NCBI GenBank assembly: GCA_913055805.1 | Contig: CAJXLF010000008.1 | Location: forward strand, 62,001 to 126,000 | Direction: 5' to 3' | Length of the DNA: 64,000 nucleotides | Origin: an uncultured Salinisphaerales bacterium | GTDB lineage: Bacteria > Pseudomonadota > Gammaproteobacteria > Nevskiales > CAJXLF01 | Part shown: positions 1 to 64,000 of the stretch, one piece after another | How positions within the stretch are numbered: the first letter of the stretch is position 1 | How the letters are laid out: every line of letters begins with the position of its first letter | The notes under the pieces: generated by a model | What the model was told of the DNA's origin: nothing | Databases searched by the model: none | The model's input: only the letters and a program-made list of their open reading frames with translations | Position numbers and translations under genes: made by a program

Positions 1-352
1 GCCGTAAATCCAGGGATTCGAAGAAAGGCTGAATACCCGCGGCCATGGCCAGGGCGCCGGCCATGTTGACCATGGTCAGGATGCGAAACGGGGCGTCATC
101 GTTATCGTAGGCCGAGGCGAACCATGTGTAGTTCATCCAGGCCCACCAGATGGCGAAAAATGCTCCGGCAAACTTGATCAGGCCGTCCAGCACATGAGCC
201 TCGGCAATGGCGTGATGCAAGCCGGCAGCCGCCGCGGCGATGGCAATCACCGAGACCAGATCGAACAACAACTCCAGTGGCGTCGCGGCGCGATGGGTTT
301 CGTCTGGATCACGCGGGGGCATCGGCCGGCTGCTCAACAGCTTTCCAATCAT
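1..352 (-). CDS. LtrA-like membrane protein, partial (C-terminal part outside the window)
   Basis: Reading the minus strand from an ATG at 352 gives about 117 residues before the window edge. It opens with a short basic stretch, then ATPLELLFDLVSVIAIA and a WWAWMNYTWFAS segment followed by MVNMAGALAMAAG. The pattern of an early LELLFDL motif and a second helix rich in W and N is typical of the low-temperature-requirement A (LtrA) family, multi-pass inner-membrane proteins of unknown biochemical role. A GTG nine bases further upstream (361) is in frame and is an alternative start; neither has a clear ribosome site. It follows the DoxX-like gene by only a few bases, so the two are probably co-transcribed. 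The family call rests on motifs remembered from LtrA proteins, not on a search. Confidence 0.7.
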   Translation of the reverse strand, partial: MIGKLLSSRPMPPRDPDETHRAATPLELLFDLVSVIAIAAAAAGLHHAIAEAHVLDGLIKFAGAFFAIWWAWMNYTWFASAYDNDDAPFRILTMVNMAGALAMAAGIQPFFESLDLR

Positions 353-367
353 GTTCGTCACTTGGGG

Positions 368-742
368 TCAGGGTGTTTGTTTGCGTTGTTTCATATCCAT
401 TCCGGCCAGGAGCAGGAAGGCGCCGACGATGGCCATGTTCTTGGCGAAATGCAGCAACTGGCCGTGAACCTGTTCCGGTTCCACGGCCCAGAAAGGGTGT
501 GAGCCGATCGCGTCGACGAGCATAAGCAGCGCCATGATGCTGGCCAGCCAGCGCAACTGCCAGCCCGCAGCAATCAAAATGCCGGCCAGTACTTCCAGCC
601 CGCTGATGACCAGCACTCCCGTGGAGAAACTGCTGGCCGATTCCAGTAAACCGAAGCCGATCAGCAGGCGTTCACCGCCGATGACGACGAAAATACTGGC
701 GATCAGAATACGGCCAACTGTGATCAGAAACTGATTGGTCAT
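368..742 (-). CDS. DoxX-family small membrane protein
   Basis: A 124-residue protein with four hydrophobic segments (about residues 5-25, 43-60, 65-80 and 100-118) and the conserved DoxX features of an N-terminal GRILIASIFVVIGGERL helix and a late HFAKNMAIVGAFLLLAG helix. DoxX/DoxD-like proteins are inner-membrane proteins, some acting as thiosulfate:quinone oxidoreductase subunits, most of unknown function. An AGGGGAGA ribosome site lies about five bases before the ATG, which supports this start. The LtrA-like gene follows within 20 bases on the same strand, so they look like a two-gene operon. Nothing here points to a specific substrate. Confidence 0.75.
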   Translation of the reverse strand: MTNQFLITVGRILIASIFVVIGGERLLIGFGLLESASSFSTGVLVISGLEVLAGILIAAGWQLRWLASIMALLMLVDAIGSHPFWAVEPEQVHGQLLHFAKNMAIVGAFLLLAGMDMKQRKQTP

Positions 743-764
743 TATTCTCCCCTGTCAAAGATAT

Positions 765-790
765 GCCCCGCCCACAATAACGGGCGGGGC
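765..790 (-). terminator. GC-rich perfect hairpin between SDR relic and DoxX gene
   Basis: GCCCCGCCC (765-773) and GGGCGGGGC (782-790) are perfect nine-base complements around an eight-base loop. It lies just downstream, on the minus strand, of the dead SDR tail and upstream of the DoxX start. The sequence after the stem on the minus strand is ATATCTTTG, so the U-tract is weak. I read it as a leftover transcription terminator of the SDR gene; an attenuator ahead of the DoxX gene is possible. Confidence 0.5.
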
Positions 791-828
791 AGGTTCATTC
801 CAAGTGCTCGCCGGTTTCAAGGCGTCGT

Positions 829-940
829 TTAGCCGCCGTTGGCGAAGATGGGCTGGCTCGTGATCCACCAGCCATCGGTTAACAGGAATTTCACGATCGG
901 AACAATATCCTCGATCTTGGCAACGTGTCAGATGAGGGAG
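829..940 (-). pseudogene. C-terminal relic of a short-chain dehydrogenase (SDR)
   Basis: On the minus strand, 921-829 encodes VAKIEDIVPIVKFLLTDGWW continuing ITSQPIFANGG and a stop. This is the classic carboxyl end of an SDR oxidoreductase (ED-I-P-V-FL, GWWIT-Q-IFANGG). Upstream in the same frame a TGA stop interrupts the expected Ser-Pro-Leu-Gly-Arg region (residues read LASLI, stop, HVAK), and no catalytic YxxxK or Rossmann part can be found before the divergent AraC gene. It is therefore a dead tail. No other SDR in the window has this ending, so it is not a simple copy of a neighbour. The upstream boundary is approximate. Confidence 0.65.
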
Positions 941-1011
941 GCGAGTCGAACTGCATGTGAAATTTAGCCATGCCGGCCTATACTGCATAAGGAACATTAC
1001 TTAAATCTGGT

Positions 1012-1845
1012 ATGTATTCAGCTATTCAGCCGGGCCTTAATTCGGTGTCTAACACCGAGCTAATTCAATATCGGGAGCTGGGAGTTGCCGAGCCTCTCAG
1101 CCGGTATGTGGATAAGCTTTGGTATCTGGATGCCAGCCGTCTTGGACGGAGGATTATTCCGTACCACGTCGTTGCCGATGGTTGTGCTGATATTTACTTT
1201 GATTGCGGGGGTCAGGCGGCTCCTATGCTTACGTATTCAGCAAGTACGCCTTTAACCATAGGCGTACCAAACGTTCGGATCCTGGGAGCGCGTTTACTGC
1301 CTGGCACGGTGTCGCTCCTGACCCATCATGTGCATCTGCGTGATCTGGCAGGTAAAAGCGTTCCGCTCCTCGAATTGCTGGGCGAACGCTCACCTCTGAT
1401 TCGGTTTTCAAAATCACTACCTTCAATTCGAGGCATAGAAAATACGCTTTCCGAGTTGGGCGCTTCATTAGAGCGATCCATCCTTGCCAGTCACGGGTCT
1501 GGTGAACCGTTGTTGGCATCCAGTTTTTCCACCTTAATAGCATCTTCGTTGGATATGTCGCGTCCGCATGAAGCTCTATATCAGGTGCGTCAGGTGGGGG
1601 AGCGGCAGGGACGAAGATTGCTGATCGAACAGACCGGACTTCCGCCCAAGCGCCTTGCCCGGGTTGTGCGGTTTCAAAGAGCGCTGGCCGCGATTATCAA
1701 TTCTCCGCAACGGACGTTAGCGGATATCGCTATGGATGCAGGTTATTTTGATCAGCCGCATTTCACACGCGAGGCGAACCTTCTGTCAGGGATGACCGCC
1801 AGCCAGATCAAATCTTTGCAAGTCCGAAATATACAAGCCAAATAA
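1012..1845 (+). CDS. AraC-family transcriptional regulator (DUF6597-like N-domain)
   Basis: A 277-residue regulator. The N-terminal part (SRYVDKLWYLDA, then HVVADGCADIYFD and GARLLPGT) resembles the DUF6597/AraC ligand-side domain. The C-terminal 100 residues form the two-helix-turn-helix AraC domain, with RRLLIEQTGLPPKRLARVVR as the first unit and the second unit ending ADIAMDAGYFDQPHFTRE, the typical AraC signature. It lies 47 bases upstream of the flavin monooxygenase on the same strand, and a near-perfect palindrome sits between them. It most likely controls the monooxygenase/membrane protein/hydrolase group downstream. Its effector cannot be told from sequence. Confidence 0.85.
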   Translation: MYSAIQPGLNSVSNTELIQYRELGVAEPLSRYVDKLWYLDASRLGRRIIPYHVVADGCADIYFDCGGQAAPMLTYSASTPLTIGVPNVRILGARLLPGTVSLLTHHVHLRDLAGKSVPLLELLGERSPLIRFSKSLPSIRGIENTLSELGASLERSILASHGSGEPLLASSFSTLIASSLDMSRPHEALYQVRQVGERQGRRLLIEQTGLPPKRLARVVRFQRALAAIINSPQRTLADIAMDAGYFDQPHFTREANLLSGMTASQIKSLQVRNIQAK

Positions 1846-1860
1846 TCAGCGGGTGGCCAC

Positions 1861-1890
1861 ACTGCTTCCAGAAAAGTTTTCTGGAGCAGT
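1861..1890 (+). promoter_or_regulatory. Near-perfect palindrome overlapping the monooxygenase ribosome site
   Basis: The left arm is ACTGC (1861-1865), one unpaired T, then TCCAGAAAA (1867-1875). After a central G, the right arm is TTTTCTGGA (1877-1885) and GCAGT (1886-1890). Fourteen base pairs match with a single bulge. The GGAG ribosome site of the following GTG start (1893) is inside the right arm. It could be a dimer operator, a terminator of the araC transcript, or an mRNA hairpin hiding the ribosome site. Confidence 0.6.
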
Positions 1891-1892
1891 GA

Positions 1893-3248
1893 GTGGATCA
1901 GTTTGAGTCGAAAGAAAATCTGCCCGTTGCAGTCGTGGGGGCAGGGCCCGCTGGATTGGCGGCAGCCCGTGCGCTGAAAAACGAAGGGCTGCCATTCGAA
2001 ATTCTGGAGCAATACTCCGATGCCGGCGGTATCTGGGATGTTGCACGTCCGGATTCGCCAATGTACCAATCTGCCCATTTCATTTCTTCAAGAGACAGGT
2101 CGGCATTTGCAGGCTTCCCCTTTCCCAAAGATGTCGCGCTTTATCCATCCCATCAGCACGTACTGAAGTATCTGAGGAATTTCGCGAAAGCGTATGGTTT
2201 AAACGAGCATATCCAATATAACGCAGAGGTTACCGGCGCGTGGCCTGAAGCGGAGGCCTGGACGCTGAAACTGAAGTCCGGCGCCGAGAAAAAATATTCA
2301 GCGCTCATCCTGGCGACAGGATCCACCTGGTTTCCGCGAATGCCGGATTATCAAGGCGAGTTTTCCGGTGAGATGCGTCATTCAGTTGATTACTGTGATC
2401 CCGGTGAGTTCAGCGGTAAAAAAGTGCTGATCGTGGGAGGTGGTAACTCGGCGGTGGATATCGCCTGCGATGCGGCTAAATATGCCGATCAAAGCTGGAT
2501 AAGTCTGAGGCGAGGTTATCACTTTGTGCCCAAGCTCTTGATGGGTACGCCGATGGATGTGCTTGCGTCCCGTTCATCAAAACTGCCAATGCGATTCAAT
2601 CGCTGGGTATCGGAAAAGATGATTCGTTTGCATACCGGACCACTCGAAAGCTACGGATTGCCGAAGCCCGATCATCGTTTGTTCGCTACGCATCCGATCA
2701 TGAACACGCAGATACTGCATCACCTGGCGCATGGCGACATAGCAGCCAAGCCCGATGTTCAATGCTTTTCCGGTACTCAGGTTGTGTTCACGGATAACAC
2801 GAGCATTACGCCCGATCTCGTCATCCTTGCGACCGGTTACGAAAAGTCGGTCCCCTTTATTGCGGATCAACACACTAAAAGAAGGGGCAAAGCTCCTGAT
2901 TTTCTCCTGAGAATGATCAGTGAGGAGCATGACAACCTGTTTGGGTTGAGTTACTTCGAAACCAATTCAGGGATATACCCCCTGTTCGACCGAATGGCCC
3001 ACCTTATAGCCAGATCTATTGCCCGGGGAGATCACGCAAAAGCTGTATTGAAGTTTAAAGCGAAGCAGCTGGACGGGCGTATGAGCAAGGGTCTGGGTCT
3101 GGTCGATTCAGATCGCCACAAAACCTACGTGAATAGCATCACGTTTTCCCAGACGCTGGACAGTCTTTGCGCAGACATGGGATGGCCGACTGTCCAGGAG
3201 ACTTACAAGAGCCTGCCTGAATCCGAGAAATTAATGGCTTTTAACTAG
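1893..3248 (+). CDS. Flavin-containing monooxygenase (FMO type)
   Basis: A 451-residue class B flavoprotein. GAGPAG at residues 16-21 is the FAD dinucleotide-binding motif, FSGEMRHSVDY (157-167) matches the FMO fingerprint FxGxxxHxxx(Y/F), and GGGNSA (182-187) binds NADPH. ATGYEKSVPF near residue 315 is the second FAD-contacting ATG motif. Such enzymes use NADPH and oxygen to oxygenate heteroatoms or carbonyls (including some Baeyer-Villiger reactions) in the cytoplasm. The start is GTG, supported by GGAG six bases upstream. The small membrane-protein gene follows within ten bases and a secreted CocE-type hydrolase comes next, so a ketone-to-ester-then-hydrolysis route is possible but is only an inference. 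Confidence 0.88.
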   Translation: MDQFESKENLPVAVVGAGPAGLAAARALKNEGLPFEILEQYSDAGGIWDVARPDSPMYQSAHFISSRDRSAFAGFPFPKDVALYPSHQHVLKYLRNFAKAYGLNEHIQYNAEVTGAWPEAEAWTLKLKSGAEKKYSALILATGSTWFPRMPDYQGEFSGEMRHSVDYCDPGEFSGKKVLIVGGGNSAVDIACDAAKYADQSWISLRRGYHFVPKLLMGTPMDVLASRSSKLPMRFNRWVSEKMIRLHTGPLESYGLPKPDHRLFATHPIMNTQILHHLAHGDIAAKPDVQCFSGTQVVFTDNTSITPDLVILATGYEKSVPFIADQHTKRRGKAPDFLLRMISEEHDNLFGLSYFETNSGIYPLFDRMAHLIARSIARGDHAKAVLKFKAKQLDGRMSKGLGLVDSDRHKTYVNSITFSQTLDSLCADMGWPTVQETYKSLPESEKLMAFN

Positions 3249-3257
3249 GAGATGAAC

Positions 3258-3683
3258 ATGAAAAATCTGGTCTATGTGCTTGTATACAAGATAACGGCAA
3301 CGGTGCTGGGTGTATGTGTGCCACTGATGCTGTTTCCTGTTTCGTGGCTCAGCGCGTTAGGTGTTCCCGAGCAGGAAAGCTACATGTTCATCAGGGCCCT
3401 GGGCGTGGCTTATCTTGCGCTTTGTGTTGGGTATGCCTTCGGCCTGGCTGAGGCGTTGCAGGGGCGGCGCATGTTATCGGTTATCTGGATGGGCATCGTC
3501 AGCAATGCTGGCGCTTGCCTGGTGTTCACGATCTACGGGCTCCAGGGTGACTGGAATGACTGGCCGTATCTTTCCCAGCTATATGTTTGGAGTATCGCCG
3601 CTACGGCAGGTCTGATCACACTCGGTTTGGTGTTGACGGGTTTGAAGGCGCCTGCCCATGAAATTTCATATGCACGCTCCTGA
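3258..3683 (+). CDS. Small four-helix membrane protein of unknown function
   Basis: About 141 residues with four hydrophobic helices (near residues 4-24, 42-62, 72-90 and 105-128) and a short polar tail. I do not recognise a family with confidence. An ATG at 3252 is also in frame, but the AGGAG ribosome site at 3247-3251 fits the ATG at 3258 better (six-base spacing). It begins ten bases after the monooxygenase stop and ends 40 bases before the CocE-type gene, so it is probably part of one operon. It may be a membrane partner or small transporter for the oxidation product; no motif supports that directly. Confidence 0.7.
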   Translation: MKNLVYVLVYKITATVLGVCVPLMLFPVSWLSALGVPEQESYMFIRALGVAYLALCVGYAFGLAEALQGRRMLSVIWMGIVSNAGACLVFTIYGLQGDWNDWPYLSQLYVWSIAATAGLITLGLVLTGLKAPAHEISYARS

Positions 3684-3725
3684 GGCCAGCAACAACGTCC
3701 AATCAGGCCGAGAACCGGACTAGCC

Positions 3726-5711
3726 ATGACACAACAGCGCCCTGCCACCCTGCGATTGATCTGCAAAATGTGGCTGGGCGTTTTCTTTCTGTGTATTTGT
3801 GGTGGCTGCGGGGGCGACGGGAAAAGTGTTGAGCATGAATCTTCCGGGATTCAGTCGCGCTGGAGCACACTGGGTACCCGTTCCACAGAGGCAAAGCCGA
3901 ATATTCCTGTTTCTCCGGGGCGGATAACTGGCTGGTCAGACTACAATCCGCCTGCGGTGTACTCCAGGCGGATGTCCACGGAACATCACATAGTCATGCC
4001 GGACGGAGCAAAGCTTGCGGCCACTGTCGTGACGCCGGTTGATGACTCGGGCAAGCCGGTGTCGATGCCCCTGCCAACCATCGTTTCCATGACGGCATAT
4101 AACAAGCTGGTCGGAAGTTTTGTGCCGGCACTGGGCGGCGCGAATGCCTATCTGGTTTCCCACGGATATGTTCATGTCATTGTGGATGTGCGGGGCACCG
4201 GCGCATCAGACGGCCGCTGGGATTCATTCGGAGAACCTGAGCAGGCTGATTACCTTCCCATACTTCAATGGATCGCCGACCAGCCGTTCTGTGATGGCAA
4301 TATCGGGCTCTATGGCATTTCCTATGTCGGCATCACTGCCTTACTGGCGACTACCAGGGGTCATCCGGCTGTAAAGGCTGTTTTTCCGATTTTTCCCAGC
4401 GCAGATCCCTATCGTGACCTGGTTTTTGCTGGCGGTCAGGTCAATCTGGGTTTTTACCCTTTCTGGTTCATAGTCGTTGAAACACTGAATCTGCTGAATA
4501 CCAATTTGCTGACGGACCCGTTGGCGTGGCTTACGCAATTATCCGATCGACTGAATAGCGCCCTCGGGGAATTCTCGATTCCGGTATTACTCGACAGTGT
4601 TTTGGGTGGCGAAGACATTGCACTTGATTCGGAGTTCTGGCGTATACGCTCTCCCATTGAGCAGGCGGAAAAAATAAGGGTGCCCACGTTTATCGTGGGC
4701 GGCCTGCAAGATATTTTTCAGCGCGGCGAACCACTCTTGTATGAGGCGTTAAAAAATCAGACAACCACAAAACTCCTGATAGGTCCCTGGGCGCATCTTG
4801 ACGTACTGGACGTCGGCCCTTTAACAACCAAAATTCCGAATGGCGGCGTGCCTCCGCTGGATCACATTGCCTTGCAATGGTTCGACAGGTATTTGAAGGG
4901 ATTGAACAATGGGGCTGACCAGTTGCCCCCGGTGACACAGTATGTGCTGGGCGACGGAGGATTCGTGAGCTCCGCTGACTGGCCGCATCCTGAAGCGCAG
5001 GCCAAACGCTACTATCTGCGGGCGCAAGGTGCCTTGACTGAACAAGCGCCCGTTGCGGAAGAAACCGACCAGCAAATTCTTCAGCAACCTTTCAGTGGTC
5101 TTTGTTCACCCAGTACCGATCAGTCAACAGGTGGCGTGCAAGGCATTCTTCCGTTGCCGTGTTACCAGTATGACAACCTGGCCACATTGCTTGATGCCCG
5201 GTACGAAACCGCGCCGCTGGATGAGGGCTTGTATCTTAACGGACCGTTACAGGCCGATATCTGGATTTCCACATCCTCTAAAGATACAGCGATCAGCGTG
5301 CGCATTAGTGATGTGTCGCCGACAGGCCAGGCCGCGCCTGTGAGCGACGGCTTGTTAATGGCTTCTTTACGCGAGGTCGATGAACGGCGATCACGCACCC
5401 TGAATGGCGTCATGATTCAACCCTGGCATATGTTCAGCCCTGAAACCAAAATGCCATTGGCGCCTGGAGGAGAGCCCGTATTGCTGCGGGTCGAGATTGC
5501 GCCTGCCAGTGCATTCATCGCCGCAGGGCACCGCTTAAGGGTTTCAATAGGATCCATTGATTTCTGGCACGGCATACCGCCATTACCCGATCTGATTGCC
5601 GTCCTGGGCGGCCTTACAACCGTTCATGTTTCAGAAAAGCATGTATCCGGCATCGTTGTGCCCGTAGTTCCCGGAGGTATAGCTCCAGAATCGCGGATTC
5701 CGGACCTGTAG
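3726..5711 (+). CDS. CocE/NonD-family (S15-type) alpha/beta hydrolase, lipoprotein
   Basis: A 661-residue secreted hydrolase of the X-Pro dipeptidyl-peptidase/cocaine-esterase superfamily. A basic N-terminus and hydrophobic stretch end in CICGGC, so Cys25 or Cys28 is the likely lipidated residue. The nucleophile elbow is GISYVG with Ser199. RGTGASDGRWDSFG just before it and VGGLQDIFQRGE (catalytic Asp) and GPWAHLD (catalytic His) after it are all standard family blocks. A jelly-roll domain (PF08530-like, from about residue 430) follows. It ends the AraC-FMO-membrane protein group. Family members hydrolyse esters or amides of bulky acyl groups; the substrate here is unknown. Two longer relatives occur at 43.0 and 58.3 kb. 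Confidence 0.88.
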   Translation: MTQQRPATLRLICKMWLGVFFLCICGGCGGDGKSVEHESSGIQSRWSTLGTRSTEAKPNIPVSPGRITGWSDYNPPAVYSRRMSTEHHIVMPDGAKLAATVVTPVDDSGKPVSMPLPTIVSMTAYNKLVGSFVPALGGANAYLVSHGYVHVIVDVRGTGASDGRWDSFGEPEQADYLPILQWIADQPFCDGNIGLYGISYVGITALLATTRGHPAVKAVFPIFPSADPYRDLVFAGGQVNLGFYPFWFIVVETLNLLNTNLLTDPLAWLTQLSDRLNSALGEFSIPVLLDSVLGGEDIALDSEFWRIRSPIEQAEKIRVPTFIVGGLQDIFQRGEPLLYEALKNQTTTKLLIGPWAHLDVLDVGPLTTKIPNGGVPPLDHIALQWFDRYLKGLNNGADQLPPVTQYVLGDGGFVSSADWPHPEAQAKRYYLRAQGALTEQAPVAEETDQQILQQPFSGLCSPSTDQSTGGVQGILPLPCYQYDNLATLLDARYETAPLDEGLYLNGPLQADIWISTSSKDTAISVRISDVSPTGQAAPVSDGLLMASLREVDERRSRTLNGVMIQPWHMFSPETKMPLAPGGEPVLLRVEIAPASAFIAAGHRLRVSIGSIDFWHGIPPLPDLIAVLGGLTTVHVSEKHVSGIVVPVVPGGIAPESRIPDL

Positions 5712-5783
5712 CTGTAGAGGGGGTGGGCAGGATGGTTTTGCATTCGCGTGAGTATTACCAACCTGGATATATGAATGTTCGCC
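5706..5783 (+). repeat. Decayed copy of the 7-kb tetR promoter (direct repeat, left copy)
   Basis: This stretch aligns without gaps to 6934-7011 with 59 of 78 identical bases by hand count. The right copy holds the promoter, operator and start codon of the tetR gene at 6999. Here the equivalent ATG (5771) is followed after four codons by a stop, and the operator arms no longer match. It begins at the stop codon of the CocE-type gene. The two copies bracket a GC-rich membrane-protein/tetR cassette. Confidence 0.7.
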
Positions 5784-5803
5784 GGTAAGGCATATCCCGG
5801 GCG

Positions 5804-6208
5804 TCAGCCGGCTTGCCGCGCGCTGCCGGGCCGCAGCAGAACGGCAATAAGCGCTACGGCGACGATTACGGTGATGGCGAAAGCCGGATTGACACCCAGC
5901 ACATTAAGCTCGGTGCCATCGGCATATTTCATGTCCCCGCCATAGGTCCCGGCGATCATATAAGCGAAAACGAAGCCGCCCGTCACAATGAGCAGGATCG
6001 CCGCGCCAAGACGCACTTGCCCCCGCACCCAGCCAAGCCAGAGCGCGAGAAGCGCAAGGGCGAAATGCACGGTGAGCTGCCAGACCTCATGCATACGCGC
6101 ATGGCCCGGCCAATCCGGGTTGAAGACATGGGTATCGCTGATTTCCATGAAAGGCAGCACGGCGAGATAAAGCAGCGCGGCAAGGGACAGAACGATTTTG
6201 GCGGGCAT
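5804..6208 (-). CDS. Small multi-pass membrane protein, target of divergent TetR
   Basis: A 134-residue protein with four hydrophobic helices, about residues 4-20, 44-62, 68-90 and 108-128; a DMKYADGTELNVLG loop lies before the last one. I do not recognise the family. The ATG at 6208 has a CGGAGAG ribosome site six bases upstream; an ATG at 6226 is also in frame but abuts an operator. Base composition is clearly GC-richer than the surroundings, as is the divergent tetR gene, and both lie between two copies of a promoter repeat. A TetR-controlled membrane protein suggests a role in stress or small-molecule handling, which is inference. Confidence 0.75.
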   Translation of the reverse strand: MPAKIVLSLAALLYLAVLPFMEISDTHVFNPDWPGHARMHEVWQLTVHFALALLALWLGWVRGQVRLGAAILLIVTGGFVFAYMIAGTYGGDMKYADGTELNVLGVNPAFAITVIVAVALIAVLLRPGSARQAG

Positions 6209-6225
6209 GGTGGCTCTCCGTTTCA

Positions 6226-6265
6226 TTGACAGTGTCAATTTACAAACTTTAATTGACACTGTCAA
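6226..6265. promoter_or_regulatory. Twin TetR-type operators in a divergent promoter
   Basis: TTGACAGTGTCAA (6226-6238) and its reverse complement TTGACACTGTCAA (6253-6265) are separated by 14 bases. Each is a nearly perfect palindrome, and together they form a larger inverted repeat. They fill the gap between the membrane-protein gene on the minus strand and the tetR gene at 6275, the normal position for autoregulation of both. Confidence 0.82.
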
Positions 6266-6274
6266 TATATCTGC

Positions 6275-6907
6275 ATGGCCAATTCCCCCCCCTCTGCACC
6301 GCCCAGAAAGCCTGCCAGGAAAGGCGCCCTGCGCCCCGTCCTTCTGGCCGCCGCCCGTACCCAGCTCGATCGGGAAGGGGCGGATGCCGTCACGATCCGC
6401 GCCGTCGCGCGGGCCTGCGGCGTCTCCCATGCCGCCCCGGCCAACCATTTCGCCGACCGGCGCAGCCTGCTGACGGCGCTGGCGGCGGAGCTTTTTGCGG
6501 ACCTGGCAGAGGCTATGGAAAAGGCGTTGGCGGAGGCCACCAAAAAAACCAGCACAAACCTGGGTGTGGCCCGGCTTACTGCCTTTGCGGAAGCGCTTGT
6601 CGCCTATGGTCTTGCCCATCCCGAGCGCTACCGGCTTTTATGGCGACGCGATCTTCTGGACAGCGAGGACGTTGCATTACAGGGGACAATGGACCAGCTT
6701 TACGCACGGTTGCTTGAGGAACTTACAGTGCTTCCCCTTCCCGCCGGCAAGGACCCGGAAACCGCGGCAGTAGGTCTATGGTCGCTTTGTCATGGTTATG
6801 TCTCCATGCGTCTTGACGGCAATTTCATCGCCCGGCACGACAAGGAAAGCGGCGCCCCCCGCCACAGCGCCATGATCGCGAACTACCTCGCCGCTCTTAC
6901 GCATTGA
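6275..6907 (+). CDS. TetR-family transcriptional regulator (GC-rich cassette)
   Basis: A 210-residue regulator. Residues about 18-65 form the TetR helix-turn-helix, with VTIRAVARACGVSHAAPANHF matching the consensus in which the recognition helix is followed by HF. The C-terminal ligand domain contains AHPERYRLLWRRDLL and a VGLWSLCHGYVSMRLDG block like the TetR_C_33/WHG type. It is divergent from the small membrane protein, with two palindromic operators between them, so it most likely represses both. Its codons are strongly GC-rich compared with both flanks, consistent with recent acquisition together with the membrane-protein gene. Confidence 0.88.
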   Translation: MANSPPSAPPRKPARKGALRPVLLAAARTQLDREGADAVTIRAVARACGVSHAAPANHFADRRSLLTALAAELFADLAEAMEKALAEATKKTSTNLGVARLTAFAEALVAYGLAHPERYRLLWRRDLLDSEDVALQGTMDQLYARLLEELTVLPLPAGKDPETAAVGLWSLCHGYVSMRLDGNFIARHDKESGAPRHSAMIANYLAALTH

Positions 6908-6933
6908 GCCGATCCGCCTTAGGCCGGATGCGC

Positions 6934-7011
6934 CTGTGGCTGCAGAGAGGGTGGTCAGGATGTCTTGACATTCATGTAAGTATCACTAACATGAATATAT
7001 GAGCACTCGCC
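6934..7011 (+). promoter_or_regulatory. tetR promoter with long inverted-repeat operator (repeat, right copy)
   Basis: TTGACA at 6965-6970 and TAACAT at 6987-6992 (16-base spacing) form a good sigma-70 type promoter. ATTCATGT (6970-6977) and ACATGAAT (6989-6996) are perfect complements across 11 bases and overlap both elements, so the site is a likely autoregulatory operator. The ATG of the tetR gene is at 6999, so any leader would be very short. The stretch is the intact partner of the decayed copy at 5706-5783. Confidence 0.65.
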
Positions 7012-7607
7012 CATATAACAGAAAAGGCCGTCTTGCCCGTGCGGACGAATTGACTGCAGACATTCTCGATTCAGTGCTGGAACTGGTCGAGGAAATGGAC
7101 GTTGCAGACGTGAATCTGGAACTGGCCGCAAAGACCGCAGGCGTCAGTGTTCCCACGATCGTGCGCAAGTTCGAATCGAAAGATGGTCTTTATGCCGCTG
7201 CTTTCGCACGTGCGCGCCTTCTCTACAAACCCGAACGGGAGCGGTCACCTGCTGATACGGATGTCGCCGCATTTCTGGTGCGCGCCCAACTGAGTATCTA
7301 TGAACGCTGGGGGCACGCCTTGATCTACCTGCGTACTCGGGAACGGCAGTGGCCGACCGTGCACGAAGAACTGGAAAAGGGCCGCATTGAGCGCCGGCGT
7401 TGGCTCAAGGTGATTCTGGCAGAGATCCTCGATACGAAGATGCTCTCCAATGATCTGGTAGATCAGGTTTTCGCATTGACCGATGTGCATTTCTGGGCGG
7501 TATTCCGCCTCGATATGGGCTCTGGGAAAAAACGTACTCAGGCAGCAATGGAACATGCACTTCGAACTTTTCTATCCAGGCAAAAAAATCCGGGAGACCC
7601 GACATGA
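6999..7607 (+). CDS. TetR-family transcriptional regulator upstream of dienelactone hydrolase
   Basis: A 202-residue regulator with an N-terminal helix-turn-helix at about residues 15-60 (LAAKTAGVSVPTIVRKFESK, with phenylalanine after the recognition helix). The C-terminal region is a generic ligand domain with no name I can give. The stop overlaps the start of the dienelactone hydrolase by four bases (ATGA), so the two are translationally coupled. An inverted repeat overlapping its promoter suggests autorepression. The start chosen is the ATG at 6999; no clear ribosome site precedes it, which fits a leaderless or nearly leaderless mRNA. Confidence 0.85.
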   Translation: MSTRPYNRKGRLARADELTADILDSVLELVEEMDVADVNLELAAKTAGVSVPTIVRKFESKDGLYAAAFARARLLYKPERERSPADTDVAAFLVRAQLSIYERWGHALIYLRTRERQWPTVHEELEKGRIERRRWLKVILAEILDTKMLSNDLVDQVFALTDVHFWAVFRLDMGSGKKRTQAAMEHALRTFLSRQKNPGDPT

Positions 7608-8350
7608 GCAACACTGAGCTGGAAACTATTCAGGGTGTAAAGGCACCCATTCCGCTGGAAATATTCAAACCTGCAGGGGAGGGGCCGTGGCCGGCGGTGC
7701 TCGTGATCCACGAACTGCTGGGGCTCAACAACGATATTCGCCGCATTGCCGGTCGCTTCGCGGAAAACGGTTATCTGGCTGCCTGTCCCGACCTGATGGC
7801 GGATGGCGGACGCATCGGCTGTATTCGTGCCGCGGTTGAATCATTACGCAAGGGCGAAGGACCACAGGTGGCTCAGCTTGAGGCCGGGATCAAATTACTG
7901 CGTGGGCGTGCAGATACGAGCGAGGTCGGCGTTGCCGGCTTCTGCATGGGTGGAGGGTTTGCAACCCTGCTGGCTACGCGTGTACCACTGGGAGCGGCGG
8001 CTGTTTTTTACGGGGATATAAGACCTTCGGAAGAGCTGAAACAGGCCTGCCCGATTGTTGCCGGCTACGGTGGCAGGGACAAGGGCTTTCGCGGCAAGGG
8101 CAAACGTCTGCAGCAACGGCTCACGGAATTCGGTATTCCCAACGATGTGAAGATCTATCCGGAAGCGGGTCACTGCTATATGAACAAGGCTGTGCCCGGG
8201 TTGCTGGCACCCCTGGTTCGTCCCCTGATGGTGGTGGATTACCATGAGGAGGCTGCTGAGGATTCATGGCGCCGTATGTTGACCTTCTTTGCAGAGCACC
8301 TGGCATCTGGGCAGTCTGCCGCCGTTGGCTCACCAGGGATAGCCGTATGA
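7604..8350 (+). CDS. Dienelactone hydrolase family protein
   Basis: A 248-residue cytoplasmic alpha/beta hydrolase. The DLH signature is complete: HELLG near residue 36 with the conserved Glu37, GFCMGG with nucleophile Cys114, Asp159 in GGRDKGF and His190 in AGHCY. Dienelactone hydrolases open lactone rings in modified ortho-cleavage pathways, and many relatives act on other lactones or esters. A Cys nucleophile is the hallmark of true DLH-like enzymes rather than ordinary esterases. It is coupled to the tetR gene upstream. With monooxygenase and SDR genes nearby a lactone intermediate is plausible, but the substrate is unknown. Confidence 0.87.
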   Translation: MSNTELETIQGVKAPIPLEIFKPAGEGPWPAVLVIHELLGLNNDIRRIAGRFAENGYLAACPDLMADGGRIGCIRAAVESLRKGEGPQVAQLEAGIKLLRGRADTSEVGVAGFCMGGGFATLLATRVPLGAAAVFYGDIRPSEELKQACPIVAGYGGRDKGFRGKGKRLQQRLTEFGIPNDVKIYPEAGHCYMNKAVPGLLAPLVRPLMVVDYHEEAAEDSWRRMLTFFAEHLASGQSAAVGSPGIAV

Positions 8351-8417
8351 TGCCCATGTAAATCATTGCTACGGTATCAAGCTGTCCTCTGATGATGCGG
8401 TGGTGCAAGATAGATGC

Positions 8418-9338
8418 ATGACTAAGGAAGTACGATCTTCGGTATTCGAGCACTGTCAAAACAATCTGTTATCCATCCCTGCAGATTTATTCAAGATGTC
8501 GGATGTGGAGGAAGTGGGCACTGCAGGGCGATCCAGTATTTTTTATAAAGACCTGACGCAGGATCTCGTTAATATCGAATTTGTTTCTCAATTACCTTGC
8601 CTGGTGCATGTGCTGTCTGGCGAAGAGGTGATCACCAGCAGCAGCAACGAACGCTATGTACTGACTTCCGGGTCAACGATTTTATTTCCTGCAGGTATAT
8701 GCCTTTATTCCGATTATGTGGGAAAAGGCACGTCTTTGAACGCCTATCTTCTGTTCCTGGGAAATGACGTGGTTGAGAATTTTCTGCCTGGCCGGGAAAA
8801 CATAATCAGTAATATGGGGGCCAACACAAATGACAGCCCGCTACCTCTCCGTACCAGCGAGGTACAACTGGCCTTTTACCAATCACTTGCCAATATGCGA
8901 AGGGAAATGCGCCAATCCGCAGAGTTGCTTAAGGTCAAGCTGATTGAATTGCTTCATCTTGTAGCATTGGAGAACCACACAGCAGATTTCTACAAGAGGT
9001 TACACAGCTCTGCCAAGGGGTATCCCAGGAGAAATATTAAACGCCTGGTTGAACAATACGCCTGCTCCGATTTGAGCGTCAGGGATTTTGCGACCTTGTC
9101 TGGCCGCAGTCTTTCCAGTTTTAATCGTGAGTTCAAACGGCTTTTTGACACCACCCCGAAACAGTGGCTCATTGATCGCAGGATGAAAAACGCACATGAG
9201 CTGCTCGTTACTGGCGAGCATTCGGTGACGCAGGTTGCTGCCAGTCTTGGTTATACGAATGTTTCGCACTTTATCGAGGCGTTCAGAAAGCGTTATGACA
9301 CGACACCTTTCCAGCTCAGAAAAGAAATTGACTCATAA
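8418..9338 (+). CDS. AraC-family regulator, ExsA-like N-domain
   Basis: A 306-residue regulator. Residues about 45-130 resemble the cupin-like N-domain of ExsA-type proteins (PCLVHVLSGEEVITSS, then TSGSTILFPAGIC). The C-terminal AraC domain has VRDFATLSGRSLSSFNREFK as the first helix-turn-helix and the signature VTQVAASLGYTNVSHFIEAF. GTG codons at 8400 and 8403 are in frame but the ATG at 8418 is the simpler start; ribosome sites are weak for all. It sits between the DLH gene and a small ABM-like gene. It may control either; its effector is unknown. Confidence 0.83.
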   Translation: MTKEVRSSVFEHCQNNLLSIPADLFKMSDVEEVGTAGRSSIFYKDLTQDLVNIEFVSQLPCLVHVLSGEEVITSSSNERYVLTSGSTILFPAGICLYSDYVGKGTSLNAYLLFLGNDVVENFLPGRENIISNMGANTNDSPLPLRTSEVQLAFYQSLANMRREMRQSAELLKVKLIELLHLVALENHTADFYKRLHSSAKGYPRRNIKRLVEQYACSDLSVRDFATLSGRSLSSFNREFKRLFDTTPKQWLIDRRMKNAHELLVTGEHSVTQVAASLGYTNVSHFIEAFRKRYDTTPFQLRKEIDS

Positions 9339-9420
9339 ACCGTATTTTTGGCCTTTTCCGGGTAGTCGCTAATCCAGCTATCTCATAAGTTAAGGGCTCC
9401 TTAATGATCAGGAGTTCAAA

Positions 9421-9711
9421 GTGACTGTTAAAGTGTTGATTGAGTCAGAGCCCAAGCCAGATACGTTCGAAAACCTGCTCGGATTCCTTGAGACCAATCT
9501 GCCCAACGTTCGCAACTTCGATGGCTGCATTTCCGTAACGGTTTTTTTCGATGAGTCACGTGAAAAGATGCTTTTCGATGAGGATTGGGCCAGTGTTGAG
9601 CATCACCGGAAATATTTCCAGGCCATCACTGAAAGTGGTGTCCTGGCGGAGCTGGGTTCGTATCTCAGTGCGCCGCCCGAAGTTAAATACAGAATCAAGG
9701 CTGCGTTGTAA
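9421..9711 (+). CDS. Antibiotic biosynthesis monooxygenase (ABM)-like small protein
   Basis: A 96-residue protein with the dimeric alpha/beta-barrel pattern of ABM proteins: VKVLIESEPKPDTFENLLGF, then a FDGCISVTVFFD strand, DEDWASVEHHRKYF and a final VLAELGSYLSAPPE. The DEDW...HHRKYF block is characteristic. Such proteins are cofactor-free monooxygenases, heme-degrading enzymes or simply small binding proteins. The start is GTG with an AGGAG ribosome site a few bases before it. It follows the AraC gene by about 80 bases on the same strand. Its substrate cannot be inferred. Confidence 0.75.
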   Translation: MTVKVLIESEPKPDTFENLLGFLETNLPNVRNFDGCISVTVFFDESREKMLFDEDWASVEHHRKYFQAITESGVLAELGSYLSAPPEVKYRIKAAL

Positions 9712-9824
9712 GAAGCAGGCTCGCTCGAAAGAGGATGCGTTTCATGGGGTTTCTGAGACTGCGGGTATCTGTTGCCCGCTGACTCGAGGTAGATAAAGTC
9801 CTGGCCAGGAAAAACCTATTGGGG

Positions 9825-9840
9825 TAATACCGCCGTATTA
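9825..9840. promoter_or_regulatory. Palindromic operator TAATAC-N4-GTATTA before tetR
   Basis: TAATAC (9825-9830), four bases, then GTATTA (9835-9840) form a perfect six-base-arm palindrome 15 bases before the tetR start at 9856. The same 16-bp pattern occurs twice in the cytochrome promoter (26936 and 26950) and once upstream of the DUF1302 gene (47523). I infer an autoregulatory site. Confidence 0.7.
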
Positions 9841-9855
9841 GATTATGATTACCCT

Positions 9856-10548
9856 ATGTCTGCTTCCAGAAAATCGACGGCACGTACGCCGAATCAGGCG
9901 AACACACGAGAAAAGCTGATTCTTTCAGCGCTCAAGCTGTTCGCCGAATATGGCGTAAACGGCGTATCGATCAACCAAGTTGTAACCGACGCCAAGGTAC
10001 TGAACCGTTCCGCCGTTATTTATCACTTTGGTAATCGCGAAGGCTTGCTTCGTGCCATCGTCGAGCGTATTGCAGAAGAGCTGAAGCCGCTTCAGGAGCA
10101 AATGCTGCGAGAGCTGGATGAGGATGCGGAGAATCCACCGGGCGTGAAGGAGCTGATGGTGGCGCTGCATATGCCGGTGATGTCGTTGTTCCTCAGGAAT
10201 GAGTTCGGCCGTAATGCCGAAAAGCTATTGTCCCGGATGACCTGGGAGTTTGGCGAAGCCGGGCAGACCATGATGGTCGAAGTGTTTGGCCCTTATCTGT
10301 TTGAAATGGCCGGACGTATGCAGAAGCTGCTGCCCGATAAACCCCGTGACGAGTTACGCCTGCATTTCATGCTGAGCATTAACAATCTGTTCCACAGTCT
10401 GGCGGATATCGACCTGCTGCGGCGCACGCTCGGTAGCGAAGAGGGCGGTAAGATGAGCAGCAAGCGATTCCGCGAGGAAAGTGACAAGCTATTCAAGCAA
10501 TATCTCGATTTCCAGATCTACGGCATGGCCGGCAAGTACCTGAAATAG
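9856..10548 (+). CDS. TetR-family transcriptional regulator, probable master repressor of a scattered regulon
   Basis: A 230-residue regulator. Residues about 20-67 are the helix-turn-helix (VSINQVVTDAKVLNRSAVIYHF). The long C-terminal domain (about 75-230) is helical and ends in a basic and aromatic tail, FREESDKLFKQYLDFQIYGMA. A perfect palindrome sits just upstream, and no ribosome site is evident, so a leaderless mRNA is possible. The last 281 bases of coding sequence plus 61 bases beyond the stop are repeated at 20500-20841, where they form only a tail relic. Because its likely operator also precedes the multiheme cytochrome and a DUF1302 barrel gene, it is a good candidate to control those genes, which is inference from motif sharing. 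Confidence 0.87.
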   Translation: MSASRKSTARTPNQANTREKLILSALKLFAEYGVNGVSINQVVTDAKVLNRSAVIYHFGNREGLLRAIVERIAEELKPLQEQMLRELDEDAENPPGVKELMVALHMPVMSLFLRNEFGRNAEKLLSRMTWEFGEAGQTMMVEVFGPYLFEMAGRMQKLLPDKPRDELRLHFMLSINNLFHSLADIDLLRRTLGSEEGGKMSSKRFREESDKLFKQYLDFQIYGMAGKYLK

Positions 10549-10609
10549 GCGTTTAATCTGCAGTGTTAAAGCTACGAGGCAGACGTCTCTTCAGCGACAG
10601 CTATTTATT
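10268..10609 (+). repeat. 342-bp direct repeat, left copy (3' part of intact tetR)
   Basis: Matches 20500-20841 with a constant offset of 10232 bases and no gaps. About 21 differences were counted by hand, roughly 94 percent identity. Most coding differences are at silent positions. The 61 bases after the stop differ at only one site. The two copies bracket the 10.6-20.3 kb catabolic module. Confidence 0.88.
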
Positions 10610-10713
10610 AAACCGATGGTGTGGTCGTACAAGCAGATGCCAGCGAGCTTGAATGACGGTGTCGGTATGTCAGCCGCTGCCGCCAGCCAGAAAAGTACCA
10701 TTCCCCCTTGTGT

Positions 10714-11346
10714 CTATTTGATCTGCATCTGCGTAGCAAGCAGCTTATGCCAGGTGTCCAGTCCGGTTTCGATGGCTCCGTCTGGTAGTAAGTGGGCGTC
10801 CAGTGCCATGCCCCGCAAAACCCATCGCGTCAGCACCATCATATGCGCCACCCCATCCACAGCTTCTGGCTTGGGTGCAAAGTATTGCTCGGTGATAATG
10901 GTAAGGCTGCGCTCGAGATGTTCGGCGTTAGTTTTCAGCGTTTTTGCAAGCTCAGCGTCCTGGCGACTGGCGACTAAAAGTTCCAGATAAACCTTGTTTA
11001 CGTCACTATCGAAAAATTCTTTCCAGATGCTGGATACAAGGCCGTTCAATGGGTCTTCCGAGTTACGCAACCCCTGGATCAAAACTCCAACGCGATCGTA
11101 GACTTTCGTCGTCAGATATTCGGCAGCTTCCAGGTACATAGCGTTCATGGAAGGGAAATGGTGCGACCATGCGCCACGTGATACCCCAGCCTTTTCCACG
11201 ACCTGACTTACGCGGGTTCCTGCATATCCGTATTTCGCCAGGCACACCAGAGTGGCTTCAAGAATTTTTTTGCGCGTGGCTTCCTTACGTTCGGCATGGC
11301 TGCGTCGTTGTGGAGTGCGTGTTTTCGTGTTTGCGGTTGTCGACAT
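10714..11346 (-). CDS. TetR-family regulator divergent from the esterase/GH3 operon
   Basis: A 210-residue regulator with a long basic N-terminal arm (RRSHAERKEATRKKILEAT), then a helix-turn-helix at about residues 45-65 (VSQVVEKAGVSRGAWSHHF). The C-terminal part (FFDSDVNKVYLELLVASRQD, TRWVLRGMALDA) resembles the TetR_C family of regulators of degradation genes. It is divergent from the esterase at 11559, and a perfect 14-bp palindrome lies between them. It most likely represses the esterase-GH3-SDR-DUF1302-DUF1329-CMD operon. A ligand cannot be named. Confidence 0.86.
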   Translation of the reverse strand: MSTTANTKTRTPQRRSHAERKEATRKKILEATLVCLAKYGYAGTRVSQVVEKAGVSRGAWSHHFPSMNAMYLEAAEYLTTKVYDRVGVLIQGLRNSEDPLNGLVSSIWKEFFDSDVNKVYLELLVASRQDAELAKTLKTNAEHLERSLTIITEQYFAPKPEAVDGVAHMMVLTRWVLRGMALDAHLLPDGAIETGLDTWHKLLATQMQIK

Positions 11347-11450
11347 CCTGTGACTCGCTTGAATAGCTTTTGCTGATCATAACTGCTCAAGGCATAGACC
11401 CAACAATTCATTTCATTTGACAAGTATGCAGTATCCGTGAAAATATAAAA

Positions 11451-11464
11451 ACCGTACGTACGGT
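11451..11464. promoter_or_regulatory. Perfect 14-bp palindrome, likely TetR operator
   Basis: ACCGTACGTACGGT is fully self-complementary and lies between the tetR gene on the minus strand (start 11346) and the esterase (start 11559). The shape and location are typical of a TetR-dimer site controlling divergent genes. Confidence 0.72.
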
Positions 11465-11558
11465 CTGTAAATACATTAACGCTGTACAGACACCGCGCAA
11501 GGTGGACAGACCGGTGAAAAGGTAAATGTACGGCACAAAGCGAATGAGGAGACTACAA

Positions 11559-12770
11559 ATGCGCTTCAATACGGTTAATTCAGCTTGGGGTCTATTGGCT
11601 GCTGTTTTTAGTTTGGTGGTTGCAGAGGCCAGCGCAACACCTCCGTTCAGTTACTACGATTCAGCAGATATCGACGTGCAGGGTGTTCCATCCCAGGTTG
11701 ATCTCGATGGCTCAGGCACTATTACAGGCGCGGAGGCCAGATTGTGGGATGTGACCATGATCACTCCGTCAATATTCGTTGCCGGAACCAATCCGCCCCC
11801 TCCACCTGCCGTGAATCCTGTCAATGTCCCCATCAAAGTGCGTATCTACCTACCCGAGGGTTACGCAGCGCAGCCTGCACGGAATTATCCGGTTCTGTAT
11901 CTGTTGCATGGAGGCGCCGGCAGCTACATAGACTGGTCAAAAACCGGCAGTTCGGGTGGCGATATTGTGTCAACCATAGGCGCTTCTCCATTCGACGGTA
12001 TTGTTGTCATGGTGGAAGGTGGTCGGGCTGGCTGGTATAGCGACTGGGTCGGGGAAACCGATGGTCATTTCTCGCCCAAGTGGGAAACCTACCACGTCGA
12101 GCAACTCGTTCCCTGGGTTGACAGTAATTTCAGAACCATCGCCGAACGCAGTGGCAGGGCTATTGCCGGACTGTCCATGGGCGGCTTGGGCGCGATGCGC
12201 TATGCCGCGCGTTATCCGTCAACCTTTTCGGCCGTCGGGTCATTTTCCGGGGCCGTAGAAATGCGCTACGAACCCTTCCAGGACACCGTGAGCAACAGCA
12301 TGTGGTTCTACGGAGCCACTATAGGTAACCAGGGCCAGTTTCAGTCGGAGTACCGAATGACTTTCGGCGGCTTCCCTGAAGAGGAAGAGACCGACAGGTT
12401 GGAGGCAATTTTTGGTCCTACGACATCGCCGCAGCCCGGCGCCAGTCATTGGCCGGAAAATCAGCCCGGATGGCCGTCCGTCAATCCTGTACAGCTTGTT
12501 TCTTCCTACTATGGCTACAGCGGCAAGATGGCGATTTACTCGGGGGATTCGCTTGTCTGGTGGGATGGTGGTGAAGAAGACATCGTCAACATGAACAATA
12601 CCTTTCACGAGGCGCTCAAGGCCAATGGTGTCGTTCACCGCTACTGCCGGGGCTTTGGAAAACACGAGTGGGGTTACTGGAAGAAGGACCTCATAGATTT
12701 CCTTCATTATGTATACGGATCCACCCCCGCCACCTGTACCACTAACAGCGGCTGGTCTCTGGTTCCGTAA
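11559..12770 (+). CDS. Secreted esterase-D-type hydrolase with an EF-hand loop
   Basis: A 403-residue alpha/beta hydrolase of the PF00756 type. A Sec signal (about residues 1-27, ending SATPP) precedes the mature enzyme. Residues 48-59 read DLDGSGTITGAE, which meets every position of a canonical 12-residue EF-hand calcium loop. The nucleophile is Ser206 in GLSMGG, after PVLYLLHGG at about 111; a late GFGKHEWGYW supplies the likely catalytic His. The ATG at 11559 has a GAGGAG ribosome site; upstream in-frame ATGs are less likely. It is the first gene of an operon and overlaps the GH3 gene by one base (TAATG). PF00756 enzymes cleave carboxylic esters (feruloyl, acetyl, mycolyl and others). Confidence 0.86.
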   Translation: MRFNTVNSAWGLLAAVFSLVVAEASATPPFSYYDSADIDVQGVPSQVDLDGSGTITGAEARLWDVTMITPSIFVAGTNPPPPPAVNPVNVPIKVRIYLPEGYAAQPARNYPVLYLLHGGAGSYIDWSKTGSSGGDIVSTIGASPFDGIVVMVEGGRAGWYSDWVGETDGHFSPKWETYHVEQLVPWVDSNFRTIAERSGRAIAGLSMGGLGAMRYAARYPSTFSAVGSFSGAVEMRYEPFQDTVSNSMWFYGATIGNQGQFQSEYRMTFGGFPEEEETDRLEAIFGPTTSPQPGASHWPENQPGWPSVNPVQLVSSYYGYSGKMAIYSGDSLVWWDGGEEDIVNMNNTFHEALKANGVVHRYCRGFGKHEWGYWKKDLIDFLHYVYGSTPATCTTNSGWSLVP

Positions 12771-15130
12771 TGGTTCGCCGGTTCAACGCTACCGTGCTGA
12801 TTGCAACGCTTCTTGTGGCATGCAACGGGTCTGATGACCCGTTGAGCCCGGGGGGGAGGGCGCCTGGACCCTCTGAAGATGCGCGTTGCGGAAATGCAAC
12901 TGAGCGTGCCTGGTGTGATACCTCGCTCACACCGTCTGAACGCACGGAATTGTTGCTGGCGCAGATGACTCTCCCGCAGAAGATCAGCATGATGGGTGGG
13001 GATGAAGCTCGCTCGCCTGAGCCAGATGCGTACGTTGTACACGGACGCTTGGAAGGTATACCCGAACTAGGTATACCCGATCTCTATATGTCGGATGGAC
13101 CGGCCGGTTCCAATAGCGGCCCGGGTACCGCGTTCCCTGCGCCAGTGGCGATTGGTGCCAGTTTTAGCCGCGAGCTCGCGTATCGTGTGGGTTCAGCTAT
13201 TGGCATTGAAACTCGACATAAGGGTATTGACCAGGTATTGGGGCCGGCAACCGATGTGATGCGAAATCCGTTGCATGGCCGGGTCTTTGAATCCTATGGT
13301 GAGGACCCGTACCTGGTCGGTGAGCTGGGGGCCGAATGGGTGCTGGGCGCACAGGATGAGGGCGTGATTGCCACGGTTAAGCACTACGCCGTCAATACCC
13401 AGGAGGGGCAGATTCAGGCTATCCCGCTTATCCCGTTGGTGGGAATGCGGTATTTGGTTAATGCCCAGGTTGACGAACGCACACTTAGGGAAATTTACCT
13501 GGCAGGTTTCGAGCCTGCTATCGTCAAGGGTCGTGCGGCGTCAGTGATGTGCTCCTACAACCGGGTGAACGGTTCGCCGGCTTGTTCCAGTGAATATTTG
13601 CTGGAGAAGGCTTTACGCGAGGACTGGGGTTTCGACGGCTTCGTTGTTTCTGACTGGTTGACTGCGACCAAGGATACCGTGAACTCGGCGAACAACGGCC
13701 TGGACATCGAAATGCCATCCGGCCTCTGGTATGCACCACAATTGCTGGAACTTGCCGTGCAGACGGGTGCCGTATCCGAAGAGACCATCAATGAACGGGT
13801 TGGTAATATTCTGCGGCCCCTGTTTCGTATGGGTTTTTTTGATCGACAAGCATTCCCGTTTGATCTTGGCGGGGTTGATCGGGAGGCGCATCAGAAAATC
13901 GCCCAGGAGAACGCTGAGCAGGGAATGGTGTTGTTGCGTAACGAGAATCTGTTGCCCATCAACGCGAGTGAGCTGCGGAAGATAGCGCTCATTGGTCGGC
14001 CTGCAGTTCAGTTTCATCGCGGCTATGGGTCATCCGAAGTGACGCCCTATCGCTTCGTCTCATCGCTGGAAGCAATTAGCGAACGGATCGGTCCACAGGT
14101 GGAAGTGGTGTACGACGCAGGGGATGATCCCGCTGCGGCGGCGGCTCTGGCCCAGGATGCGGATATCGCTATTGTGTTCGCAGCTGACCATTCCACCGAG
14201 GGTGTCGACAAGCTTTGCCTGTCACTTGATTGTTCATTGACCGGTCTGCCGCTGGGTGGGCTCCTGAATCCGATCGACGATGAGCTTTTCGCTGACGCAT
14301 CGGCCAGGGACTTCGGCTTACTGTTCTTTGCCTATGTGAAGCGGTTACTTTCCGATGGCCGCCAGGATGAGCTGATATCCGCAGTGTCTGCCGTGAACCC
14401 GCGCACCGTTACGGTGTTAACCGTGGGCGGTCCGGTTCTTACACCCTGGCGAGAGCAAGTAGCTGCAATTCTGGTGCAATGGTATCCCGGACAGGAAGCA
14501 GGCGCAGCCATTGCCAGGGTGTTGTTCGGCGACACCGACCCCGGCGGGCGTTTGCCCCTGACCTTTCCGATGAGTGAATCAGACTCACCTATATACGGAA
14601 ACCCCATGCAGTATCCAGGTGTGCTGGAACACACCGAATACAGCGAGGGCATGTTTATCGGCTACCGTTGGTATGACGCCAATGCCAATGAACCTGCTTA
14701 CCCCTTTGGTTTCGGGCTGTCTTACACCGAATTCGATTACTCGAATCTGAGTATCCAGCCTCTCTCCCAGGCTGAGGTGGGGGTTGAATTCATAGTGTCC
14801 AATAACGGGCTGCGCGCAGGCTGGGCAGTACCGCAGATTTATCTGACGTTGCCCTCTGCACCTCCGGCACTGTTACAGCCCCCAAAAGCACTCAAGGGCT
14901 TCGACAAGCTTTGGCTAAAGCCGGGTGAACAGGCAACCGTCCGTTTTGTGCTCGGCAAGCGCGCCTTTTCCTATTGGGATGTTGATGAAGCGGGCTGGCG
15001 TATACAACCGGGATGCTTCCGCGTACTGGCTGGCGCTTCCTCGCAGGATTTGCCTCTTGAGGCCGGTTTATCAATGAGCCCGGAAGGCCAGGTTACAGAC
15101 GTGGGCTTATGTACTGCGTCAGCTTCCTGA
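12770..15130 (+). CDS. Glycoside hydrolase family 3 beta-glucosidase-like lipoprotein
   Basis: A 786-residue GH3 enzyme. The lipobox is LLVAC with Cys18, so it is probably membrane-anchored. Family blocks are present in order: LYMSDGPAG, ESYGEDPYLVG, VKHYAVN, and the nucleophile Asp295 in VVSDW. The second domain carries NEQ-like EQGMVLLRNENLLP, and the C-terminus has a fibronectin-III-like domain (from about residue 660, PPKALKGFDKLWLKPGEQ). GH3 enzymes remove terminal beta-linked sugars. The gene is joined to the esterase by a one-base overlap and followed by an SDR gene, so it likely deglycosylates a glycoside whose aglycone is oxidised by the operon. The aglycone is unknown. Confidence 0.9.
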   Translation: MVRRFNATVLIATLLVACNGSDDPLSPGGRAPGPSEDARCGNATERAWCDTSLTPSERTELLLAQMTLPQKISMMGGDEARSPEPDAYVVHGRLEGIPELGIPDLYMSDGPAGSNSGPGTAFPAPVAIGASFSRELAYRVGSAIGIETRHKGIDQVLGPATDVMRNPLHGRVFESYGEDPYLVGELGAEWVLGAQDEGVIATVKHYAVNTQEGQIQAIPLIPLVGMRYLVNAQVDERTLREIYLAGFEPAIVKGRAASVMCSYNRVNGSPACSSEYLLEKALREDWGFDGFVVSDWLTATKDTVNSANNGLDIEMPSGLWYAPQLLELAVQTGAVSEETINERVGNILRPLFRMGFFDRQAFPFDLGGVDREAHQKIAQENAEQGMVLLRNENLLPINASELRKIALIGRPAVQFHRGYGSSEVTPYRFVSSLEAISERIGPQVEVVYDAGDDPAAAAALAQDADIAIVFAADHSTEGVDKLCLSLDCSLTGLPLGGLLNPIDDELFADASARDFGLLFFAYVKRLLSDGRQDELISAVSAVNPRTVTVLTVGGPVLTPWREQVAAILVQWYPGQEAGAAIARVLFGDTDPGGRLPLTFPMSESDSPIYGNPMQYPGVLEHTEYSEGMFIGYRWYDANANEPAYPFGFGLSYTEFDYSNLSIQPLSQAEVGVEFIVSNNGLRAGWAVPQIYLTLPSAPPALLQPPKALKGFDKLWLKPGEQATVRFVLGKRAFSYWDVDEAGWRIQPGCFRVLAGASSQDLPLEAGLSMSPEGQVTDVGLCTASAS

Positions 15131-15169
15131 GAGCTATGGCCACGGTATCCACTTGTCAGGAAAATTAAT

Positions 15170-16069
15170 ATGCCCATCACCAGTTTGAACGACAAAAAAT
15201 GTCTGATCACCGGTGCCGCCAGCGGTATTGGCAAAGCTACTGCAATCGCGGCAGCTCGTGAGGGTGCAAGTCTCTTTCTTACCGACATTGATACTTCATT
15301 GCTGGAGCAGTCGGTGTCGGAGATTCAGCAGCAAGGTGGCCGTGTGGCAATGGCGCGGGCTCTTGATGTGGCGGATTTCAAGGCGGTCCAGGCGTTTGCC
15401 CAGTCAATACACCAGGATTTCGGCAGTCTGGACGTTGTGATGAACGTAGCCGGCATTTCCATCTGGGGGACGATTGAAAACCTCAGTCACGATCATTGGC
15501 GACGCGTGGTCGAGATTGACCTTATGGGCCCAATCCACATCATGGAAAGTTTTATTCCCCCCATGATTGAGGCTGGCCGGGGTGGTCATCTGGTCAATGT
15601 ATCTTCCGCAGCCGGCCTGTTCGGATTGCCATGGCATGCAGCCTACAGCGCTGCCAAGTTTGGCTTGCGCGGAGTTTCCGAAGTTTTGCGCTTCGATCTT
15701 GCGCGTCACGGGATTGGCGTAAGCCTGGTCTGTCCGGGCGGCGTGAATACCGGGTTGGTGAAGACCGTCGAGGTTGTAGGTATTGAGCCTGACAACGAGG
15801 AATTTCTGGCCTTCAAGGCACATTTCATGAAGCGGGCGGTAACACCCGAGAAGGCTGCAGCGGCAATTCTCAAGGGTCTAAAGGCCAATCGCTATCTGGT
15901 ATTCACCTCCTTTGATATTCAGTTGATGCACTGGTTCCAGTGCAAGTTATCAGCACCCTATCGCTGGATTATGAAAAAACTGAATGACCGGATGCAGGAG
16001 ATTAGCGCCCCGCTTGATAGGGAACTAAAACAGGAACCCAGGGCTGCAGAGATGAGAAATGATACATAA
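15170..16069 (+). CDS. Short-chain dehydrogenase/reductase (SDR)
   Basis: A 299-residue classical SDR. TGAASGIG at residues 14-21 binds NAD(P), NVAG comes next, and the catalytic Ser and YSAAK motif lie near residues 145-165, with CPGGVNT after it. The C-terminal 60 residues form an extra helical tail, as in membrane-associated or fatty-acyl SDRs. These enzymes interconvert hydroxyl and keto groups. An AGGA-like ribosome site precedes the ATG. It lies inside the esterase-GH3-DUF1302-DUF1329 operon and its end overlaps the proposed DUF1302 start by eleven bases. A role oxidising the alcohol released by the preceding hydrolases is inference. Confidence 0.9.
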   Translation: MPITSLNDKKCLITGAASGIGKATAIAAAREGASLFLTDIDTSLLEQSVSEIQQQGGRVAMARALDVADFKAVQAFAQSIHQDFGSLDVVMNVAGISIWGTIENLSHDHWRRVVEIDLMGPIHIMESFIPPMIEAGRGGHLVNVSSAAGLFGLPWHAAYSAAKFGLRGVSEVLRFDLARHGIGVSLVCPGGVNTGLVKTVEVVGIEPDNEEFLAFKAHFMKRAVTPEKAAAAILKGLKANRYLVFTSFDIQLMHWFQCKLSAPYRWIMKKLNDRMQEISAPLDRELKQEPRAAEMRNDT

Positions 16070-18290
16070 GCGAATGGGGGATGGGCCGGGCAAGAATCAG
16101 AGAGCGGGATACAAGACAGGTATGTTTCATCGGGCAGTGATGGCGGTGTTTCTCTGTTGTACAGCCGCTACAGCATGGAGTTATGAATTCTCCCTTGGTG
16201 ATGCAGACATCTCCCTGAACAATCTTGCCACCATTGGCGCCATGATGCGTATGGAGGCTCGTGATCCGGATCTTGTCGGCAAGAGTAATGCTACCCCGGG
16301 GTTGTGTGTACGCCGGGTATCGTCGGACGGTGATCCGAATCTACGGTTCGAAGGTGATACCTGCTCAACCACGGGGGATGGTTCCGGCAATTTGCGTGCT
16401 ATTGCTGCGCCGGGTGCTTTTTCGGTAAACGGTGACAACGGTAATCTGAACTTTGACAAACACGACCTCGTGCATGCCGCGGCCAAACTCACTAGCGACC
16501 TGACAATTGACTGGAAGAACTCAAGGTTTTTCGTACGTGGTCTGTATTTCTTCGATAACGAATACGAAAACCATGAGAACCATCATCCCGACACCACTCT
16601 GCAGCCCTCACGCTCGAAGTTTCCCCGTGCCGGGCGCGAAACCATCGGTTCGGATTTGCGCCTGCTGGATTACTACGTCAGCAAGAACTTCTACTGGAAC
16701 GAGCGTCCGCTCAGCTTCAAGCTCGGAAATCAGGTGCTCAACTGGGGGGAGAGCGCGTTTTTGGTTTTTAACAGTCTGAACACAATCAATCCTCCCAACG
16801 CCGCTTTATTGAGGTTGCCTGGATTCGATATCAAGGAACTGTTTGAGCCAGTCGGTATGGCGGTCGTCAACGCCGAACTCACTCAGGGCGTGAGCCTGGA
16901 AGCGTTTTATCAATACGAATGGAAGCCTGTGACGCTTGATCCGGTGGGCAGCGTTTTCTCCACCTCCGACTTCATCGGAGACGGCGGCACATACGCCATG
17001 TTGTCACTGGGCAGGGCGCCGGAAGACCCCGGTGGCCGCTACCGACCAATAGACAATCCTGACGACCCCACAGCAGTGGCGGGTTCCACGGCGAGCCGGA
17101 CCTTGCGCCGCACAGCAGACCGGACGCCTGATGATGGAGGGCAATATGGCGCTTCCCTGAGGATGTTTTTTGATGATCTCAACGGCGGCACCGACATAGG
17201 TTTGTATTTCGTTAATTACCACTCACGTATCCCGAGCGTGAGCTTAAAGGCGGCAGAGGCGACCTGTGTACCTGCGGACAGCGGCAATCCAGCAACTAAT
17301 GCTTTGAATCTGATTGCCGCTTGCGGTATTCCACCGAGTAATTTGCTGGCCTCCGTGACCGGTGGGCCATTTCTGGCGGCAACAAACGAGCCGCTGCCGG
17401 TGGATACTGCAACCTTGTTTGTCGAGTATCCCGAGGATATCCAGTTATACGGAGTATCGTTCAACACCACGCTTGGTGATTTTGCTTTAGCCGGCGAGTA
17501 TGCGTACCGGCCTAACCTTCCGGTTCAGATACATGCCATTGATTTGGTGATGGCCTCGGTACAACCTGCTTTTCCGGAAACCGATTTCTCAATTGGTGTG
17601 GCGACATTACCCGGCCGCCGTAGCGCGGCCCCGGATTTTGTGCAGACGAATTACCGTGGTGTGGCGCCGACTGCAGGCATGTACATCCAGGGTTATGAGC
17701 GTCTGAAAGTTGGGCAACTGGGGCTGTCCTTGCTGCGTAGCTTTGGCGCCAGCAACCCCTTGGGCGCTAGCCAGATTGTTACGGTTCTGGAAGCCGGCTT
17801 GACCCATGTGCTGGACTTCCCGGATCTTGATCAAATCCAGTTCCAGGGCGGTATTGCTGATCTGCATATATCCAATGGCGGGGATGGTTCGAGGGGCATC
17901 AATCCGATGGACGTTCGCAGCAACCCCAACGATCCGTCGAGTAATCGCTCCACACCCAATCAACGCCAGAATCCGATGGCACAGGACCCCGATAGTTTTG
18001 GAACGCAGTATTCATGGGGTTACCGCGCTGTGGCACTGACTCGCTATGACAACCTGTTATTCGGTGCCAATCTCGAGTTTCTGACGGCACTGTTTCATGA
18101 CGTGAGCGGTGTTTCCCCCGGTGTAGGGATGAACTTTATCGAAAGCCGCAAGCAGGCTATTGGCGCGGTTCGCTGGGATTACCAGTCAACCTGGTTCGGT
18201 GAGTTTCGTTACACCGCGTACCTGAATAGCAAACTCGACGCACTGCGCGATCGCGACAACTTGATGGTCTCGCTTGGCTATCAATTCTGA
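16059..18290 (+). CDS. DUF1302 outer-membrane beta-barrel protein
   Basis: A 743-residue protein. An early hydrophobic stretch (about residues 28-40) ending AWS precedes YEFSLGDADISLNNLATIG, the usual DUF1302 opening of a short strand after the signal peptide. DNGNLNFDKHD (about 130) and LKLGNQVLNWGES (about 225) are family blocks, and the C-terminus is LGYQF, ending in the phenylalanine recognised by the BAM complex. DUF1302 proteins are outer-membrane proteins often paired with DUF1329 in steroid, alkane or ester degraders; transport is inferred. The ATG at 16059 has a GAGA-type ribosome site; an in-frame ATG at 16122 would shorten the N-terminus by 21 residues and gives a more ordinary signal peptide. 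Confidence 0.87.
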   Translation: MIHKRMGDGPGKNQRAGYKTGMFHRAVMAVFLCCTAATAWSYEFSLGDADISLNNLATIGAMMRMEARDPDLVGKSNATPGLCVRRVSSDGDPNLRFEGDTCSTTGDGSGNLRAIAAPGAFSVNGDNGNLNFDKHDLVHAAAKLTSDLTIDWKNSRFFVRGLYFFDNEYENHENHHPDTTLQPSRSKFPRAGRETIGSDLRLLDYYVSKNFYWNERPLSFKLGNQVLNWGESAFLVFNSLNTINPPNAALLRLPGFDIKELFEPVGMAVVNAELTQGVSLEAFYQYEWKPVTLDPVGSVFSTSDFIGDGGTYAMLSLGRAPEDPGGRYRPIDNPDDPTAVAGSTASRTLRRTADRTPDDGGQYGASLRMFFDDLNGGTDIGLYFVNYHSRIPSVSLKAAEATCVPADSGNPATNALNLIAACGIPPSNLLASVTGGPFLAATNEPLPVDTATLFVEYPEDIQLYGVSFNTTLGDFALAGEYAYRPNLPVQIHAIDLVMASVQPAFPETDFSIGVATLPGRRSAAPDFVQTNYRGVAPTAGMYIQGYERLKVGQLGLSLLRSFGASNPLGASQIVTVLEAGLTHVLDFPDLDQIQFQGGIADLHISNGGDGSRGINPMDVRSNPNDPSSNRSTPNQRQNPMAQDPDSFGTQYSWGYRAVALTRYDNLLFGANLEFLTALFHDVSGVSPGVGMNFIESRKQAIGAVRWDYQSTWFGEFRYTAYLNSKLDALRDRDNLMVSLGYQF

Positions 18291-18306
18291 TTTCCTGGAG
18301 TTGCTA

Positions 18307-19677
18307 ATGTCTGATTTTCGTTACCTGTCTCAAATGGCCATTGGAGCTATTGGATTGGCGCTGTATGCCTGCACCGCCATGGCCGGAGTGTCGCCGGAGG
18401 AAGCACAGCGGCTGGGGCAGAATCTGACGCCCCAAGGGGGCGAGGTCGCCGGCAATAAGGATGGCAGTATCCCCGCCTGGACAGGCGGGCTGACCAAGTC
18501 TCCGGATTGTTACCAGGGTGAAGGCAGCCGCTACTGCGACCCATTTGCCGATGAGAAGCCTTTATTCACCATCACCGCAGCCAATGCAAAGCAATATGAG
18601 CAGCAGTTGTCGGCCGGGCAGTTAGCGATGTTGCGGCAGTATCCTGATTACAGGATGAATGTCTATACGACCCGTCGCACCGTAGCTATTCCGGATTTTG
18701 TTGCCGAGGCCACCAAGCGCAATGCTGTAAACGCCAGGCTCGTCAGTGATGGTGAAGGTATTGAGGGGGCGGCCATTGGCGTGCCCTTTCCGATTCCCAA
18801 GTCCGGGGTTGAGCCGGTGTGGAACCACAAGTTGCGTTATCGCGGCGGCGGCGGCCGGCGCTGGAACAATCAGATACCAGTGCAGACAAACGGATCATAT
18901 GTGATTACCCGGCTACGCGAGGATGTGCGCTTCGAATACAACCGGGCCGGCACAACCCCCGAGTCCCTCGAGAACGTCGCCATATACTTCCTGCAGGTTA
19001 CCATGGGGCCGCCTCGCCTGGCGGGCACTATCGGCCTGATTCATGAAACCATGGATCAGGTTAAGGAAGCGCGCCGTGTCTGGGTATATAACCCCGGCCA
19101 GCGCAGGCTTCGCCGGGCTCCGAGTGTGGCTTATGACAATCCCGGCCAGGGAGCAGACGGGCTGCGCACCAATGATCAGACGGATACCTTTAACGGCGCT
19201 ACAGACCGGTACACCTGGAAGCTACTTGGTAAGCGGGAAATGTACGTGCCTTACAATGCCTACAAGGTGCATTCCGATGAGTACAAGTACAGCGACATCA
19301 TTGGTAAAAACTTCATCAATCCTGAGCTGACACGTTACGAGCTGCACCGTGTATGGGTGGTCGAAGGAACCGTCAAGCCGACGACAACACATCAATATGC
19401 GCGCCGGGTGTTCTATATTGACGAGGACAGCTGGCAGATCGTGCTGGTGGATATTTATGACCAGCGCGGAGAGCTCTGGCGTTGGCAGGAAGCGCATGCT
19501 TTCCAGGCTTACGATAAGCCGTTTTTTGGAACGCCTGCACTGGAGACCGTATACGACCTCAAGTCAAACCGTTATCTGGCAATGGCGCTCAACAACGAGG
19601 ACGAAGAGAGCTTCGAGCAGGATTTTCCCGTTTCATACTTCGACCCATCCAGCGTGATTCGCCACGCATCGCAATAG
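18307..19677 (+). CDS. DUF1329 outer-membrane/periplasmic partner protein
   Basis: A 456-residue exported protein. After a signal sequence (MSDFRYLSQMAIGAIGLALY, cleaved near TAMAG) it shows family landmarks: SPEEAQRLGQNLTPQGGE, GNKDGSIPAWTGGL, and YEQQLSAGQLAMLRQYPDYRMNVY, then RRVFYIDEDSWQIVLVDIYD and LWRWQEAHAFQAYD. These are DUF1329 motifs, a family with a LolA/LolB-like fold. A GGAG ribosome site favours the ATG at 18307. It follows the DUF1302 gene immediately, the usual genetic pairing. The pair is thought to handle hydrophobic substrates at the outer membrane; this is family knowledge, not shown here. Confidence 0.88.
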   Translation: MSDFRYLSQMAIGAIGLALYACTAMAGVSPEEAQRLGQNLTPQGGEVAGNKDGSIPAWTGGLTKSPDCYQGEGSRYCDPFADEKPLFTITAANAKQYEQQLSAGQLAMLRQYPDYRMNVYTTRRTVAIPDFVAEATKRNAVNARLVSDGEGIEGAAIGVPFPIPKSGVEPVWNHKLRYRGGGGRRWNNQIPVQTNGSYVITRLREDVRFEYNRAGTTPESLENVAIYFLQVTMGPPRLAGTIGLIHETMDQVKEARRVWVYNPGQRRLRRAPSVAYDNPGQGADGLRTNDQTDTFNGATDRYTWKLLGKREMYVPYNAYKVHSDEYKYSDIIGKNFINPELTRYELHRVWVVEGTVKPTTTHQYARRVFYIDEDSWQIVLVDIYDQRGELWRWQEAHAFQAYDKPFFGTPALETVYDLKSNRYLAMALNNEDEESFEQDFPVSYFDPSSVIRHASQ

Positions 19678-19679
19678 AT

Positions 19680-20318
19680 ATGACACCTGTTGAACAACAA
19701 CTTGCACCACCTGGCGGTTGGGTCGCCGCGGGCCAGCTGCGTCTTGATCCACTGCCAAAGAATATGATGCATTGGTGGGAACGCGGTCTTGTATGGGCGA
19801 TATTGAAATTCAAGTTTTCGAACTCGGGTATCGATGAGCTTCCTGTGCTTTTTGCGGTTCTAATGCGCCATCGATCTCTGTACTGGTCCTGGTTGCGATT
19901 CGCCGGAAAGTTAATGCCTGGTGGTACGCTGGACAGGCGGGATTCGGAACTGGTGATTTTACGCGTAGCCTGGAACTGCCGCTGCAGGTACGAATGGGGC
20001 CAGCACGTTATCATCGGATTGCAGGCTGGTCTGAGGGCCGAAGACATCGCGCGTATCGCGCATGAGCCCGATGCTGCTGGCTGGGAAAAACATCAGTTGG
20101 CGCTAATGCGCGCGACCGATGAACTATACCTGCACAAACAGATAACAGAGACTACTTGGCGGCAGCTATCGGAACACTACGGTCCCGATCAATTGATCGA
20201 GATCGGCATGTTGGCCGGACATTATGAAATGCTGGCTGGACTGATTAATAGTGTCGAATTGCCGCTGGAAGCATATGCCGAAACTGCACTGGCTCAAGCT
20301 GAAATTCACGGAAACTGA
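19680..20318 (+). CDS. Carboxymuconolactone decarboxylase (CMD/AhpD-like) protein
   Basis: A 212-residue protein with a CMD domain: LDRRDSELVILRVAWNCRCRYEWGQHV (about residues 80-110) carries the CxC-containing segment followed by His. AhpD-like members use paired cysteines and a histidine as a redox centre, while CMD members decarboxylate lactones. It starts two bases after the DUF1329 stop, so it is the last gene of the operon. Distant CMD-domain proteins of about 200 residues are common in such clusters; the true substrate is unknown. Confidence 0.82.
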   Translation: MTPVEQQLAPPGGWVAAGQLRLDPLPKNMMHWWERGLVWAILKFKFSNSGIDELPVLFAVLMRHRSLYWSWLRFAGKLMPGGTLDRRDSELVILRVAWNCRCRYEWGQHVIIGLQAGLRAEDIARIAHEPDAAGWEKHQLALMRATDELYLHKQITETTWRQLSEHYGPDQLIEIGMLAGHYEMLAGLINSVELPLEAYAETALAQAEIHGN

Positions 20319-20499
20319 TATTCCATATCCAGAATTTAAAGAACGCTACAGTGCACCTGGAGAGCGCGGAAAAGTCTTGAATCCGGTATTGCACAATAGG
20401 AAGGGAAAGTAGTGTCGATTCTGCCAGCTCCAGTTCGGCTAGATCATGATAAAGAGAACTGATCGTACTGAGAATTTCCTGAAAGGAGGGAACAAACGT

Positions 20500-20841
20500 C
20501 CATGATGGTTGAAGTGTTTGTCCCTTATCTGTTTGAAATGGCCGGGCGTATGCAGAAGCTATTGCCCGATAAACCCCGTGATGAACCGCGTCTGCATTTC
20601 ATGCTGAGCGTTAACAACCTGTTCCGCAGCCTGGCGGATATCGACCTGCTGCGCCGTACGCTCGGTAGCGAAGAGGGTGGCAAGATGAGCAGCAAGCGAT
20701 TCCGCGAGGAAAGTGACAAGCTGTTCAAGCAATATCTCGATTTCCAGATCTACGGCATGGCCGGCAAGTACCTGAAATAGGCGTTTAATCTGCAGTGTTA
20801 AAGCTACGAGGCAGACGTCTCTTCAGCGATAGCTATTTATT
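20500..20841 (+). pseudogene. tetR tail relic, right copy of the 342-bp repeat
   Basis: Holds only the last 93 codons of a tetR gene closely related to the one at 9856, with the helix-turn-helix missing, plus 61 bases beyond the stop. An ATG at 20502 opens a 92-residue frame with a nearby AAAGGAGGG, so a short peptide could still be made. Upstream (20319-20499) nothing recognisable remains. The right end of the repeat runs into the stop codon of the hxlR gene. Because differences from the intact gene are mostly silent, this piece probably comes from a homolog that was once functional rather than from a fresh duplication. Confidence 0.8.
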
Positions 20842-21178
20842 GGTTCCCGGATCTGCGTTCATCTTTCCACCGCCGGGCCCAGGCAGTTAACTCCAGAAGT
20901 TTGGCGCCAAGCTCCAAACCCAATGGCGTCAGACGATATCCATCGGATGTGCGCTCAATGAGGTCGGCGCTTTTGAGCGTACTTAATCGCCGATTCAGGA
21001 GTGTGGGCGATATCTCATCGCATTGACTGCGCAGCTCTCTGAATCTGAGAGGGCCGTTACGCATCTCCCATAGAATTCTTAATGTCCATTTTTGTCCCAC
21101 GATCTCAAGTAACTCGTTAATCGGGCGAGATGAGGTTGTTTTGCCTTGAGCAGCTTCTGACTTGGGCGGTTTCGACAT
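20837..21178 (-). CDS. HxlR-family winged-helix regulator
   Basis: A 113-residue regulator. PINELLEIVGQKWTLRILWEM (about 21-41), GPLRFRELRSQCDEISPTLLNRRLSTL and ADLIERTSDGYRLTPLG are standard HxlR blocks: the winged helix with the GPLRF motif. HxlR proteins are small dimeric repressors or activators sensing electrophiles or redox state. It is divergent from the CoA-transferase gene, and tandem palindromes lie between. Its stop codon lies inside the tetR-tail repeat, so the 3' end touches a recombination junction. It most likely controls the CoA-transferase/SDR pair. Confidence 0.9.
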   Translation of the reverse strand: MSKPPKSEAAQGKTTSSRPINELLEIVGQKWTLRILWEMRNGPLRFRELRSQCDEISPTLLNRRLSTLKSADLIERTSDGYRLTPLGLELGAKLLELTAWARRWKDERRSGNQ

Positions 21179-21183
21179 AGTGC

Positions 21184-21229
21184 TTGACGTGCTACATAAA
21201 AGGTAGCATGATGCTACACTATGTGTAGC
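21184..21229. promoter_or_regulatory. Divergent promoter with tandem HxlR operators
   Basis: TTGACG (21184-21189) and CATGAT (21207-21212), 17 bases apart, form a plus-strand promoter. Three overlapping inverted repeats cover it: GCTAC/GTAGC (21191-21195 with 21203-21207), GTAGCAT-G-ATGCTAC (21203-21217), and GCTACA/TGTAGC (21213-21218 with 21224-21229). Repeated GTAGC/GCTAC half sites on both strands fit binding of several HxlR dimers. Confidence 0.72.
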
Positions 21230-21250
21230 GATATTTCAAGGGTAAAGACT

Positions 21251-23527
21251 ATGAAATCGGGTGCTTTGTCCAGTGCACGGGTGCTGGATCTATGTGTTTA
21301 CAGGCCGGGCCGTCTTGCAGCAATGCTTCTGTCCGATCAGGGCGCAGAAGTGATTCGAATTGATGGGGGTATTCAGAAAGAAGCGGATGAGGTTTCCGCT
21401 TTTGTGGATAGAGGCAAACGGGTACATCGCTTGTCGGGTCGCGATTCAGTGGCGCAAGCAGTCACAGAACTGGCTTCAGAGAGTGATGTCATTCTATTCG
21501 ATGATTTGAGTGCTCATGGGCTCGCCTATCTTGAGATTGCACCGCTGAGAGATCAGCATCCGTCACTGGTCGTGGTCGGTGTCGGGGTGGTAGATGGAGA
21601 GTTTTCTCTTGAATCAACGCTTGATGATTTGGTCCATGCCCAGACCGGCGTTTTTACCGACATTACATTGTCCGGCGAAATCCTGGGGCTTCCTCCCACA
21701 TATACCTCGTTACCTATGGCGACAAGTTATATGGCGGTTCATGCCGCTATCGCGGCAGTCGCAGGGCTGGTACGCAGGCAAAGATTCGGTTCAGGCGATG
21801 AGATGGAAGTGTCACCACATGCCTCCGTGATGGCGGCTATGGGCAGTGTGCTTTTTCATGCCAGACCACAACCCGTCCGTTACAAAGTCCCGCCCTTGCC
21901 CCCGGCGGTCTCCGCAATATTACCCGTCGCCCGTTTCTTCGTTAGAAATGGCGGACCGTCCATACAGAAAAAGGTCAGAAGGCTCGCAGCGAGCTTCGTT
22001 CCTCCCTTGATGGATTTTTACGCGTGCAAGAATGGCAGGCTGATCTACGTGTTTGCCATGGACCATAGTCGGCTGCCAATGCTTCTGGTTCAGGAGCTGG
22101 GTCTGGAAGCCGACCTTGCCAAAGCCGGCATAAGACTTTCTGATCCTTATCAGGGGCCGGCAAGCCGAGATAACCTGCTGGACGCTGCGATGCTATCGCC
22201 CAGGCATCGAAAATTTCTCAGAAAAAGTATGGCGGCTGCGTTCAAGGCCAATACGGCTGAGCATTGGGAAGATGTTTTGTCTTCAAGGGGAATCCCCTGT
22301 GTCCTGGTAAGAGAAGCCAAGGAATGGAGGCGAGAACCCGCAGTGGTGGAGGGGGGCCTGATGCTTGAGCTGGAAGATCCGCAGTGCGGTCAGATGAGCA
22401 TGCCTGGTTCGTTTGTTTGTGTCGGCGAAGAAAAGGATCGCCCGGTTCCTGTAGCCCGGAATATTAAATCGGGGTCATGTGGATGGGCCGCCAGGGCGGG
22501 GCAGGAAAACAAGGTTTCTGCCATCAGCAGCTCTGCAAGACCGCTGGAAGGCCTGAATATTCTGGATTTGTCGACCATGGTGGCAGGTCCGCTGTGTGCC
22601 CGTACGCTAGGGGAGCTCGGGGCGGAGGTGATAAAGGTAGACCCGCCCAAGCCATTACACGGGCCGCGATTGACTGCCTGGTATGGCATGGAAGTCAGTC
22701 ATGGAAAACGCAGTATCTTGCTTGACCTGAAAAATACCGCGGGCAACGAAGTCTTCGGGAAGCTGGCACAACAGGCGGATGTCGTAGTCCATAACTTCAG
22801 CCAGCCTGCTGCAGAGATGCTCGGCATAGCTGACCTTCAAGACAAGATTCTCTGTTCTGTCAGCGCGTTTCGCGGAACGCGCCCTGGCCCCTGGGACAAT
22901 CGCAAGGGATATGACCCTGTATTGCAGGCGGCGGCCGGCGTTACGACCCGCTTTGGCACAGAAACAACACCCGAATTACACGGGATTGCTTCCTGTGTGG
23001 ATTGTCTGACCGGGTATCTCGGTGCGTTTGGCGTTCTATGTTCGGTTTATAACGCTTCGGCATCGAAGCAGGCGCTGCCGGTATCGGTGTCACTGGCGCA
23101 GGGCGTGGGTTTAATACAGCACCCTTTCCTGTTGCAGCCTGATATACAGGCGGGCACGGGGGATATTCAATGGAAAAAGGAAGGTTACGTCGTGATTTCA
23201 TATGCCCTGGAAAAAGCAGGGATCGACTATGTGCCGGTACTGAACCTTCAAAATATTCAATCGGCCTATTGGAGAGGGGAGGGGCAGGCCGGGGTGCATT
23301 TCACGAAGTACAGCGATCATCCCTGTGGGTCTGAAGTCCTGCGTGCGACCCCGGCCTATCTCCGTGCCAATGCCTGGCGCTTGAAAACGGGCATGCCTTT
23401 CCCCCAGTTGGGGACTGACACGGAATCCGTATTGGCGGCTCAAGGATATTCGGCGGACTCGATTGAAAGGCTCATGCGTGACGGGGGCGCTGCCCGGTCA
23501 CTGGCTGCGGATTATTTACCTGGGTGA
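21251..23527 (+). CDS. Two-domain family III CoA-transferase (CaiB/BaiF type)
   Basis: About 758 residues, double the usual 400 of this family. Both halves begin with the same fold signature: ARVLDLCVYRPGRLAAMLLSDQGAEVIRID near residue 10 and LEGLNILDLSTMVAGPLCARTLGELGAEVIKVD near 440. In the second half GYDPVLQAAAG carries the catalytic Asp; in the first half LDDLVHAQTG occupies the equivalent place. These enzymes move CoA between carboxylic acids, or racemise 2-methylacyl-CoA, in side-chain degradation. The ATG at 21221 lies inside an operator, so the ATG at 21251, after AAGGG, is preferred. The following SDR overlaps it by four bases. Confidence 0.87.
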   Translation: MKSGALSSARVLDLCVYRPGRLAAMLLSDQGAEVIRIDGGIQKEADEVSAFVDRGKRVHRLSGRDSVAQAVTELASESDVILFDDLSAHGLAYLEIAPLRDQHPSLVVVGVGVVDGEFSLESTLDDLVHAQTGVFTDITLSGEILGLPPTYTSLPMATSYMAVHAAIAAVAGLVRRQRFGSGDEMEVSPHASVMAAMGSVLFHARPQPVRYKVPPLPPAVSAILPVARFFVRNGGPSIQKKVRRLAASFVPPLMDFYACKNGRLIYVFAMDHSRLPMLLVQELGLEADLAKAGIRLSDPYQGPASRDNLLDAAMLSPRHRKFLRKSMAAAFKANTAEHWEDVLSSRGIPCVLVREAKEWRREPAVVEGGLMLELEDPQCGQMSMPGSFVCVGEEKDRPVPVARNIKSGSCGWAARAGQENKVSAISSSARPLEGLNILDLSTMVAGPLCARTLGELGAEVIKVDPPKPLHGPRLTAWYGMEVSHGKRSILLDLKNTAGNEVFGKLAQQADVVVHNFSQPAAEMLGIADLQDKILCSVSAFRGTRPGPWDNRKGYDPVLQAAAGVTTRFGTETTPELHGIASCVDCLTGYLGAFGVLCSVYNASASKQALPVSVSLAQGVGLIQHPFLLQPDIQAGTGDIQWKKEGYVVISYALEKAGIDYVPVLNLQNIQSAYWRGEGQAGVHFTKYSDHPCGSEVLRATPAYLRANAWRLKTGMPFPQLGTDTESVLAAQGYSADSIERLMRDGGAARSLAADYLPG

Positions 23528-24384
23528 GAAAGATGGCTTCAGACATACAGATACTTGGCAGGCGTTATCCTGAAAAACGGGCGTTTATTACCGGGGCAGC
23601 AAGCGGTCTTGGCGCCGAGCTTGCGCGACAGTTGGCCGGCGAAGGGTGGCAGCTGGGTTTAAATGACATTGATGCAGCGGCTTTGGATAAAGTGGTAAAA
23701 GAATGTAACCAGGGCGGATCCCGGGTGAACGCTTATGCCTTTGATGTATGCGATCAGGCGGCATTTTTTAACGCGGCTTCCCGGTTCATTGAGACGGCCG
23801 GCGGTGCGGACCTTCTGATTCAGTGTGCCGGGATCGGGGCGGGCGGCTTGTTCACGGACCTCTCTCCTGTGCACGAACGGGAGGTTATGGAGGTCAATTA
23901 CCACGCCTGCATGACCGGGTGCCGGGCCTTTTTGCCCCATTTCTTAGAGCAGGGCAGTGGCCACATCATCAATGTCGCCAGTGCCGCCGCTTTTCATGGT
24001 ATGCCGCATTTAAGCGCGTACAACGCTTCCAAGGCAGCCCTGCTTGCAGCAAGTGAAACACTCTCGGCCGAGCTGAGGGGCAGCGGGGTGTATGTGAGCC
24101 TAATGATGTGTACTTTCTATCGCTCCGATATCTGGAAACACACGCGAGGAGAGGATGCTGAGCGTGATGCCGCGCGAAGACTGGGCGAGAGTGCCCGGCT
24201 CACGATAGCGCGGGCCGCCAACTTGACGCTCAAAGGCGTTGCCGGACGTAAGTTCTATATAGTGTTTCCCGCCCTTGCCCGATCCCTTTGGCTATTCAAG
24301 CGCCTTTACCCACACGGCTATCTGCGCCTGGTACCGAGGTTGTTTGATGCAGTAGTCAAGCCCAGGGCTTACGATCCAGAGTAG
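23524..24384 (+). CDS. Short-chain dehydrogenase/reductase (SDR)
   Basis: A 286-residue SDR. TGAASGLG (about 21-28) is the nucleotide motif; CAGIGAG, then NVASAAAF and YNASK (about 162-166) supply the Ser and YxxxK active site. The tail after residue 230 is hydrophobic, ending FDAVVKPRAYDPE. It shares a GTGA overlap with the CoA-transferase stop, so the two are translationally coupled; an in-frame ATG at 23533 is an alternative start. Together with the CoA-transferase it suggests beta-oxidation-like or side-chain processing of an acyl-CoA. The substrate is unknown. Confidence 0.87.
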   Translation: MRKMASDIQILGRRYPEKRAFITGAASGLGAELARQLAGEGWQLGLNDIDAAALDKVVKECNQGGSRVNAYAFDVCDQAAFFNAASRFIETAGGADLLIQCAGIGAGGLFTDLSPVHEREVMEVNYHACMTGCRAFLPHFLEQGSGHIINVASAAAFHGMPHLSAYNASKAALLAASETLSAELRGSGVYVSLMMCTFYRSDIWKHTRGEDAERDAARRLGESARLTIARAANLTLKGVAGRKFYIVFPALARSLWLFKRLYPHGYLRLVPRLFDAVVKPRAYDPE

Positions 24385-24409
24385 ATTGGCCGCCCTTGGC
24401 CTGGGGCCG

Positions 24410-26908
24410 CTATAGCGTCTTCATATATTCGATAATCGCGGCGCGTTCCTGTTCGGTCAGCACATCACTGAATGTATGTCCACCATTGCCATTACTCAGA
24501 ATCCGGCTGTCGTAGACCAGGCGTTTGTCGATGGAGCCGGGTGCCGGGTCGGGGATGCCGATATAACCGGTGAAGTTAATAGTGTTGTGCAGGAAGTTTT
24601 CGAGAGCCTGCATCATGGAGGGACTTTCCTCATCTGCAGGATTGCAGTTCAGGGACGGGTCACCCGGCAGGTCGCCACAGGAGAGAGCGTCATGTTTCCA
24701 GCCTACGCGTTCGTAGTCAAAGGCCACCGACATGCGCTGATCGAAACCCTTGACCGGCCCGATTTCCTGCAGCTTTCTTTGCCAGATGGCCGGCCGTTGT
24801 GAACTGTCCAGCAGCTGTTCCAGGGTAGGCACCGAGCCGTTGTGCAGGTATGGCGCAGTGGCCCACACGCCGTAGAGCGGCGGGGCCTGGTAGCCAATGA
24901 CGTCCTGTTGCCATCCGCAGACTCCCTTCGGCCGCATGGACAGTGGGTACATGTCATCCAGCAATTCGGTTAGTGGATCCTTCTCTTCGGGTGATACCCA
25001 GCCCTCGGTGTTGTCCGGATAGCCGAAGTACGAAGTGGCCCAGGCAGCACGCAGGGTGGGTGTCAGCATATCGGAGCGGGCAGTGTCGGTGCCGATCACT
25101 TCAAGCGGCGAGATGTGCCCGGCCACGCCTTCCAGCGCCGGGTCTTCCAGGAAGTCCGGATCGTTGACGTAACGAGGTGAGTAGGCGCCATGACAGCTGG
25201 CGCAGGAGCCGTTGCCGCCCAGGGGTTTGGGTGCATCGGCATTGCCTTCCTCCGCCCACAGATTCTTGGTATGGAACAATACGGCGCCCTGTTCTGCCAG
25301 TTTTGTATCTACTTCTTCGGGCCACTGCGGAGAATTCAGGGACAGGAAGAAGGCTTCCATGTCCTGATCATGCTTCTCGATGCGGGTGCGGTAGTACTTG
25401 CCGTTATCCGACACCACCGGCCCGAAGCCTCCGGCCGACATGATGATGCGGGTGGAGTCGGTGGAAATACCGCCATCAAAGAACTTGCGGGGCTTGAACG
25501 CGTAATTCCACCAGGGCGGCGTATCCTGGGAGTGCGCCAGAGGATGTGAGGTATCCTGCAGTCCCTGCAGAGGGTCGGCGGCAAGCGTGTACATCTTCAG
25601 CGGGTTGGGATTCAGTCCCATGGAATCGATATCCAGCACGCCGTGCAGGAATTCGAATGCGCCAACGGCGTTATTCTGGCCGCGCTGTTTGATGCCCAGG
25701 AAGAATACCGGGTCGTATCCTGAAATGATGGGCGCCTGATAGTAGGGGGCGAAGTCAGCGAATGGTGTGGTTTCGTAACCCGAGTTGTCCCGGTAGAGCA
25801 TCCACACATCGTAGTTGTTGTTGCCTACGCCGAGGTGTTCCAGGGTGACGTGCATGGGTTCGTCTTCGAAGGGGTCGCCTATCTGGCCACCATGACACTT
25901 GAAGCAAGCCGAAGATGCGATTTCGCCGGTCCAGTTGCCATTTTCATCCTTCATCTGACGGTAACCAAGTGGTAACTGGCCTGAGCCTCCATTTGTTTCA
26001 TTCGGGTCTTCACCCGGAATCGGATATGGATTGTCAAAGGGCGCACGATTCAGTCCATATCTCAATGTCACCATCTGGTCGTAGTTTTCCGGCCTTTCGT
26101 CCAGTCCCCAGGCTCGCCAGAAGTTATTGAAAGAGTCAGCATTCAGGTTCTTGCCAACGTCCCCCTGGTGCATCAGGTCGCCCATTACGAATTCCTTGCC
26201 CCGGTCGCGACGGCTGCGATATTCGCCGCAGGTCTTGGCGTGCTTTTCCTTTTCGGGGAGATTGACATGGCAGTCCTCCCAGTACGAGTTGTAGAACACA
26301 GCCTTGCCTTCGTTGACGCCGGGCTGGATGCGGGTACGCGGATCCGCCGGTAACGAAACATCATCTGCCTTGCCCTCGCAGTAGGATTCCCAGAGATGCT
26401 CGGCATGCAGGCTTCCCAGCAGCGGCAGTGCTTCGATGGCGTCGCCCACGGAACTGAGTGCACAGTTAACAGGCTCATCCCAGCAAGTCAGCAGGGTGAC
26501 CATGTCGTTATAGGCATCGCTGCCGGGTTGCCAGTTTTTGCCGCCACTGTGGGGCTCGGCCATATCGGCATTTTCGATCAGCAAGGGGCTAGTTTCGACG
26601 CCGCTGCCCATGGCCTGCCAAGCCGCGTGGGCATTCGCATAATCGTCGCCGCTGTTGGAGGAGAGCATAAAGCGCCTGCCTTCGTCGGTATCGGCAACAC
26701 CGCCAGGGATGTGGCAGGTGCGGCAGAAGTCCATGCGCGGCTGAATGCGGCTGGTGAAAAACTCCTCCGAGTTGGCGAACTCGGAATTGCCGCTGTTGTT
26801 GTCTGTTGTGTTGTTGGCTGCGCCATGCGGCTCACCATCGCTGTCGCCACCGCAGGCAGACAGACCCAGAAACGCAACCAGCAACAGGAAATGCAGAATG
26901 ACGCGCAT
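24410..26908 (-). CDS. Large RoxA-like multiheme c-type cytochrome, lipoprotein
   Basis: An 832-residue exported cytochrome. The ATG at 26908 has GGAGAGG upstream and leads to a lipobox LSAC with Cys19; an in-frame ATG at 26932 is less likely. Canonical heme sites are CRTCH (62-66), CFKCH (335-339) and CASCH (569-573). A fourth site, WEDCH (210-214), has lost its first cysteine. After the third heme come GAYSPRYVNDPDF and, later, APYLHNGSVPTLEQLL, which resemble the diheme MauG/RoxA family of peroxidase-fold enzymes, including the rubber oxygenases RoxA/RoxB. Family enzymes cleave polyisoprene carbon double bonds with oxygen, or act as peroxidases. It is transcribed from a promoter with tandem TAATAT-N4-GTATTA sites. 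The RoxA link is inference from motifs. Confidence 0.8.
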   Translation of the reverse strand: MRVILHFLLLVAFLGLSACGGDSDGEPHGAANNTTDNNSGNSEFANSEEFFTSRIQPRMDFCRTCHIPGGVADTDEGRRFMLSSNSGDDYANAHAAWQAMGSGVETSPLLIENADMAEPHSGGKNWQPGSDAYNDMVTLLTCWDEPVNCALSSVGDAIEALPLLGSLHAEHLWESYCEGKADDVSLPADPRTRIQPGVNEGKAVFYNSYWEDCHVNLPEKEKHAKTCGEYRSRRDRGKEFVMGDLMHQGDVGKNLNADSFNNFWRAWGLDERPENYDQMVTLRYGLNRAPFDNPYPIPGEDPNETNGGSGQLPLGYRQMKDENGNWTGEIASSACFKCHGGQIGDPFEDEPMHVTLEHLGVGNNNYDVWMLYRDNSGYETTPFADFAPYYQAPIISGYDPVFFLGIKQRGQNNAVGAFEFLHGVLDIDSMGLNPNPLKMYTLAADPLQGLQDTSHPLAHSQDTPPWWNYAFKPRKFFDGGISTDSTRIIMSAGGFGPVVSDNGKYYRTRIEKHDQDMEAFFLSLNSPQWPEEVDTKLAEQGAVLFHTKNLWAEEGNADAPKPLGGNGSCASCHGAYSPRYVNDPDFLEDPALEGVAGHISPLEVIGTDTARSDMLTPTLRAAWATSYFGYPDNTEGWVSPEEKDPLTELLDDMYPLSMRPKGVCGWQQDVIGYQAPPLYGVWATAPYLHNGSVPTLEQLLDSSQRPAIWQRKLQEIGPVKGFDQRMSVAFDYERVGWKHDALSCGDLPGDPSLNCNPADEESPSMMQALENFLHNTINFTGYIGIPDPAPGSIDKRLVYDSRILSNGNGGHTFSDVLTEQERAAIIEYMKTL

Positions 26909-26935
26909 GTGACCTCTCCAGATAACTCGCACAGG

Positions 26936-26991
26936 TAATATGGTTGTATTAATATGATCGTATTAATAATATCTGCGACCAGGGATGTCAA
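26936..26991 (-). promoter_or_regulatory. Cytochrome-gene promoter with two tandem TetR-type sites
   Basis: On the minus strand TTGACA (plus positions 26986-26991) and TATTAA (26963-26968), 17 bases apart, make a strong promoter. On the plus strand TAATAT-N4-GTATTA occurs at 26936-26951 and again at 26950-26965, one overlapping the -10 box. The tetR palindrome at 9825-9840 has the same arrangement. Binding here would block polymerase, consistent with repression. Confidence 0.72.
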
Positions 26992-27097
26992 GTGCATATT
27001 GATCTACTGGAATCTGGCGGACTCAAGCGAGAAGCTTGCTACAGCATCCGGTTTTAAAACCTGCCGCAGTTAAGACTCTTTTGCCTAACGGCCTGAA

Positions 27098-27163
27098 GTG
27101 ATACAAAAAGTGTCACATAAGAAGCTGTCGCTTTTGGCGATATGAAGTAATACTGCTTTACTT
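27098..27163 (+). promoter_or_regulatory. Two inverted repeats upstream of the amidohydrolase
   Basis: GTGATAC (27098-27104) faces GTGTCAC (27110-27116) with one mismatched pair. AAGTAA (27145-27150) faces TTACTT (27158-27163) perfectly across seven bases. Both lie within 100 bases of the ATG at 27193. They could be sites for the AraC regulators nearby or for another protein; there is no independent support. Confidence 0.45.
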
Positions 27164-27192
27164 TCGGTTTACTACGGCGAAGGGATTCTGAA

Positions 27193-28632
27193 ATGAGTTG
27201 GCAAAGGGAGTTCGGGGCGAGGGTCTGGCTGCCAGTGTTGTTGACGGGATGCGCGGCCATTCTGGCGGCCTGTAGTCAGCCTCAGGATGATCTGGTCAGT
27301 CCTGCAACAGACAGGTCCTCGGCTTTCCTGATCAGCAATACAAACATTCTGGATGTCCGGTCGGGACGCATGATCCGGGGTCAGGACGTGGTGGTCGACG
27401 GTGGCCGGATCACGAAGATTCGTCGCGCTTCGGGTGATGCTCCGCTGGGTTACAAAACAGTGATTGAGGGTGAGGGGACAACTCTGCTGCCGGGTCTGAT
27501 AGAAATGCATGGACATGTGCTTTTTTCCTCAGCTCCCGCCTGGAAGAATTCTTTGCCGGATCCTGAAAGAAATCTGCAGGCTTACCTCTACAGTGGCGTC
27601 ACCACAGTGTTTGATGTCGGAGGCCTGGATAACAGGATTTTCAAATTACGCGCCGAGGTCGCCGAAGGTAAGGTGCTGGGGCCTCGACTGTATGCCACTG
27701 GCCCCATTATTACCGCGGAAGGTGGGCACCCGGTGGCGATCATGGACAAGATGGTTCCCTGGTGGTTGCGCTGGTGGCTGGTGAAACATCAGACCCGGCA
27801 GATTGCCTCAATGGATGATGTGAGCGGTGTTATTGCGGATGTGGCGGGCTATGCGCCGGACGCCCTTAAGTTTGCGGTTGATCGCATTCCGGAACAAACG
27901 CCGAGAATTCGCCGGGAACTGCTGGCAGCCGCGGTTCGTGAGGGCAAGAAGCATGGTCTGCGTGCAGTGGCCCACATCGGTTATGTTGAGGATGCCGTTG
28001 ATTCCGGCGATGCGGGTGTTTCACTCTGGGTACACGGCGTATATCAGGAAGAAATTCCCGATGAAATGATTTCTAAAATCGCTTCCTATCGTATTCCCAT
28101 GGTGCCGACCACAGTGGTTTTCGAGAGTTATGCCTTGTTGGGACGTGAGCCCAGAAAAGCCACTCGTCTTGAAAAGGAAACGGTGTCCTCGGATCTACTG
28201 GCCGCATTTAACGAGGTGCCGGAAGATTCCGGGAACAGGGAGTTCTTCAAGCCATACCTCGATCATCTGTTCGAGCAGAGGATGGCATGGCGCAGTAACG
28301 TACGGCGCCTGCATGAGGCCGGTGTGACGATTCTCGCGGGCAGTGATATGCAATCGGGCGTATTTCCGGGCGCAGGGTTGCATCGGGAACTGGCGTTGTT
28401 GCAGGAGTCCGGCCTCTCGCCGTTGGACGTTATCCGCGCCGCCACCCTTAATGCGGCCCGCTACATTACTGGTGAGCAAACGCCGGAATTTGGCTTGGTC
28501 GAAGAGGGCATGATGGCCGATCTGCTGCTGGTTAACGGTGACCCCACAAAGGATGTGGCTGTGCTGTCGGAAATTCGGGAAGTGGTCGCCGGCGGTGTGT
28601 TGCTCAAACGTCAGTCTGTTATTGCCGATTAG
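27193..28632 (+). CDS. Amidohydrolase-family lipoprotein
   Basis: A 479-residue exported metal-dependent hydrolase. The lipobox is LAAC with Cys27. Amidohydrolase motifs are in order: TLLPGLIEMHGH with the metal ligands His106 and His108, KFAVDR (possible bridging lysine), VAHIGYV, WVHGVY and the last ligand in AGSDM. The fold is a TIM barrel with a small beta-sandwich from the N- and C-termini. Members hydrolyse amides, lactones, esters or cyclic ureas, often in imidazolonepropionase-like groups. It is divergent from the cytochrome gene, and two inverted repeats lie upstream. Secreted amidohydrolases of this type are uncommon, so a periplasmic or surface substrate is likely. Confidence 0.87.
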   Translation: MSWQREFGARVWLPVLLTGCAAILAACSQPQDDLVSPATDRSSAFLISNTNILDVRSGRMIRGQDVVVDGGRITKIRRASGDAPLGYKTVIEGEGTTLLPGLIEMHGHVLFSSAPAWKNSLPDPERNLQAYLYSGVTTVFDVGGLDNRIFKLRAEVAEGKVLGPRLYATGPIITAEGGHPVAIMDKMVPWWLRWWLVKHQTRQIASMDDVSGVIADVAGYAPDALKFAVDRIPEQTPRIRRELLAAAVREGKKHGLRAVAHIGYVEDAVDSGDAGVSLWVHGVYQEEIPDEMISKIASYRIPMVPTTVVFESYALLGREPRKATRLEKETVSSDLLAAFNEVPEDSGNREFFKPYLDHLFEQRMAWRSNVRRLHEAGVTILAGSDMQSGVFPGAGLHRELALLQESGLSPLDVIRAATLNAARYITGEQTPEFGLVEEGMMADLLLVNGDPTKDVAVLSEIREVVAGGVLLKRQSVIAD

Positions 28633-28642
28633 GCGTGGCGGA

Positions 28643-29656
28643 TTATCTGTGGATTTCCCTGAATTCGTTCGGAGACATCCGCGTCCATTTCTGAAACGCA
28701 CGAATAAAGTTGGAGGGCGCCGTGTAGCCAATGCGGTAGGCGATCTCTTCCAGGCTGAGTTGAGTTTCCCGTAACAGGTAGATGGCGTCTCGTTTGCGCA
28801 CCTTGTCCAGCAGGGACTGGTAATTGGTGCCATGACGGCTCATATGCCGTTTAAGCGTGCGGCTGGAAACGTTGAGTTGCCGGGCTACGGACTCAAGATC
28901 GGGGTACTCGCCATGCACGTTGCGAATGATGCCGAGGATTTTGTCGATGAAGTCTTCCGTATCGCCTTGCAGGGCCAGTTCGCGTTCGCACTCACGTTCC
29001 GCCAGTTTGGCAGTGGTGGCATTGGCCGTTGTCAGGGGCATGCTTAACAGATCGATATCGAAGCGCAGCTGATTGACACCCATCTGAAACCGGCAGGGCG
29101 GCAGGCGATCCCGGTACTGTGGGTAGTATTTGGGTTCCGGGCAGTCGAACCAGAGTTCGCCCTTTTCCCGTATAGGTAATACGCGTTCTACACTGGTTAC
29201 CAGGGTGGCCAGCATCATGTCCAGAGCGTATTGCCGCAGTATTCCGAAGGGCACCAGTTCAACCGCCTCCATGATCGCCAGGTTGTTTTCGGTATAGAAG
29301 CTCAGTTTCCAGCCCGGCATTCTCAGGCGGGCATATCTGGCGGCAAACAGTATGGCGTCATGAATGGTGGGCTGGCTGACGATGCCGAAGCCGTAATAAC
29401 CATGCGTCGTCATGGTGTTTCTCAAGCCGAACTCATAGCCGAGTCCGGCCTGGTCGGTGAGTTCCAGGGCTTTTATGCATAGCCGGCCGTATTCCAGAAT
29501 GCTGATTTTCGCGTCTGGCTGGCTGAATATTGTGAGTGGCAGTGAGGCCTTGCTCAGCAGGGTGTTTCGATCAATGCCGTGCTCTTCCGTGATTTGCAGC
29601 ATCAGCATGGGGTAGCCGATCGGGACTGACGGTTTATTAAGCTCTTCAGGTGTCAT
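28643..29656 (-). CDS. AraC-family regulator with Arabinose_bd-like N-domain (copy 1)
   Basis: A 337-residue regulator. The N-terminal 200 residues resemble the Arabinose_bd/OruR-type ligand domain (YEFGLRNTMTTHGYYGFG, ARYARLRMPGW). The C-terminal AraC domain has RQLNVSSRTLKRHMSRHGTN and the signature LSLEEIAYRIGYTAPSNFIRAFQKWTRMSP. The ATG at 29656 is preferred to a TTG at 29665. The next gene upstream (29701-30720) is a clear paralog on the same strand, 45 bases away, so the pair arose by tandem duplication. One may control the amidohydrolase or the DUF1302 gene at 31065. Effectors are unknown. Confidence 0.86.
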   Translation of the reverse strand: MTPEELNKPSVPIGYPMLMLQITEEHGIDRNTLLSKASLPLTIFSQPDAKISILEYGRLCIKALELTDQAGLGYEFGLRNTMTTHGYYGFGIVSQPTIHDAILFAARYARLRMPGWKLSFYTENNLAIMEAVELVPFGILRQYALDMMLATLVTSVERVLPIREKGELWFDCPEPKYYPQYRDRLPPCRFQMGVNQLRFDIDLLSMPLTTANATTAKLAERECERELALQGDTEDFIDKILGIIRNVHGEYPDLESVARQLNVSSRTLKRHMSRHGTNYQSLLDKVRKRDAIYLLRETQLSLEEIAYRIGYTAPSNFIRAFQKWTRMSPNEFREIHR

Positions 29657-29700
29657 GCCGTGCAATATATATGAAATGCGGCCTGTTCTTCTATTGCAGC

Positions 29701-30720
29701 TCAGTGCTTGTCGATATCCTCAAGCCGGTACTGTTTGGGGGATTTGCCCATCCATTTCTTGAAGGCACGAATAAAGTTAGGCGGTGAGGTGTAGCCCATG
29801 CGCGCGGCCACGTCTTCAATGGTCAGAGTAGGATCCTTGAGGAGCTTGACGCTGTCTGCGGCCCGTATATCGTTGAGTATGGTCTGGAAACTGCTGCCAT
29901 GTTGCTGAATCTGGCGCTTCAGGGTTCGGGTCGACATGAATAACCTGCGGGCGACGGTATCCAGGTCGGGATAGCGACCTTTATCCTGGGTGATCGCTGC
30001 CCGGATTCTCTCCAGCAGGTCTTCGTCGTGGCCGGTCAGTGCCAGTTCCCGTTCGCATTCCCGCGCCACAAGCCTTGCAGTGATTTCGTTGGCCGTGGTG
30101 AGGGGGATGTCGAGAAATCGACTGGGCATGCGGATCTGATTGGCAGGCATGTTAAAGCGCGCCCGGGGCAGGCGATCCTTGTATTTCGCATAGTGCTCGG
30201 GCTCTGCCGTGTCGAACCAGAGTTCGCCGTATTCCTTGATGGGGATGGCCTGTGAATAGCTGTTGGCCAGCGACGTCAGCAGCATATCGACATGAAACTG
30301 ACGGATAGGGCCGAAGGGAAAGCGCTCGCGGGCCTCGACATAGGAGTCGTCTCCGTCAATATCGCTATGCAATTCCCAGCCGGGAATCCTCAGCTGAGAG
30401 AAGCGAATGCCGAAATCCACGGCCTCCCGAAGATTGCGCTGACTGATGAACCCCAGGCCATAGAAACCGTGAATCGTTGCATTGCTGCGCAGGCCGAATT
30501 CGTATCCGAGCGATGCGTCCTTTGTGAGGGACAGGGCGCGTTGGCACACAGCGCCAAATTCCAGAAGACTGATCTTTGCTTCCGGCTGCTCAAGCAGGCC
30601 GGAAATTTCGGTGCCGTCCAGCAATGCACCCCGTTTAACGCCGCGCTCTTCGGAAATCTGGATGATTTCCAGCAGGTAGCCAATCGGCACAGTGGGGCGA
30701 GTAAGTTCTTCGGAATTCAT
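29701..30720 (-). CDS. AraC-family regulator with Arabinose_bd-like N-domain (copy 2)
   Basis: A 339-residue paralog of the preceding regulator. It shares the N-terminal pattern (LTRPTVPIGYLLEIIQISEERG; LGYEFGLRSNATIHGFYGLGF) and the C-terminal double helix-turn-helix (ARRLFMSTRTLKRQIQQHGS; IEDVAARMGYTSPPNFIRAFKKWMGKSP). It is divergent from the DUF1302 gene at 31065 across a 344-base gap, so it is the better candidate to regulate that barrel. The strong similarity of the two ligand domains suggests related effectors. Confidence 0.86.
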   Translation of the reverse strand: MNSEELTRPTVPIGYLLEIIQISEERGVKRGALLDGTEISGLLEQPEAKISLLEFGAVCQRALSLTKDASLGYEFGLRSNATIHGFYGLGFISQRNLREAVDFGIRFSQLRIPGWELHSDIDGDDSYVEARERFPFGPIRQFHVDMLLTSLANSYSQAIPIKEYGELWFDTAEPEHYAKYKDRLPRARFNMPANQIRMPSRFLDIPLTTANEITARLVARECERELALTGHDEDLLERIRAAITQDKGRYPDLDTVARRLFMSTRTLKRQIQQHGSSFQTILNDIRAADSVKLLKDPTLTIEDVAARMGYTSPPNFIRAFKKWMGKSPKQYRLEDIDKH

Positions 30721-31064
30721 GGAGTTCGACTATATCCAAATCCTGTCTAAGTCACCACAAGGGCCTCTGGCCTGAAGTGACAACAACAATGGCACCCAGG
30801 GTTCTTGCCCCAGATTTTCCATCTGGTGAAATAGCGTCAGCCCGTAACACTGATCGAAAGCGTGACGGGTGTGCCGAGAATGAGGACATGGACGTTATCC
30901 GAGGAGTTCTGGTCCCGCTGAACAATAACAAGAGTTCCCGCTGTGCTCTTCTACACTGCCCCGTTTTTGTGTGGAAGGACAGTATTGGGCGGCGCAGCCA
31001 CTCCTCCATTAGGCTGCGCACGCCCATTTTTATTCTGGTGTGAGGGAAGCGTCGAGGGGAAGGG
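30721..31064. other. Intergenic region between AraC copy 2 and DUF1302
   Basis: A 344-base gap between divergent genes. Short frames on both strands carry no recognisable motif, so I read it as regulatory DNA. GTCAC near 30752 and GTGAC near 30776 could be distant inverted half sites. I found no strong promoter by eye and no terminator. Confidence 0.4.
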
Positions 31065-33458
31065 ATGCTGCGAGAAATGATTCATTCCGTATCGCCACGT
31101 CTGTGGCTGATAGCGTTCTGCGTGGGGCTGTTTTCCCAGCCTGCCAATTCACTGATCTTCGACTGGGATGTCGGTGAAGGTATTTACGGCACCTTGAATA
31201 CTTCGGTGACATTCGGTGCCGCCTGGCGCATGGAAGAACGCGCCGATCATCTCATTGGTTTCGGCAACCTCGACCCCACCGTTTGCCGGCTGCGTGCCTG
31301 CCAGGGTGTGTGGCAGGCGGATACCGAGCCCAATGCACAGCGCCTGCGCGTGCCGGGTGCCCTGTCCAATAATGGCGACGACGGCAACCTGAATTACGAC
31401 AAGCATGATGTGACTCAGGCGCCCTTCAAGATTCTGCAGGACATCAATGTCACCTACGGGGACTTCGGGTTCTTCGGTCGCTGGAATGCCTTCTACGACT
31501 ATGTGAATTACGACTTCCGCGAGTATCACCCGAACCGCTCGGATAATAATTCACCGGCGACCGGTCCCAGTGTTGTCGACGCAGCCATGCGGGATTCTCT
31601 GGGCTACATACTGGGGATACCGATTTCCCTGCCGCAGACCGGTTTGCTGGGCACGCCGACCATTACCCGCGGCGAGGTCATGCGGCCCAAACGCAAAGAT
31701 GATGAGACGCTCGAACAGATCGGTGCGGATATCGATTTGTTCGATGCCTATCTCTATGGCGACTTCGATGTGTTTGAGCGCTCACTGCGTCTGCAGCTTG
31801 GGCGCCAGACACTGAACTGGGGTGAGAGTACGGTACTGGCCATCAACTCGCTGAATCAGATCAACCCACCCAACGTGAATAACCTGTTCCGGGTAGGGGC
31901 AGACCTGGCCGAAGCCTTTGCTCCTGTCGGCATGTTGTTCGGCAGTATCGGGGTGACCGAGAATACAAACCTTGAAGTTTTCTACCAGTACGAATGGGAA
32001 CCTGTGGAAATTCCGGCGCCGGGTTCGTTTCTATCCTTCGCCGACCTGGGCACCAACAACGCACAGGACGCCCTTACTCTGGGTTTTGGCGGGCCGTTCG
32101 AGGATCAGCGCACCGAGCAGGGCCATCCGGGTGACAACGTTCTGTCTGTTATTACCAATACGACCGGCAAGCTGTTTCGCCTGCCGGACAATGAGCCGGA
32201 CGACGGTGGCCAGTACGGCCTGTCCCTGCGTTATTACGCAGACTGGCTGAATGACGGCACGGAGCTGGCCTTCTACTACATGCGCTATCATAGCCGCTTG
32301 CCCTATATCAGTGCCTATTCGAGTGATGCCAGTTGCGCCCGGCGCGAAGGCAATGATCTTGGCATTGATGCCTTCGATATCTCCAGTTTCTTGCTGGCAT
32401 GCCCCGATCTGCCACTGGCCTACCAGCTGACAGGCTTGCCCACGACTCTTGCCGCGGACAATGCCATTCCCTTTGACACCATCCGTATTCAGCTGGAATA
32501 CCCGGAAGATATTGACCTCTACGGCGTGAGTTTCAATACCTCATTCGGTGATCTGGCCCTGCAGGGTGAGGTGGCCTACCGACCGGACCTGCCAATTCAG
32601 GTGGATACGGAGGATCTGATATTCGCCGCTTTCCAGCCGGTGCTGGGTCGATGTCACGGCGGCGGCAATGTGGCGCCTTGCATAGGCACAACCACTTCCG
32701 GGCCAAATACCTTTACCCTGGCGGCGCCGCTGGGCGGGGACTACACAGGCTCGGCGCGAGCTTTCCCAAGCTATCTGGTGGCCTACCGTGGCATGCAGCA
32801 CGAGGAGATGGCGCCAAATGCCTATATCCGCGGCTGGGAAATCTTCGAGTCCTACCAGTTCAATATTGGCGGCACTTATGTGTACAAGCCGCCGGGCCCG
32901 GTCGCCAAACTGCTGGGCGGCATGGACCAGATGCTGTTCTTCTTTGAAATCGGCGCGCAGCATGTGCCAGATCTGACCGGACCCTGTGAACTGCCGCTGG
33001 AAGCGCCGGGGACCTTTACTCATGCCGGGCCGGGGGCGGATGGTACAGGTACGCCAGAAGGTGGCGGCCGTACCTGTACGCCGGCCGGTTCAAGTACCGT
33101 CAACCGCAATGCCGATGGTTCAGATGGTCTGCGTTTCAATCCCACACAGCAGGCCGAGGGTTTTCCGGATCGTACCTCCTGGGGTTACCGGCTGATCTTC
33201 ATTCCGCGCTGGGAAAGTGTTCTGCCGGGCGTGGGTATACAGCCCATCATTATTTTTGGTGATGACGTCAAAGGCACATCTCCCGGCCCGGCTGAGTCGT
33301 TCCTGGAAGGGCGGCAAACCATCATTGCCAACTTCGAGATTCGCTACAAGGAACATTGGAGCGTGACTCCCGGATATACCTGGTTCCGGGGTGGTGAGCC
33401 TTTCAATCAGCTCAGCGACCGTGACTACGCTTCCATATTCCTGCGCTATTCGTTCTAA
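31065..33458 (+). CDS. DUF1302 outer-membrane beta-barrel protein
   Basis: A 797-residue barrel. A signal peptide ends around SQPANS, then LIFDWDVGEGIYGTLNTSVTFG. DDGNLNYDKHD and LQLGRQTLNWGES are family blocks, as is the WGYR segment near the C-terminus, and it ends FLRYSF with a terminal phenylalanine for BAM recognition. A GAGGGGAAGGG ribosome site precedes the ATG. A rho-independent hairpin follows on the opposite strand, and convergently a DUF1302 tail relic lies just downstream. The barrel lacks a DUF1329 neighbour here. It is likely controlled by the divergent AraC regulator. Transport of hydrophobic products is inferred from its family. Confidence 0.87.
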   Translation: MLREMIHSVSPRLWLIAFCVGLFSQPANSLIFDWDVGEGIYGTLNTSVTFGAAWRMEERADHLIGFGNLDPTVCRLRACQGVWQADTEPNAQRLRVPGALSNNGDDGNLNYDKHDVTQAPFKILQDINVTYGDFGFFGRWNAFYDYVNYDFREYHPNRSDNNSPATGPSVVDAAMRDSLGYILGIPISLPQTGLLGTPTITRGEVMRPKRKDDETLEQIGADIDLFDAYLYGDFDVFERSLRLQLGRQTLNWGESTVLAINSLNQINPPNVNNLFRVGADLAEAFAPVGMLFGSIGVTENTNLEVFYQYEWEPVEIPAPGSFLSFADLGTNNAQDALTLGFGGPFEDQRTEQGHPGDNVLSVITNTTGKLFRLPDNEPDDGGQYGLSLRYYADWLNDGTELAFYYMRYHSRLPYISAYSSDASCARREGNDLGIDAFDISSFLLACPDLPLAYQLTGLPTTLAADNAIPFDTIRIQLEYPEDIDLYGVSFNTSFGDLALQGEVAYRPDLPIQVDTEDLIFAAFQPVLGRCHGGGNVAPCIGTTTSGPNTFTLAAPLGGDYTGSARAFPSYLVAYRGMQHEEMAPNAYIRGWEIFESYQFNIGGTYVYKPPGPVAKLLGGMDQMLFFFEIGAQHVPDLTGPCELPLEAPGTFTHAGPGADGTGTPEGGGRTCTPAGSSTVNRNADGSDGLRFNPTQQAEGFPDRTSWGYRLIFIPRWESVLPGVGIQPIIIFGDDVKGTSPGPAESFLEGRQTIIANFEIRYKEHWSVTPGYTWFRGGEPFNQLSDRDYASIFLRYSF

Positions 33459-33481
33459 AAAAACACCGCCAAGGATGGCGG
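33457..33481 (-). terminator. Intrinsic terminator on the minus strand
   Basis: TGGCGG (33476-33481) and CCGCCA (33466-33471) pair around a four-base loop. On the minus strand the stem is followed after a short gap by seven uridines (33457-33463). It sits downstream of the DUF1302 tail relic, so it would have ended that lost gene; it may also slow transcription from the intact gene. Confidence 0.72.
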
Positions 33482-33510
33482 CGTAATTCTCGGCAGAAAG
33501 ATATGGGTTA

Positions 33511-33633
33511 TCAGAAGCTATAGGTGACTTCGGCTGCGATGCTGTCCCTGTCACGCAACTGGTTATCGTCACCTGCGATGTTTTCTCCGTAATCCATATA
33601 CATGCCCGGAATCAGCCACAGGTTGCCTTCTAT
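33511..33633 (-). pseudogene. 3' relic of a DUF1302 gene with a 27-base in-frame deletion
   Basis: The minus strand encodes IEGNLWLIPGMYMDYGENI and AGDDNQLRDRDSIAAEVTYSF with a stop. The intact gene at 45229-47451 ends almost identically but has TGSVIYQHF between ENI and AGDD; those nine codons are missing here. Upstream similarity stops near 33633. No start codon or rest of the barrel remains, so it is a relic of a second copy of that gene. Confidence 0.82.
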
Positions 33634-33762
33634 TACTCGTCAAGTTAGGGGGGTGATTCGGGCTTTTTAGTCTGCGGAATCCCGAAGTTATTTTTGTCGT
33701 TTATGCAAACCCGGTAACGGCATGTATTCCACTGAGCCTTTCGGTCGGTAGATATTAGGCGC

Positions 33763-33806
33763 TTATAGCCGCGACCTGATCTGTGCGCGTGTCATGCTGA
33801 TATTGA
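33763..33806 (-). pseudogene. 3' relic of an M28 peptidase gene
   Basis: The minus strand encodes ISMTRAQIRSRL and a stop. The intact M28 gene at 36500-37966 ends IGMTREQIRSPL. The bases match over about 40 positions with a few changes, then diverge. It is too short to be a gene and lies 130 bases from the DUF1302 relic, in the same orientation. Confidence 0.62.
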
Positions 33807-34103
33807 TAGGTTTGTATATGACCGTGGCATCGGAAATTTACCCATTCACCCCGGATCTTTCTGGCAGTTCAGTGACTGACTTGCCAGCTCCCGAATTATT
33901 AAAAGGATAGAAGGAGCGCGCGGGGTTTGATCCCCGAGAAAAATTTAAAAGCAAAAAACGGAGTTTTTCGATTACTCCAAGTAACTACGCTATCTCCGCT
34001 GCTGAAGATGTGTCGCCATTCTCTTTCAGGTCGAACATAAACCCGGTCTGAAAGTGAATGAGTCGCCAAAAGCAAGTATTCAATTTATGACGGAGAGTGA
34101 AAA
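33807..34103. other. Non-coding gap between relics and SDR
   Basis: About 300 bases without a credible gene. It holds a CGGGG/CCCCG stem (33921-33936) and an AAAAAC/GTTTTT stem (33954-33968), neither followed by a convincing U-tract. A GGAGAG ribosome site at its end serves the SDR at 34104. I see nothing else recognisable. Confidence 0.4.
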
Positions 34104-34901
34104 ATGGTTATGCACAAAGGTTTAGAAAATAAGGTCGCTGTTATAACAGGCGCAAGTAAGGGAATCGGTCTGGCGATTGCCCAGGCATTGCTTGATGAGG
34201 GTGCTCTGGTTGTAGGTGGCGCCAGGCACAGCACGCCGCTGGCTCAGCTTGATGACGACCGTGTTGAGTCTGTCGAGGTTGATCTGGCTACGCCGCAAGG
34301 GCCGCAAGAATTGGTGGACCGGGCATTACAGCGCTTTGGGAAAGTGGATGTACTTATAAATAATGTTGGTGGTGCAGATCCAAGGATGGGTGGCTTCCTG
34401 AGCGTTTCAGATGAACAATTTCTCGAAACCTATAATTTCAATTTCATCACAACGGTGCGTGCCTGCCGTGCTGCGTTACCCCCGATGATCAAGCAGGGTA
34501 GCGGTTCCATTATTAACATTAGCTCGCTCAACGCTCGCCTGCCGCAGCCACCCGTAGTTGATTACAGCGCGGCCAAAGCGGCGGTGAGTAATTTTACGAA
34601 GGCGCTTTCAGAAGAATTTTCCCCACAGGGCATACGCGTAAACTCCATCTCCCCCGGACCAGTTCGCACGCCTTTATGGGAGGAGGAGGGACGTTTCGGG
34701 GATCAGATGGCGAATGGGATGGGCGTAGCGCTCAATGACTTCTTAAGCCAAAAACTACCCGAAGTTGCAGGAATGACTATCAGCCGTATGGCCGAGCCAG
34801 AAGAAGTTGCCGCTGTTGCCATTTTGCTGGCCTCCCCTCAAGCGGCAGCCATCACTGGAGCAGACTTCGTTGTGGATTGTGGTATGAGTAAGACGCTTTA
34901 G
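34104..34901 (+). CDS. Short-chain dehydrogenase/reductase (SDR)
   Basis: A 265-residue classical SDR with TGASKGIG (about 14-21), NNVGG, then NISSLNAR and YSAAK (about 151-155), followed by the SPGPVRTPLW substrate-loop motif and a GADFVVDCGMSK tail like 3-oxoacyl-ACP or hydroxysteroid dehydrogenases. A GGAGAG ribosome site lies six bases before the ATG. It stands alone, between a stretch of relics and a low-GC two-gene islet on the other strand. Its composition is slightly lower in GC than the SDRs at 15 and 23 kb. The substrate is unknown. Confidence 0.87.
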   Translation: MVMHKGLENKVAVITGASKGIGLAIAQALLDEGALVVGGARHSTPLAQLDDDRVESVEVDLATPQGPQELVDRALQRFGKVDVLINNVGGADPRMGGFLSVSDEQFLETYNFNFITTVRACRAALPPMIKQGSGSIINISSLNARLPQPPVVDYSAAKAAVSNFTKALSEEFSPQGIRVNSISPGPVRTPLWEEEGRFGDQMANGMGVALNDFLSQKLPEVAGMTISRMAEPEEVAAVAILLASPQAAAITGADFVVDCGMSKTL

Positions 34902-35044
34902 TGTTGCTCCACAGAAAACGGTGAATACGCCCAAAACTCTTATCTCATGAGGCTTCAAGATTGGTTGATTCCGGCGTGTTTAATACGTCGGAATCAACCA
35001 ACTGGGATATGGTGTTCACTAAACTCTTGGAACTCGATTGAGTG

Positions 35045-35479
35045 TTATAAATCGATTTCTATTTCGTCAATTTTCCAGCCATTCTCGTAGACCATATTTA
35101 TTATTTGTTTCTCTTCTGTGTTGCTGTTATTTCCGCAGATATCGGTCTGTAAAAAAACTAATTCGGCAGTATCGCCTTTTATTATTTCAGTCATCAGTTG
35201 AAGCTTCTTGCATTTTGCATGTTTGCTGGTGAAATCCAGGTAGAAATCGATGACCTCCTTCCGGGACTTGTTCATTTGCTTCATGTACGTGGGAAATTTT
35301 GCCTCGATTTCTGCCTGTTTTCGTTTTGAGTAGTATTTCTTTTCTTCTTCGAATGTCATCCCATCTATGACTTTCGAGTTGTATTCCTGGTAAACCTGGC
35401 CTGGCTTCATTTCGAGTGAGCACCCAAGGAGTGACGTAAGAAGGCTGAATTGAATCAGAAATAAAACGTTGTATTTCAT
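35045..35479 (-). CDS. Small orphan lipoprotein in an AT-rich islet
   Basis: A 144-residue lipoprotein: MKYNVLFLIQFSLLTSLLGC gives lipobox LLGC with Cys20. The rest is charged and helical (EEEKKYYSKRKQAEIEAKFP), then a C-terminal part with two cysteines near TDICGNN. An AGGA ribosome site five bases upstream supports this start. I do not recognise the family; the layout (signal, then a helix and a small beta region) is like small DUF4878-type proteins, but that is a guess. It lies next to another orphan gene, and both are poorer in GC than the surroundings. Confidence 0.62.
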   Translation of the reverse strand: MKYNVLFLIQFSLLTSLLGCSLEMKPGQVYQEYNSKVIDGMTFEEEKKYYSKRKQAEIEAKFPTYMKQMNKSRKEVIDFYLDFTSKHAKCKKLQLMTEIIKGDTAELVFLQTDICGNNSNTEEKQIINMVYENGWKIDEIEIDL

Positions 35480-35486
35480 TGGATCC

Positions 35487-36374
35487 TCATGCGTATGGGA
35501 AGTGGTTGAGAACCCTATTTTCACGGCACTCCTTTATAGACTGAACGATGCTGGCCAGATCGTCCCCACATTGTGGGGGGCAAATATCTGATCTAATGAG
35601 TGCTTCAAAATGTCGCAAAGCATCAGCATTGGCTGATTGTCCCATTGCTATCAATCGCCTTAAGGACTGACGCTGGTGTTCAATGTCCTGTTGCGTGACT
35701 TCTGATCTGGGTTTACCAAAGTACGCTGACCATGTCGCGTCATCGTCCTTCTGGTCGGGCAGAGCTAGCCTATCCGCTAACTCCTGAAAACTGCTAAAGC
35801 TCTTCTCCACGGTTTTTCTGGCGGATTCGTAATCGGACACCGGGAAAATGATGCTTTTCCTGCGGTCTACGAGTTCTTGTAGTGTGGTTGTTATGGCTTC
35901 CGATCGGTAATCTACCCCTGTACGGTCAATGATCTCGAACTTGCCTGCTGCGATCTCTCTGTAGCGACTCCAGTCGAGAGTTGGAAGACTGGTAACCTGA
36001 AGTGCCCAGACTACTTTGGATTTCTGATTGCAAACCGGGCCCAGGTAGGTGATGTCTATTCCATTTAACTTGTATCCTGTCGTGCCATTGAGCATATCGG
36101 TCAGCCAGAAAATGTCGTTGTTTTCCGGCCAGTGCACCATGCGTATTGGTTGGTCGACAAGATCCATTTGCAGGAGTTCTTGCTTTTGACTTTCCGTATC
36201 TAGGACAGTTATTGCGGGGAAGTCGGGGTCTTCTCCATACCAAAGCGCCACTGCCATCTTCCCGTCAGGTCTGATGGCAATGTCAAACACTTCGTAATGA
36301 TTCCCGGGGCCTCTTAATTTATTGGGCTTGGTCAGAGTGAGCAGTCTGGTGATTTTCGGCTTTGTGTCATTCAT
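35487..36374 (-). CDS. Orphan protein of unknown function in an AT-rich islet
   Basis: About 295 residues with no signal peptide and no family I recognise. The N-terminal half has short repeating strands (FDIAIRPDGKMAVALWYGED, MVHWPENNDIFWLTDMLNG) that look like beta-propeller or beta-sandwich blades. The C-terminal half is helical and ends with two cysteine pairs (CPPQC, then IKECRENR). The ATG at 36374 is preferred, though GTG codons lie upstream. It ends seven bases before the orphan lipoprotein, suggesting they are expressed together. The base composition differs from neighbours, pointing to acquisition. Confidence 0.6.
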   Translation of the reverse strand: MNDTKPKITRLLTLTKPNKLRGPGNHYEVFDIAIRPDGKMAVALWYGEDPDFPAITVLDTESQKQELLQMDLVDQPIRMVHWPENNDIFWLTDMLNGTTGYKLNGIDITYLGPVCNQKSKVVWALQVTSLPTLDWSRYREIAAGKFEIIDRTGVDYRSEAITTTLQELVDRRKSIIFPVSDYESARKTVEKSFSSFQELADRLALPDQKDDDATWSAYFGKPRSEVTQQDIEHQRQSLRRLIAMGQSANADALRHFEALIRSDICPPQCGDDLASIVQSIKECRENRVLNHFPYA

Positions 36375-36499
36375 GCGTCGTATTTCTTTCTTTATCCCGA
36401 TAGCTGGGAGCACGCAGATGCAATATGGCTCTGCAGGTCGGACGTGGTTGTTCTCGTATACATCGTCTTTCCAGTCATTGCCGGGTTGGCAAAAACCAC

Positions 36500-37966
36500 C
36501 TATAGCGGCGACCTGATCTGTTCGCGTGTCATGCCGATAATGTCGCTGAGAAAGTCGCGATGAGCCTTGACTGCGCGGGATAACTGCTTGGCAGGAATTC
36601 GGTCAGCGGTATCCTGCACGGTGTGATAATGCGGTGTGGCCATGGTGAGATTGACGCTGGGCACGCCCAGCTTCCCCATGGCGCCTTCCAGATCATTATT
36701 CGCATTGAGTTCAGGCACTGTAGGCAAAGGTGCAGCCAACAGCCCATAACGCAGCAGATAGGGCAGGAACGTCCTCATAAGTGCCGGATGCGTGGTGGTG
36801 AACAACGCACGTTCTTCGTCACCCGGACGTTCTATTACCAAGCCCAGCATGTCGATGATGCCGGTTGTGGTTAGATGTTCAACGCCGTGGGCGGCAAGGT
36901 GGTCCAGATTCATGAACAGTTCCACCTCGGGAACGAAGGCTTCGTTCTCTGTCAGCCAATGGGTGACGCCGCCATAAGGGAAGCCGGCATCATGTCCGGT
37001 CACGCCAAGAAACATCATGTCGCGGGGGCGCTCTTCAACAGGCAGTGCTGCAAAGTGCTCCGCCAGTCCGATGAGCCCGGCCACGCCGGTCGCGTTGTCG
37101 AGCGCCCCTGAGAACCAGGCGTCATAGTGGGCGCAGATGAGAATGGTACCCTCTAGTGCTCCCGACCCGGGAAGGTGGCCTATAACATCGTGGGTGGTGC
37201 CGTCTTTATGGCGCGCGTCCAGCCGCCAGGACACGGAGTCGCCATTGCGTGCCGCCTGACGCATCCTGGCAAGATCCTGTGCGCCCATCTGGAATGCGGG
37301 AATGGGGTTGTCATCCAGCATGTTCTGGCCTGAACTCGTGGGCCTGATGAGATTGTCGGGAGCGTCCGAGGTGACAAACATCGCCACTGCGCCCAGTTCG
37401 GCGGCGCGATGATAGGTACTTGGGTAGGTGGCGAAAACGTTAAGCAGAGCACGACCCGTGACCACAACCGCCTTGCCACTGATGTCCCGGGCAAGAAGCT
37501 CCAACTCGGTGCCAAACCCGACATCGACCAGTTCAGCAGTGCCATCACCTTCATGCGTTGACCACATGGGGAAGCTCTTCATTTCCACGGGCATGCCATC
37601 TTCGATCAAATGCACTTCCCAATCTTTGAGGTCCCATTGACGAAAGGTATAGGGTTCTATCCGGGTATCCAGGCCTGCGTTCTCAAGGCGTTGTGCCAGC
37701 CACTGGGTAGCCTTGTGCTCCTCCGGGTAGCCAGCCCAGCGCGGCTGGAATTCTGTCAGTTGCCGTACCCATCCGTGTAGCCGGCTTGGCGCCATAGGGT
37801 CTGTATCAACGACCTGATCCGGGTTAGTGGAGTCGGGGTCTGGATTACCGGAGCCGAGAAGGAGCTCGGGGCTGATGTCGCGGGAGTCATCACTGGATTC
37901 GCAACCTGAGAGCAGGCAGGAAAACGTCAGAATGCTGATCAATAGATATTTTAGTGTGTTTTTCAT
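36500..37966 (-). CDS. M28-family peptidase-like lipoprotein with PA domain
   Basis: A 488-residue exported protein. Lipobox LLSGC gives Cys22. A protease-associated (PA) domain (about 140-240, SGKAVVVTGRALLN, YHRAAELGAVAMFV) sits ahead of the catalytic part. M28 motifs: HYDAWFSGALDNATG (first His and bridging Asp), TGHDAGFPYG where many enzymes have the catalytic Glu pair, LDHLAAHG and a final TPHYHTVQDTADRI with the last His. The Glu-Glu motif is replaced, so activity is uncertain. The stop of the lipase gene upstream overlaps its start (ATGA). Family members are aminopeptidases, carboxypeptidases or glutaminyl cyclases. A tail relic of a second copy lies at 33763. Confidence 0.82.
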   Translation of the reverse strand: MKNTLKYLLISILTFSCLLSGCESSDDSRDISPELLLGSGNPDPDSTNPDQVVDTDPMAPSRLHGWVRQLTEFQPRWAGYPEEHKATQWLAQRLENAGLDTRIEPYTFRQWDLKDWEVHLIEDGMPVEMKSFPMWSTHEGDGTAELVDVGFGTELELLARDISGKAVVVTGRALLNVFATYPSTYHRAAELGAVAMFVTSDAPDNLIRPTSSGQNMLDDNPIPAFQMGAQDLARMRQAARNGDSVSWRLDARHKDGTTHDVIGHLPGSGALEGTILICAHYDAWFSGALDNATGVAGLIGLAEHFAALPVEERPRDMMFLGVTGHDAGFPYGGVTHWLTENEAFVPEVELFMNLDHLAAHGVEHLTTTGIIDMLGLVIERPGDEERALFTTTHPALMRTFLPYLLRYGLLAAPLPTVPELNANNDLEGAMGKLGVPSVNLTMATPHYHTVQDTADRIPAKQLSRAVKAHRDFLSDIIGMTREQIRSPL

Positions 37967-39231
37967 GGCTGAAATTTTTCCATAATCCAGTCGGCAATCG
38001 CGGGGGCGGCCATATCGGCAGTGGGGGAATGTGCGGCAGGCCAGCGTTCAAAAGTGACGTCGTAACCCCGGTCTCGATACTCCTTTACCAACACCTCTGT
38101 AAAGGGCAGCAGGGCAACGGCATCGAGAATGCCGGCGTCGATTCTGATCGGAAGATCACGTCGCATAGGGAGCACGCGCACATCATCTTCCTGAAGTGCA
38201 CGAGTGCCCTCGGCCACCATTTCGTCACCACGCGGGCCTTTGAGTTGCTGGGGTGACAGGCCGCCCCATGAGTCATCGCCAGCCAGATCTCCCAGGCACA
38301 AACGTTCGAGATCCGGCCATAATGAGACCGCGCGTTCAGACAGGCCGCCTTCTTCGAGGATCAGGCGCTTAAATTCAGGGTCAACCGTGGAAACTCCTTT
38401 CAAAGCCAGTCCCGCCAGGGCAACAGCTTCCTTGATACCGGGGCCGGTGATGGGCAAGGGTTCCGCCAGAGTGATCAGATTTTCCAGTTGGGTTACCGGT
38501 GTGATGGCAACGACACCGGCCAATTCAAGATCCTTGGCCTGCGGATGTAGCCGGCTACCCGAGTTCAGGGCGGCGACACCTCCTTCGGAATGCCCCGCGG
38601 CTATCCAGCGATCGCCTACATCGCGCCAGTGATCTTTAACTGCTGAAGCCATATCCCGCATTGCCTGCGCCAGTGAGTCGCCACGCAGATAAGGGTGCGG
38701 ACCTGCTTCGCCGAGCCCTTCATAATCAGGTCGCGCGACGACAACGCCACGGCTCAGTAGCAGGCGCGCAACTTCATCGCCTTGTTGCATGCGGCGCAAT
38801 TCAGTGGATTCAGGGGTGCCGTGTGTCGGTGCGCAGGCGTCGGCAGCTCCTGTGGTCATATGGCCGTACACAACCAGAGGCCAATCGCCCTCGGCGTGGG
38901 GCTGCATTTCCGGTAGTAACACCAGTCCGGAAGCCAGCGCTGGTTCCCCCTGCACGTTCACGGTGGTATAGCGAACAAATAATGCGCTGCCCGCGCCTTC
39001 GACCTGGCTTGTCTCGGGGGCGTCAAACGTTTCCACAAGCTTGCCTGGTGGTAGTACCTGCCAGTTACGCGCTCGCGTAGGAGGAATTACGCCATCAGGA
39101 TCATTTGTTTCGTCGTTGCCGGTATCGCTCAGAGAAGCCGGCAGGAGAAATTCGTTGCCCATGTCGTCTGAGCAGGCGACATTGCCTCCCAATACAAGCA
39201 ATACAATTGCCAGACATCGGTGATTGATCAT
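37963..39231 (-). CDS. Secreted LIP-family lipase-like lipoprotein
   Basis: A 422-residue alpha/beta hydrolase. Lipobox VAC with Cys20. The nucleophile is Ser215 in GHSEGG, preceded by VVARPDYEGLGEAGPHPY, a strong signature of the secretory lipase LIP family (PF03583-like). A late RIDAGI and AHSPTA supply candidate Asp and His. Such lipases cleave acyl esters. The TGA stop overlaps the start of the M28 gene by four bases, so the two are translationally coupled, an unusual pairing that suggests a joint role on one substrate. It is divergent from an AraC regulator. Confidence 0.83.
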   Translation of the reverse strand: MINHRCLAIVLLVLGGNVACSDDMGNEFLLPASLSDTGNDETNDPDGVIPPTRARNWQVLPPGKLVETFDAPETSQVEGAGSALFVRYTTVNVQGEPALASGLVLLPEMQPHAEGDWPLVVYGHMTTGAADACAPTHGTPESTELRRMQQGDEVARLLLSRGVVVARPDYEGLGEAGPHPYLRGDSLAQAMRDMASAVKDHWRDVGDRWIAAGHSEGGVAALNSGSRLHPQAKDLELAGVVAITPVTQLENLITLAEPLPITGPGIKEAVALAGLALKGVSTVDPEFKRLILEEGGLSERAVSLWPDLERLCLGDLAGDDSWGGLSPQQLKGPRGDEMVAEGTRALQEDDVRVLPMRRDLPIRIDAGILDAVALLPFTEVLVKEYRDRGYDVTFERWPAAHSPTADMAAPAIADWIMEKFQP

Positions 39232-39351
39232 GGGTCTCTCCTCCCGCCAATTCGTAGTTATGACGTTTTAATGGCAGCTAAGATAGCCGGAGAGTCGTTC
39301 GGAATTTTGTATCAGATGACTGTTTTTTGTTGATGGCTTAAAGTCGGGGCT

Positions 39352-40161
39352 ATGCAGAGCAGTAGCGAAGTTTTCACTCACCCGACACCCAACGGGGCAC
39401 TGATCTACCACTGGCATTGTGGGTTGTTGCTGCTGGCTGAAACCCTGATTCTTACCCGCCCCATGAAGGCTATCGCCGCGACCCTGCGTATTGCACTGCG
39501 TGAGCCGTACACCATCAAGGTGGAAGACTACACATTGCAAACGCGCGCCTCGCTTACGGGGTCGAAGAGGAATCGCAAGAAGGTTCTGGCAGAGCACAGT
39601 GATGTGGCGCTTTTCTATATCCCTATCGAGCAGCCGGAATACAGGGGCCTGCGTAAATGGTTGGGAGACAGGCCTGTTGCTGATCTCGATATCAAGCTGT
39701 TCGAACCGGTGCTCCCCCGATTGCAAGAGGCTTTCGATGGCAGTATGCCGGGTGCGGAGGTAAAGCAGTTAATGTTGGATACCATGGGCCTGATCAGTAC
39801 GTCTGATACGGAGCCAGATGCACTGGATCCGCGCGTATTCAAGGCATGCGAGATTCTGAAGAGAACGCGGCTGGACGAATACAGTATCGAGTCACTGGCC
39901 GATCAGGTGCACTTATCCCCCTCGCGTTTGCGTAACCTGTTCCGTGAGCAGATCGGCCAGCCGATAGGTGACTACGCCCGCTGGACTGCGATATGGCAGG
40001 CAGCCGGGTACTGGAAGCCAGGCGTCACTTTTACCGAGGCGGCGGTGGAGGCCGGCTTTTACGATCTGGCACATGCGACCCGGGTTTTTATTGAGGTATT
40101 TGGCATGCCACCGTCACTGGTGACAGATGCTTCGCACGTGAAGTTGATTTGTTGTGATTAG
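39352..40161 (+). CDS. AraC-family regulator, tandem pair copy 1
   Basis: A 269-residue regulator. The N-terminal two-thirds (HPTPNGALIYHWHCG, then ASLTGSKRNRKKVLAEH and ALFYIPIE) form a ligand domain I cannot name. The C-terminal AraC domain has IESLADQVHLSPSRLRNLFREQ and a degenerate second unit FTEAAVEAGFYDLAHATRVFIE. It ends HVKLICCD, with two adjacent cysteines, and its neighbour ends VHVCEAICE. The two are parallel genes 100 bases apart with the same layout. It is divergent from the lipase gene and likely controls that pair. Confidence 0.83.
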   Translation: MQSSSEVFTHPTPNGALIYHWHCGLLLLAETLILTRPMKAIAATLRIALREPYTIKVEDYTLQTRASLTGSKRNRKKVLAEHSDVALFYIPIEQPEYRGLRKWLGDRPVADLDIKLFEPVLPRLQEAFDGSMPGAEVKQLMLDTMGLISTSDTEPDALDPRVFKACEILKRTRLDEYSIESLADQVHLSPSRLRNLFREQIGQPIGDYARWTAIWQAAGYWKPGVTFTEAAVEAGFYDLAHATRVFIEVFGMPPSLVTDASHVKLICCD

Positions 40162-40260
40162 GCTCGCTTGCCGGGTTTCTGTAAGCGCACGGCATAATGG
40201 ATTCCGACCAATATTCTCGCTAATTCAAATTTCCAATAACCTGTTTTAGACTGCTGAGGC

Positions 40261-41064
40261 ATGAATAAAGACTTTAAATCTAACAGTGCCTTAGCCACAT
40301 TATTTTTCTGGCACGACCAGCTTATTTGGACTTCAGAAACGCACACTGGCGGTGATACCAGCCGTCCGTACATTTCGATCCTGATCAGTGGCAGAAATGA
40401 ACTGCATATAGGACACAATAATCAAACATTCTCAGGGCGAGCTCTTGCGATAGGTGCCAGTGTCATCCGGTCGGTCGTTGCCGAATCGGGTTTTTACAGT
40501 CTGAATCTGGACCCGATTCACCCCATATCTCCACTTCTCAGGCAGTACTATTTCGAGAAGGCCCCTATATGGGATCTCAGCCACAGGTTATCGCCAGAAC
40601 ATCAGGAGCAGGTTTATTCGCATTTGATAAACCCTCAAGGTTGTCTTGAGAGTCGCCAACTTTCGAATTCACTTCTCAAGGCGCTGTTTCCGGAAATTGA
40701 GAAATATCCGACCATCGATGAGCGTGTGCGGATGGTCGCCGACTGGTTACGCCGTAATCTCCCAAACAAATCCTATATGGATGAACTTTGCTCAATAAGT
40801 GGATTATCTTCCGGACGTCTCTCCCATCTCTTTACACATGAAATGGGCACCTCTATTAAAAGTTACCTGTTAGTGATGAAGATGCGGCGGGCTGCAGAGC
40901 TCTTTGGGCAATCAGTGACTCTGACCGATATTGCCCACGAAATGGGGTTTTCCGACTCAGCACATTTAACACGTGCCTTCCAGGCACATTTCTCGGTACC
41001 CCCATCATTGCTCACAAACCCGGGGCTGGTGGATGTGCATGTGTGCGAGGCGATCTGCGAGTAG
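40261..41064 (+). CDS. AraC-family regulator, tandem pair copy 2
   Basis: A 267-residue regulator with a ligand domain (FWHDQLIWTSETHTGG; ISGRNELHIGHNNQTFSG) and a C-terminal AraC domain: LCSISGLSSGRLSHLFTHEM, then the signature LTDIAHEMGFSDSAHLTRAFQAHF. The tail is rich in cysteine (VHVCEAICE). It shares general layout and the Cys-containing tail with the gene just upstream, but the ligand domains are diverged. Downstream on the other strand is an M28-like protein. Its target and effector are unknown. Confidence 0.83.
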   Translation: MNKDFKSNSALATLFFWHDQLIWTSETHTGGDTSRPYISILISGRNELHIGHNNQTFSGRALAIGASVIRSVVAESGFYSLNLDPIHPISPLLRQYYFEKAPIWDLSHRLSPEHQEQVYSHLINPQGCLESRQLSNSLLKALFPEIEKYPTIDERVRMVADWLRRNLPNKSYMDELCSISGLSSGRLSHLFTHEMGTSIKSYLLVMKMRRAAELFGQSVTLTDIAHEMGFSDSAHLTRAFQAHFSVPPSLLTNPGLVDVHVCEAICE

Positions 41065-41098
41065 CCTGGTCACCACAGGCTATTCTGGTTAACTCAAA

Positions 41099-42775
41099 CT
41101 ATTGCACCGAAAAGCAGCCATGAGGTGGGGCCGCGGTCGGCAAAATGCCGACACACAACAATATTCGCTCTACAGAATCAAACGCGCTCGTAATACGGGT
41201 CAGTGTACGTATCTCCTTGTGCATGCGCTCGTAGTTCACCTTATCCAGATGCTGGTTTGAGGCAAAGGAATAGAGCATTTCTGGCCCGGTCAAAAAAGCT
41301 GCATTGGGAACGCCGTGAGAATTCAGGTCTGAGCCCAAGCCAAAGTAGATGGCGACCCCGCCAACTGGCCGTGACACGACCGTACGCCTCAGGTCCTCGG
41401 CCCTCACCGCATTGGTGATAATTGTCTGAACTGCCGGGGAAGGGGAGCCAAAAATGATCGCTGGCTCAACCAACCCGGTTCCATGGAACCCCTCCTCATC
41501 ATCCAGCCACTCCATCTGGCCCAGGTGCTCTGGGGTAACTGAGGCGACCGTCCGGTCCATGATCTCGGGATGATTCTCGATAAACCGGCCAATATCCCCT
41601 CCGATACCACCATGAAAGTGTCCCGGAGAAAGCACAAAGACAAGTGTGCGTTTCCGGCACTCGGGCGCCAACGTTGCGTAATATCGAGCCATGGCAAGCA
41701 CCGCCAGGCCACCATTTTCCTCCGAAGCGCTGGTGCCGTCGGTGTGGGTGTTGATTATCACCACTTCATCGCTGCTGCCAGGTAGTGTCGCAATGATGTC
41801 GTCGGTTGAGGCGCCCCTGTGTTCATCCACTTCCAGCACGAGTTTGGCCGTCACAGAATCCGCGCTCGCCAGAATTTCCTTTATTCGATCTCCAGTTGCA
41901 CGATCAACATACAAGGTGGGTACGCCGTATGCATCGCCAGGATGATGATGGAACGGGGTGTATTGACCGGCTGCATTATCAGCGGAGGCCTCCAGCGAGA
42001 TGATGGCGCCTGCAGCTCCGCCCTCTCGTGCGTTATACAGTGAAGTTGTTTGCTCCGGCCCAATAATTGAGAGCTGGGGGGTAATAATGGATAAGGACAG
42101 CTTCGAATAATCCGTCAGTGGGCTCAAAGTCTGATCCGGGTCGTGGATATAGCTGGCATTCAAATAGAACAGCCCCATCGTGGTAGGCAGCATGTCTACC
42201 TCAAAAAACGCCACTTTCTCTCGTACATTGCTGGTCAAAAAATCGGTGATGAGTCCTGCACCTACATCGACCAGTTCACCTGTCACACCCGAGGATGATG
42301 TGGAGCCGGAATAGGGAAAATAAGACGCAACCGGTAATTCAATGACCTCGCCATCAGCGGTAATACTCAAAGACCAGTTCTTGTGGAAGTCCCAATCGAT
42401 GGCAACAGGTTCTCGAACGACTTCAAGACCGGTCGCTTCCAGTTGATGTGCAAGAAAATCATGCCAGTTTTGCAGCGCCTTGCTGCCAGTAAAACGAGGG
42501 CCAAGGTCGACCATATAGGTCTGCCATGCTTCCAGTGTCTGTTCATTCACCAGTAGCTCAGGAAGAATATCAGCGGCCTCTAACAGGCCGTCGCGAGAGG
42601 TCGGGCACTCGCCGGGCGTTTCAGGCAGTGGGACGAAAGCAGGGGCTACAGGCTGACGATTCCCTTGCTGATCACCGTCATTGCTTCTTTGACCTAAGTC
42701 GCTTCCGTCCCCTGAGCATGCAGCCAGAATGATTATTAATGGCAGGACTACTGCTCGCCCGATTCTTGCGTACAT
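41099..42775 (-). CDS. M28-like lipoprotein with degenerate metal site
   Basis: A 558-residue exported protein. The lipobox is LAAC with Cys20; the ATG at 42775 has GGAAGGAG upstream and fits better than a longer frame. After a PA-like domain (about 190-270) the peptidase-like domain shows HTDGTSASEENGG where active M28 enzymes have a His/Asp pair followed by a bridging Asp in a GA-DNASG setting. VFVLSPGHFHGG stands where the catalytic Glu-Glu normally is. The C-terminal half keeps NQHLDKVN. So the fold is M28-like but several metal ligands appear replaced, and it may bind rather than cut. It is divergent from the CocE-type gene at 43029. Confidence 0.72.
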   Translation of the reverse strand: MYARIGRAVVLPLIIILAACSGDGSDLGQRSNDGDQQGNRQPVAPAFVPLPETPGECPTSRDGLLEAADILPELLVNEQTLEAWQTYMVDLGPRFTGSKALQNWHDFLAHQLEATGLEVVREPVAIDWDFHKNWSLSITADGEVIELPVASYFPYSGSTSSSGVTGELVDVGAGLITDFLTSNVREKVAFFEVDMLPTTMGLFYLNASYIHDPDQTLSPLTDYSKLSLSIITPQLSIIGPEQTTSLYNAREGGAAGAIISLEASADNAAGQYTPFHHHPGDAYGVPTLYVDRATGDRIKEILASADSVTAKLVLEVDEHRGASTDDIIATLPGSSDEVVIINTHTDGTSASEENGGLAVLAMARYYATLAPECRKRTLVFVLSPGHFHGGIGGDIGRFIENHPEIMDRTVASVTPEHLGQMEWLDDEEGFHGTGLVEPAIIFGSPSPAVQTIITNAVRAEDLRRTVVSRPVGGVAIYFGLGSDLNSHGVPNAAFLTGPEMLYSFASNQHLDKVNYERMHKEIRTLTRITSAFDSVERILLCVGILPTAAPPHGCFSVQ

Positions 42776-43028
42776 TGCATGTCTCCTTCCTGCAGGCACC
42801 GATACTTTATTTAGTGTTTCACTGCACCAGCCAGCAAATATAAACACATAGGCTCCGTGCAACTTGAATACACCTGCTATCCCGGCCTTGCCCGCCGCAC
42901 TTCCACATTCAGTTCGATTGATAGTTCGAAAAAATAGCAGCGTGATTCAAGCGAGCTTGCCGGTTCCACATTATCTTCAATGCATTAGACAAGCGTCATT
43001 CGCATAAAGAATATGAGGAGACCAGGGC

Positions 43029-44849
43029 ATGAGATCCATCTATAAAACTACGTACTTATTGTTTTTTGCAGTCAGTTTGCAGGCCTGCGGCGAGAGCAAT
43101 ACCGATCCATTAATGCCCTCAGAAGGGGATGCCCAGCTCACTACTCAGCAACATGCTCCGGGAACCGTCTCTCAGGATTTTTTGACATTATCCGACGGCA
43201 CCCAGCTCTATTACACATTGACCCTGCCTGAGGGTGACGGCCCATTCCCTGTCATTTTTATGTATGACCCTTATGATGCAGGTGTTCTGAGTGATCCAAC
43301 CTGGAATGAAGCCGGATACGCCATGCTCGGAGTGAATTTTCGGGGTACGGGATGCTCCGAAGGTCATTTCTACCCTTTAAGTACCGACGTATGGGGGCGA
43401 GATGGGGCTGAAGTCGTTGAATGGGCTGCCAGGCAAGAATGGTCTAGCGGTGACATCGGCATGATAGGCATCTCGTTTACCGCTGTAGCTCAGTACGCAA
43501 CAGCAGCATTTGCAGGCCCGGCATTGAAAGCCATTGCCCCGGGAAACGTCTTCCTGGACTTTTATCGAGACTTCATCTATCCGGGAGGTATGCGAAACCT
43601 CTGGGTGCCTTTATGGGTGACTGCGGGGCGAGGTTACCTCGTGGGTCAAGCATCAGTTGAGCAGATATTCACGGATCCGGAGCGCTGCGGCCCAAGCCAC
43701 GTCCAGCACACACCAACGAATGCATTGGAAATAGTTGAGCCAATCATTTACCCATGGGTTGATCACCCGACTTGGTCAAACCAGCCTTCCGCCTATTTGG
43801 ATCAAGTCAACCTGCCTGTCCTTGCTTGTGTTAACTGGCAAGACACCACGATTTATAGCAGGTCGTTAAACGACATCATTGCAAGCCTTGACTCTGATCT
43901 CACCTGGATAGTTGGTACAAATGGCACACATTACGATTGCCCGATAACTAGAAAGGAAAAGTTGCGATTCTTCGATTATTACCTGAAAGGTGTTGATACC
44001 GAATGGCCATCAACCCCACATGTGGTTATCGTCAATGAGCTGGAAAATAGTCTGGGTGAGGATGTCGATGAACTACTAGACAGCCCTCCGGGGGCATGGC
44101 AAACAAGCTTTACGAAGCTATCCGACTTAGACGCCGCGCTGGAAACGCTGACACTCTACTTACACTCTGATGGAAGCTTGCAAACAAATACGCCTGGCAA
44201 CTCAGCCGGATCCAGCTCGTTCTTTGATGCACCAACCACGGCTAACACACCAGCGGACTTTGCCGGTATTGACTCCTTTGGCAATCCACGTATTGAAGGC
44301 AGCAGCATCAGTTTCACAACACCTGTTCTTGAAGAGGATCTTTCATTATTCGGTCCTGCCGCAGCAGAGTTATGGCTATCGACAATCGGCTTTGATGCAG
44401 ACATTCAGGTATTGCTAAGCGAAGTCCGTCCGGACGGTCAGGAAGTCTACGTACAGAATGGCTGGTTACGGTGGAGTCATCGCGTTGAGGATGAGACACA
44501 AAGCCTGGAGCGACGGCCCTATCATCAGCATGCAGAATCGAGCGAGAGTTTATTACTGCCTGGTGAAATCGTGAAAGGCCGCATTGAAATCTACCCTTTT
44601 GCACATGTATTTCGCGCTGGCACGGCACTGCGATTGACAATCGACACACCGGCAGGTTGGTTCGAACAACGCCCTCTCGGGGTGCTTATTAACGTTCATC
44701 ATGATGATGAATATCGCTCCGCCATAAAACTAGGTTGGTTGCGAGGGCAAAAAGCCGAGGCGCCAATCCCCGACTGCGGTGTATTGCTGAATCAGCCTTG
44801 CCGCCCGGATTCGGATGGCATGCCGCAAGGAAGCCTGAAGCTGCCATGA
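43029..44849 (+). CDS. CocE/NonD-family (S15-type) hydrolase, lipoprotein
   Basis: A 606-residue exported hydrolase. Lipobox LQAC gives Cys20. FRGTGCSEGHFYPLSTD precedes the nucleophile elbow GISFTA with Ser149 (the usual motif has Tyr then Gly after the Ser). The remaining triad lies further on, and a C-terminal jelly-roll domain starts near residue 390 (LDAALETLTLYLHSDGSL). It shares blocks with the enzyme at 58.3 kb, including GVLLNQPCRPDSDGMPQGSLKLP at its end. An AGGAG ribosome site precedes the ATG. Divergent from the M28-like gene. Substrate unknown; ester or amide hydrolysis is expected from the family. Confidence 0.87.
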   Translation: MRSIYKTTYLLFFAVSLQACGESNTDPLMPSEGDAQLTTQQHAPGTVSQDFLTLSDGTQLYYTLTLPEGDGPFPVIFMYDPYDAGVLSDPTWNEAGYAMLGVNFRGTGCSEGHFYPLSTDVWGRDGAEVVEWAARQEWSSGDIGMIGISFTAVAQYATAAFAGPALKAIAPGNVFLDFYRDFIYPGGMRNLWVPLWVTAGRGYLVGQASVEQIFTDPERCGPSHVQHTPTNALEIVEPIIYPWVDHPTWSNQPSAYLDQVNLPVLACVNWQDTTIYSRSLNDIIASLDSDLTWIVGTNGTHYDCPITRKEKLRFFDYYLKGVDTEWPSTPHVVIVNELENSLGEDVDELLDSPPGAWQTSFTKLSDLDAALETLTLYLHSDGSLQTNTPGNSAGSSSFFDAPTTANTPADFAGIDSFGNPRIEGSSISFTTPVLEEDLSLFGPAAAELWLSTIGFDADIQVLLSEVRPDGQEVYVQNGWLRWSHRVEDETQSLERRPYHQHAESSESLLLPGEIVKGRIEIYPFAHVFRAGTALRLTIDTPAGWFEQRPLGVLINVHHDDEYRSAIKLGWLRGQKAEAPIPDCGVLLNQPCRPDSDGMPQGSLKLP

Positions 44850-44934
44850 CAGAACTGTTCCTGCCTTCTTGAGTAGTCACCTAATAGATACAACTCACTT
44901 TTGCCCGGAAGCTATTGGCATGAACCAAAGTTGA

Positions 44935-45159
44935 GGTTTTGCGCTGGTCACCTTTTACTTCGTGCAATTCGGCATAGCGCACATCGGAGCAACCAAAGTA
45001 GCCACTTATGGATTCCACAACCCCATGTTTGCCATTTTCATCTGTGTAAGCTTGGGGTTGGACGAATTTGAGTGGGGCGCTGTGCCGGGCTTGCTGTTTA
45101 TTCTGACTGCGATGTGGATTATCCAGCGAGGGGAAAAAGTGCAACCGAGTCTGGCTTAG
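44935..45159 (+). pseudogene. EamA/DMT transporter C-terminal relic
   Basis: The plus strand encodes FALVTFYFVQFGIAHIGATK, then NPMFAIFICVSLGLDEFEWG, GLLFILTAMWIIQ and a stop: the last two or three helices of a drug/metabolite transporter of the EamA type. An in-frame stop lies just upstream (44932-44934) and no N-terminal helices are found. The only Met starts inside the helix, so a working transporter is unlikely. It occupies most of the gap between the CocE-type and DUF1302 genes. Confidence 0.66.
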
Positions 45160-45228
45160 TCGCATTTTGACCCAGCCTGATTGGGGCAATCCTGATCATG
45201 AATGCTGACCGGCTTAAAGTCCGGAAGA

Positions 45229-47451
45229 CTAGAAGCTATAAGTAATCTCGGCAGCGATACTGTCTCTGTCACGCAGCTGGTTATCATCGCCCGCGAAGTG
45301 CTGGTAGATCACGCTGCCGGTAATGTTTTCTCCGTAATCCATGTATACACCCGGAATCAGCCACAGGTTGCCTTCAATATAGTTCTGGATGGGGAAAGGC
45401 GTGATGCCTTCAACATCGTAGAAACCAATCAAGGTAGGTTTCAGGTTGAGGCCAGTATTGAAGACATTGGGATATTCGAGCTGCACCAGTGTACGTACGC
45501 CCCAGGAAAAGTCGGTGCCGAATCCATCCGTCTGTTGGGTAGGGTTGAACGAGAAGCCTGCCGATTGTCCGGGAGGCAGGCCGGTGCCGTCAGCGCCGGG
45601 GGACGGGTGTGTAAAGTTGGAACTGCCTAGCAGAATCAGCCCGTCTTCAATGCCGGGCATGTCCTGCACATAAGTAGCGCCGGCTTCAAAGCCGAAAACG
45701 ACGTTCTCTGAACCGATGGGGTTTTCCACGAAAACTTTCAAAGCTGTCAATGTGAGCTGATGCACCTTGAATTGCTCGTAGCCAGCGATGTGCTGCCCGG
45801 CCTGAACCCTGTCGATGCCACGATAACGCGTGATGTAGGCTGGCGCCACCTGATCGGAACCAGGAATTTCGAAGTTGAGCAGGTCGGGTCCAACAATGCC
45901 GCTGGCGATCAGGTCGCCCACAAGAGCCAGGATCCGGGGTATGGCGGCAGGGTTCGTAATGTTGCCAAGCAGAGCATTGATATCGAAGAAGTTGGCCGGG
46001 TTGAGAATGGTCTGGCTGTTGGCAGGCAGTGAGGGAATCACCGAGGCAAACAGCAAGTCAGCGATATTGATTTGCAAGGGTGCGTTGGGCCGGTAGGCAT
46101 ATTCCCCTGCGAATGACCAACCCAGAGCGGTGGTATTAAACGACACGCCGAAGACTTCCAGGTCCTCCGGGTATTCCAGAAATACGCCAGCGGTGTCTAC
46201 CGGCATGGGCTCACGCGCCAGGTAGGCTTCCATGTCACAACCGCGCGGATCGCAACGTTCCGAGGTGTCGGGATGGAAAGCGGAATTGAAACCGTTGCAA
46301 TCGTCCAGCGCCTCAACCAGGTTCAAGGAGTCGCGCGCACAGGAATCCTGGCCAGCGATAAAGCTCAAGGAAGGCAGGCGGCTGTGGTGGTTGGCATAGT
46401 AAAAGGCCAGTTCCGTACCACCCAGTAAGTCTGGGAGGTAGCTGCGTACGCTCAGGCCGTACTGACCGCTATCAGGCGGCGCAAACTTTTCATCATCAGG
46501 AAGGAAAACGGTGCGGTGAGAATTGCTGAACAGGCCCAGCGTTCCCTGTGAGGCGTAGAGAGCATCCGGATCTTCCGGGAACTGACCCAGTGTGAGCTGG
46601 CCATTGGTGCCACCGCCCAGCGAATCAAGACTGGAGAAAAAACTGCCGGAGGCTTCCGGCACGGTGGGCCGCCATTTCAGCTGATAAAAGGCCTCAACGC
46701 TGATGTTTTCCGTAACGTCGGTGCCGATGGTAAAGAGCTCTACCGGGTTCCAGGTTTCCTTCAAAGGAAATCCGGGTTGGCGGGCGAGGCCGGCATCCAG
46801 CGGGTTGATGAAATCCAGGGTGTTATACAACGTCAGGTTGGACTCGCCCCAGCGCAGCCGGGTGCGGCCCAGTGAAAAGAAGAAGTCCTGGTCGAAAACG
46901 TTGAATGATGAGGCCACCTGCCAGGAGCGCAGATCGATCTTGTTGCCTACGCGGCCTTCGATTTCACTACTGCGTTGGGTATGCTGCGGCTGGAAACGCG
47001 TGTCCGGGTGGGTTTCCTCGAAGTTGGTATTCACTTCATCAAAGAAACCAACCACATTGGCCTTGAACAGCCACTTACCCCATTCCAGACCCCAGTCGGA
47101 ATTGATCTTGACCAGTGCGGTATAGAGTTCGCCCTTGTCGTAGTTGAGGTTGCCGTTGTCAAACAGGTGGCCACTGAAACTGCCCTTGGCGTCGACCAGA
47201 CGCTGGTTGGGCTCGGGATCCCCAAACAGGGAAAGGCAGTCGTCCGCAGCACAGAGATTCTGCTGACCCTCGATGTTGGTTTTATACAGCAGGTCTTCGT
47301 CCCGTTCTTCCAAGCGCCAGCCGGCGCCTACCGTGACGAAAGTCTTGCCCGTCAGGGAGACATCGCCCCACTGAAAATCCAGCCCGGCGGCAGGCAGGCT
47401 GAGCAAGAGCAGAAAAATACCAAGGGAAAGCGTACGTCCCTGTCGCATCAT
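45229..47451 (-). CDS. DUF1302 outer-membrane beta-barrel protein (operator-linked)
   Basis: A 740-residue barrel. The signal peptide (MMRQGRTLSLGIFLLLLSLP, cleaved near PAAG) precedes LDFQWGDVSLTGKTFVTVGAG. Family blocks DNGNLNYDKGE, SLGRTRLRWGES and FGVSFNTTALGWSFAGEYAYRPN are present, and the C-terminus is EITYSF with terminal phenylalanine. Start sites MM at 47451/47448 lie after a GGGGAC site. A TGATAT-N4-GTATTA site lies about 70 bases upstream, linking it to the tetR at 9856. A near-identical tail relic is at 33511. It may import products released by the neighbouring lipoprotein hydrolases; this is inferred. Confidence 0.86.
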   Translation of the reverse strand: MMRQGRTLSLGIFLLLLSLPAAGLDFQWGDVSLTGKTFVTVGAGWRLEERDEDLLYKTNIEGQQNLCAADDCLSLFGDPEPNQRLVDAKGSFSGHLFDNGNLNYDKGELYTALVKINSDWGLEWGKWLFKANVVGFFDEVNTNFEETHPDTRFQPQHTQRSSEIEGRVGNKIDLRSWQVASSFNVFDQDFFFSLGRTRLRWGESNLTLYNTLDFINPLDAGLARQPGFPLKETWNPVELFTIGTDVTENISVEAFYQLKWRPTVPEASGSFFSSLDSLGGGTNGQLTLGQFPEDPDALYASQGTLGLFSNSHRTVFLPDDEKFAPPDSGQYGLSVRSYLPDLLGGTELAFYYANHHSRLPSLSFIAGQDSCARDSLNLVEALDDCNGFNSAFHPDTSERCDPRGCDMEAYLAREPMPVDTAGVFLEYPEDLEVFGVSFNTTALGWSFAGEYAYRPNAPLQINIADLLFASVIPSLPANSQTILNPANFFDINALLGNITNPAAIPRILALVGDLIASGIVGPDLLNFEIPGSDQVAPAYITRYRGIDRVQAGQHIAGYEQFKVHQLTLTALKVFVENPIGSENVVFGFEAGATYVQDMPGIEDGLILLGSSNFTHPSPGADGTGLPPGQSAGFSFNPTQQTDGFGTDFSWGVRTLVQLEYPNVFNTGLNLKPTLIGFYDVEGITPFPIQNYIEGNLWLIPGVYMDYGENITGSVIYQHFAGDDNQLRDRDSIAAEITYSF

Positions 47452-47522
47452 GATTTGTCCCCTACGGTTTTCGCACGACTTATCATTCACGGCCCAGGCC
47501 GATCCGACAGTCAAAAAACTAT

Positions 47523-47538
47523 TGATATGTTTGTATTA
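47523..47538. promoter_or_regulatory. TAATAY-N4-GTATTA-type site upstream of DUF1302
   Basis: TGATAT (47523-47528), four bases, GTATTA (47533-47538). One base in the first arm departs from the consensus seen at 9825 and at 26936 and 26950. It lies 72 bases before the DUF1302 start. I infer it is the weakest member of a shared operator set. Confidence 0.5.
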
Positions 47539-47807
47539 AGTATCGGGGGAATCAGGGGTCGCCGAAACTACATAAAGGGACAGATTGATTGTCATAAGGG
47601 GCCAATGACGGCCCGGTATCGAGGATACGTTAAGTAGAAGCTCATCTGGCGGCGGGGGTCGTGGCGGAGCATCGCCCGGCCTGCGGAGACCTCCCCAAGG
47701 TTGAAACCGTGTCCAACTGGGTGTGGTAAGCGCAAACCCTACGAGTGCAAGTGCCCATGAGCCCTTCGCCGATATGAATGCTCGATATGAGATGTCTGTC
47801 AATGAAA
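47539..47807. other. Intergenic remainder between DUF1302 and GH-like gene
   Basis: Together with 47452-47538 this is a gap of about 350 bases. Short frames on both strands have no recognisable motif, and I identify no transposase or inverted ends. The region is GC-rich between 47640 and 47740. I see no terminator with a clear U-tract here. Confidence 0.35.
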
Positions 47808-49253
47808 TCAGGGATGGACATCGACATGGATCAGTAGTGTGTCGCTTTCGCTCAGTTCCACGGCGGGGCTCAGATGAATCTGTACTCCCGAGCTGTCGCT
47901 GATCAGCGATGCGGTTGCGCCACTGGTGCCATCGTTGCCGTAGCGCCAAGCGGCGATCTCCGCCTCGAAGGTATTCGGCGGCAGGGTGATCGCCACGGTC
48001 TCGATGCTCTGGTTGTCGTTACCGATTGGACTGACGGTCAGCAGATATCCCTCGCTGTCGCCGATGCGATAGGCATAGCTTTCCAGCGTGGCGCTGTCAT
48101 TGAGCTGGTGGTCGTAGTAGTACAGTGCACTGTCATCAAGTATTTGCTCCACCTGCAACATGGCATCATTAATCTGTTGGTTCGTGGGGCCAGCTGTGGT
48201 GCCGAAATAAAACCAGCGCGCGGTATTTCCGGGGTACTGGAATTCGCTGATCCAGTCCAGGTAGCGGACCATCACCCGCAGTGCCGCGCCGGCACCGTGA
48301 CCGTTCTCGGCGGCGCGTATGCCTACTTCCTCGGTAGTCCAGATGCCCTGTATGTCCTTCACACCGACCCACTGCTCATAACTGCGAACCAGGACATCGC
48401 GCCAGCGGTCGGGATCGTCCGGCTCGCTGGCATTCATTGAGTAGTGAATAGTGAGCAGATTGATCCACTCGTAGACGCGGGCGCCGGCCAATGCCGGCGC
48501 ATAGTCACCGATGATCTGGTAGTTGAGCAATGTGTCGAGAAACAGGGCGCTGTTGTCATTACTGAACCCGGCTATGGAGCCGAGTGCAATCCGTACAGGA
48601 TGGCCTGTGTCGGCCTCCACCTGATGCAGTGCCTGTAATGTCGGGGCGAGAAAGTACTCGACATACACCGGAATAATGGTGAGCAAGTCGTTGTTGCTGC
48701 GCTCGAAGTAGAGATTGATATTGCGCAGGTAGCTGCCGGCATTAATCTCGTTGCCAATTTGCCAATACACCTTGTGATCGCCGTCCAGCGCAGCAACTTC
48801 CTGCCCCCGCATGTAAACGGCGTCACGCCATAGCTTGCCGCCGTCGGCGATGATGGAATCCATGTAGGTCGCGAATTGTTCATTGACCCTGTTCGGGTCG
48901 GGGTTCTTGGCCGACCCCATGCCGCCGATCTGCATAATTATGTCGCGCTCTGCCAGCAGCATCTCCAGGCTATCCACGGTGCTGCTGTCGAGTGGTTGAA
49001 ACTGCGTGGGATCAAGTATCTCCACGCCATCGCGTTCGGGGTCGCGAATCGGCCCGGACCAACTGAAGGGCCTGTAAAGGCTGCCGAGATATTCCTCGAG
49101 CGACATGGCGAACTGCTGTCGCGAACCGGCCGTATCGTTCGCTCCCGGCGGATCGTCAGTGGTCGATGAGTTATCCCCTGAAGCACCATCGCCGCAGGCG
49201 GCGATCAGCGATAGCAACATGAGTGTTGATAATAATTGTAGGAAAGACTGCAT
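47808..49253 (-). CDS. Clan GH-A-like glycoside hydrolase lipoprotein
   Basis: A 481-residue exported protein. Lipobox IAAC gives Cys20; AAGGAT precedes the ATG at 49253. The central domain looks like a TIM-barrel glycosidase: VYWQIGNEIN with Glu169 after Asn is the acid/base strand-4 motif of clan GH-A, and IWTTEEVGIR with Glu308/Glu309 is a good strand-7 nucleophile. The C-terminal 120 residues form a beta-sandwich (GYLLTVSPIGNDN, then SETVAITLPPN). I cannot assign a GH family. It sits between a DUF1302 gene and a beta-helix lipoprotein. A role in cutting a beta-linked glycan is inference. Confidence 0.66.
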   Translation of the reverse strand: MQSFLQLLSTLMLLSLIAACGDGASGDNSSTTDDPPGANDTAGSRQQFAMSLEEYLGSLYRPFSWSGPIRDPERDGVEILDPTQFQPLDSSTVDSLEMLLAERDIIMQIGGMGSAKNPDPNRVNEQFATYMDSIIADGGKLWRDAVYMRGQEVAALDGDHKVYWQIGNEINAGSYLRNINLYFERSNNDLLTIIPVYVEYFLAPTLQALHQVEADTGHPVRIALGSIAGFSNDNSALFLDTLLNYQIIGDYAPALAGARVYEWINLLTIHYSMNASEPDDPDRWRDVLVRSYEQWVGVKDIQGIWTTEEVGIRAAENGHGAGAALRVMVRYLDWISEFQYPGNTARWFYFGTTAGPTNQQINDAMLQVEQILDDSALYYYDHQLNDSATLESYAYRIGDSEGYLLTVSPIGNDNQSIETVAITLPPNTFEAEIAAWRYGNDGTSGATASLISDSSGVQIHLSPAVELSESDTLLIHVDVHP

Positions 49254-49347
49254 TAAGATAATCCTTTCACTTAAAACAGCCCGCAAACCGGGCTAACTTC
49301 GTACACAATTCACTAAAGGGTTTTGAGAGGGGTATAGGACGACGTCC

Positions 49348-51171
49348 TTACTGGAGCTCATGGCAAGCATCAGGCCTGATCGTCAGCGGCTGAGCGATAT
49401 CCAGTTGGCTGCCGCCTGACGGCGAAATTCTGGAGGCATCCGGAGCACCGGGGTTCCCCCACCAATTGTTCCGCAGGGATGCGCTCAAGCCGGAACCGAC
49501 GACATCGAACTGGCCCGACCCGAATATGCAATTTCTTCCCTGGCTACCCTTCGGCAGGTGTTCGCTTCCGAAATCGATTTGCAAGTCATCGACCTGACCA
49601 AGTGGCAGCCCGAAGAACTCGCTGACCAACCTGATGGAGTTCTCTCCGGCATGGCTCAGGTCGGTGTTCTCGACTTTGAGTCGCAGGCGCTCAAGCCGCG
49701 TCAGTACGCCAACAAAGACATTGTTGAAATCGTTTTCCACGATCCGGGAGTTCAGCACTTCGACATCAACAAGCTTGTCAGGACCAAGCGGGTTTCCCTG
49801 TGGATCGGTCGATACCAGGCCGGCAACGACGCCTGTTATGGGATTGGTCCCGCTCAATACGGTAAGCCCGTTATTGCAACCGGAGAACCGGGAATTGCGT
49901 ACTTTCAGAATGGTACTATTGCCCGCTCCTGAACTGCCGGCGATGAGGCATTCGCCCGTGTTGAAGGGGATAAACCCCTCCTCGGGCTGGCCTCCGCGTT
50001 GGTGGGTGCCGTAAACCGTGACGTTGTCCAGTTCGAGCACCATGGTTGAGCCACTTCCCAGGTTCCCCTGTTCCAGCATGTCCCCTTGATTGTCTTCGAA
50101 GCTGCTGTTGCTCAGGTACATCTCCCCATGGGGGCTTCCGTTGCTGATGATGAACTCCATACCGTTGCAGGAAGAACCTCCGATGCCATGAGCGAAGGTG
50201 TTGCTATCGATGGTCCAGATTCCGGTGCTGTTGCCGGCGAGGTTCATGAACAGACCCTCGCAGTCGGCGTTGGGAGCGCCGATATAGGTCTGAGTATTCG
50301 CTACGGAGCGTGCTTGCAGCACGCCGGTGTCTGTGGCCTGAATCGAGATTGCGTGAACGAGATGCAATTCCTCAAGCTGGTGCAGGGGGCCGAACTTGAG
50401 CTCGGTGACAAAGTTGCCTGAGATTTCAGCCTCATAGTTCGCTGACCCGCTGATGCGCACATCGATGCCATTGCCGCAGGCGCTGTCGTGGACGTAGTTG
50501 TCAACAAGTGTCATGGAACCTGCCCCGCTGTCCGCATCGACCATGATACCGGCCCACCCTGCCGGCAGCAGAAGTGGGGCGCCAACGTGGGGAAGGATTG
50601 TTGGAACAATGAACGGTTGAACCACGTAGCCGATCGTACAGCTGGTGTTGTATCCGGAAATGTCGTTGCCCTGAACCAGGACGTCAGGTGTATTCAATCC
50701 ATAGACGGCACCACGTACCGCTTCAGTAACCACGAGGTTGCGGACTTCGCCCTGTTCGGCCAGGCGGACTGCATCGCCGTGATGACGGGCTGCGGTGGTA
50801 TTGCGGATTCGTGGCAGCGCCGGCAGATCGCGGCCGCCGGCTACTGATCGGCCTTCGCTGATTTTGAGGACATCCGGCCCGTCACCAATGAGCCGTTGTC
50901 CCCGTTTGAGTGCGATACCCCCGTCTAATGGAGGAACATCAATCGCCACAGCCAGTACGACCAAAGTATCACCAGGCTGCGAGGCGTTTTCGATGGCCTC
51001 CAGCGAGTTGAACGGAGATGTGCGTGTTCCATCTCCGTCAGGTGAAGCTTGGGCGCTGACATACAGAACGCGCCCCTCAGAAAATATTGTTGAATCGTGT
51101 GCATTACATGCAACAACTAAGCAAGTCACGGCACTGAGTGCGAATACGCGCCAGAACGGCATCAGGTCCAT
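49348..51171 (-). CDS. Right-handed parallel beta-helix lipoprotein
   Basis: A 607-residue exported protein. Lipobox VVAC gives Cys22. YVSAQASPDGDGTRTSPFNSLEAIENA (about 37-64) is the usual opening of pectate-lyase-like and DUF1565-type beta-helix proteins. Many short turns with N and G follow (for example VQGNDISGYNTS, NTFAHGIGGSSCNGMEF), and repeated V-T-V-N-N-N-type rungs continue to residue 550. Such proteins bind or cleave polysaccharides, or act as surface adhesins. No catalytic set is evident. It may work with the GH-A-like lipoprotein downstream; spacing is about 90 bases. Confidence 0.75.
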   Translation of the reverse strand: MDLMPFWRVFALSAVTCLVVACNAHDSTIFSEGRVLYVSAQASPDGDGTRTSPFNSLEAIENASQPGDTLVVLAVAIDVPPLDGGIALKRGQRLIGDGPDVLKISEGRSVAGGRDLPALPRIRNTTAARHHGDAVRLAEQGEVRNLVVTEAVRGAVYGLNTPDVLVQGNDISGYNTSCTIGYVVQPFIVPTILPHVGAPLLLPAGWAGIMVDADSGAGSMTLVDNYVHDSACGNGIDVRISGSANYEAEISGNFVTELKFGPLHQLEELHLVHAISIQATDTGVLQARSVANTQTYIGAPNADCEGLFMNLAGNSTGIWTIDSNTFAHGIGGSSCNGMEFIISNGSPHGEMYLSNSSFEDNQGDMLEQGNLGSGSTMVLELDNVTVYGTHQRGGQPEEGFIPFNTGECLIAGSSGAGNSTILKVRNSRFSGCNNGLTVLSGTNPITGVVAGLVSTDPQGNPLGPDKLVDVEVLNSRIVENDFNNVFVGVLTRLERLRLKVENTDLSHAGENSIRLVSEFFGLPLGQVDDLQIDFGSEHLPKGSQGRNCIFGSGQFDVVGSGLSASLRNNWWGNPGAPDASRISPSGGSQLDIAQPLTIRPDACHELQ

Positions 51172-51496
51172 GATCCGCTGCTTCTTGTGTCATCAACTGT
51201 TGCGCCCATTTGAAAATCATGTCGTCTCTCAGTAGGGCTCACCATATTTTTGAAGGCCAATCTCATTATCAAAACAGGCCATGGGGCCTGTGGGCACATG
51301 GCCTGAAATATCTATCAGTGCTCGCAGAGCGAAAAGCCGCAGTTGCCGATTCCATGGCCCCAATTGCAGCCCAGGATGCGGCAGCGGTAAGTCAGTCAGC
51401 GCATTGGACGTGCTTCGGTCTTTCCTGCGCCACGTGATTCTGCAAGGATGGTCCCGCGCGACGAGCGAGATGCCGATGAGGAGGAGTCGATACAGC
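51172..51496. other. Gap upstream of the GH172 relic
   Basis: About 325 bases with no credible gene. A plus-strand frame runs through it into the GH172 tail but shows no family match before residue 70. I take it as scrambled sequence left by the rearrangement that cut the GH172 gene. Confidence 0.4.
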
Positions 51497-51787
51497 GAAA
51501 CATCAGTGGTATCGGTGGACGGCGAGCCCGTCGTCATCTGGAACTGGCCGGTGGTCAATGACCTGAAACGCTGGGCGGATCACGAGTTTGTGATCCCGGC
51601 AGAGTACACCAAGGGCAAGCAGCAGATCGAGCTGTCGCTGGAAATCCTGCCGCCGGTAGAAACGCCTGCGATAAGTGGTCTATCCGCCGAGGATCTCGTC
51701 ACCACCCAGGTCAGCTTGCCTACACTGGGTATTCTGAATCAGGGTGGCTGGAGTGACTTCAGGTATGAAATCTATTCGATGAAGTAA
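51497..51787 (+). pseudogene. GH172 (DUF2961) C-terminal relic
   Basis: Encodes SVDGEPVVIWNWPVVNDLKR, continues through FVIPAEYTKGKQQIELSLEI, and ends SDFRYEIYSMK with a stop. The intact gene at 60838 ends nearly identically (GWSDFRYEIYSMK). The catalytic part is missing. It lies in the same orientation as, and two genes before, the chimeric DUF6351 gene, mirroring the intact GH172-DUF6351 pair at 60.8-64 kb. Confidence 0.82.
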
Positions 51788-52007
51788 ATATCCAGGGCGC
51801 TTAAAATGATAACTATATTGGCCTGATAGAAGCTTGCCTGTCAGAGGCTGGCCTGTTGCAATTCCTCTCGAGTGCCAACCCGGTTCTTTTACGTCATTCG
51901 AAGTCAGACCCGATCCAACTGCTCAACGATAAATTGTGGATTGAGCGGGTTGTGCAATCTTGATGGGCTGAAAAATCGTTAATACTGCACACTGGCGGAA
52001 TCAGTCT

Positions 52008-53291
52008 ATGTTACGTAGAAAGTTTATTGTCCTGGTTGCTCTGATAATTGCTACGTTCGGCTACTTCATTCTCAACAGCGATAGTGGAAACCAAAGATTC
52101 TTCAAGGACCAAACGTACCATCATCTTACGATGCGCACACTCGGCCATATCCCGTATGGTGGTGCCGACACCGGCGAAGTGCTGGAGACCATCAAGCACA
52201 TTGAGTCCGGGGACTCGGATAGTTGGTATAACGCCTGGTTCACTACGGCGCAGCGGGTTCAAGCCATGGGCGAAGATCTTCAGGACCCAGTGAGTCGTGG
52301 CAGGGCTTTTCTTCGGGCGCACAATTACTATCGGACCGCCGAGTTCCTGCTCGATCCTTCTGATGAGCGCCGCAAAGATTCCTGGAACAAGACTATTCGC
52401 ACTTTTTACAAAGGTCTTGAAACCCTGGGTGTTGAATATGAAAAACTGAAAGTTGAATACGAATCCGGTCATTTGAATGCACTCTATTTCCCAGGCAAGG
52501 GTAGCGACGCTGGCGCACATACAAGGCCTTTGATCATTGTCTGTGGTGGTGTGGATTCGACAATGGAGGAGCTTTATTTTTCGCTCGCCGCCGGTGCCCT
52601 GGAACGTGGCTATTCGGTGCTGTTGTATGAAGGCCCGGGACAGGGTGCCGTGCTACGCGAGCAAGGAATGGTTTTTACTCCGGAGTGGGAGCGCCCAACC
52701 AAGGCCGTTATCGACAGCTATTTGGAGAAATACACAGCACCGTCGAGTATCGTGCTTGTCGGCATGAGCATGGGCGGATACCTGGCGCCAAGAGCCGCGG
52801 CATTTGATGATCGGATTGACGGCGTAGTCGCCTTTGATGTCTTGTATGACGTGGGAGAAGCCCTACGCTCTCAATCCCATGGCAGTTCTATCATTTCCTG
52901 GCTCAACAATTCAGGTATGGGCGCCCTGGCGAGCGTGCTTGTTGAGTTAAGGATGAAAACGTCGCCATTACTAAGCTGGGGCATCCGTAATACGCAATGG
53001 GTTACCGGGGCGACCTCGCTGAGTGCGGTTCCCGGGGCATTTGATGAATATACCCTGGAACCCGTGGCTGATCGCATACGCTCGCATGTCCTGATTTTGG
53101 CTGGTAGCGAGGATCATCTGGTGCCCTTGCATCAGGTCGAGCAGTTTCAACAATCACTGGTGAATGCGAAGAGTGTGGAATCTGTCATTTACGATGGCGA
53201 ATCGGGTGGTAAGGAACACTGTCAGGATGGGGCTGTGACGCTTTGGCATGGAACATTCTTCGACTGGTTGCACCGGAAGTTTTTGTCTTGA
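52008..53291 (+). CDS. Membrane-anchored alpha/beta hydrolase (dipeptidyl-peptidase/FrsA-like)
   Basis: A 427-residue protein. Residues 6-22 (FIVLVALIIATFGYFIL) are an uncleaved anchor or signal. The N-terminal 150 residues form a helical cap (LRAHNYYRTAEFLLDP), typical of the 2,6-dihydroxypseudooxynicotine-hydrolase/PF06500 group. The hydrolase core has VCGGVDSTMEE, YEGPGQG, nucleophile Ser254 in GMSMGG, Asp in GSEDHLVP and His in GKEHC. Such enzymes cleave carbon-carbon or ester bonds of small ketones or esters. It lies between the GH172 relic and the chimeric gene, so it probably arrived with the MerR part during the same rearrangement. The substrate is unknown. Confidence 0.83.
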   Translation: MLRRKFIVLVALIIATFGYFILNSDSGNQRFFKDQTYHHLTMRTLGHIPYGGADTGEVLETIKHIESGDSDSWYNAWFTTAQRVQAMGEDLQDPVSRGRAFLRAHNYYRTAEFLLDPSDERRKDSWNKTIRTFYKGLETLGVEYEKLKVEYESGHLNALYFPGKGSDAGAHTRPLIIVCGGVDSTMEELYFSLAAGALERGYSVLLYEGPGQGAVLREQGMVFTPEWERPTKAVIDSYLEKYTAPSSIVLVGMSMGGYLAPRAAAFDDRIDGVVAFDVLYDVGEALRSQSHGSSIISWLNNSGMGALASVLVELRMKTSPLLSWGIRNTQWVTGATSLSAVPGAFDEYTLEPVADRIRSHVLILAGSEDHLVPLHQVEQFQQSLVNAKSVESVIYDGESGGKEHCQDGAVTLWHGTFFDWLHRKFLS

Positions 53292-53403
53292 CCGTATCTT
53301 CTCTATCGACCATTTCGTCCAACCCTTATTCATCGGCCAGCAGCCAGGCGGCATATAGGCAAAACCGGATATTCTTGACCCACATTAATTGTGAAGGGCC
53401 AAT

Positions 53404-55755
53404 GTGATGTACATCGGCAAAGCAGCGAAACTGAGCGGCGTTTCAACCAAGACGATTCGCTACTACGAGTCTATGGGGTTGCTGCCTTCCGCTGAGCGGC
53501 AGGGCTCATACCGGGTGTTTTCCGAGCGTGATGTGCGTCTCATACGGTTAATCAAGCAAGTCCAGGAGTTGGGATTCCGCTTGTCGGAAATGAAAGAAGC
53601 GTTGTTGGCAAACAATCATGCGGTGCCGTGGGTAGAGGTTTGCCAGCTTATCCGCCAGAAAGAGACCGAATGCGAGCTGGAAGCCAAACGACTGACAGAC
53701 CTGAGCGTGCAGCTAAATGGCAGGGATGTCAGCAAGGTATTTGCTGTTGCCGCGAATGGTCGACTCATAGGGCTTGTCGATGGCCTGGAGCTGGGCACCA
53801 ATACACTTGTTGCCCGATTGCCTGGGTTGCCAGAGGGCAGCTTGAACATTATCAACCATCCTAACGGCGGCCCGATTTTTTCCGGCCCGCAAATCCAGCC
53901 CTGGGTTTGCCAGCAAGGTGCTGTTGATGATCAGTGCAATCAACCGCCGGAATATCGTTATCTATATAAATCCATTAACCCTGTAAATGTAGAGCTGGTG
54001 GAGTATGACCCGGACAACCCACCTGACGATGTGGCAACGACAACTACAGAGAATGGCGAAAGTCTGCCCTTTATCGTCCGTGAGGAACTTGGATACCAGG
54101 ATCGGGACCAATACAAGATACTGACCCTGTACCGCCCCGGGATGGACTGGAGCGCACAGGCTCCACAAAGCCAGTGGAATGGAAAACTGCTTATTACCCA
54201 TGGAGGCGGCTGCGGTGCCGACCATGCCGCAGGACAGGCCCCCCTGATTGATTATGGGGGCACGATTCCGACGAATCCGTTGTTTGAGCAGAGCTATATA
54301 GTGGCCTTGGGGCAGGGCTATTCTGTGCTGTCTACGGCCCTGGATAACAACGGACATAACTGCAATATTGCTCTTCAGGCCGAATCCCTGATGATGGCCA
54401 AAGAACGTTTTGTAGAGCAGTACGGCCTGTTGCGTTACACGATTGGTACGGGTTGTTCTGGAGGAGCGATTGTTCAGCAGCAGGTTTCGAATGCCTATCC
54501 CGGTATCTATCAGGGGCTGTTGACCATGTGTTCGTATCCGGACACCTTCACGGCCCTCACCCAGTTCGGTGATTATCATCTCCTGCGACGGTACTTCGAG
54601 GATCCATCCAGATGGGCCTTGGGCGTGGTGTGGACGCCGCAACAATTCGCTGACGTGGAAGGGCATGTCAGTCACATTAATGCTGCGTTTGCTGACGAAG
54701 TATTTTTCAAACCCCTGACCGATCCGGGCCGGACTTGCCCTGGTGTGGATGAGGCCGAGCGCTATGACGCCGTCAATAACCCCGGCGGCGTGCGATGCGG
54801 GGTCAATGATTACCTCATGAATGTGCTTGGCCCTCGTCCTCCCGATGTGTGGACTGATATCGAGAAAGATCTGGGGCGGGGTTTTGCCGGTAATGCCATC
54901 GTTGACAATGTGGGTATTCAATACGGGCTCAATGCCCTCAGGGAAGGACTGATTTCGCCGGCTCAGTTTGTCGATCTGAATGTAAAGGTCGGCGGCCTGA
55001 CGATCGATCTTGAGCCCCAGGTCCAGCGCACATCAGCAGACGCCCCGGCGCTGGCCCATGCCTACCGTTCCGGCATGATCAATTCCGGTGGGAATTTGGA
55101 CCGGGTGGCGATGATCAACTTCATCGGTTCGGACCCCGGCCTTGCTCATGATGCCGTGCATGGTTTCTGGACCAGGTGGCGGTTGCAGCGGGAACTGGGC
55201 CGGTACGATAACCACATCATGTGGTCTGGACCTGCACCGCTCATCGGTGATTTCAATTTTGTTTACACAGGGCTTGCTGCCATGGATCGCTGGCTGAGCA
55301 GCATTGAGCAGGATACAAGCCAAACCCCACTGGCCGAAAAGATAGTCATGAATAAGCCCTCTGACATCGGTGATAGTTGCAGTGACGGGAACGGTAATTT
55401 TGTACTGACCGACCTATGTCCTTCTCCGATACTGGAGGTGTACAGTACGCCCAGGTCAGTGGCAGGTGACGACAATCCGGGAGACGGAGTCAGTTGTGCC
55501 TTGCGCCCCTTCAATCGCGATGATGACTACGGTAATTCGGCATTCACGGAGGATCAGTGGCAGACTCTGGAAGAAATATTCGCAGACGGTGTCTGCGATT
55601 ATGCAAAGCCGCCACGGCACTTTCAGAATGCCGTCGAATGGTTGAGTTACCAGAATGCCAGCGGGCAGGCCATCTATGGGGGCGAGCCGCTGCCCTCCGC
55701 ATCATTTCCCTCAGGCTGGGCCAGTGAGGCTTTTCATGATGTATGGCCGGAATGA
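53404..55755 (+). CDS. Chimeric MerR DNA-binding domain fused to DUF6351 hydrolase
   Basis: A 783-residue frame with two unrelated parts. Residues 1-75 are a MerR winged helix (IGKAAKLSGVSTKTIRYYES, SYRVFSERDVRLIRLIKQVQ), then about 25 residues of the MerR coiled region (RQKETECELEAKRLTDL). From about residue 100 (SVQLNGRDVSKVF) the protein is DUF6351, matching the lipoprotein at 63168 block by block: NHPNGGPIFSGPQIQPW, EELGYQDRDQYKI, HGGGCGADHA. GTGCSGGAIVQQQ gives a nucleophile Ser352. The lipoprotein signal has been replaced by the DNA-binding domain, so a product would stay in the cytoplasm. No stop or frameshift interrupts it. GAAGGG precedes GTG 53404/ATG 53407. Confidence 0.82.
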   Translation: MMYIGKAAKLSGVSTKTIRYYESMGLLPSAERQGSYRVFSERDVRLIRLIKQVQELGFRLSEMKEALLANNHAVPWVEVCQLIRQKETECELEAKRLTDLSVQLNGRDVSKVFAVAANGRLIGLVDGLELGTNTLVARLPGLPEGSLNIINHPNGGPIFSGPQIQPWVCQQGAVDDQCNQPPEYRYLYKSINPVNVELVEYDPDNPPDDVATTTTENGESLPFIVREELGYQDRDQYKILTLYRPGMDWSAQAPQSQWNGKLLITHGGGCGADHAAGQAPLIDYGGTIPTNPLFEQSYIVALGQGYSVLSTALDNNGHNCNIALQAESLMMAKERFVEQYGLLRYTIGTGCSGGAIVQQQVSNAYPGIYQGLLTMCSYPDTFTALTQFGDYHLLRRYFEDPSRWALGVVWTPQQFADVEGHVSHINAAFADEVFFKPLTDPGRTCPGVDEAERYDAVNNPGGVRCGVNDYLMNVLGPRPPDVWTDIEKDLGRGFAGNAIVDNVGIQYGLNALREGLISPAQFVDLNVKVGGLTIDLEPQVQRTSADAPALAHAYRSGMINSGGNLDRVAMINFIGSDPGLAHDAVHGFWTRWRLQRELGRYDNHIMWSGPAPLIGDFNFVYTGLAAMDRWLSSIEQDTSQTPLAEKIVMNKPSDIGDSCSDGNGNFVLTDLCPSPILEVYSTPRSVAGDDNPGDGVSCALRPFNRDDDYGNSAFTEDQWQTLEEIFADGVCDYAKPPRHFQNAVEWLSYQNASGQAIYGGEPLPSASFPSGWASEAFHDVWPE

Positions 55756-55780
55756 GACCCTTGGCTGACTTGAGGGTGAG

Positions 55781-56812
55781 TCAGCCTTCAGTTTTTCTCC
55801 ATGCCTGTGGTGAAGAGCCTGTCCATCGCTTGAAGGCATTCTGAAAACTGCTTTGTTCCGTATAACCCAGAAGAAAAGCGATTTCGGCAAGTGAGTTCTG
55901 CGGATCTGAAAGCAGTCTTTCTGCCTGGTTACGCCGTACCTGATCCAGAACCTGCTGGAAACTGACGCTATGCTCCCTGAGTTTGCGTTGCAGGCTGCGT
56001 GCGGGGATTCTCAATTCTTCGGCACAGTCGGACAACGATAATCGCCCGGTGGTCATGCCCCGAAGCAACAACATCCTGAGTTCCTGTATGAACTTGGGTT
56101 CATCCTCCAGGGCGGCCAGCATTTGCTGTGCCTGTTTGGCGATGGCCTGATGAATTTCGACATCTCCCGAAATAAAAGGGAGTTGTAGATATTTTCTCGG
56201 AAACACCAGTTTGGTCTGCTGTTGTTCGAATAAGCATTTACCCCCGAACAGAGATCTGTACAGGCTGATATCGTTTGGCGCCGGGAATTCGAAATAAGCA
56301 TCGGCGGCAAGCTGGGGCAAGCCGGTGAAGCGCCGGGCGTTACTCCAGCGGGCAGCCATCTGCACCTGGGCCATGGATGAAGGGGGCAGACTCTCATGGC
56401 CCCAATCCCAGATGATCTCTGCTATTTCTCCTTTCTCTATGATCACAGCCCGGCTGATGTTGCCGACCAGTCGCGAATAACGCGACAGCTGTTCAATGGC
56501 GTCACCCAGATTCAGGCAGCTCATCCCGACGTAACCCAGTACGCCAAGGTGTTTGGCCGTCATGTGCATGCCTACTCTTAAAGGCAGATCCGGCTGCGAC
56601 AGGCGGAATGAAGCCGTATCAAGCATATCCATCCAGTCAGCAAGTGGAATGAGGCGACGGCCGTCGCCCCCTTCAAGCTGGGCAATTTGCTCGGTCCGAA
56701 ACAGGCTCGTGGGTTCGATGCCTTCTGACTTCAGATAATCGAGCAGGGAAGATGCGTAAGCCGCAGTTACCGTGGCTTTCAGCGTGTCGGGCCATTGCGT
56801 CAGATTATTCAT
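55781..56812 (-). CDS. AraC-family regulator with Arabinose_bd-like N-domain
   Basis: A 343-residue regulator. The ligand domain (about 20-215) shows RVGMHMTAKHLGVLGYVGMS and YFEFPAPNDISLYRSLFG, typical of the Arabinose_bd group. The AraC domain has ELRIPARSLQRKLREHSVSF and the signature LAEIAFLLGYTEQSSFQNAFKRWTGSSP. It is divergent from the GDSL-CocE-GH172-DUF6351 operon and likely controls it. It is related in layout to the tandem regulators at 28.6-30.7 kb but clearly separate from them. Confidence 0.86.
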   Translation of the reverse strand: MNNLTQWPDTLKATVTAAYASSLLDYLKSEGIEPTSLFRTEQIAQLEGGDGRRLIPLADWMDMLDTASFRLSQPDLPLRVGMHMTAKHLGVLGYVGMSCLNLGDAIEQLSRYSRLVGNISRAVIIEKGEIAEIIWDWGHESLPPSSMAQVQMAARWSNARRFTGLPQLAADAYFEFPAPNDISLYRSLFGGKCLFEQQQTKLVFPRKYLQLPFISGDVEIHQAIAKQAQQMLAALEDEPKFIQELRMLLLRGMTTGRLSLSDCAEELRIPARSLQRKLREHSVSFQQVLDQVRRNQAERLLSDPQNSLAEIAFLLGYTEQSSFQNAFKRWTGSSPQAWRKTEG

Positions 56813-56946
56813 ATCAAAGTCTATTGTGGCGCGATTTCCTAATTATGGCAGAAGTGCGCAAGACGGGGGTAATAAGAGGTCATTAAATTTAACCTGCTAT
56901 ATGCCCCCTATTGAAAAGATCTACAGGGCGTACAGGAGGAGAGAAC

Positions 56947-58335
56947 TTGAACCCATTTGGTCGTCCACCTATCCGGGCAGGCGTTGTCGTGCTGTTGGCC
57001 GCCTGCGGCCTCAGTCTGTCAGGCTGTGGCTCTTCGGGTGACGGTGTTGAGGCCGGGCAGGGCAGCGGCCCCGTCCAGTTCGCAGAATCAGGATGGGTGG
57101 GCAGCTGGTCGACGGCGCCGTATGGTCCATATCCGTTGGGTCCGCTTGATGCGGTGTATGCCGTACTGCCCCTGCCCGAGGTCTTGCGCGGTTTTACCAC
57201 GCCCACGGCGTTTCCCGATCTGCAGGCCGTGGACCAGAGCTTTCGCATGATCGTGCACCCCACGCTGGGCGGCGAGCAGCTGCGGTTGCGTTTTTCCAAT
57301 CTCGTAGGCGACCGGCCCGTCACGCTGGAGCCGGTGCGGGTAGCTATTCGAGCTCTGGCTGCCGCCATTATTCCCGGCACCAACACGCCGGTGCTGTTCG
57401 ATGGTGAGTCAACGATCACCATGATGCCGGGTGAGGAATATGTCAGTGACCCGGTCGATCTCGTATTCGCCGAGGGTGACGATCTGGTGGTCAGTTTTCA
57501 CCTGCCGGGCGAAAGTGGGCCGCTGACCTGGCATGCCATGTCCTTCGATACCCAGTTCCTGACACCGCAGGGAGCAGGGGATGTCACGGACAGCGAGACT
57601 GGTGCCGAGTTTTCCGAGATAACGCTGGGCTGGTTCTTTCTGAGTGGCGTCGATGTGCAGCGAAGTGACGCACTGGGCGCCGTTGTTGCGCTGGGCGATT
57701 CGATTACCGACGGCATGATGCAGACACCAGGCACCAACACTCGCTGGCCGGATTTGTTCGCCAATCGCTTGCAGGCCGCGGGCATTCCGATGGGCGTGCT
57801 GAACCTGGGTATCAACGGTAATACGGTGTTCGCCCGCCCGGAGCAGACCTACCGGGGAGCGCCGGCGATAGAACGTTTCAATCGCGACGTGCTGGAGCGC
57901 GCCGGTGCCCGGTCGCTGGTTCTCTTCGAAGGCTCAAATGATCTGGCAACCGGCGCGACGGCTGAGGAAATCCACGGTCATCTCATGGCCCTGGTGGAGC
58001 GGGCGCATGCAGCCGGGCTCTGCGTGGTTCTGGGTACCATCATGCCCCGGGATGATCTTGTTTTCGGTTGGGACAGGGCCAGCATGGAGCCCGAACGGCA
58101 GGCCCTGAATGAAATGATCCGGGCGGATTTTGCAGCAGGCCTGTTTGAAGGCCTCGCCGATTTTGCCGCCGTCATGGGCGCCCCCTTCGATGCCACGCGT
58201 CCCAATCCTGCCCTTTATTTTGCAGATCTTCTGCATCCGAATTCGATCGGTTTCCACGTCTTGGCCGATACCGTGCCCATTGAACCACTGGTTCCGCCGC
58301 CTTATGGAAGTTGTAGTAATGAACGTCAAATTTAG
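56947..58335 (+). CDS. GDSL/SGNH esterase lipoprotein
   Basis: A 462-residue exported esterase. A TTG at 56947 with AGGAGG eight bases upstream is preferred to an earlier TTG. LSGC gives a lipidated Cys27. After a beta-rich N-domain (LRLRFSNLVGDRPV) the SGNH blocks are complete: VVALGDSITDG with Ser252, GINGNTVF, FEGSNDLATG with the Asn, and DLLHPNSIGFH with Asp and His. This layout resembles the two-domain GDSL lipases that deacylate sugars or polymers. It is the first gene of a four-gene operon and overlaps the next by 17 bases. Confidence 0.88.
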   Translation: MNPFGRPPIRAGVVVLLAACGLSLSGCGSSGDGVEAGQGSGPVQFAESGWVGSWSTAPYGPYPLGPLDAVYAVLPLPEVLRGFTTPTAFPDLQAVDQSFRMIVHPTLGGEQLRLRFSNLVGDRPVTLEPVRVAIRALAAAIIPGTNTPVLFDGESTITMMPGEEYVSDPVDLVFAEGDDLVVSFHLPGESGPLTWHAMSFDTQFLTPQGAGDVTDSETGAEFSEITLGWFFLSGVDVQRSDALGAVVALGDSITDGMMQTPGTNTRWPDLFANRLQAAGIPMGVLNLGINGNTVFARPEQTYRGAPAIERFNRDVLERAGARSLVLFEGSNDLATGATAEEIHGHLMALVERAHAAGLCVVLGTIMPRDDLVFGWDRASMEPERQALNEMIRADFAAGLFEGLADFAAVMGAPFDATRPNPALYFADLLHPNSIGFHVLADTVPIEPLVPPPYGSCSNERQI

Positions 58336-60841
58336 AACCATCGCACTTTTACTGCTGACGCTTTGCAGCTTGCTGGGCAGCCAGCAGGCATATGCTATCG
58401 ATGAGCGGGGCTATATCGACATGGAGGATGGCACTGGCCTTCGTTATTCGCTGTTATTGCCGGAAGGGGAGGGGCCGTTCCCGGTGTTGTTGCAATACCA
58501 GGGGTACGGGGCCGGCTCCGATCCCAATGACAACGGCATTCTTGTGGTGTCGCAACGCTGGCTGGAGCTGGGTTTTGCCATTCTGGGCGTGAACCTGCGT
58601 GGCACCGGCTGTTCAGAAGGCGATTTCGATCTTTTCGAGGATCAGTGGATTGACGATGGCGTAGAAGTACTCGACTGGATTGTGGAACAGCCCTGGGCCA
58701 ATGGCGATGTCGCCATGGTTGGTCTGTCCTTTCCCGGCATGACGCAGATGATGTTGGGGCCGGTGGGCCACCCGGCGGTGAAGGCGCTGATGCCCTGGTC
58801 GGCCATGACCGATTTGTATCGTGACGTGGCCTATCCGGGTGGTATTTATAATCAAACGTTCGCTCTGGGGTGGACCGGGTTGCAGAAGACCGGGCTTCAG
58901 TACCTGCCCAATGAGCTGCAGGCGGGTAATGCCCGTTGCCTCGCGGCAATCGCCGGTCAGAATAATCCTGAAAGAATCGTCTTCCTGTTCGGGCAGACAC
59001 ATCCCTGGCCCGAGCATTTGGTGTATGAACGCTTCGTGCCGGAGGGCAGCGTCGAGAAAATCGACGTGCCGGTGCTGATTACCCATGGCTGGCAGGACGA
59101 ACAGATTTCCAGCCGCAATACCATTGACTATGAACAGCTGAACCAGGAAACCACCTGGCATATCTATGGAAACGGTGTGCACGGGTTCGGCCTGGGGTCA
59201 GCCTTGGTCAGAGAGACGGCGGAGAAGTTCCTCGTGCATTTCCTCAAGGGCGAGGACAACGGTTTCGAGAATACGCCGCATGTGCAGATCGAGCACGAGA
59301 ATGCCTACGGCCAGCCGCCCCGATGGGTGACCGAACATCCGACCTGGCCGGTGGCAACGGAATACGCAGAACTGTATTTCACCAAGGCTGGAACGTTGGA
59401 CGTGCAGCGGCCAGAAGAAACCAGTGCACTGAATTATCTATACCCTTTACCTGCGCCGAGCATGACGGCCGCATTGTCCGCGGCCGAGGAGAATCAGACC
59501 TACGGTCTGCCGATTCTGCCTGGCGGCGCAGCCATCTTCAGCACGCCACCGCTGGAACATGATCTGGAAATCCTGGGGCCGAGCCGTGTGGATCTGTGGC
59601 TTTCCTCTACGTCCCTGGATACGGATGTGCAGATCAGTCTGACCGAGGTGCGGCCGGACGGGCAGGAAGTGTTCGTGCAGCGTGGCTGGCTGCGGGCATC
59701 GCATCGCGCGATGGATATGCGGGAGAATCGGGCGACTGCGCCCTACCATCTGCATACGCTGGCGGATAACACGCTGCTCAACCCCGGTAAACCCACACTG
59801 TTGAATATCGAAGTGTGGCCGGTCGGGCATGTGTTCAGAGAAGGGTCTTCCCTGAGGGTACGGGTGGAGGCGCCGGTGGGCACTACCGGCTTCCGCCAGT
59901 TGCAGTTCAACCCCATACCCGCCATCAACACCGTGCATGTCGGTGGTGACATGTTGTCGCGTATTACCCTGTCGGTACTGCCGGGTGGCGAAGCACCGGT
60001 GGATTATCCGGTATGTGCGGGTCTGGTGAACCAGCCCTGCAGAAGTAGCGATGTTGGCCAGCCGGCAGGCTCACTGGCGGTGCCGGCAGCACAAGCGGTT
60101 GAAAAGGCCGTCTCCGGCGCTGTGAGCCAGAACGCCGATATCGTGAAGCTGGATAACCAGTCGGCAGATATACATTTCCTGCGCGCCGTGACGGTCGAGA
60201 TACCGGGCGCTTCAGATCTGGAAGCCGCCACGCTGCATATCGGTAACGCCGCAGTGACGCTGGAGCATCCCAAAGAAATCAGTCGCTTCGAGGTGCCTGA
60301 ACAGGTGCTCGAATCCGGGCAGTCCCTGGAATTCTCAGTGGAGCTGATTGAGGCGGTCACCACCAGCCGGATTTCACTGGCCAACCTGGCTTATGCCGAG
60401 GGTCGGGGCAGGCCAGCCACCTTGTTCAGTGCACTGCTCATTGCCTGGCTATTGGCCGGTTGGCTTCTTTTCAAGAGGCAGCGCCGCCTGCTCTGGGTAT
60501 TGGTATTCGCCGGTGTGCTGGTGGCCTGTGGCGGTGGCGGTTCGGATGACGCCGTGAGTAATCCCATGCAGGACACGGAGGAGACCGGCAACAATCAGGA
60601 TGAGGCCGACGACGGTCAGAACAGTTCTGATGATGACGATGATTCTTCCTCCGATGGCAACAATGATTCAGATACCGGCGATGACGGTGGTGATGATGCC
60701 AACGATGATGGCTCAACTGATGATGGAGATGACGAGGACGATGATGACGATACACCGGATGACGTTGTCAGCGCGTTCTCGGTGACCGCCATTGAGATCG
60801 TTGATTCGCAGGGCCAGTTTCTCAATTACGGGTTGAAATGA
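58319..60841 (+). CDS. CocE/NonD-type hydrolase with C-terminal membrane and Asp-rich tail
   Basis: An 840-residue exported hydrolase. A Sec signal ends near AYA (residue 26), with no lipobox there. NLRGTGCSEGDFDLFED precedes the nucleophile elbow GLSFPG with Ser137, and a jelly-roll follows. The canonical protein would end near GLVNQPCRSSDVGQPAGSLAV; here about 200 more residues follow, including an added beta-domain, a hydrophobic stretch at about 699-737 ending VLVAC with Cys737, then GGGG and an acidic, low-complexity tail (about 742-825) rich in D, S, G and N. The tail looks like a second lipoprotein leader. The stop overlaps the GH172 start (ATGA). ATG 58319 is chosen; an in-frame ATG at 58304 is possible. 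Confidence 0.83.
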   Translation: MNVKFRTIALLLLTLCSLLGSQQAYAIDERGYIDMEDGTGLRYSLLLPEGEGPFPVLLQYQGYGAGSDPNDNGILVVSQRWLELGFAILGVNLRGTGCSEGDFDLFEDQWIDDGVEVLDWIVEQPWANGDVAMVGLSFPGMTQMMLGPVGHPAVKALMPWSAMTDLYRDVAYPGGIYNQTFALGWTGLQKTGLQYLPNELQAGNARCLAAIAGQNNPERIVFLFGQTHPWPEHLVYERFVPEGSVEKIDVPVLITHGWQDEQISSRNTIDYEQLNQETTWHIYGNGVHGFGLGSALVRETAEKFLVHFLKGEDNGFENTPHVQIEHENAYGQPPRWVTEHPTWPVATEYAELYFTKAGTLDVQRPEETSALNYLYPLPAPSMTAALSAAEENQTYGLPILPGGAAIFSTPPLEHDLEILGPSRVDLWLSSTSLDTDVQISLTEVRPDGQEVFVQRGWLRASHRAMDMRENRATAPYHLHTLADNTLLNPGKPTLLNIEVWPVGHVFREGSSLRVRVEAPVGTTGFRQLQFNPIPAINTVHVGGDMLSRITLSVLPGGEAPVDYPVCAGLVNQPCRSSDVGQPAGSLAVPAAQAVEKAVSGAVSQNADIVKLDNQSADIHFLRAVTVEIPGASDLEAATLHIGNAAVTLEHPKEISRFEVPEQVLESGQSLEFSVELIEAVTTSRISLANLAYAEGRGRPATLFSALLIAWLLAGWLLFKRQRRLLWVLVFAGVLVACGGGGSDDAVSNPMQDTEETGNNQDEADDGQNSSDDDDDSSSDGNNDSDTGDDGGDDANDDGSTDDGDDEDDDDDTPDDVVSAFSVTAIEIVDSQGQFLNYGLK

Positions 60842-63045
60842 TGAGTATTGATGCAATTGAAAAGCAGCCACTTCGCCGTAGTCTGGCTGCAGTCAGTCTT
60901 GTGCTCCTGCTGCTAGTTGGCTGTTCGGACAGTAATGACGATGATACGACACCGTCCACACCCGATCCGGTAACGGACCCGCAAGCGGCCATGTCCGAGT
61001 TGCCCTGCTACGACCAGCAGGCTGTAGTGGGTATGCATTCGAGTTTTTCTCGTCCCGGGCTGAATACCGACTTTTTAACGGTTACAGATCCCATTCCGCA
61101 TCAACGGCCGTATCTGTACCGGGACGATCAAGGCCGCTATGTGCTGCTGGATGTCAAAGGCCCGGGTGCGATCAAGAGAATCTGGATGACGCAGCTGTCA
61201 CCGGATGTGGTGAATGCACAGATTGCCCAGGGCCCGTTACTGGAGTCGGGCAACCTGCAGATTTTCTTCGATGACGAAACCGAGCCGCGTGTGGATATGC
61301 CGGCCATGGAGCTTTTCTCCGGTGAAACGGCGCCTTTCCTGACCCCCATCTGCGGCAATAACACCGTTTCCAGCGGGGGCAACTATTGTTATTTGCAAAT
61401 GCCCTTCGCCCAGCGTGCGGTGATTGCAGTAACCGGCCGCCCCAATTACTGGAATATCGAATACGACCGCTATGAATCTGGGCGCCAGGTGAAAACCTTC
61501 GACCCGGCGGACAAGCATTTCCTGGATGCGGCCACAGAACAGCAGCAGTTGCTGATGCGTTCGGGCAGTGATCCGGACATTCTGCCCAGCGGCAAGACCC
61601 ACGAGGATGAGCTGGATTTGCCGGCGGGCGGCAGTAGTGAACTGCTGGCGTTGTCCGGAGCCGGGGTGATCAAGGGATTCGAGATGATTCTGACCGGCGA
61701 TGCCGGTATTCAGGATCTCTGGCTGGAAGCTTCCTGGGATGGCGCCGAACAGCCCCAGCTGAGAGCGCCGCTTGGCGACCTGTTCATGAGCGGGCGCGGT
61801 GAAAAGAATGATGCCTTCGCGCTGCTTTCGGGCTTTGAGGTGGAAGCGAGGCGAGGCTACTTTTATTTCCCCATGCCGTTCTCTGATTCCGCGGTGCTGC
61901 GGGTGACCAATGAATCAGACAGCCCGGCCAGTCTGGAGTGGTCGCTGATTGAGTCGAAAGACAGCGCCCTGAGCAAGCGACAGGAATGTGGTTATCTGCA
62001 CGCCTATTACAACGAGCAGAACCCGACTGTTATTGGTGAGGATTATATTCTCATGGACCTGCAGGAAGCGCAGGGCAAGGTCGTCGCTATAACCCTGAAC
62101 GTTGACGGGACAGTTACGCCCACCGGGCACACCACCTTCCTGGAAGGAGACGAACGTATCTATATCGATGGCTCGCAGACGCCGCAGATCTACGGCACCG
62201 GGATGGAGGATATTTTCAACGGGGGCTTTTACTACCAGTTCGGCCCCTTCACTTTGCCCACCCACGGTCTTACCGCCAAGGAACCCTCCGAGCGTGGTAT
62301 GGGCTTCGCCCAGTATCGCCAGATGCTGTTTGATCCCTGGGATTTCAGAAACGGCATTCGCATTGGCGTAGAGCACGGGGGCGGCAATGGCGTTGTGACG
62401 GGCAATACCAGTGTAGTGCTCTGGTATGGCCGGTCCGAGGGCGCCATGCAGCTGAGCGACACGGTCGATGTCGGGAACGCCGATTCTGAAACTGGACATG
62501 CCTATACCTCCGGCAGCACGGAAGTGACTTCGCTGCAGAGTTATTACTCGGGCGATCACGATGGCAACCTTTCCTCGGAAGCTTTTGATGTGGTGATCTT
62601 CCCCGGCGCCATCCCCACGCTCGACCCGGCAGACCAGGTTGAGGACGATGGCCGTAATCACAATGTCGGCGACTTGATCAGCATGCGGGTTTCTGTTGAC
62701 CCGCAAAATCAGGGTGTGCTGGTCAGACGACGGATGGACAGCATCCTGTTCGACCAGACGGCCATGGTGTCGGTGGACGGGGAACCGGTAGGCATCTGGC
62801 ACTGGCCGGTAGTGAATGACCTGAAGCGCTGGGCCGATCACGAGTTTGTGCTCCCTGCGAAATTCACCAAGGGCAAGCAGCAGATCGAGCTTTCACTGGA
62901 AATTCTGCCGCCGATAGAAACACCGGCCATCAGCGGCCTGTCTATCGAGGATCTGGTGACAACGCAGGTCAGTTTGCCGACCCTGGGTATTTTCAATCAG
63001 GGTGGCTGGAGCGATTTCAGATACGAAATCTACTCGATGAAATAA
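60838..63045 (+). CDS. Glycoside hydrolase family 172 (DUF2961) lipoprotein
   Basis: A 735-residue exported enzyme. Lipobox LVGC gives Cys29, followed by an SDD-type linker. The body shows DUF2961 blocks: SSFSRPGLNTDFLTVTD, LLDVKGPGAIKRIWMT, ETEPRVDMPAMELFSGE, IEYDRYESGRQVKTFD, then the GDERIYIDGSQTPQIYGTGMEDIFNGGFYYQFG region that carries the family's conserved acidic residues. GH172 includes alpha-fructofuranosidase and exo-D-arabinofuranosidase activities (family knowledge). A C-terminal relic of a second copy is at 51497. It sits between a CocE-type hydrolase and a DUF6351 gene in one operon. The exact glycan is unknown. Confidence 0.87.
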   Translation: MMSIDAIEKQPLRRSLAAVSLVLLLLVGCSDSNDDDTTPSTPDPVTDPQAAMSELPCYDQQAVVGMHSSFSRPGLNTDFLTVTDPIPHQRPYLYRDDQGRYVLLDVKGPGAIKRIWMTQLSPDVVNAQIAQGPLLESGNLQIFFDDETEPRVDMPAMELFSGETAPFLTPICGNNTVSSGGNYCYLQMPFAQRAVIAVTGRPNYWNIEYDRYESGRQVKTFDPADKHFLDAATEQQQLLMRSGSDPDILPSGKTHEDELDLPAGGSSELLALSGAGVIKGFEMILTGDAGIQDLWLEASWDGAEQPQLRAPLGDLFMSGRGEKNDAFALLSGFEVEARRGYFYFPMPFSDSAVLRVTNESDSPASLEWSLIESKDSALSKRQECGYLHAYYNEQNPTVIGEDYILMDLQEAQGKVVAITLNVDGTVTPTGHTTFLEGDERIYIDGSQTPQIYGTGMEDIFNGGFYYQFGPFTLPTHGLTAKEPSERGMGFAQYRQMLFDPWDFRNGIRIGVEHGGGNGVVTGNTSVVLWYGRSEGAMQLSDTVDVGNADSETGHAYTSGSTEVTSLQSYYSGDHDGNLSSEAFDVVIFPGAIPTLDPADQVEDDGRNHNVGDLISMRVSVDPQNQGVLVRRRMDSILFDQTAMVSVDGEPVGIWHWPVVNDLKRWADHEFVLPAKFTKGKQQIELSLEILPPIETPAISGLSIEDLVTTQVSLPTLGIFNQGGWSDFRYEIYSMK

Positions 63046-63167
63046 GCCGGTCTGTACTGGCCCGCTTTGATCATTTATTTGTCCCCATTAATTCTTGTCC
63101 GCGGTTTTCTGTCTGGCAAGCTTGCAGGTCGTTTGCACAGCCGCGCAGGAGCGGTGAGGTCTCAAAC

Positions 63168-64000
63168 ATGTCTTATAAAAAAAGTTTCAGATTTATTCTG
63201 CTGTTGTCTTTGTTCGCCATACTGTCCGCCTGTGGGGGCGGTGACAGTGACAACGACTCGCGTAACGACGGCAGTCAGTTATCCAGCTCTCCGTCTATCC
63301 ATGTTCTGTCAAACCGTGCGGATCTGATCAGTGGCGGCGACGCCTTGATCGAAGTGCTGATGCCGGAAGGCGCGAATGCAGACAAGGTCGGCCTCAGACT
63401 CAATGGTGCGGACGTCAGCAATGCGTTCGTCGAGACGGAAGCAGGCAACCTGCTGGGTCGGGTTACAGGCCTGAGGTTAGGCAAGAACAGCTTCACTGCT
63501 ACATTACCCGGGGGGAACGCCACGACTGAACTGATCAATCATCCGAACGGCGGCCCGGTATTCTCGGGCCCGCAGATACAGCCCTGGCAATGCCAGGAAG
63601 GCGCAGAAGACGAGCAGTGTAACCAGGCGCCGGTTTTCAATTATTTCTATAAGTCCTCGAACCCGCTCAATGCCGGTTTGCTGCCTTACGACCCGGAAAA
63701 CCCGCCTTCGGACGTGGCACAGACCACTACTGACCATGGTGTGACCGTACCCTTTATCGTGCGTGAGGAAATCGGCTATCAGGACCGTGACCAGTACCGT
63801 ATTGCGGTGCTGTTCAATCCACAAGAAGACTGGCAGCCCTGGGCGCCCCAGGAACAGTGGAACGGCAAGGTATTCGTACCCCATGGCGGTGGTTGCGGAG
63901 CAGATTACGGGGTTGGCGGTGCGCCAAAAACGGATTATTCCGGCACTTTTGATTTCGTGCCGTCAGAGGTGCCGGTCATCGTTGGTAATAGTCCGACCGT
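63168..64000 (+). CDS. DUF6351 hydrolase-like lipoprotein, partial at the window edge
   Basis: The gene begins at ATG 63168 with GAGGT upstream and runs past the window end, giving at least 277 codons. Lipobox LSAC gives Cys22 and is followed by a GDSDNDS linker. The next 120 residues form a beta-domain (VLSNRADLISGGDALIEV; LGKNSFTATLPG), then the DUF6351 core begins with NHPNGGPVFSGPQIQPW, EEIGYQDRDQYRI and HGGGCGADYG. It is the intact counterpart of the chimeric gene at 53404, where the signal and the first part are replaced by MerR. DUF6351 proteins are alpha/beta hydrolases of uncertain substrate, some near PHB-oligomer hydrolase/tannase-like enzymes. Confidence 0.85.
   Translation, partial: MSYKKSFRFILLLSLFAILSACGGGDSDNDSRNDGSQLSSSPSIHVLSNRADLISGGDALIEVLMPEGANADKVGLRLNGADVSNAFVETEAGNLLGRVTGLRLGKNSFTATLPGGNATTELINHPNGGPVFSGPQIQPWQCQEGAEDEQCNQAPVFNYFYKSSNPLNAGLLPYDPENPPSDVAQTTTDHGVTVPFIVREEIGYQDRDQYRIAVLFNPQEDWQPWAPQEQWNGKVFVPHGGGCGADYGVGGAPKTDYSGTFDFVPSEVPVIVGNSPT

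Follow-up and report, generated by a model that had tools for sequence, protein, structure and literature searches.

Direct repeats of a tetR 3' end around a catabolic gene module in an uncultured Salinisphaerales bacterium: signs of a probable homology-driven insertion

Background

How might a group of catabolic genes come to lie between two copies of the 3' end of one regulator gene? The question is raised by a 64,000-nt stretch of a draft genome from an uncultured Salinisphaerales bacterium (referred to here as the window, whose positions are used throughout), in which an earlier note, made from the DNA letters alone, described a repeated tetR tail on both sides of a set of apparent catabolic genes and proposed that the set had been inserted by homologous recombination at a tetR.

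Results

The repeat pair

Positions 10268-10609 and 20500-20841 of the window are direct repeats of 342 bp at an offset of 10232, with 21 mismatches and 0 gaps (93.9% identity), and similarity drops abruptly at both of their ends. The earlier note was correct in describing this repeat as ungapped and ~94% identical at a constant offset, and in deriving it from the last 281 coding bases of a tetR gene plus 61 bases past the stop codon at 10548. A search of the bacterium's own genome (3,377,251 bases in 21 contigs, 95.7% complete) with the 342 bp gave exactly two matching places; with only these two matches, and with 21 mismatches and no gaps over 342 bp, the repeat is far beyond chance. An assembly or binning artefact might be suspected of a draft genome in 21 contigs, but we regard it as scarcely credible for copies that differ at 21 sites and lie in distinct unique contexts on one 158-kb contig. 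The repeats are tetR 3' ends with two genome copies only, rather than insertion sequences, and the locus thus lacks the make-up of a composite transposon.

The features of the locus are collected in Table 1.

Table 1. Features of the tetR repeat locus, in window coordinates
Feature	Position	Strand	Basis
Intact tetR (tetR-9856), 230 aa, whose 3' end lies in the left repeat copy	9856-10548	+	Pfam TetR_N and TetR_C_30
Left repeat copy, 281 coding bases + 61 past stop	10268-10609	+	Repeat comparison
Module TetR regulator, divergent from the operon	10714-11346	-	Pfam TetR_N; TetR 49% identical at the corresponding position in G040 (L087)
Candidate operator-like site: palindrome ACCGTACGTACGGT and CGGTCTGTAA	11451-11470	+	CGGTCTGTAA common to two G040 divergent intergenic regions
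Esterase (PF00756)	11526-12770	+	Pfam
Glycoside hydrolase family 3 protein (GH3)	12770-15130	+	Pfam
Short-chain dehydrogenase (SDR)	15170-16069	+	Pfam
DUF1302 protein	16059-18290	+	Pfam
DUF1329 protein	18274-19677	+	Pfam
Carboxymuconolactone decarboxylase family protein (CMD)	19680-20318	+	Pfam
Right repeat copy, putative displaced remnant of the 3' end of a sister tetR	20500-20841	+	Open frame 20502-20780, 92 aa, TetR_N absent
HxlR-type regulator, convergent, stop codon inside the last bases of the right repeat	20837-21178	-	Pfam
CoA-transferase family III protein, two matched stretches	21221-23527	+	Pfam

The module between the repeats

The seven inter-repeat genes scanned with Pfam (overlapping antisense ORFs set aside) belong to regulator, enzyme or DUF families only. 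The esterase, GH3, SDR, DUF1302, DUF1329 and CMD genes of the self-contained unit proposed earlier are all present, but the divergent TetR gene had been missed; this gene is probably the module's own regulator, in place of tetR-9856, which the earlier note had counted as part of the module. The EF-hand ascribed to the esterase was not borne out, since the protein matches PF00756 and no EF-hand model at E<=0.001. Judged by its protein families, the module probably handles a hydrophobic ester or glycoside and carries out its initial hydrolysis. The papers listed in literature searches (circularizable elements, DUF1302 with DUF1329, recombination, islands) included precedents for the mechanism and, among those listed, no title on the module. 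Two further Pfam DUF1302 genes occur in the window, at 31065-33458 and 45229-47514, making three with that of the module, and the whole 3.4-Mb genome (G000) contains eleven DUF1302 matches at E<=1e-60.

No integrase or transposase is found among the scanned inter-repeat genes, and no integrase among the scanned genes of the window flanks, so the locus does not have the composition of an integrase island. It does have two features of circularizable elements that lack a recombinase, namely cargo between direct repeats and the absence of a recombinase gene inside. Integration of a site-specific island into the tetR 3' end, with the repeat as its duplicated attachment site, would yield a similar layout and leave the target gene whole. 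We nevertheless consider it highly improbable, for it would need both an integrase supplied in trans and a donor sharing the core, and 342 bp at 94% identity, unevenly diverged, are unlike a short identical core.

Comparison of module and flank codon usage, a check suggested by the earlier note, gave no separation, the seven module genes having the same codon distance as 96 other ORFs (p 0.37). The module is slightly lower in GC and GC3 (p about 0.02), and several flank genes are low too. Codon usage gives no sign of a recent foreign origin for the module.

Relatives of the module and of its flanks

A genome of the same order (G040) contains, at locus L087, a TetR gene 49% identical to that of the module and divergent from an S15-type hydrolase gene, which is followed in the same order by SDR (63% identical), DUF1302 (62%), DUF1329 (73%) and CMD (55%). 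Its second locus, L133, has TetR (47%), S15, SDR (60%) and CMD (53%). The motif CGGTCTGTAA is kept in all three divergent intergenic regions, inside the palindrome in the window and inside an inverted repeat in L087. No relative of tetR-9856 was found in the 20 kb fetched for each G040 locus, which makes tetR-9856 more likely a neighbour of the module than a part of it; except for its tail, this gene also sits outside the inter-repeat unit. The 20 kb around the G040 module contain no direct repeats of at least 40 bp. In another genome (G008), the neighbourhood L097 holds a 300-nt direct repeat (3607-3906 and 4135-4434, 72% identical, spaced 528 bp) near a related SDR-DUF1302-DUF1329 cluster.

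Among ten 20-kb neighbourhoods fetched around relatives of DUF1302 (L087, L097-L105), one has the complete TetR-SDR-DUF1302-DUF1329-CMD set and one more (L097) a partial set, which gives no evidence of a widely travelling module. DUF1329 has matches at E<=1e-140 in 24 of the 369 genomes of a class sample. The esterase is without a match at E<=1e-40 in the 84 other genomes of the order, and the GH3 relatives are located elsewhere than at module-like loci; on these grounds the esterase and GH3 genes seem to be a local substitution for the S15 hydrolase gene. The module gene set is absent from all 16 of the 8-20 kb loci that were fetched for their GH3 relatives (L070, L072-L086).

On the right flank, HxlR and CoA-transferase genes related to those of the window (56% and 41% identical) adjoin one another in genome G064 (L088), where the module is absent. 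The ORF to the left of HxlR in G064 (7503-8711, 402 aa) does not seem tetR-like by length or sequence; with no tetR beside HxlR among the G064 ORFs read, the order tetR-HxlR, assumed to be the original one, has no counterpart elsewhere. Relatives of the CoA-transferase at E<=1e-60 occur in 3 of 85 genomes, the bacterium's own included. Near the CoA-transferase gene lies a gene for a RoxA-like cytochrome c protein (24410-26932, minus strand), and tandem genes for AraC-family regulators with Arabinose_bd domains follow at 28643-29665 and 29701-30720 (minus strand). Farther along, in a 783-aa ORF (53404-55755, plus strand), residues from about 3 to 105 form a MerR-type DNA-binding region and residues 97-738 a DUF6351 tannase-like domain, an unusual combination of a regulator with a hydrolase.

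The search for an empty site

The earlier note had also proposed a search of related genomes for tetR-9856 without the module. No such genome was found, in sets in which the bacterium is the only member of its family. A DNA search of 61 genomes matched two, the bacterium's own and one (G035) with a 29-bp match. In protein searches, none of the 84 other genomes among 85 of the order exceeded 37% identity at E<=1e-20, and one of the 368 others in the class sample of 369 matched at E<=1e-30, with 40% identity. Contigs of GTDB r220 gave 33 candidate stretches, of which one was confirmed (34% over residues 17-92), and the best of 93 plasmid records reached 31%. The closest relatives of tetR-9856 are thus 37-40% identical, with none above 40% in the collections searched; the only further match to the tetR 5' half in its own genome is a 34% paralogue on contig C12. 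With no genome found that has tetR-9856 and lacks the module, insertion is read from the anatomy of the locus.

Divergence of the two copies

As had been noticed earlier, most differences between the copies are silent (14 of the 18 changed codons, the other 4 altering residues), and the 61 bases 3' of the stop codon differ at one site, position 10598. In the shared coding part there are 15.5 synonymous and 4.5 non-synonymous differences (dS 0.33, dN 0.021, ratio 0.064). When 20 random mutations were simulated, about 13.7 altered residues were expected, and 4 or fewer were seen in 0 of 3000 runs, which argues that divergence took place mostly under function. For neutral mutations in the right copy alone, 4 or fewer altered residues arose at a frequency of 0.04 with 10 mutations and of 0.17 with 8. 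Judged by these substitutions, most of the change between the copies dates from a time when both were functional, with a modest neutral phase allowed. The low dN/dS (about 0.06) also supports the earlier proposal that the right copy came from a related, once functional tetR.

The differences are spread unevenly: the first 182 bp have 19 of the 21, the last 160 bp the other 2 (Fisher p 4e-4, for a cut at 10450 picked after the sites were seen), and an identical run of 106 bp lies within the repeat (permutation p 0.008). The single difference in the 61 non-coding bases compares with about 19 expected at the upstream synonymous rate (p 3e-9, independent sites assumed). Structural constraint is no obvious reason for this conservation, since the predicted fold of 10540-10612 is no better than those of shuffled sequences (z -0.59). 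The uneven distribution, the identical run and the near absence of differences beyond the stop codon suggest that the 3' tract was probably exchanged, converted or homogenised after the upstream parts had diverged; such a tract is consistent with crossing-over or conversion close to the stop codon of tetR.

The same tract invites a bolder interpretation, in which the module would be a live catabolic shuttle without a recombinase: the tetR tails would keep recombining, as their near-identical 3' tract suggests, some members of the population would carry a 10.2-kb circle or a deleted state, and the module could pass between the tetR alleles of related species. We hold this to be doubtful.

The pattern of divergence can also be accommodated without any arrival of the module. 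A tetR duplication within the lineage might have flanked it with ancient paralogues, both long functional; the right paralogue would afterwards have been shortened by its 5' half, with the 3' ends kept similar by gene conversion. Such a history would account for the silent divergence, the near-identical 3' tract and the unremarkable codon usage, but it requires a dispersed duplication with downstream similarity ending 61 bp past the stop codon, and a genome with two full tetR copies was not found in the order and class sets, which hold no close relatives. We judge it rather unlikely, though to be taken seriously.

The right copy

The right copy begins abruptly in mid-gene, with a sharp left edge at 20500, and retains codons 139-230 plus the same 61 bp; the DNA-binding part is missing. 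A decayed tetR 5' half in the 181 bp before it was sought and rejected (local score 11.0; mean for shuffled sequences 11.1). Its four replacements (V145, P167, V175 and R180) occur in none of 20 aligned homologues, among which all four left-copy residues are present; by this measure the right copy resembles a remnant in the early stages of decay after its truncation.

It might be argued that the right copy still works, as a 92-residue ligand-binding and dimerisation fragment translated from the ATG at 20502 behind the purine-rich stretch AAAGGAGG, which would pair with and block TetR-9856. An open frame free of stop codons, a low dN/dS and the purine-rich stretch upstream are what such a fragment would show. 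Set against these are the replacements foreign to all 20 homologues, one of them a proline at residue 167 where 18 of the 20 retain leucine, the lack of any Pfam or NCBIfam match for the 92-aa frame, and the long spacing (12 nt) between GGAGG and ATG; moreover, the silent changes can predate the truncation. A working fragment is, in our estimation, very unlikely.

Discussion

Origin of the arrangement

The explanation that we favour, with a probability of about 0.58, is that the module was inserted by homology-driven recombination at tetR and that the right copy is the displaced and decaying remnant of a second allele. A self-regulated module, comprising 10610-20499 with the divergent TetR, esterase, GH3, SDR, DUF1302, DUF1329 and CMD genes, would have arrived between tetR and the downstream HxlR/CoA-transferase genes by way of host recombination guided by tetR homology. 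Of the two related alleles of tetR involved, one resident and one on the arriving DNA, one would survive whole as tetR-9856, and the other as the last 92 codons plus 61 bp, now 10.2 kb downstream and beside HxlR. Two routes can be envisaged: (i) integration, through one crossover, of a circle that bore the module together with a truncated tetR tail, which would duplicate the 3' end, or (ii) homologous recombination of linear DNA with a tetR at the left end, the right end being joined illegitimately to the interior of the resident tetR, whose 3' end would be displaced.

The idea of insertion by homologous recombination at a tetR, as first put forward in the earlier note, is strengthened by the trace of recombination, by the finding that most of the module forms a unit in another genome with this tetR missing beside it, and by the adjoining HxlR and CoA-transferase genes of G064; it draws no help from the search for an empty site or from codon usage. 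The repeat, the truncation, the silent divergence, the near-identical 3' tract and the presence in another genome of a unit with most of the module genes are direct observations, from which we infer the insertion, its direction and its donor. If this explanation is correct, the locus is a readable scar left by the addition to a chromosome of a catabolic operon with its own regulator, by means other than an integrase or transposase and with a regulator gene as the landing place, and the uneven divergence inside the 342-bp repeat tells old allelic divergence from later exchange. The footprint is real and legible, yet ordinary in kind and unsurprising in principle.

Comparison with known systems

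In the E. coli lacZ system (PMC3240628), circles whose homology segment had been shortened integrated by one crossover and left duplications of 109-950 bp. The window resembles that system in the direct duplication of the target gene's 3' end around an insert (342 bp here) and, on the explanation favoured above, in the use of host functions only. It differs in that the E. coli events were engineered and watched in real time, whereas the present case is natural, with copies 6% apart. For the Vibrio type VI and Rhs loci, homology-facilitated illegitimate recombination with displaced 3' ends has been proposed (PMC5361080); on the explanation favoured above, the window would share with them a homology anchor on one side and an older, truncated 3' end downstream of the new module. 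The immunity genes of those loci are often retained, while the remnant described here is a regulator tail without evident use. The unconventional circularizable structures exemplified by the H47 island of E. coli (PMC5426353) likewise enclose, between direct repeats, cargo that encodes no recombinase; the cited work reports excision products and empty sites, whereas no empty site was found for the present locus in the sets searched. As to the cargo, DUF1302/DUF1329 pairs belong to clusters for hydrophobic compounds, an example being AmeA/AmeB, linked to monoterpene metabolism in Castellaniella (PMC6394551). The module shares with it a pair of DUF1302 (predicted outer-membrane) and DUF1329 (predicted periplasmic) proteins, and differs in joining the pair to SDR, CMD, esterase and GH3 genes.

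Follow-up and report, generated by a model that had tools for sequence, protein, structure and literature searches.

In BmrR and AlbA, a MerR head is joined to a large C-terminal effector domain. The effector domains of BmrR, TipA and AlbA are dedicated ligand binders present in many genomes, and in regulators of the BmrR/TipA type the ligand bound by the C-terminal domain controls the distortion of DNA. TipA has been described as an N-terminal MerR DNA-binding head with a large C-terminal domain (PMC7762955). Here we analyzed a window of 64,000 nucleotides from an uncultured Salinisphaerales bacterium, in which the first-pass annotation had described an in-frame fusion of a MerR domain to a DUF6351 hydrolase domain. 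The frame is as described: 783 codons are open from GTG 53404 through 55755, with no stop and no frameshift. Within this assembly the fused gene is genuine; it comprises the following features.

53407-55755, forward strand: merR'-DUF6351 fused open reading frame, 782 amino acids from ATG 53407 (783 from GTG 53404)
53407-53703, forward strand: MerR part, residues 1-99, with the winged helix and most of the dimerization helix but without the C-terminal sensor tail (Pfam, NCBIfam, PDB relatives, fold search and alignment)
53704-55755, forward strand: DUF6351 (tannase-like) part, entered at profile position ~29; the catalytic GCSGG is present, as is every strongly conserved residue past the join

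ATG 53407 is most likely the start rather than GTG 53404, because a Shine-Dalgarno-like GAAGGG (53394-53399) ends 7 nt before it. Internal starts close to the join (GTG 53707) had no good ribosome-binding site and were rejected. The two family names given in the first-pass annotation were borne out by the Pfam domain search: MerR_1 (PF13411) matched residues 3-67 (E 7.9e-16), MerR-DNA-bind (PF09278) residues 45-105 (E 5.8e-6), and DUF6351 (PF19878) residues 97-738 (E 7.2e-200, profile positions 29 to 651 of 655). Judged by these scores, two such family matches within one frame are not attributable to chance.

At its N-terminus the fused protein has a MerR-family winged-helix DNA-binding domain (PF13411 and fold search), followed by the dimerization helix (PF09278), which is predicted at residues 75-97 with low-to-moderate model confidence. 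In the PDB, the head is related in sequence to MerR, Mta, CueR, SoxR and CadR, and a fold search with a 200-residue model returned CueR, CadR and PbrR. The best NCBIfam match was CueR (TIGR02044), far under its cut-off, and the cut-offs of CueR, MerR and CadR were all missed by far. When aligned with separate MerR proteins, the fusion tracks them up to about residue 99 and then diverges, while the nearest MerR relatives extend about 28 residues further in a tail that ends with two spaced cysteines. The cysteine sensor loop that metal sensors carry at the C-terminus is missing from the fusion past residue 99, and the dimerization helix is probably a few turns short. In distant relatives the MerR neighbors are varied (a methyltransferase; flavodoxin-type and old-yellow-enzyme-type genes), and no regulon could be derived from such mixed neighborhoods.

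The DUF6351 side begins at the strand V-x-L-N-G-x-D-V-S. In both full-length paralogues of the same genome, a leader and SNRADLISGGD(A/V)LIEV... precede that strand; in the fusion, the signal and the SNRADLISGGDAL segment are missing, and the profile match starts from position 29 rather than covering a complete N-terminal beta domain. The catalytic body matches the family profile and keeps the GxSxG-type motif as GCSGG, in agreement with the earlier reading. Beyond the join, the protein agrees with other DUF6351 proteins at every column that at least 90% of them share; its one deviation is the missing N-terminal serine. The DUF6351 part has 12 cysteines, each at a position where most relatives also have cysteine. 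In the DUF6351 tree, the root-to-tip distance of the fusion is ordinary (1.40, median 1.34), and its branch is not long. At the sequence level no decay is visible in the hydrolase part. With its conserved residues kept and an ordinary branch, the fusion is either young or selected, and the data fit both.

At the join, MerR has lost about 28 C-terminal residues, and DUF6351 the signal peptide along with the initial ~28 positions of the domain. The join had been called seamless, which holds for the reading frame but not relative to the parents, each of which is incomplete. In the models, the MerR helix at 75-97 would run directly into a beta-domain strand at 100-103 with low-to-moderate confidence; the AlphaFold prediction of the whole protein was of low quality (six sequences, mean pLDDT 42.5), and we relied on it only in the MerR head and around the junction.

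The domain combination, which the first-pass annotation did not know of, was seen nowhere else in our genome, plasmid and phage, or literature searches. Among 76 distinct DUF6351 frames in the fetched loci, 71 reach the first 30 domain residues, and MerR stands only on copies of the window gene. Across the 100 nearest genomes, none of which turned out to be from the same family, the top DUF6351 matches start near query residues 91-116 (fragments aside), and the MerR matches are separate frames. Since no same-family genome was among those searched, one restricted to close relatives of this bacterium would have escaped notice. No second MerR-DUF6351 fusion was present in 369 genomes of the class, or in 398 genomes of the phylum and 396 genomes of another phylum with at most two candidates scored per genome, all three samples being draws from larger groups. 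In plasmid and phage records there was no fusion, each top match covering either the MerR portion or the body of DUF6351; among viral contigs, neither half had a relative. A search of the literature returned no paper on a MerR-hydrolase fusion, and the word DUF6351 occurred in one open-access paper, a single time.

It had been argued that many relatives with residues 1-100 as a separate gene and the DUF6351 start downstream would speak against the fusion. MerR and DUF6351 are indeed always separate elsewhere, but no close relative has MerR directly upstream, and no MerR gene was found within the several-kb neighborhoods of seven close DUF6351 relatives (L046-L051, L055). Other DUF6351 proteins nearly all have a lipoprotein or Sec-type leader where the N-terminus could be read (leaders were judged by eye), and one has an extracellular-type repeat region ahead of the domain. 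On a Caulobacter rhizosphaerae plasmid (L161, 11-5938), the 4 kb or so preceding a DUF6351 gene contain a hydrolase gene and two MerR genes, each a gene of its own. Relative G069 has three tandem DUF6351 matches (C32:5480-14302), and two DUF6351 genes in the other-phylum sample (G1182 C156 and G926 C30) have one TGA each within the matched frame.

The neighborhood of the fusion carries marks of rearrangement, which become apparent when it is compared with a paralogous arrangement in the same window.

51507-51787, forward strand: 3' remnant of a DUF2961 gene, 281 bp, 83.6% identical to 62765-63045; a rearrangement mark
52008-53291, forward strand: alpha/beta hydrolase gene that precedes the fusion and probably belongs to the inserted segment
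60838-63045, forward strand: intact DUF2961 gene, followed by an intact DUF6351 gene without an insert
63168-64000, forward strand: intact DUF6351 paralogue with a lipoprotein signal, continuing beyond the window end

The gene at 63168 is a DUF6351 gene with a lipoprotein signal, as had been annotated, and 122 bp separate it from the intact DUF2961 gene. Both 51507-51787 and 62765-63045 end at the stop codon, and their homology ends exactly there. Relative to the intact pair, about 340 bp (from the DUF2961 stop to about DUF6351 codon 73) is replaced at the fusion locus by about 1.9 kb in which the hydrolase gene is followed by a 5' portion of merR, and from this comparison we derived an insertion/deletion model. 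The two DUF6351 copies are only 57% identical in protein, and the DUF2961 pieces resemble each other more closely, which points to a history of more than one simple duplication; a third DUF6351 copy lies on contig C4 of the same genome. Downstream of the fusion are AraC and GDSL genes (55781 and 56911), whose counterparts adjoin a DUF6351 gene in relatives G030 (AraC and GDSL) and G001 (AraC). Thus, the DUF6351 side appears to be in an old setting and the MerR side to be the newcomer. The hydrolase gene at 52008-53291 had no orthologue in the order (85 genomes searched, own included); its closest relatives, about 46% identical, are plasmid-borne, in Martelella and a cold-seep isolate. The best plasmid relative (46%, Martelella) lacks a neighboring MerR gene, which leaves the hydrolase-MerR pair without a traceable source. 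There were no convincing direct or inverted repeats at the insert ends, and the insert is not strongly marked in G+C content.

Immediately upstream of the fused gene we noted one further pattern.

53372-53400, forward strand: candidate MerR-type promoter/operator, a weak lead, with TTGACC at 53375 and an imperfect CCC-N5-AATT-N5-GGG dyad

Promoter binding with a 19-20 bp spacer, a feature of the MerR family, may be represented by the candidate pattern at 53375 only. As the pattern at 53375-53400 was picked post hoc, after the site was seen, and its -10 element is poor, it gives just a weak lead toward possible autoregulation. About 20 bp of the intergenic sequence 53330-53352 recur on several contigs at 87-100% identity, possibly by chance.

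We infer the following order of events, reconstructed without a close relative in the pre-insertion state. A segment of about 1.9 kb, bearing the alpha/beta hydrolase gene plus a 5' merR fragment, would have landed between the DUF2961 end and the DUF6351 gene, and about 340 bp would have been removed, including the DUF6351 promoter region, the signal sequence and the first ~28 domain positions, such that the MerR and DUF6351 frames joined in register. The product would begin at the MerR methionine and, having lost the signal peptide, would remain in the cytoplasm, as the earlier suggestion of a non-exported protein implied. The MerR head should still allow dimerization and DNA binding. The hydrolase body keeps its catalytic residues, but it would fold in a reducing compartment with the first N-terminal beta-domain strands gone; because of both circumstances, full enzyme activity is doubtful. 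On balance, the fused gene is probably a lineage-specific passenger chimera born of insertion and deletion and without a selected new function. Its product would be a cytoplasmic MerR-type dimer that has lost the sensor tail but can probably still bind DNA, attached to a hydrolase body for which full activity is unlikely. Any role it has would most likely be that of a MerR-type DNA-binding protein, constitutive or blind to effectors, that carries a passenger domain. The truncation of both parents, an architecture otherwise unseen, the DUF2961 remnant and orphan hydrolase gene beside the join, the DUF2961-DUF6351 order of the intact pair, the MerR-free neighborhoods of the seven close relatives and the modeled passage from MerR helix to beta strand all count for the chimera. 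Against the absence of function count the lack of decay and a good ribosome-binding site, and the conserved residues are compatible with selection on the fused protein.

The same gene could be read as a ligand-sensing regulator, as had been suggested, in which the MerR head would sit on an operator (perhaps its own at 53375-53400) while the hydrolase pocket would bind or cleave an ester ligand and signal via the dimerization helix, in the manner of the effector domains of BmrR, TipA or AlbA. Such a regulator would account for a domain order like that of MerR regulators with large C-terminal effector domains, for a hydrolase part with all conserved residues, for a mostly retained dimerization helix, and for a MerR-like operator pattern just 5' of a gene whose neighbors code for esterase-type enzymes. 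However, the fusion occurs in a single genome, its hydrolase domain is N-terminally truncated, and the 12 family cysteines suggest an oxidizing compartment or an exported protein. A separate AraC-type regulator adjoins the fusion, with AraC genes also beside DUF6351 in two relatives; the operator pattern is post hoc with a poor -10, and the locus bears rearrangement marks. We found no positive support for ligand sensing and consider it unlikely. It is quite improbable that we have caught early a newborn one-component regulator, with an exported ester hydrolase now serving a MerR-type activator as its sensor, and with a paralogue of the donor and the rearrangement marks still alongside.

The MerR piece may instead supply only a start codon, a promoter and a soluble N-terminus to an internal esterase. 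The retained catalytic motif, together with every strongly conserved residue, and the lack of acceleration on the tree fit such an enzyme, but the first strands of the N-terminal domain are lost, the family is otherwise exported in nearly all cases with a readable N-terminus, and its cysteines are unlikely to pair in the cytoplasm, where such pairing is generally disfavored; an internal esterase is therefore improbable. As the fusion is known from one assembly alone, unrelated pieces might also have been merged by the assembler or by binning. However, the junction region is single-copy in the genome except for the diverged paralogue, so there is no repeat to drive a misjoin, and a repeat-driven assembly error is unlikely. 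In addition, no orphan 5' DUF6351 piece occurs elsewhere in the genome, the frame is kept, G+C content is even (0.535 and 0.549), the junction is internal to a 158-kb contig, and the listed contamination is 0.03, which together make any such join very improbable.

If the passenger chimera is non-functional, it is a well-preserved accidental in-frame product that warns against inferring function from a single domain fusion. If functional, a MerR regulator would have gained a new sensor from an enzyme in one step, with the donor paralogues still in the genome. The fusion shares with the DUF6351 (PF19878) family a near-full profile match and every strongly conserved residue after the join; unlike the family, it has a MerR head in place of the signal peptide and first N-terminal-domain strands. 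It resembles the CueR/CadR/MerR-type metal sensors in its winged helix, dimerization helix and fold, but its MerR stops at residue 99 and runs into a 680-amino-acid hydrolase instead of a paired-cysteine tail. With BmrR, TipA and AlbA it has in common the N-terminal MerR head and the large C-terminal domain; unlike in those regulators, the C-terminal domain of the fusion comes from a normally exported hydrolase, and the combination has been seen once.
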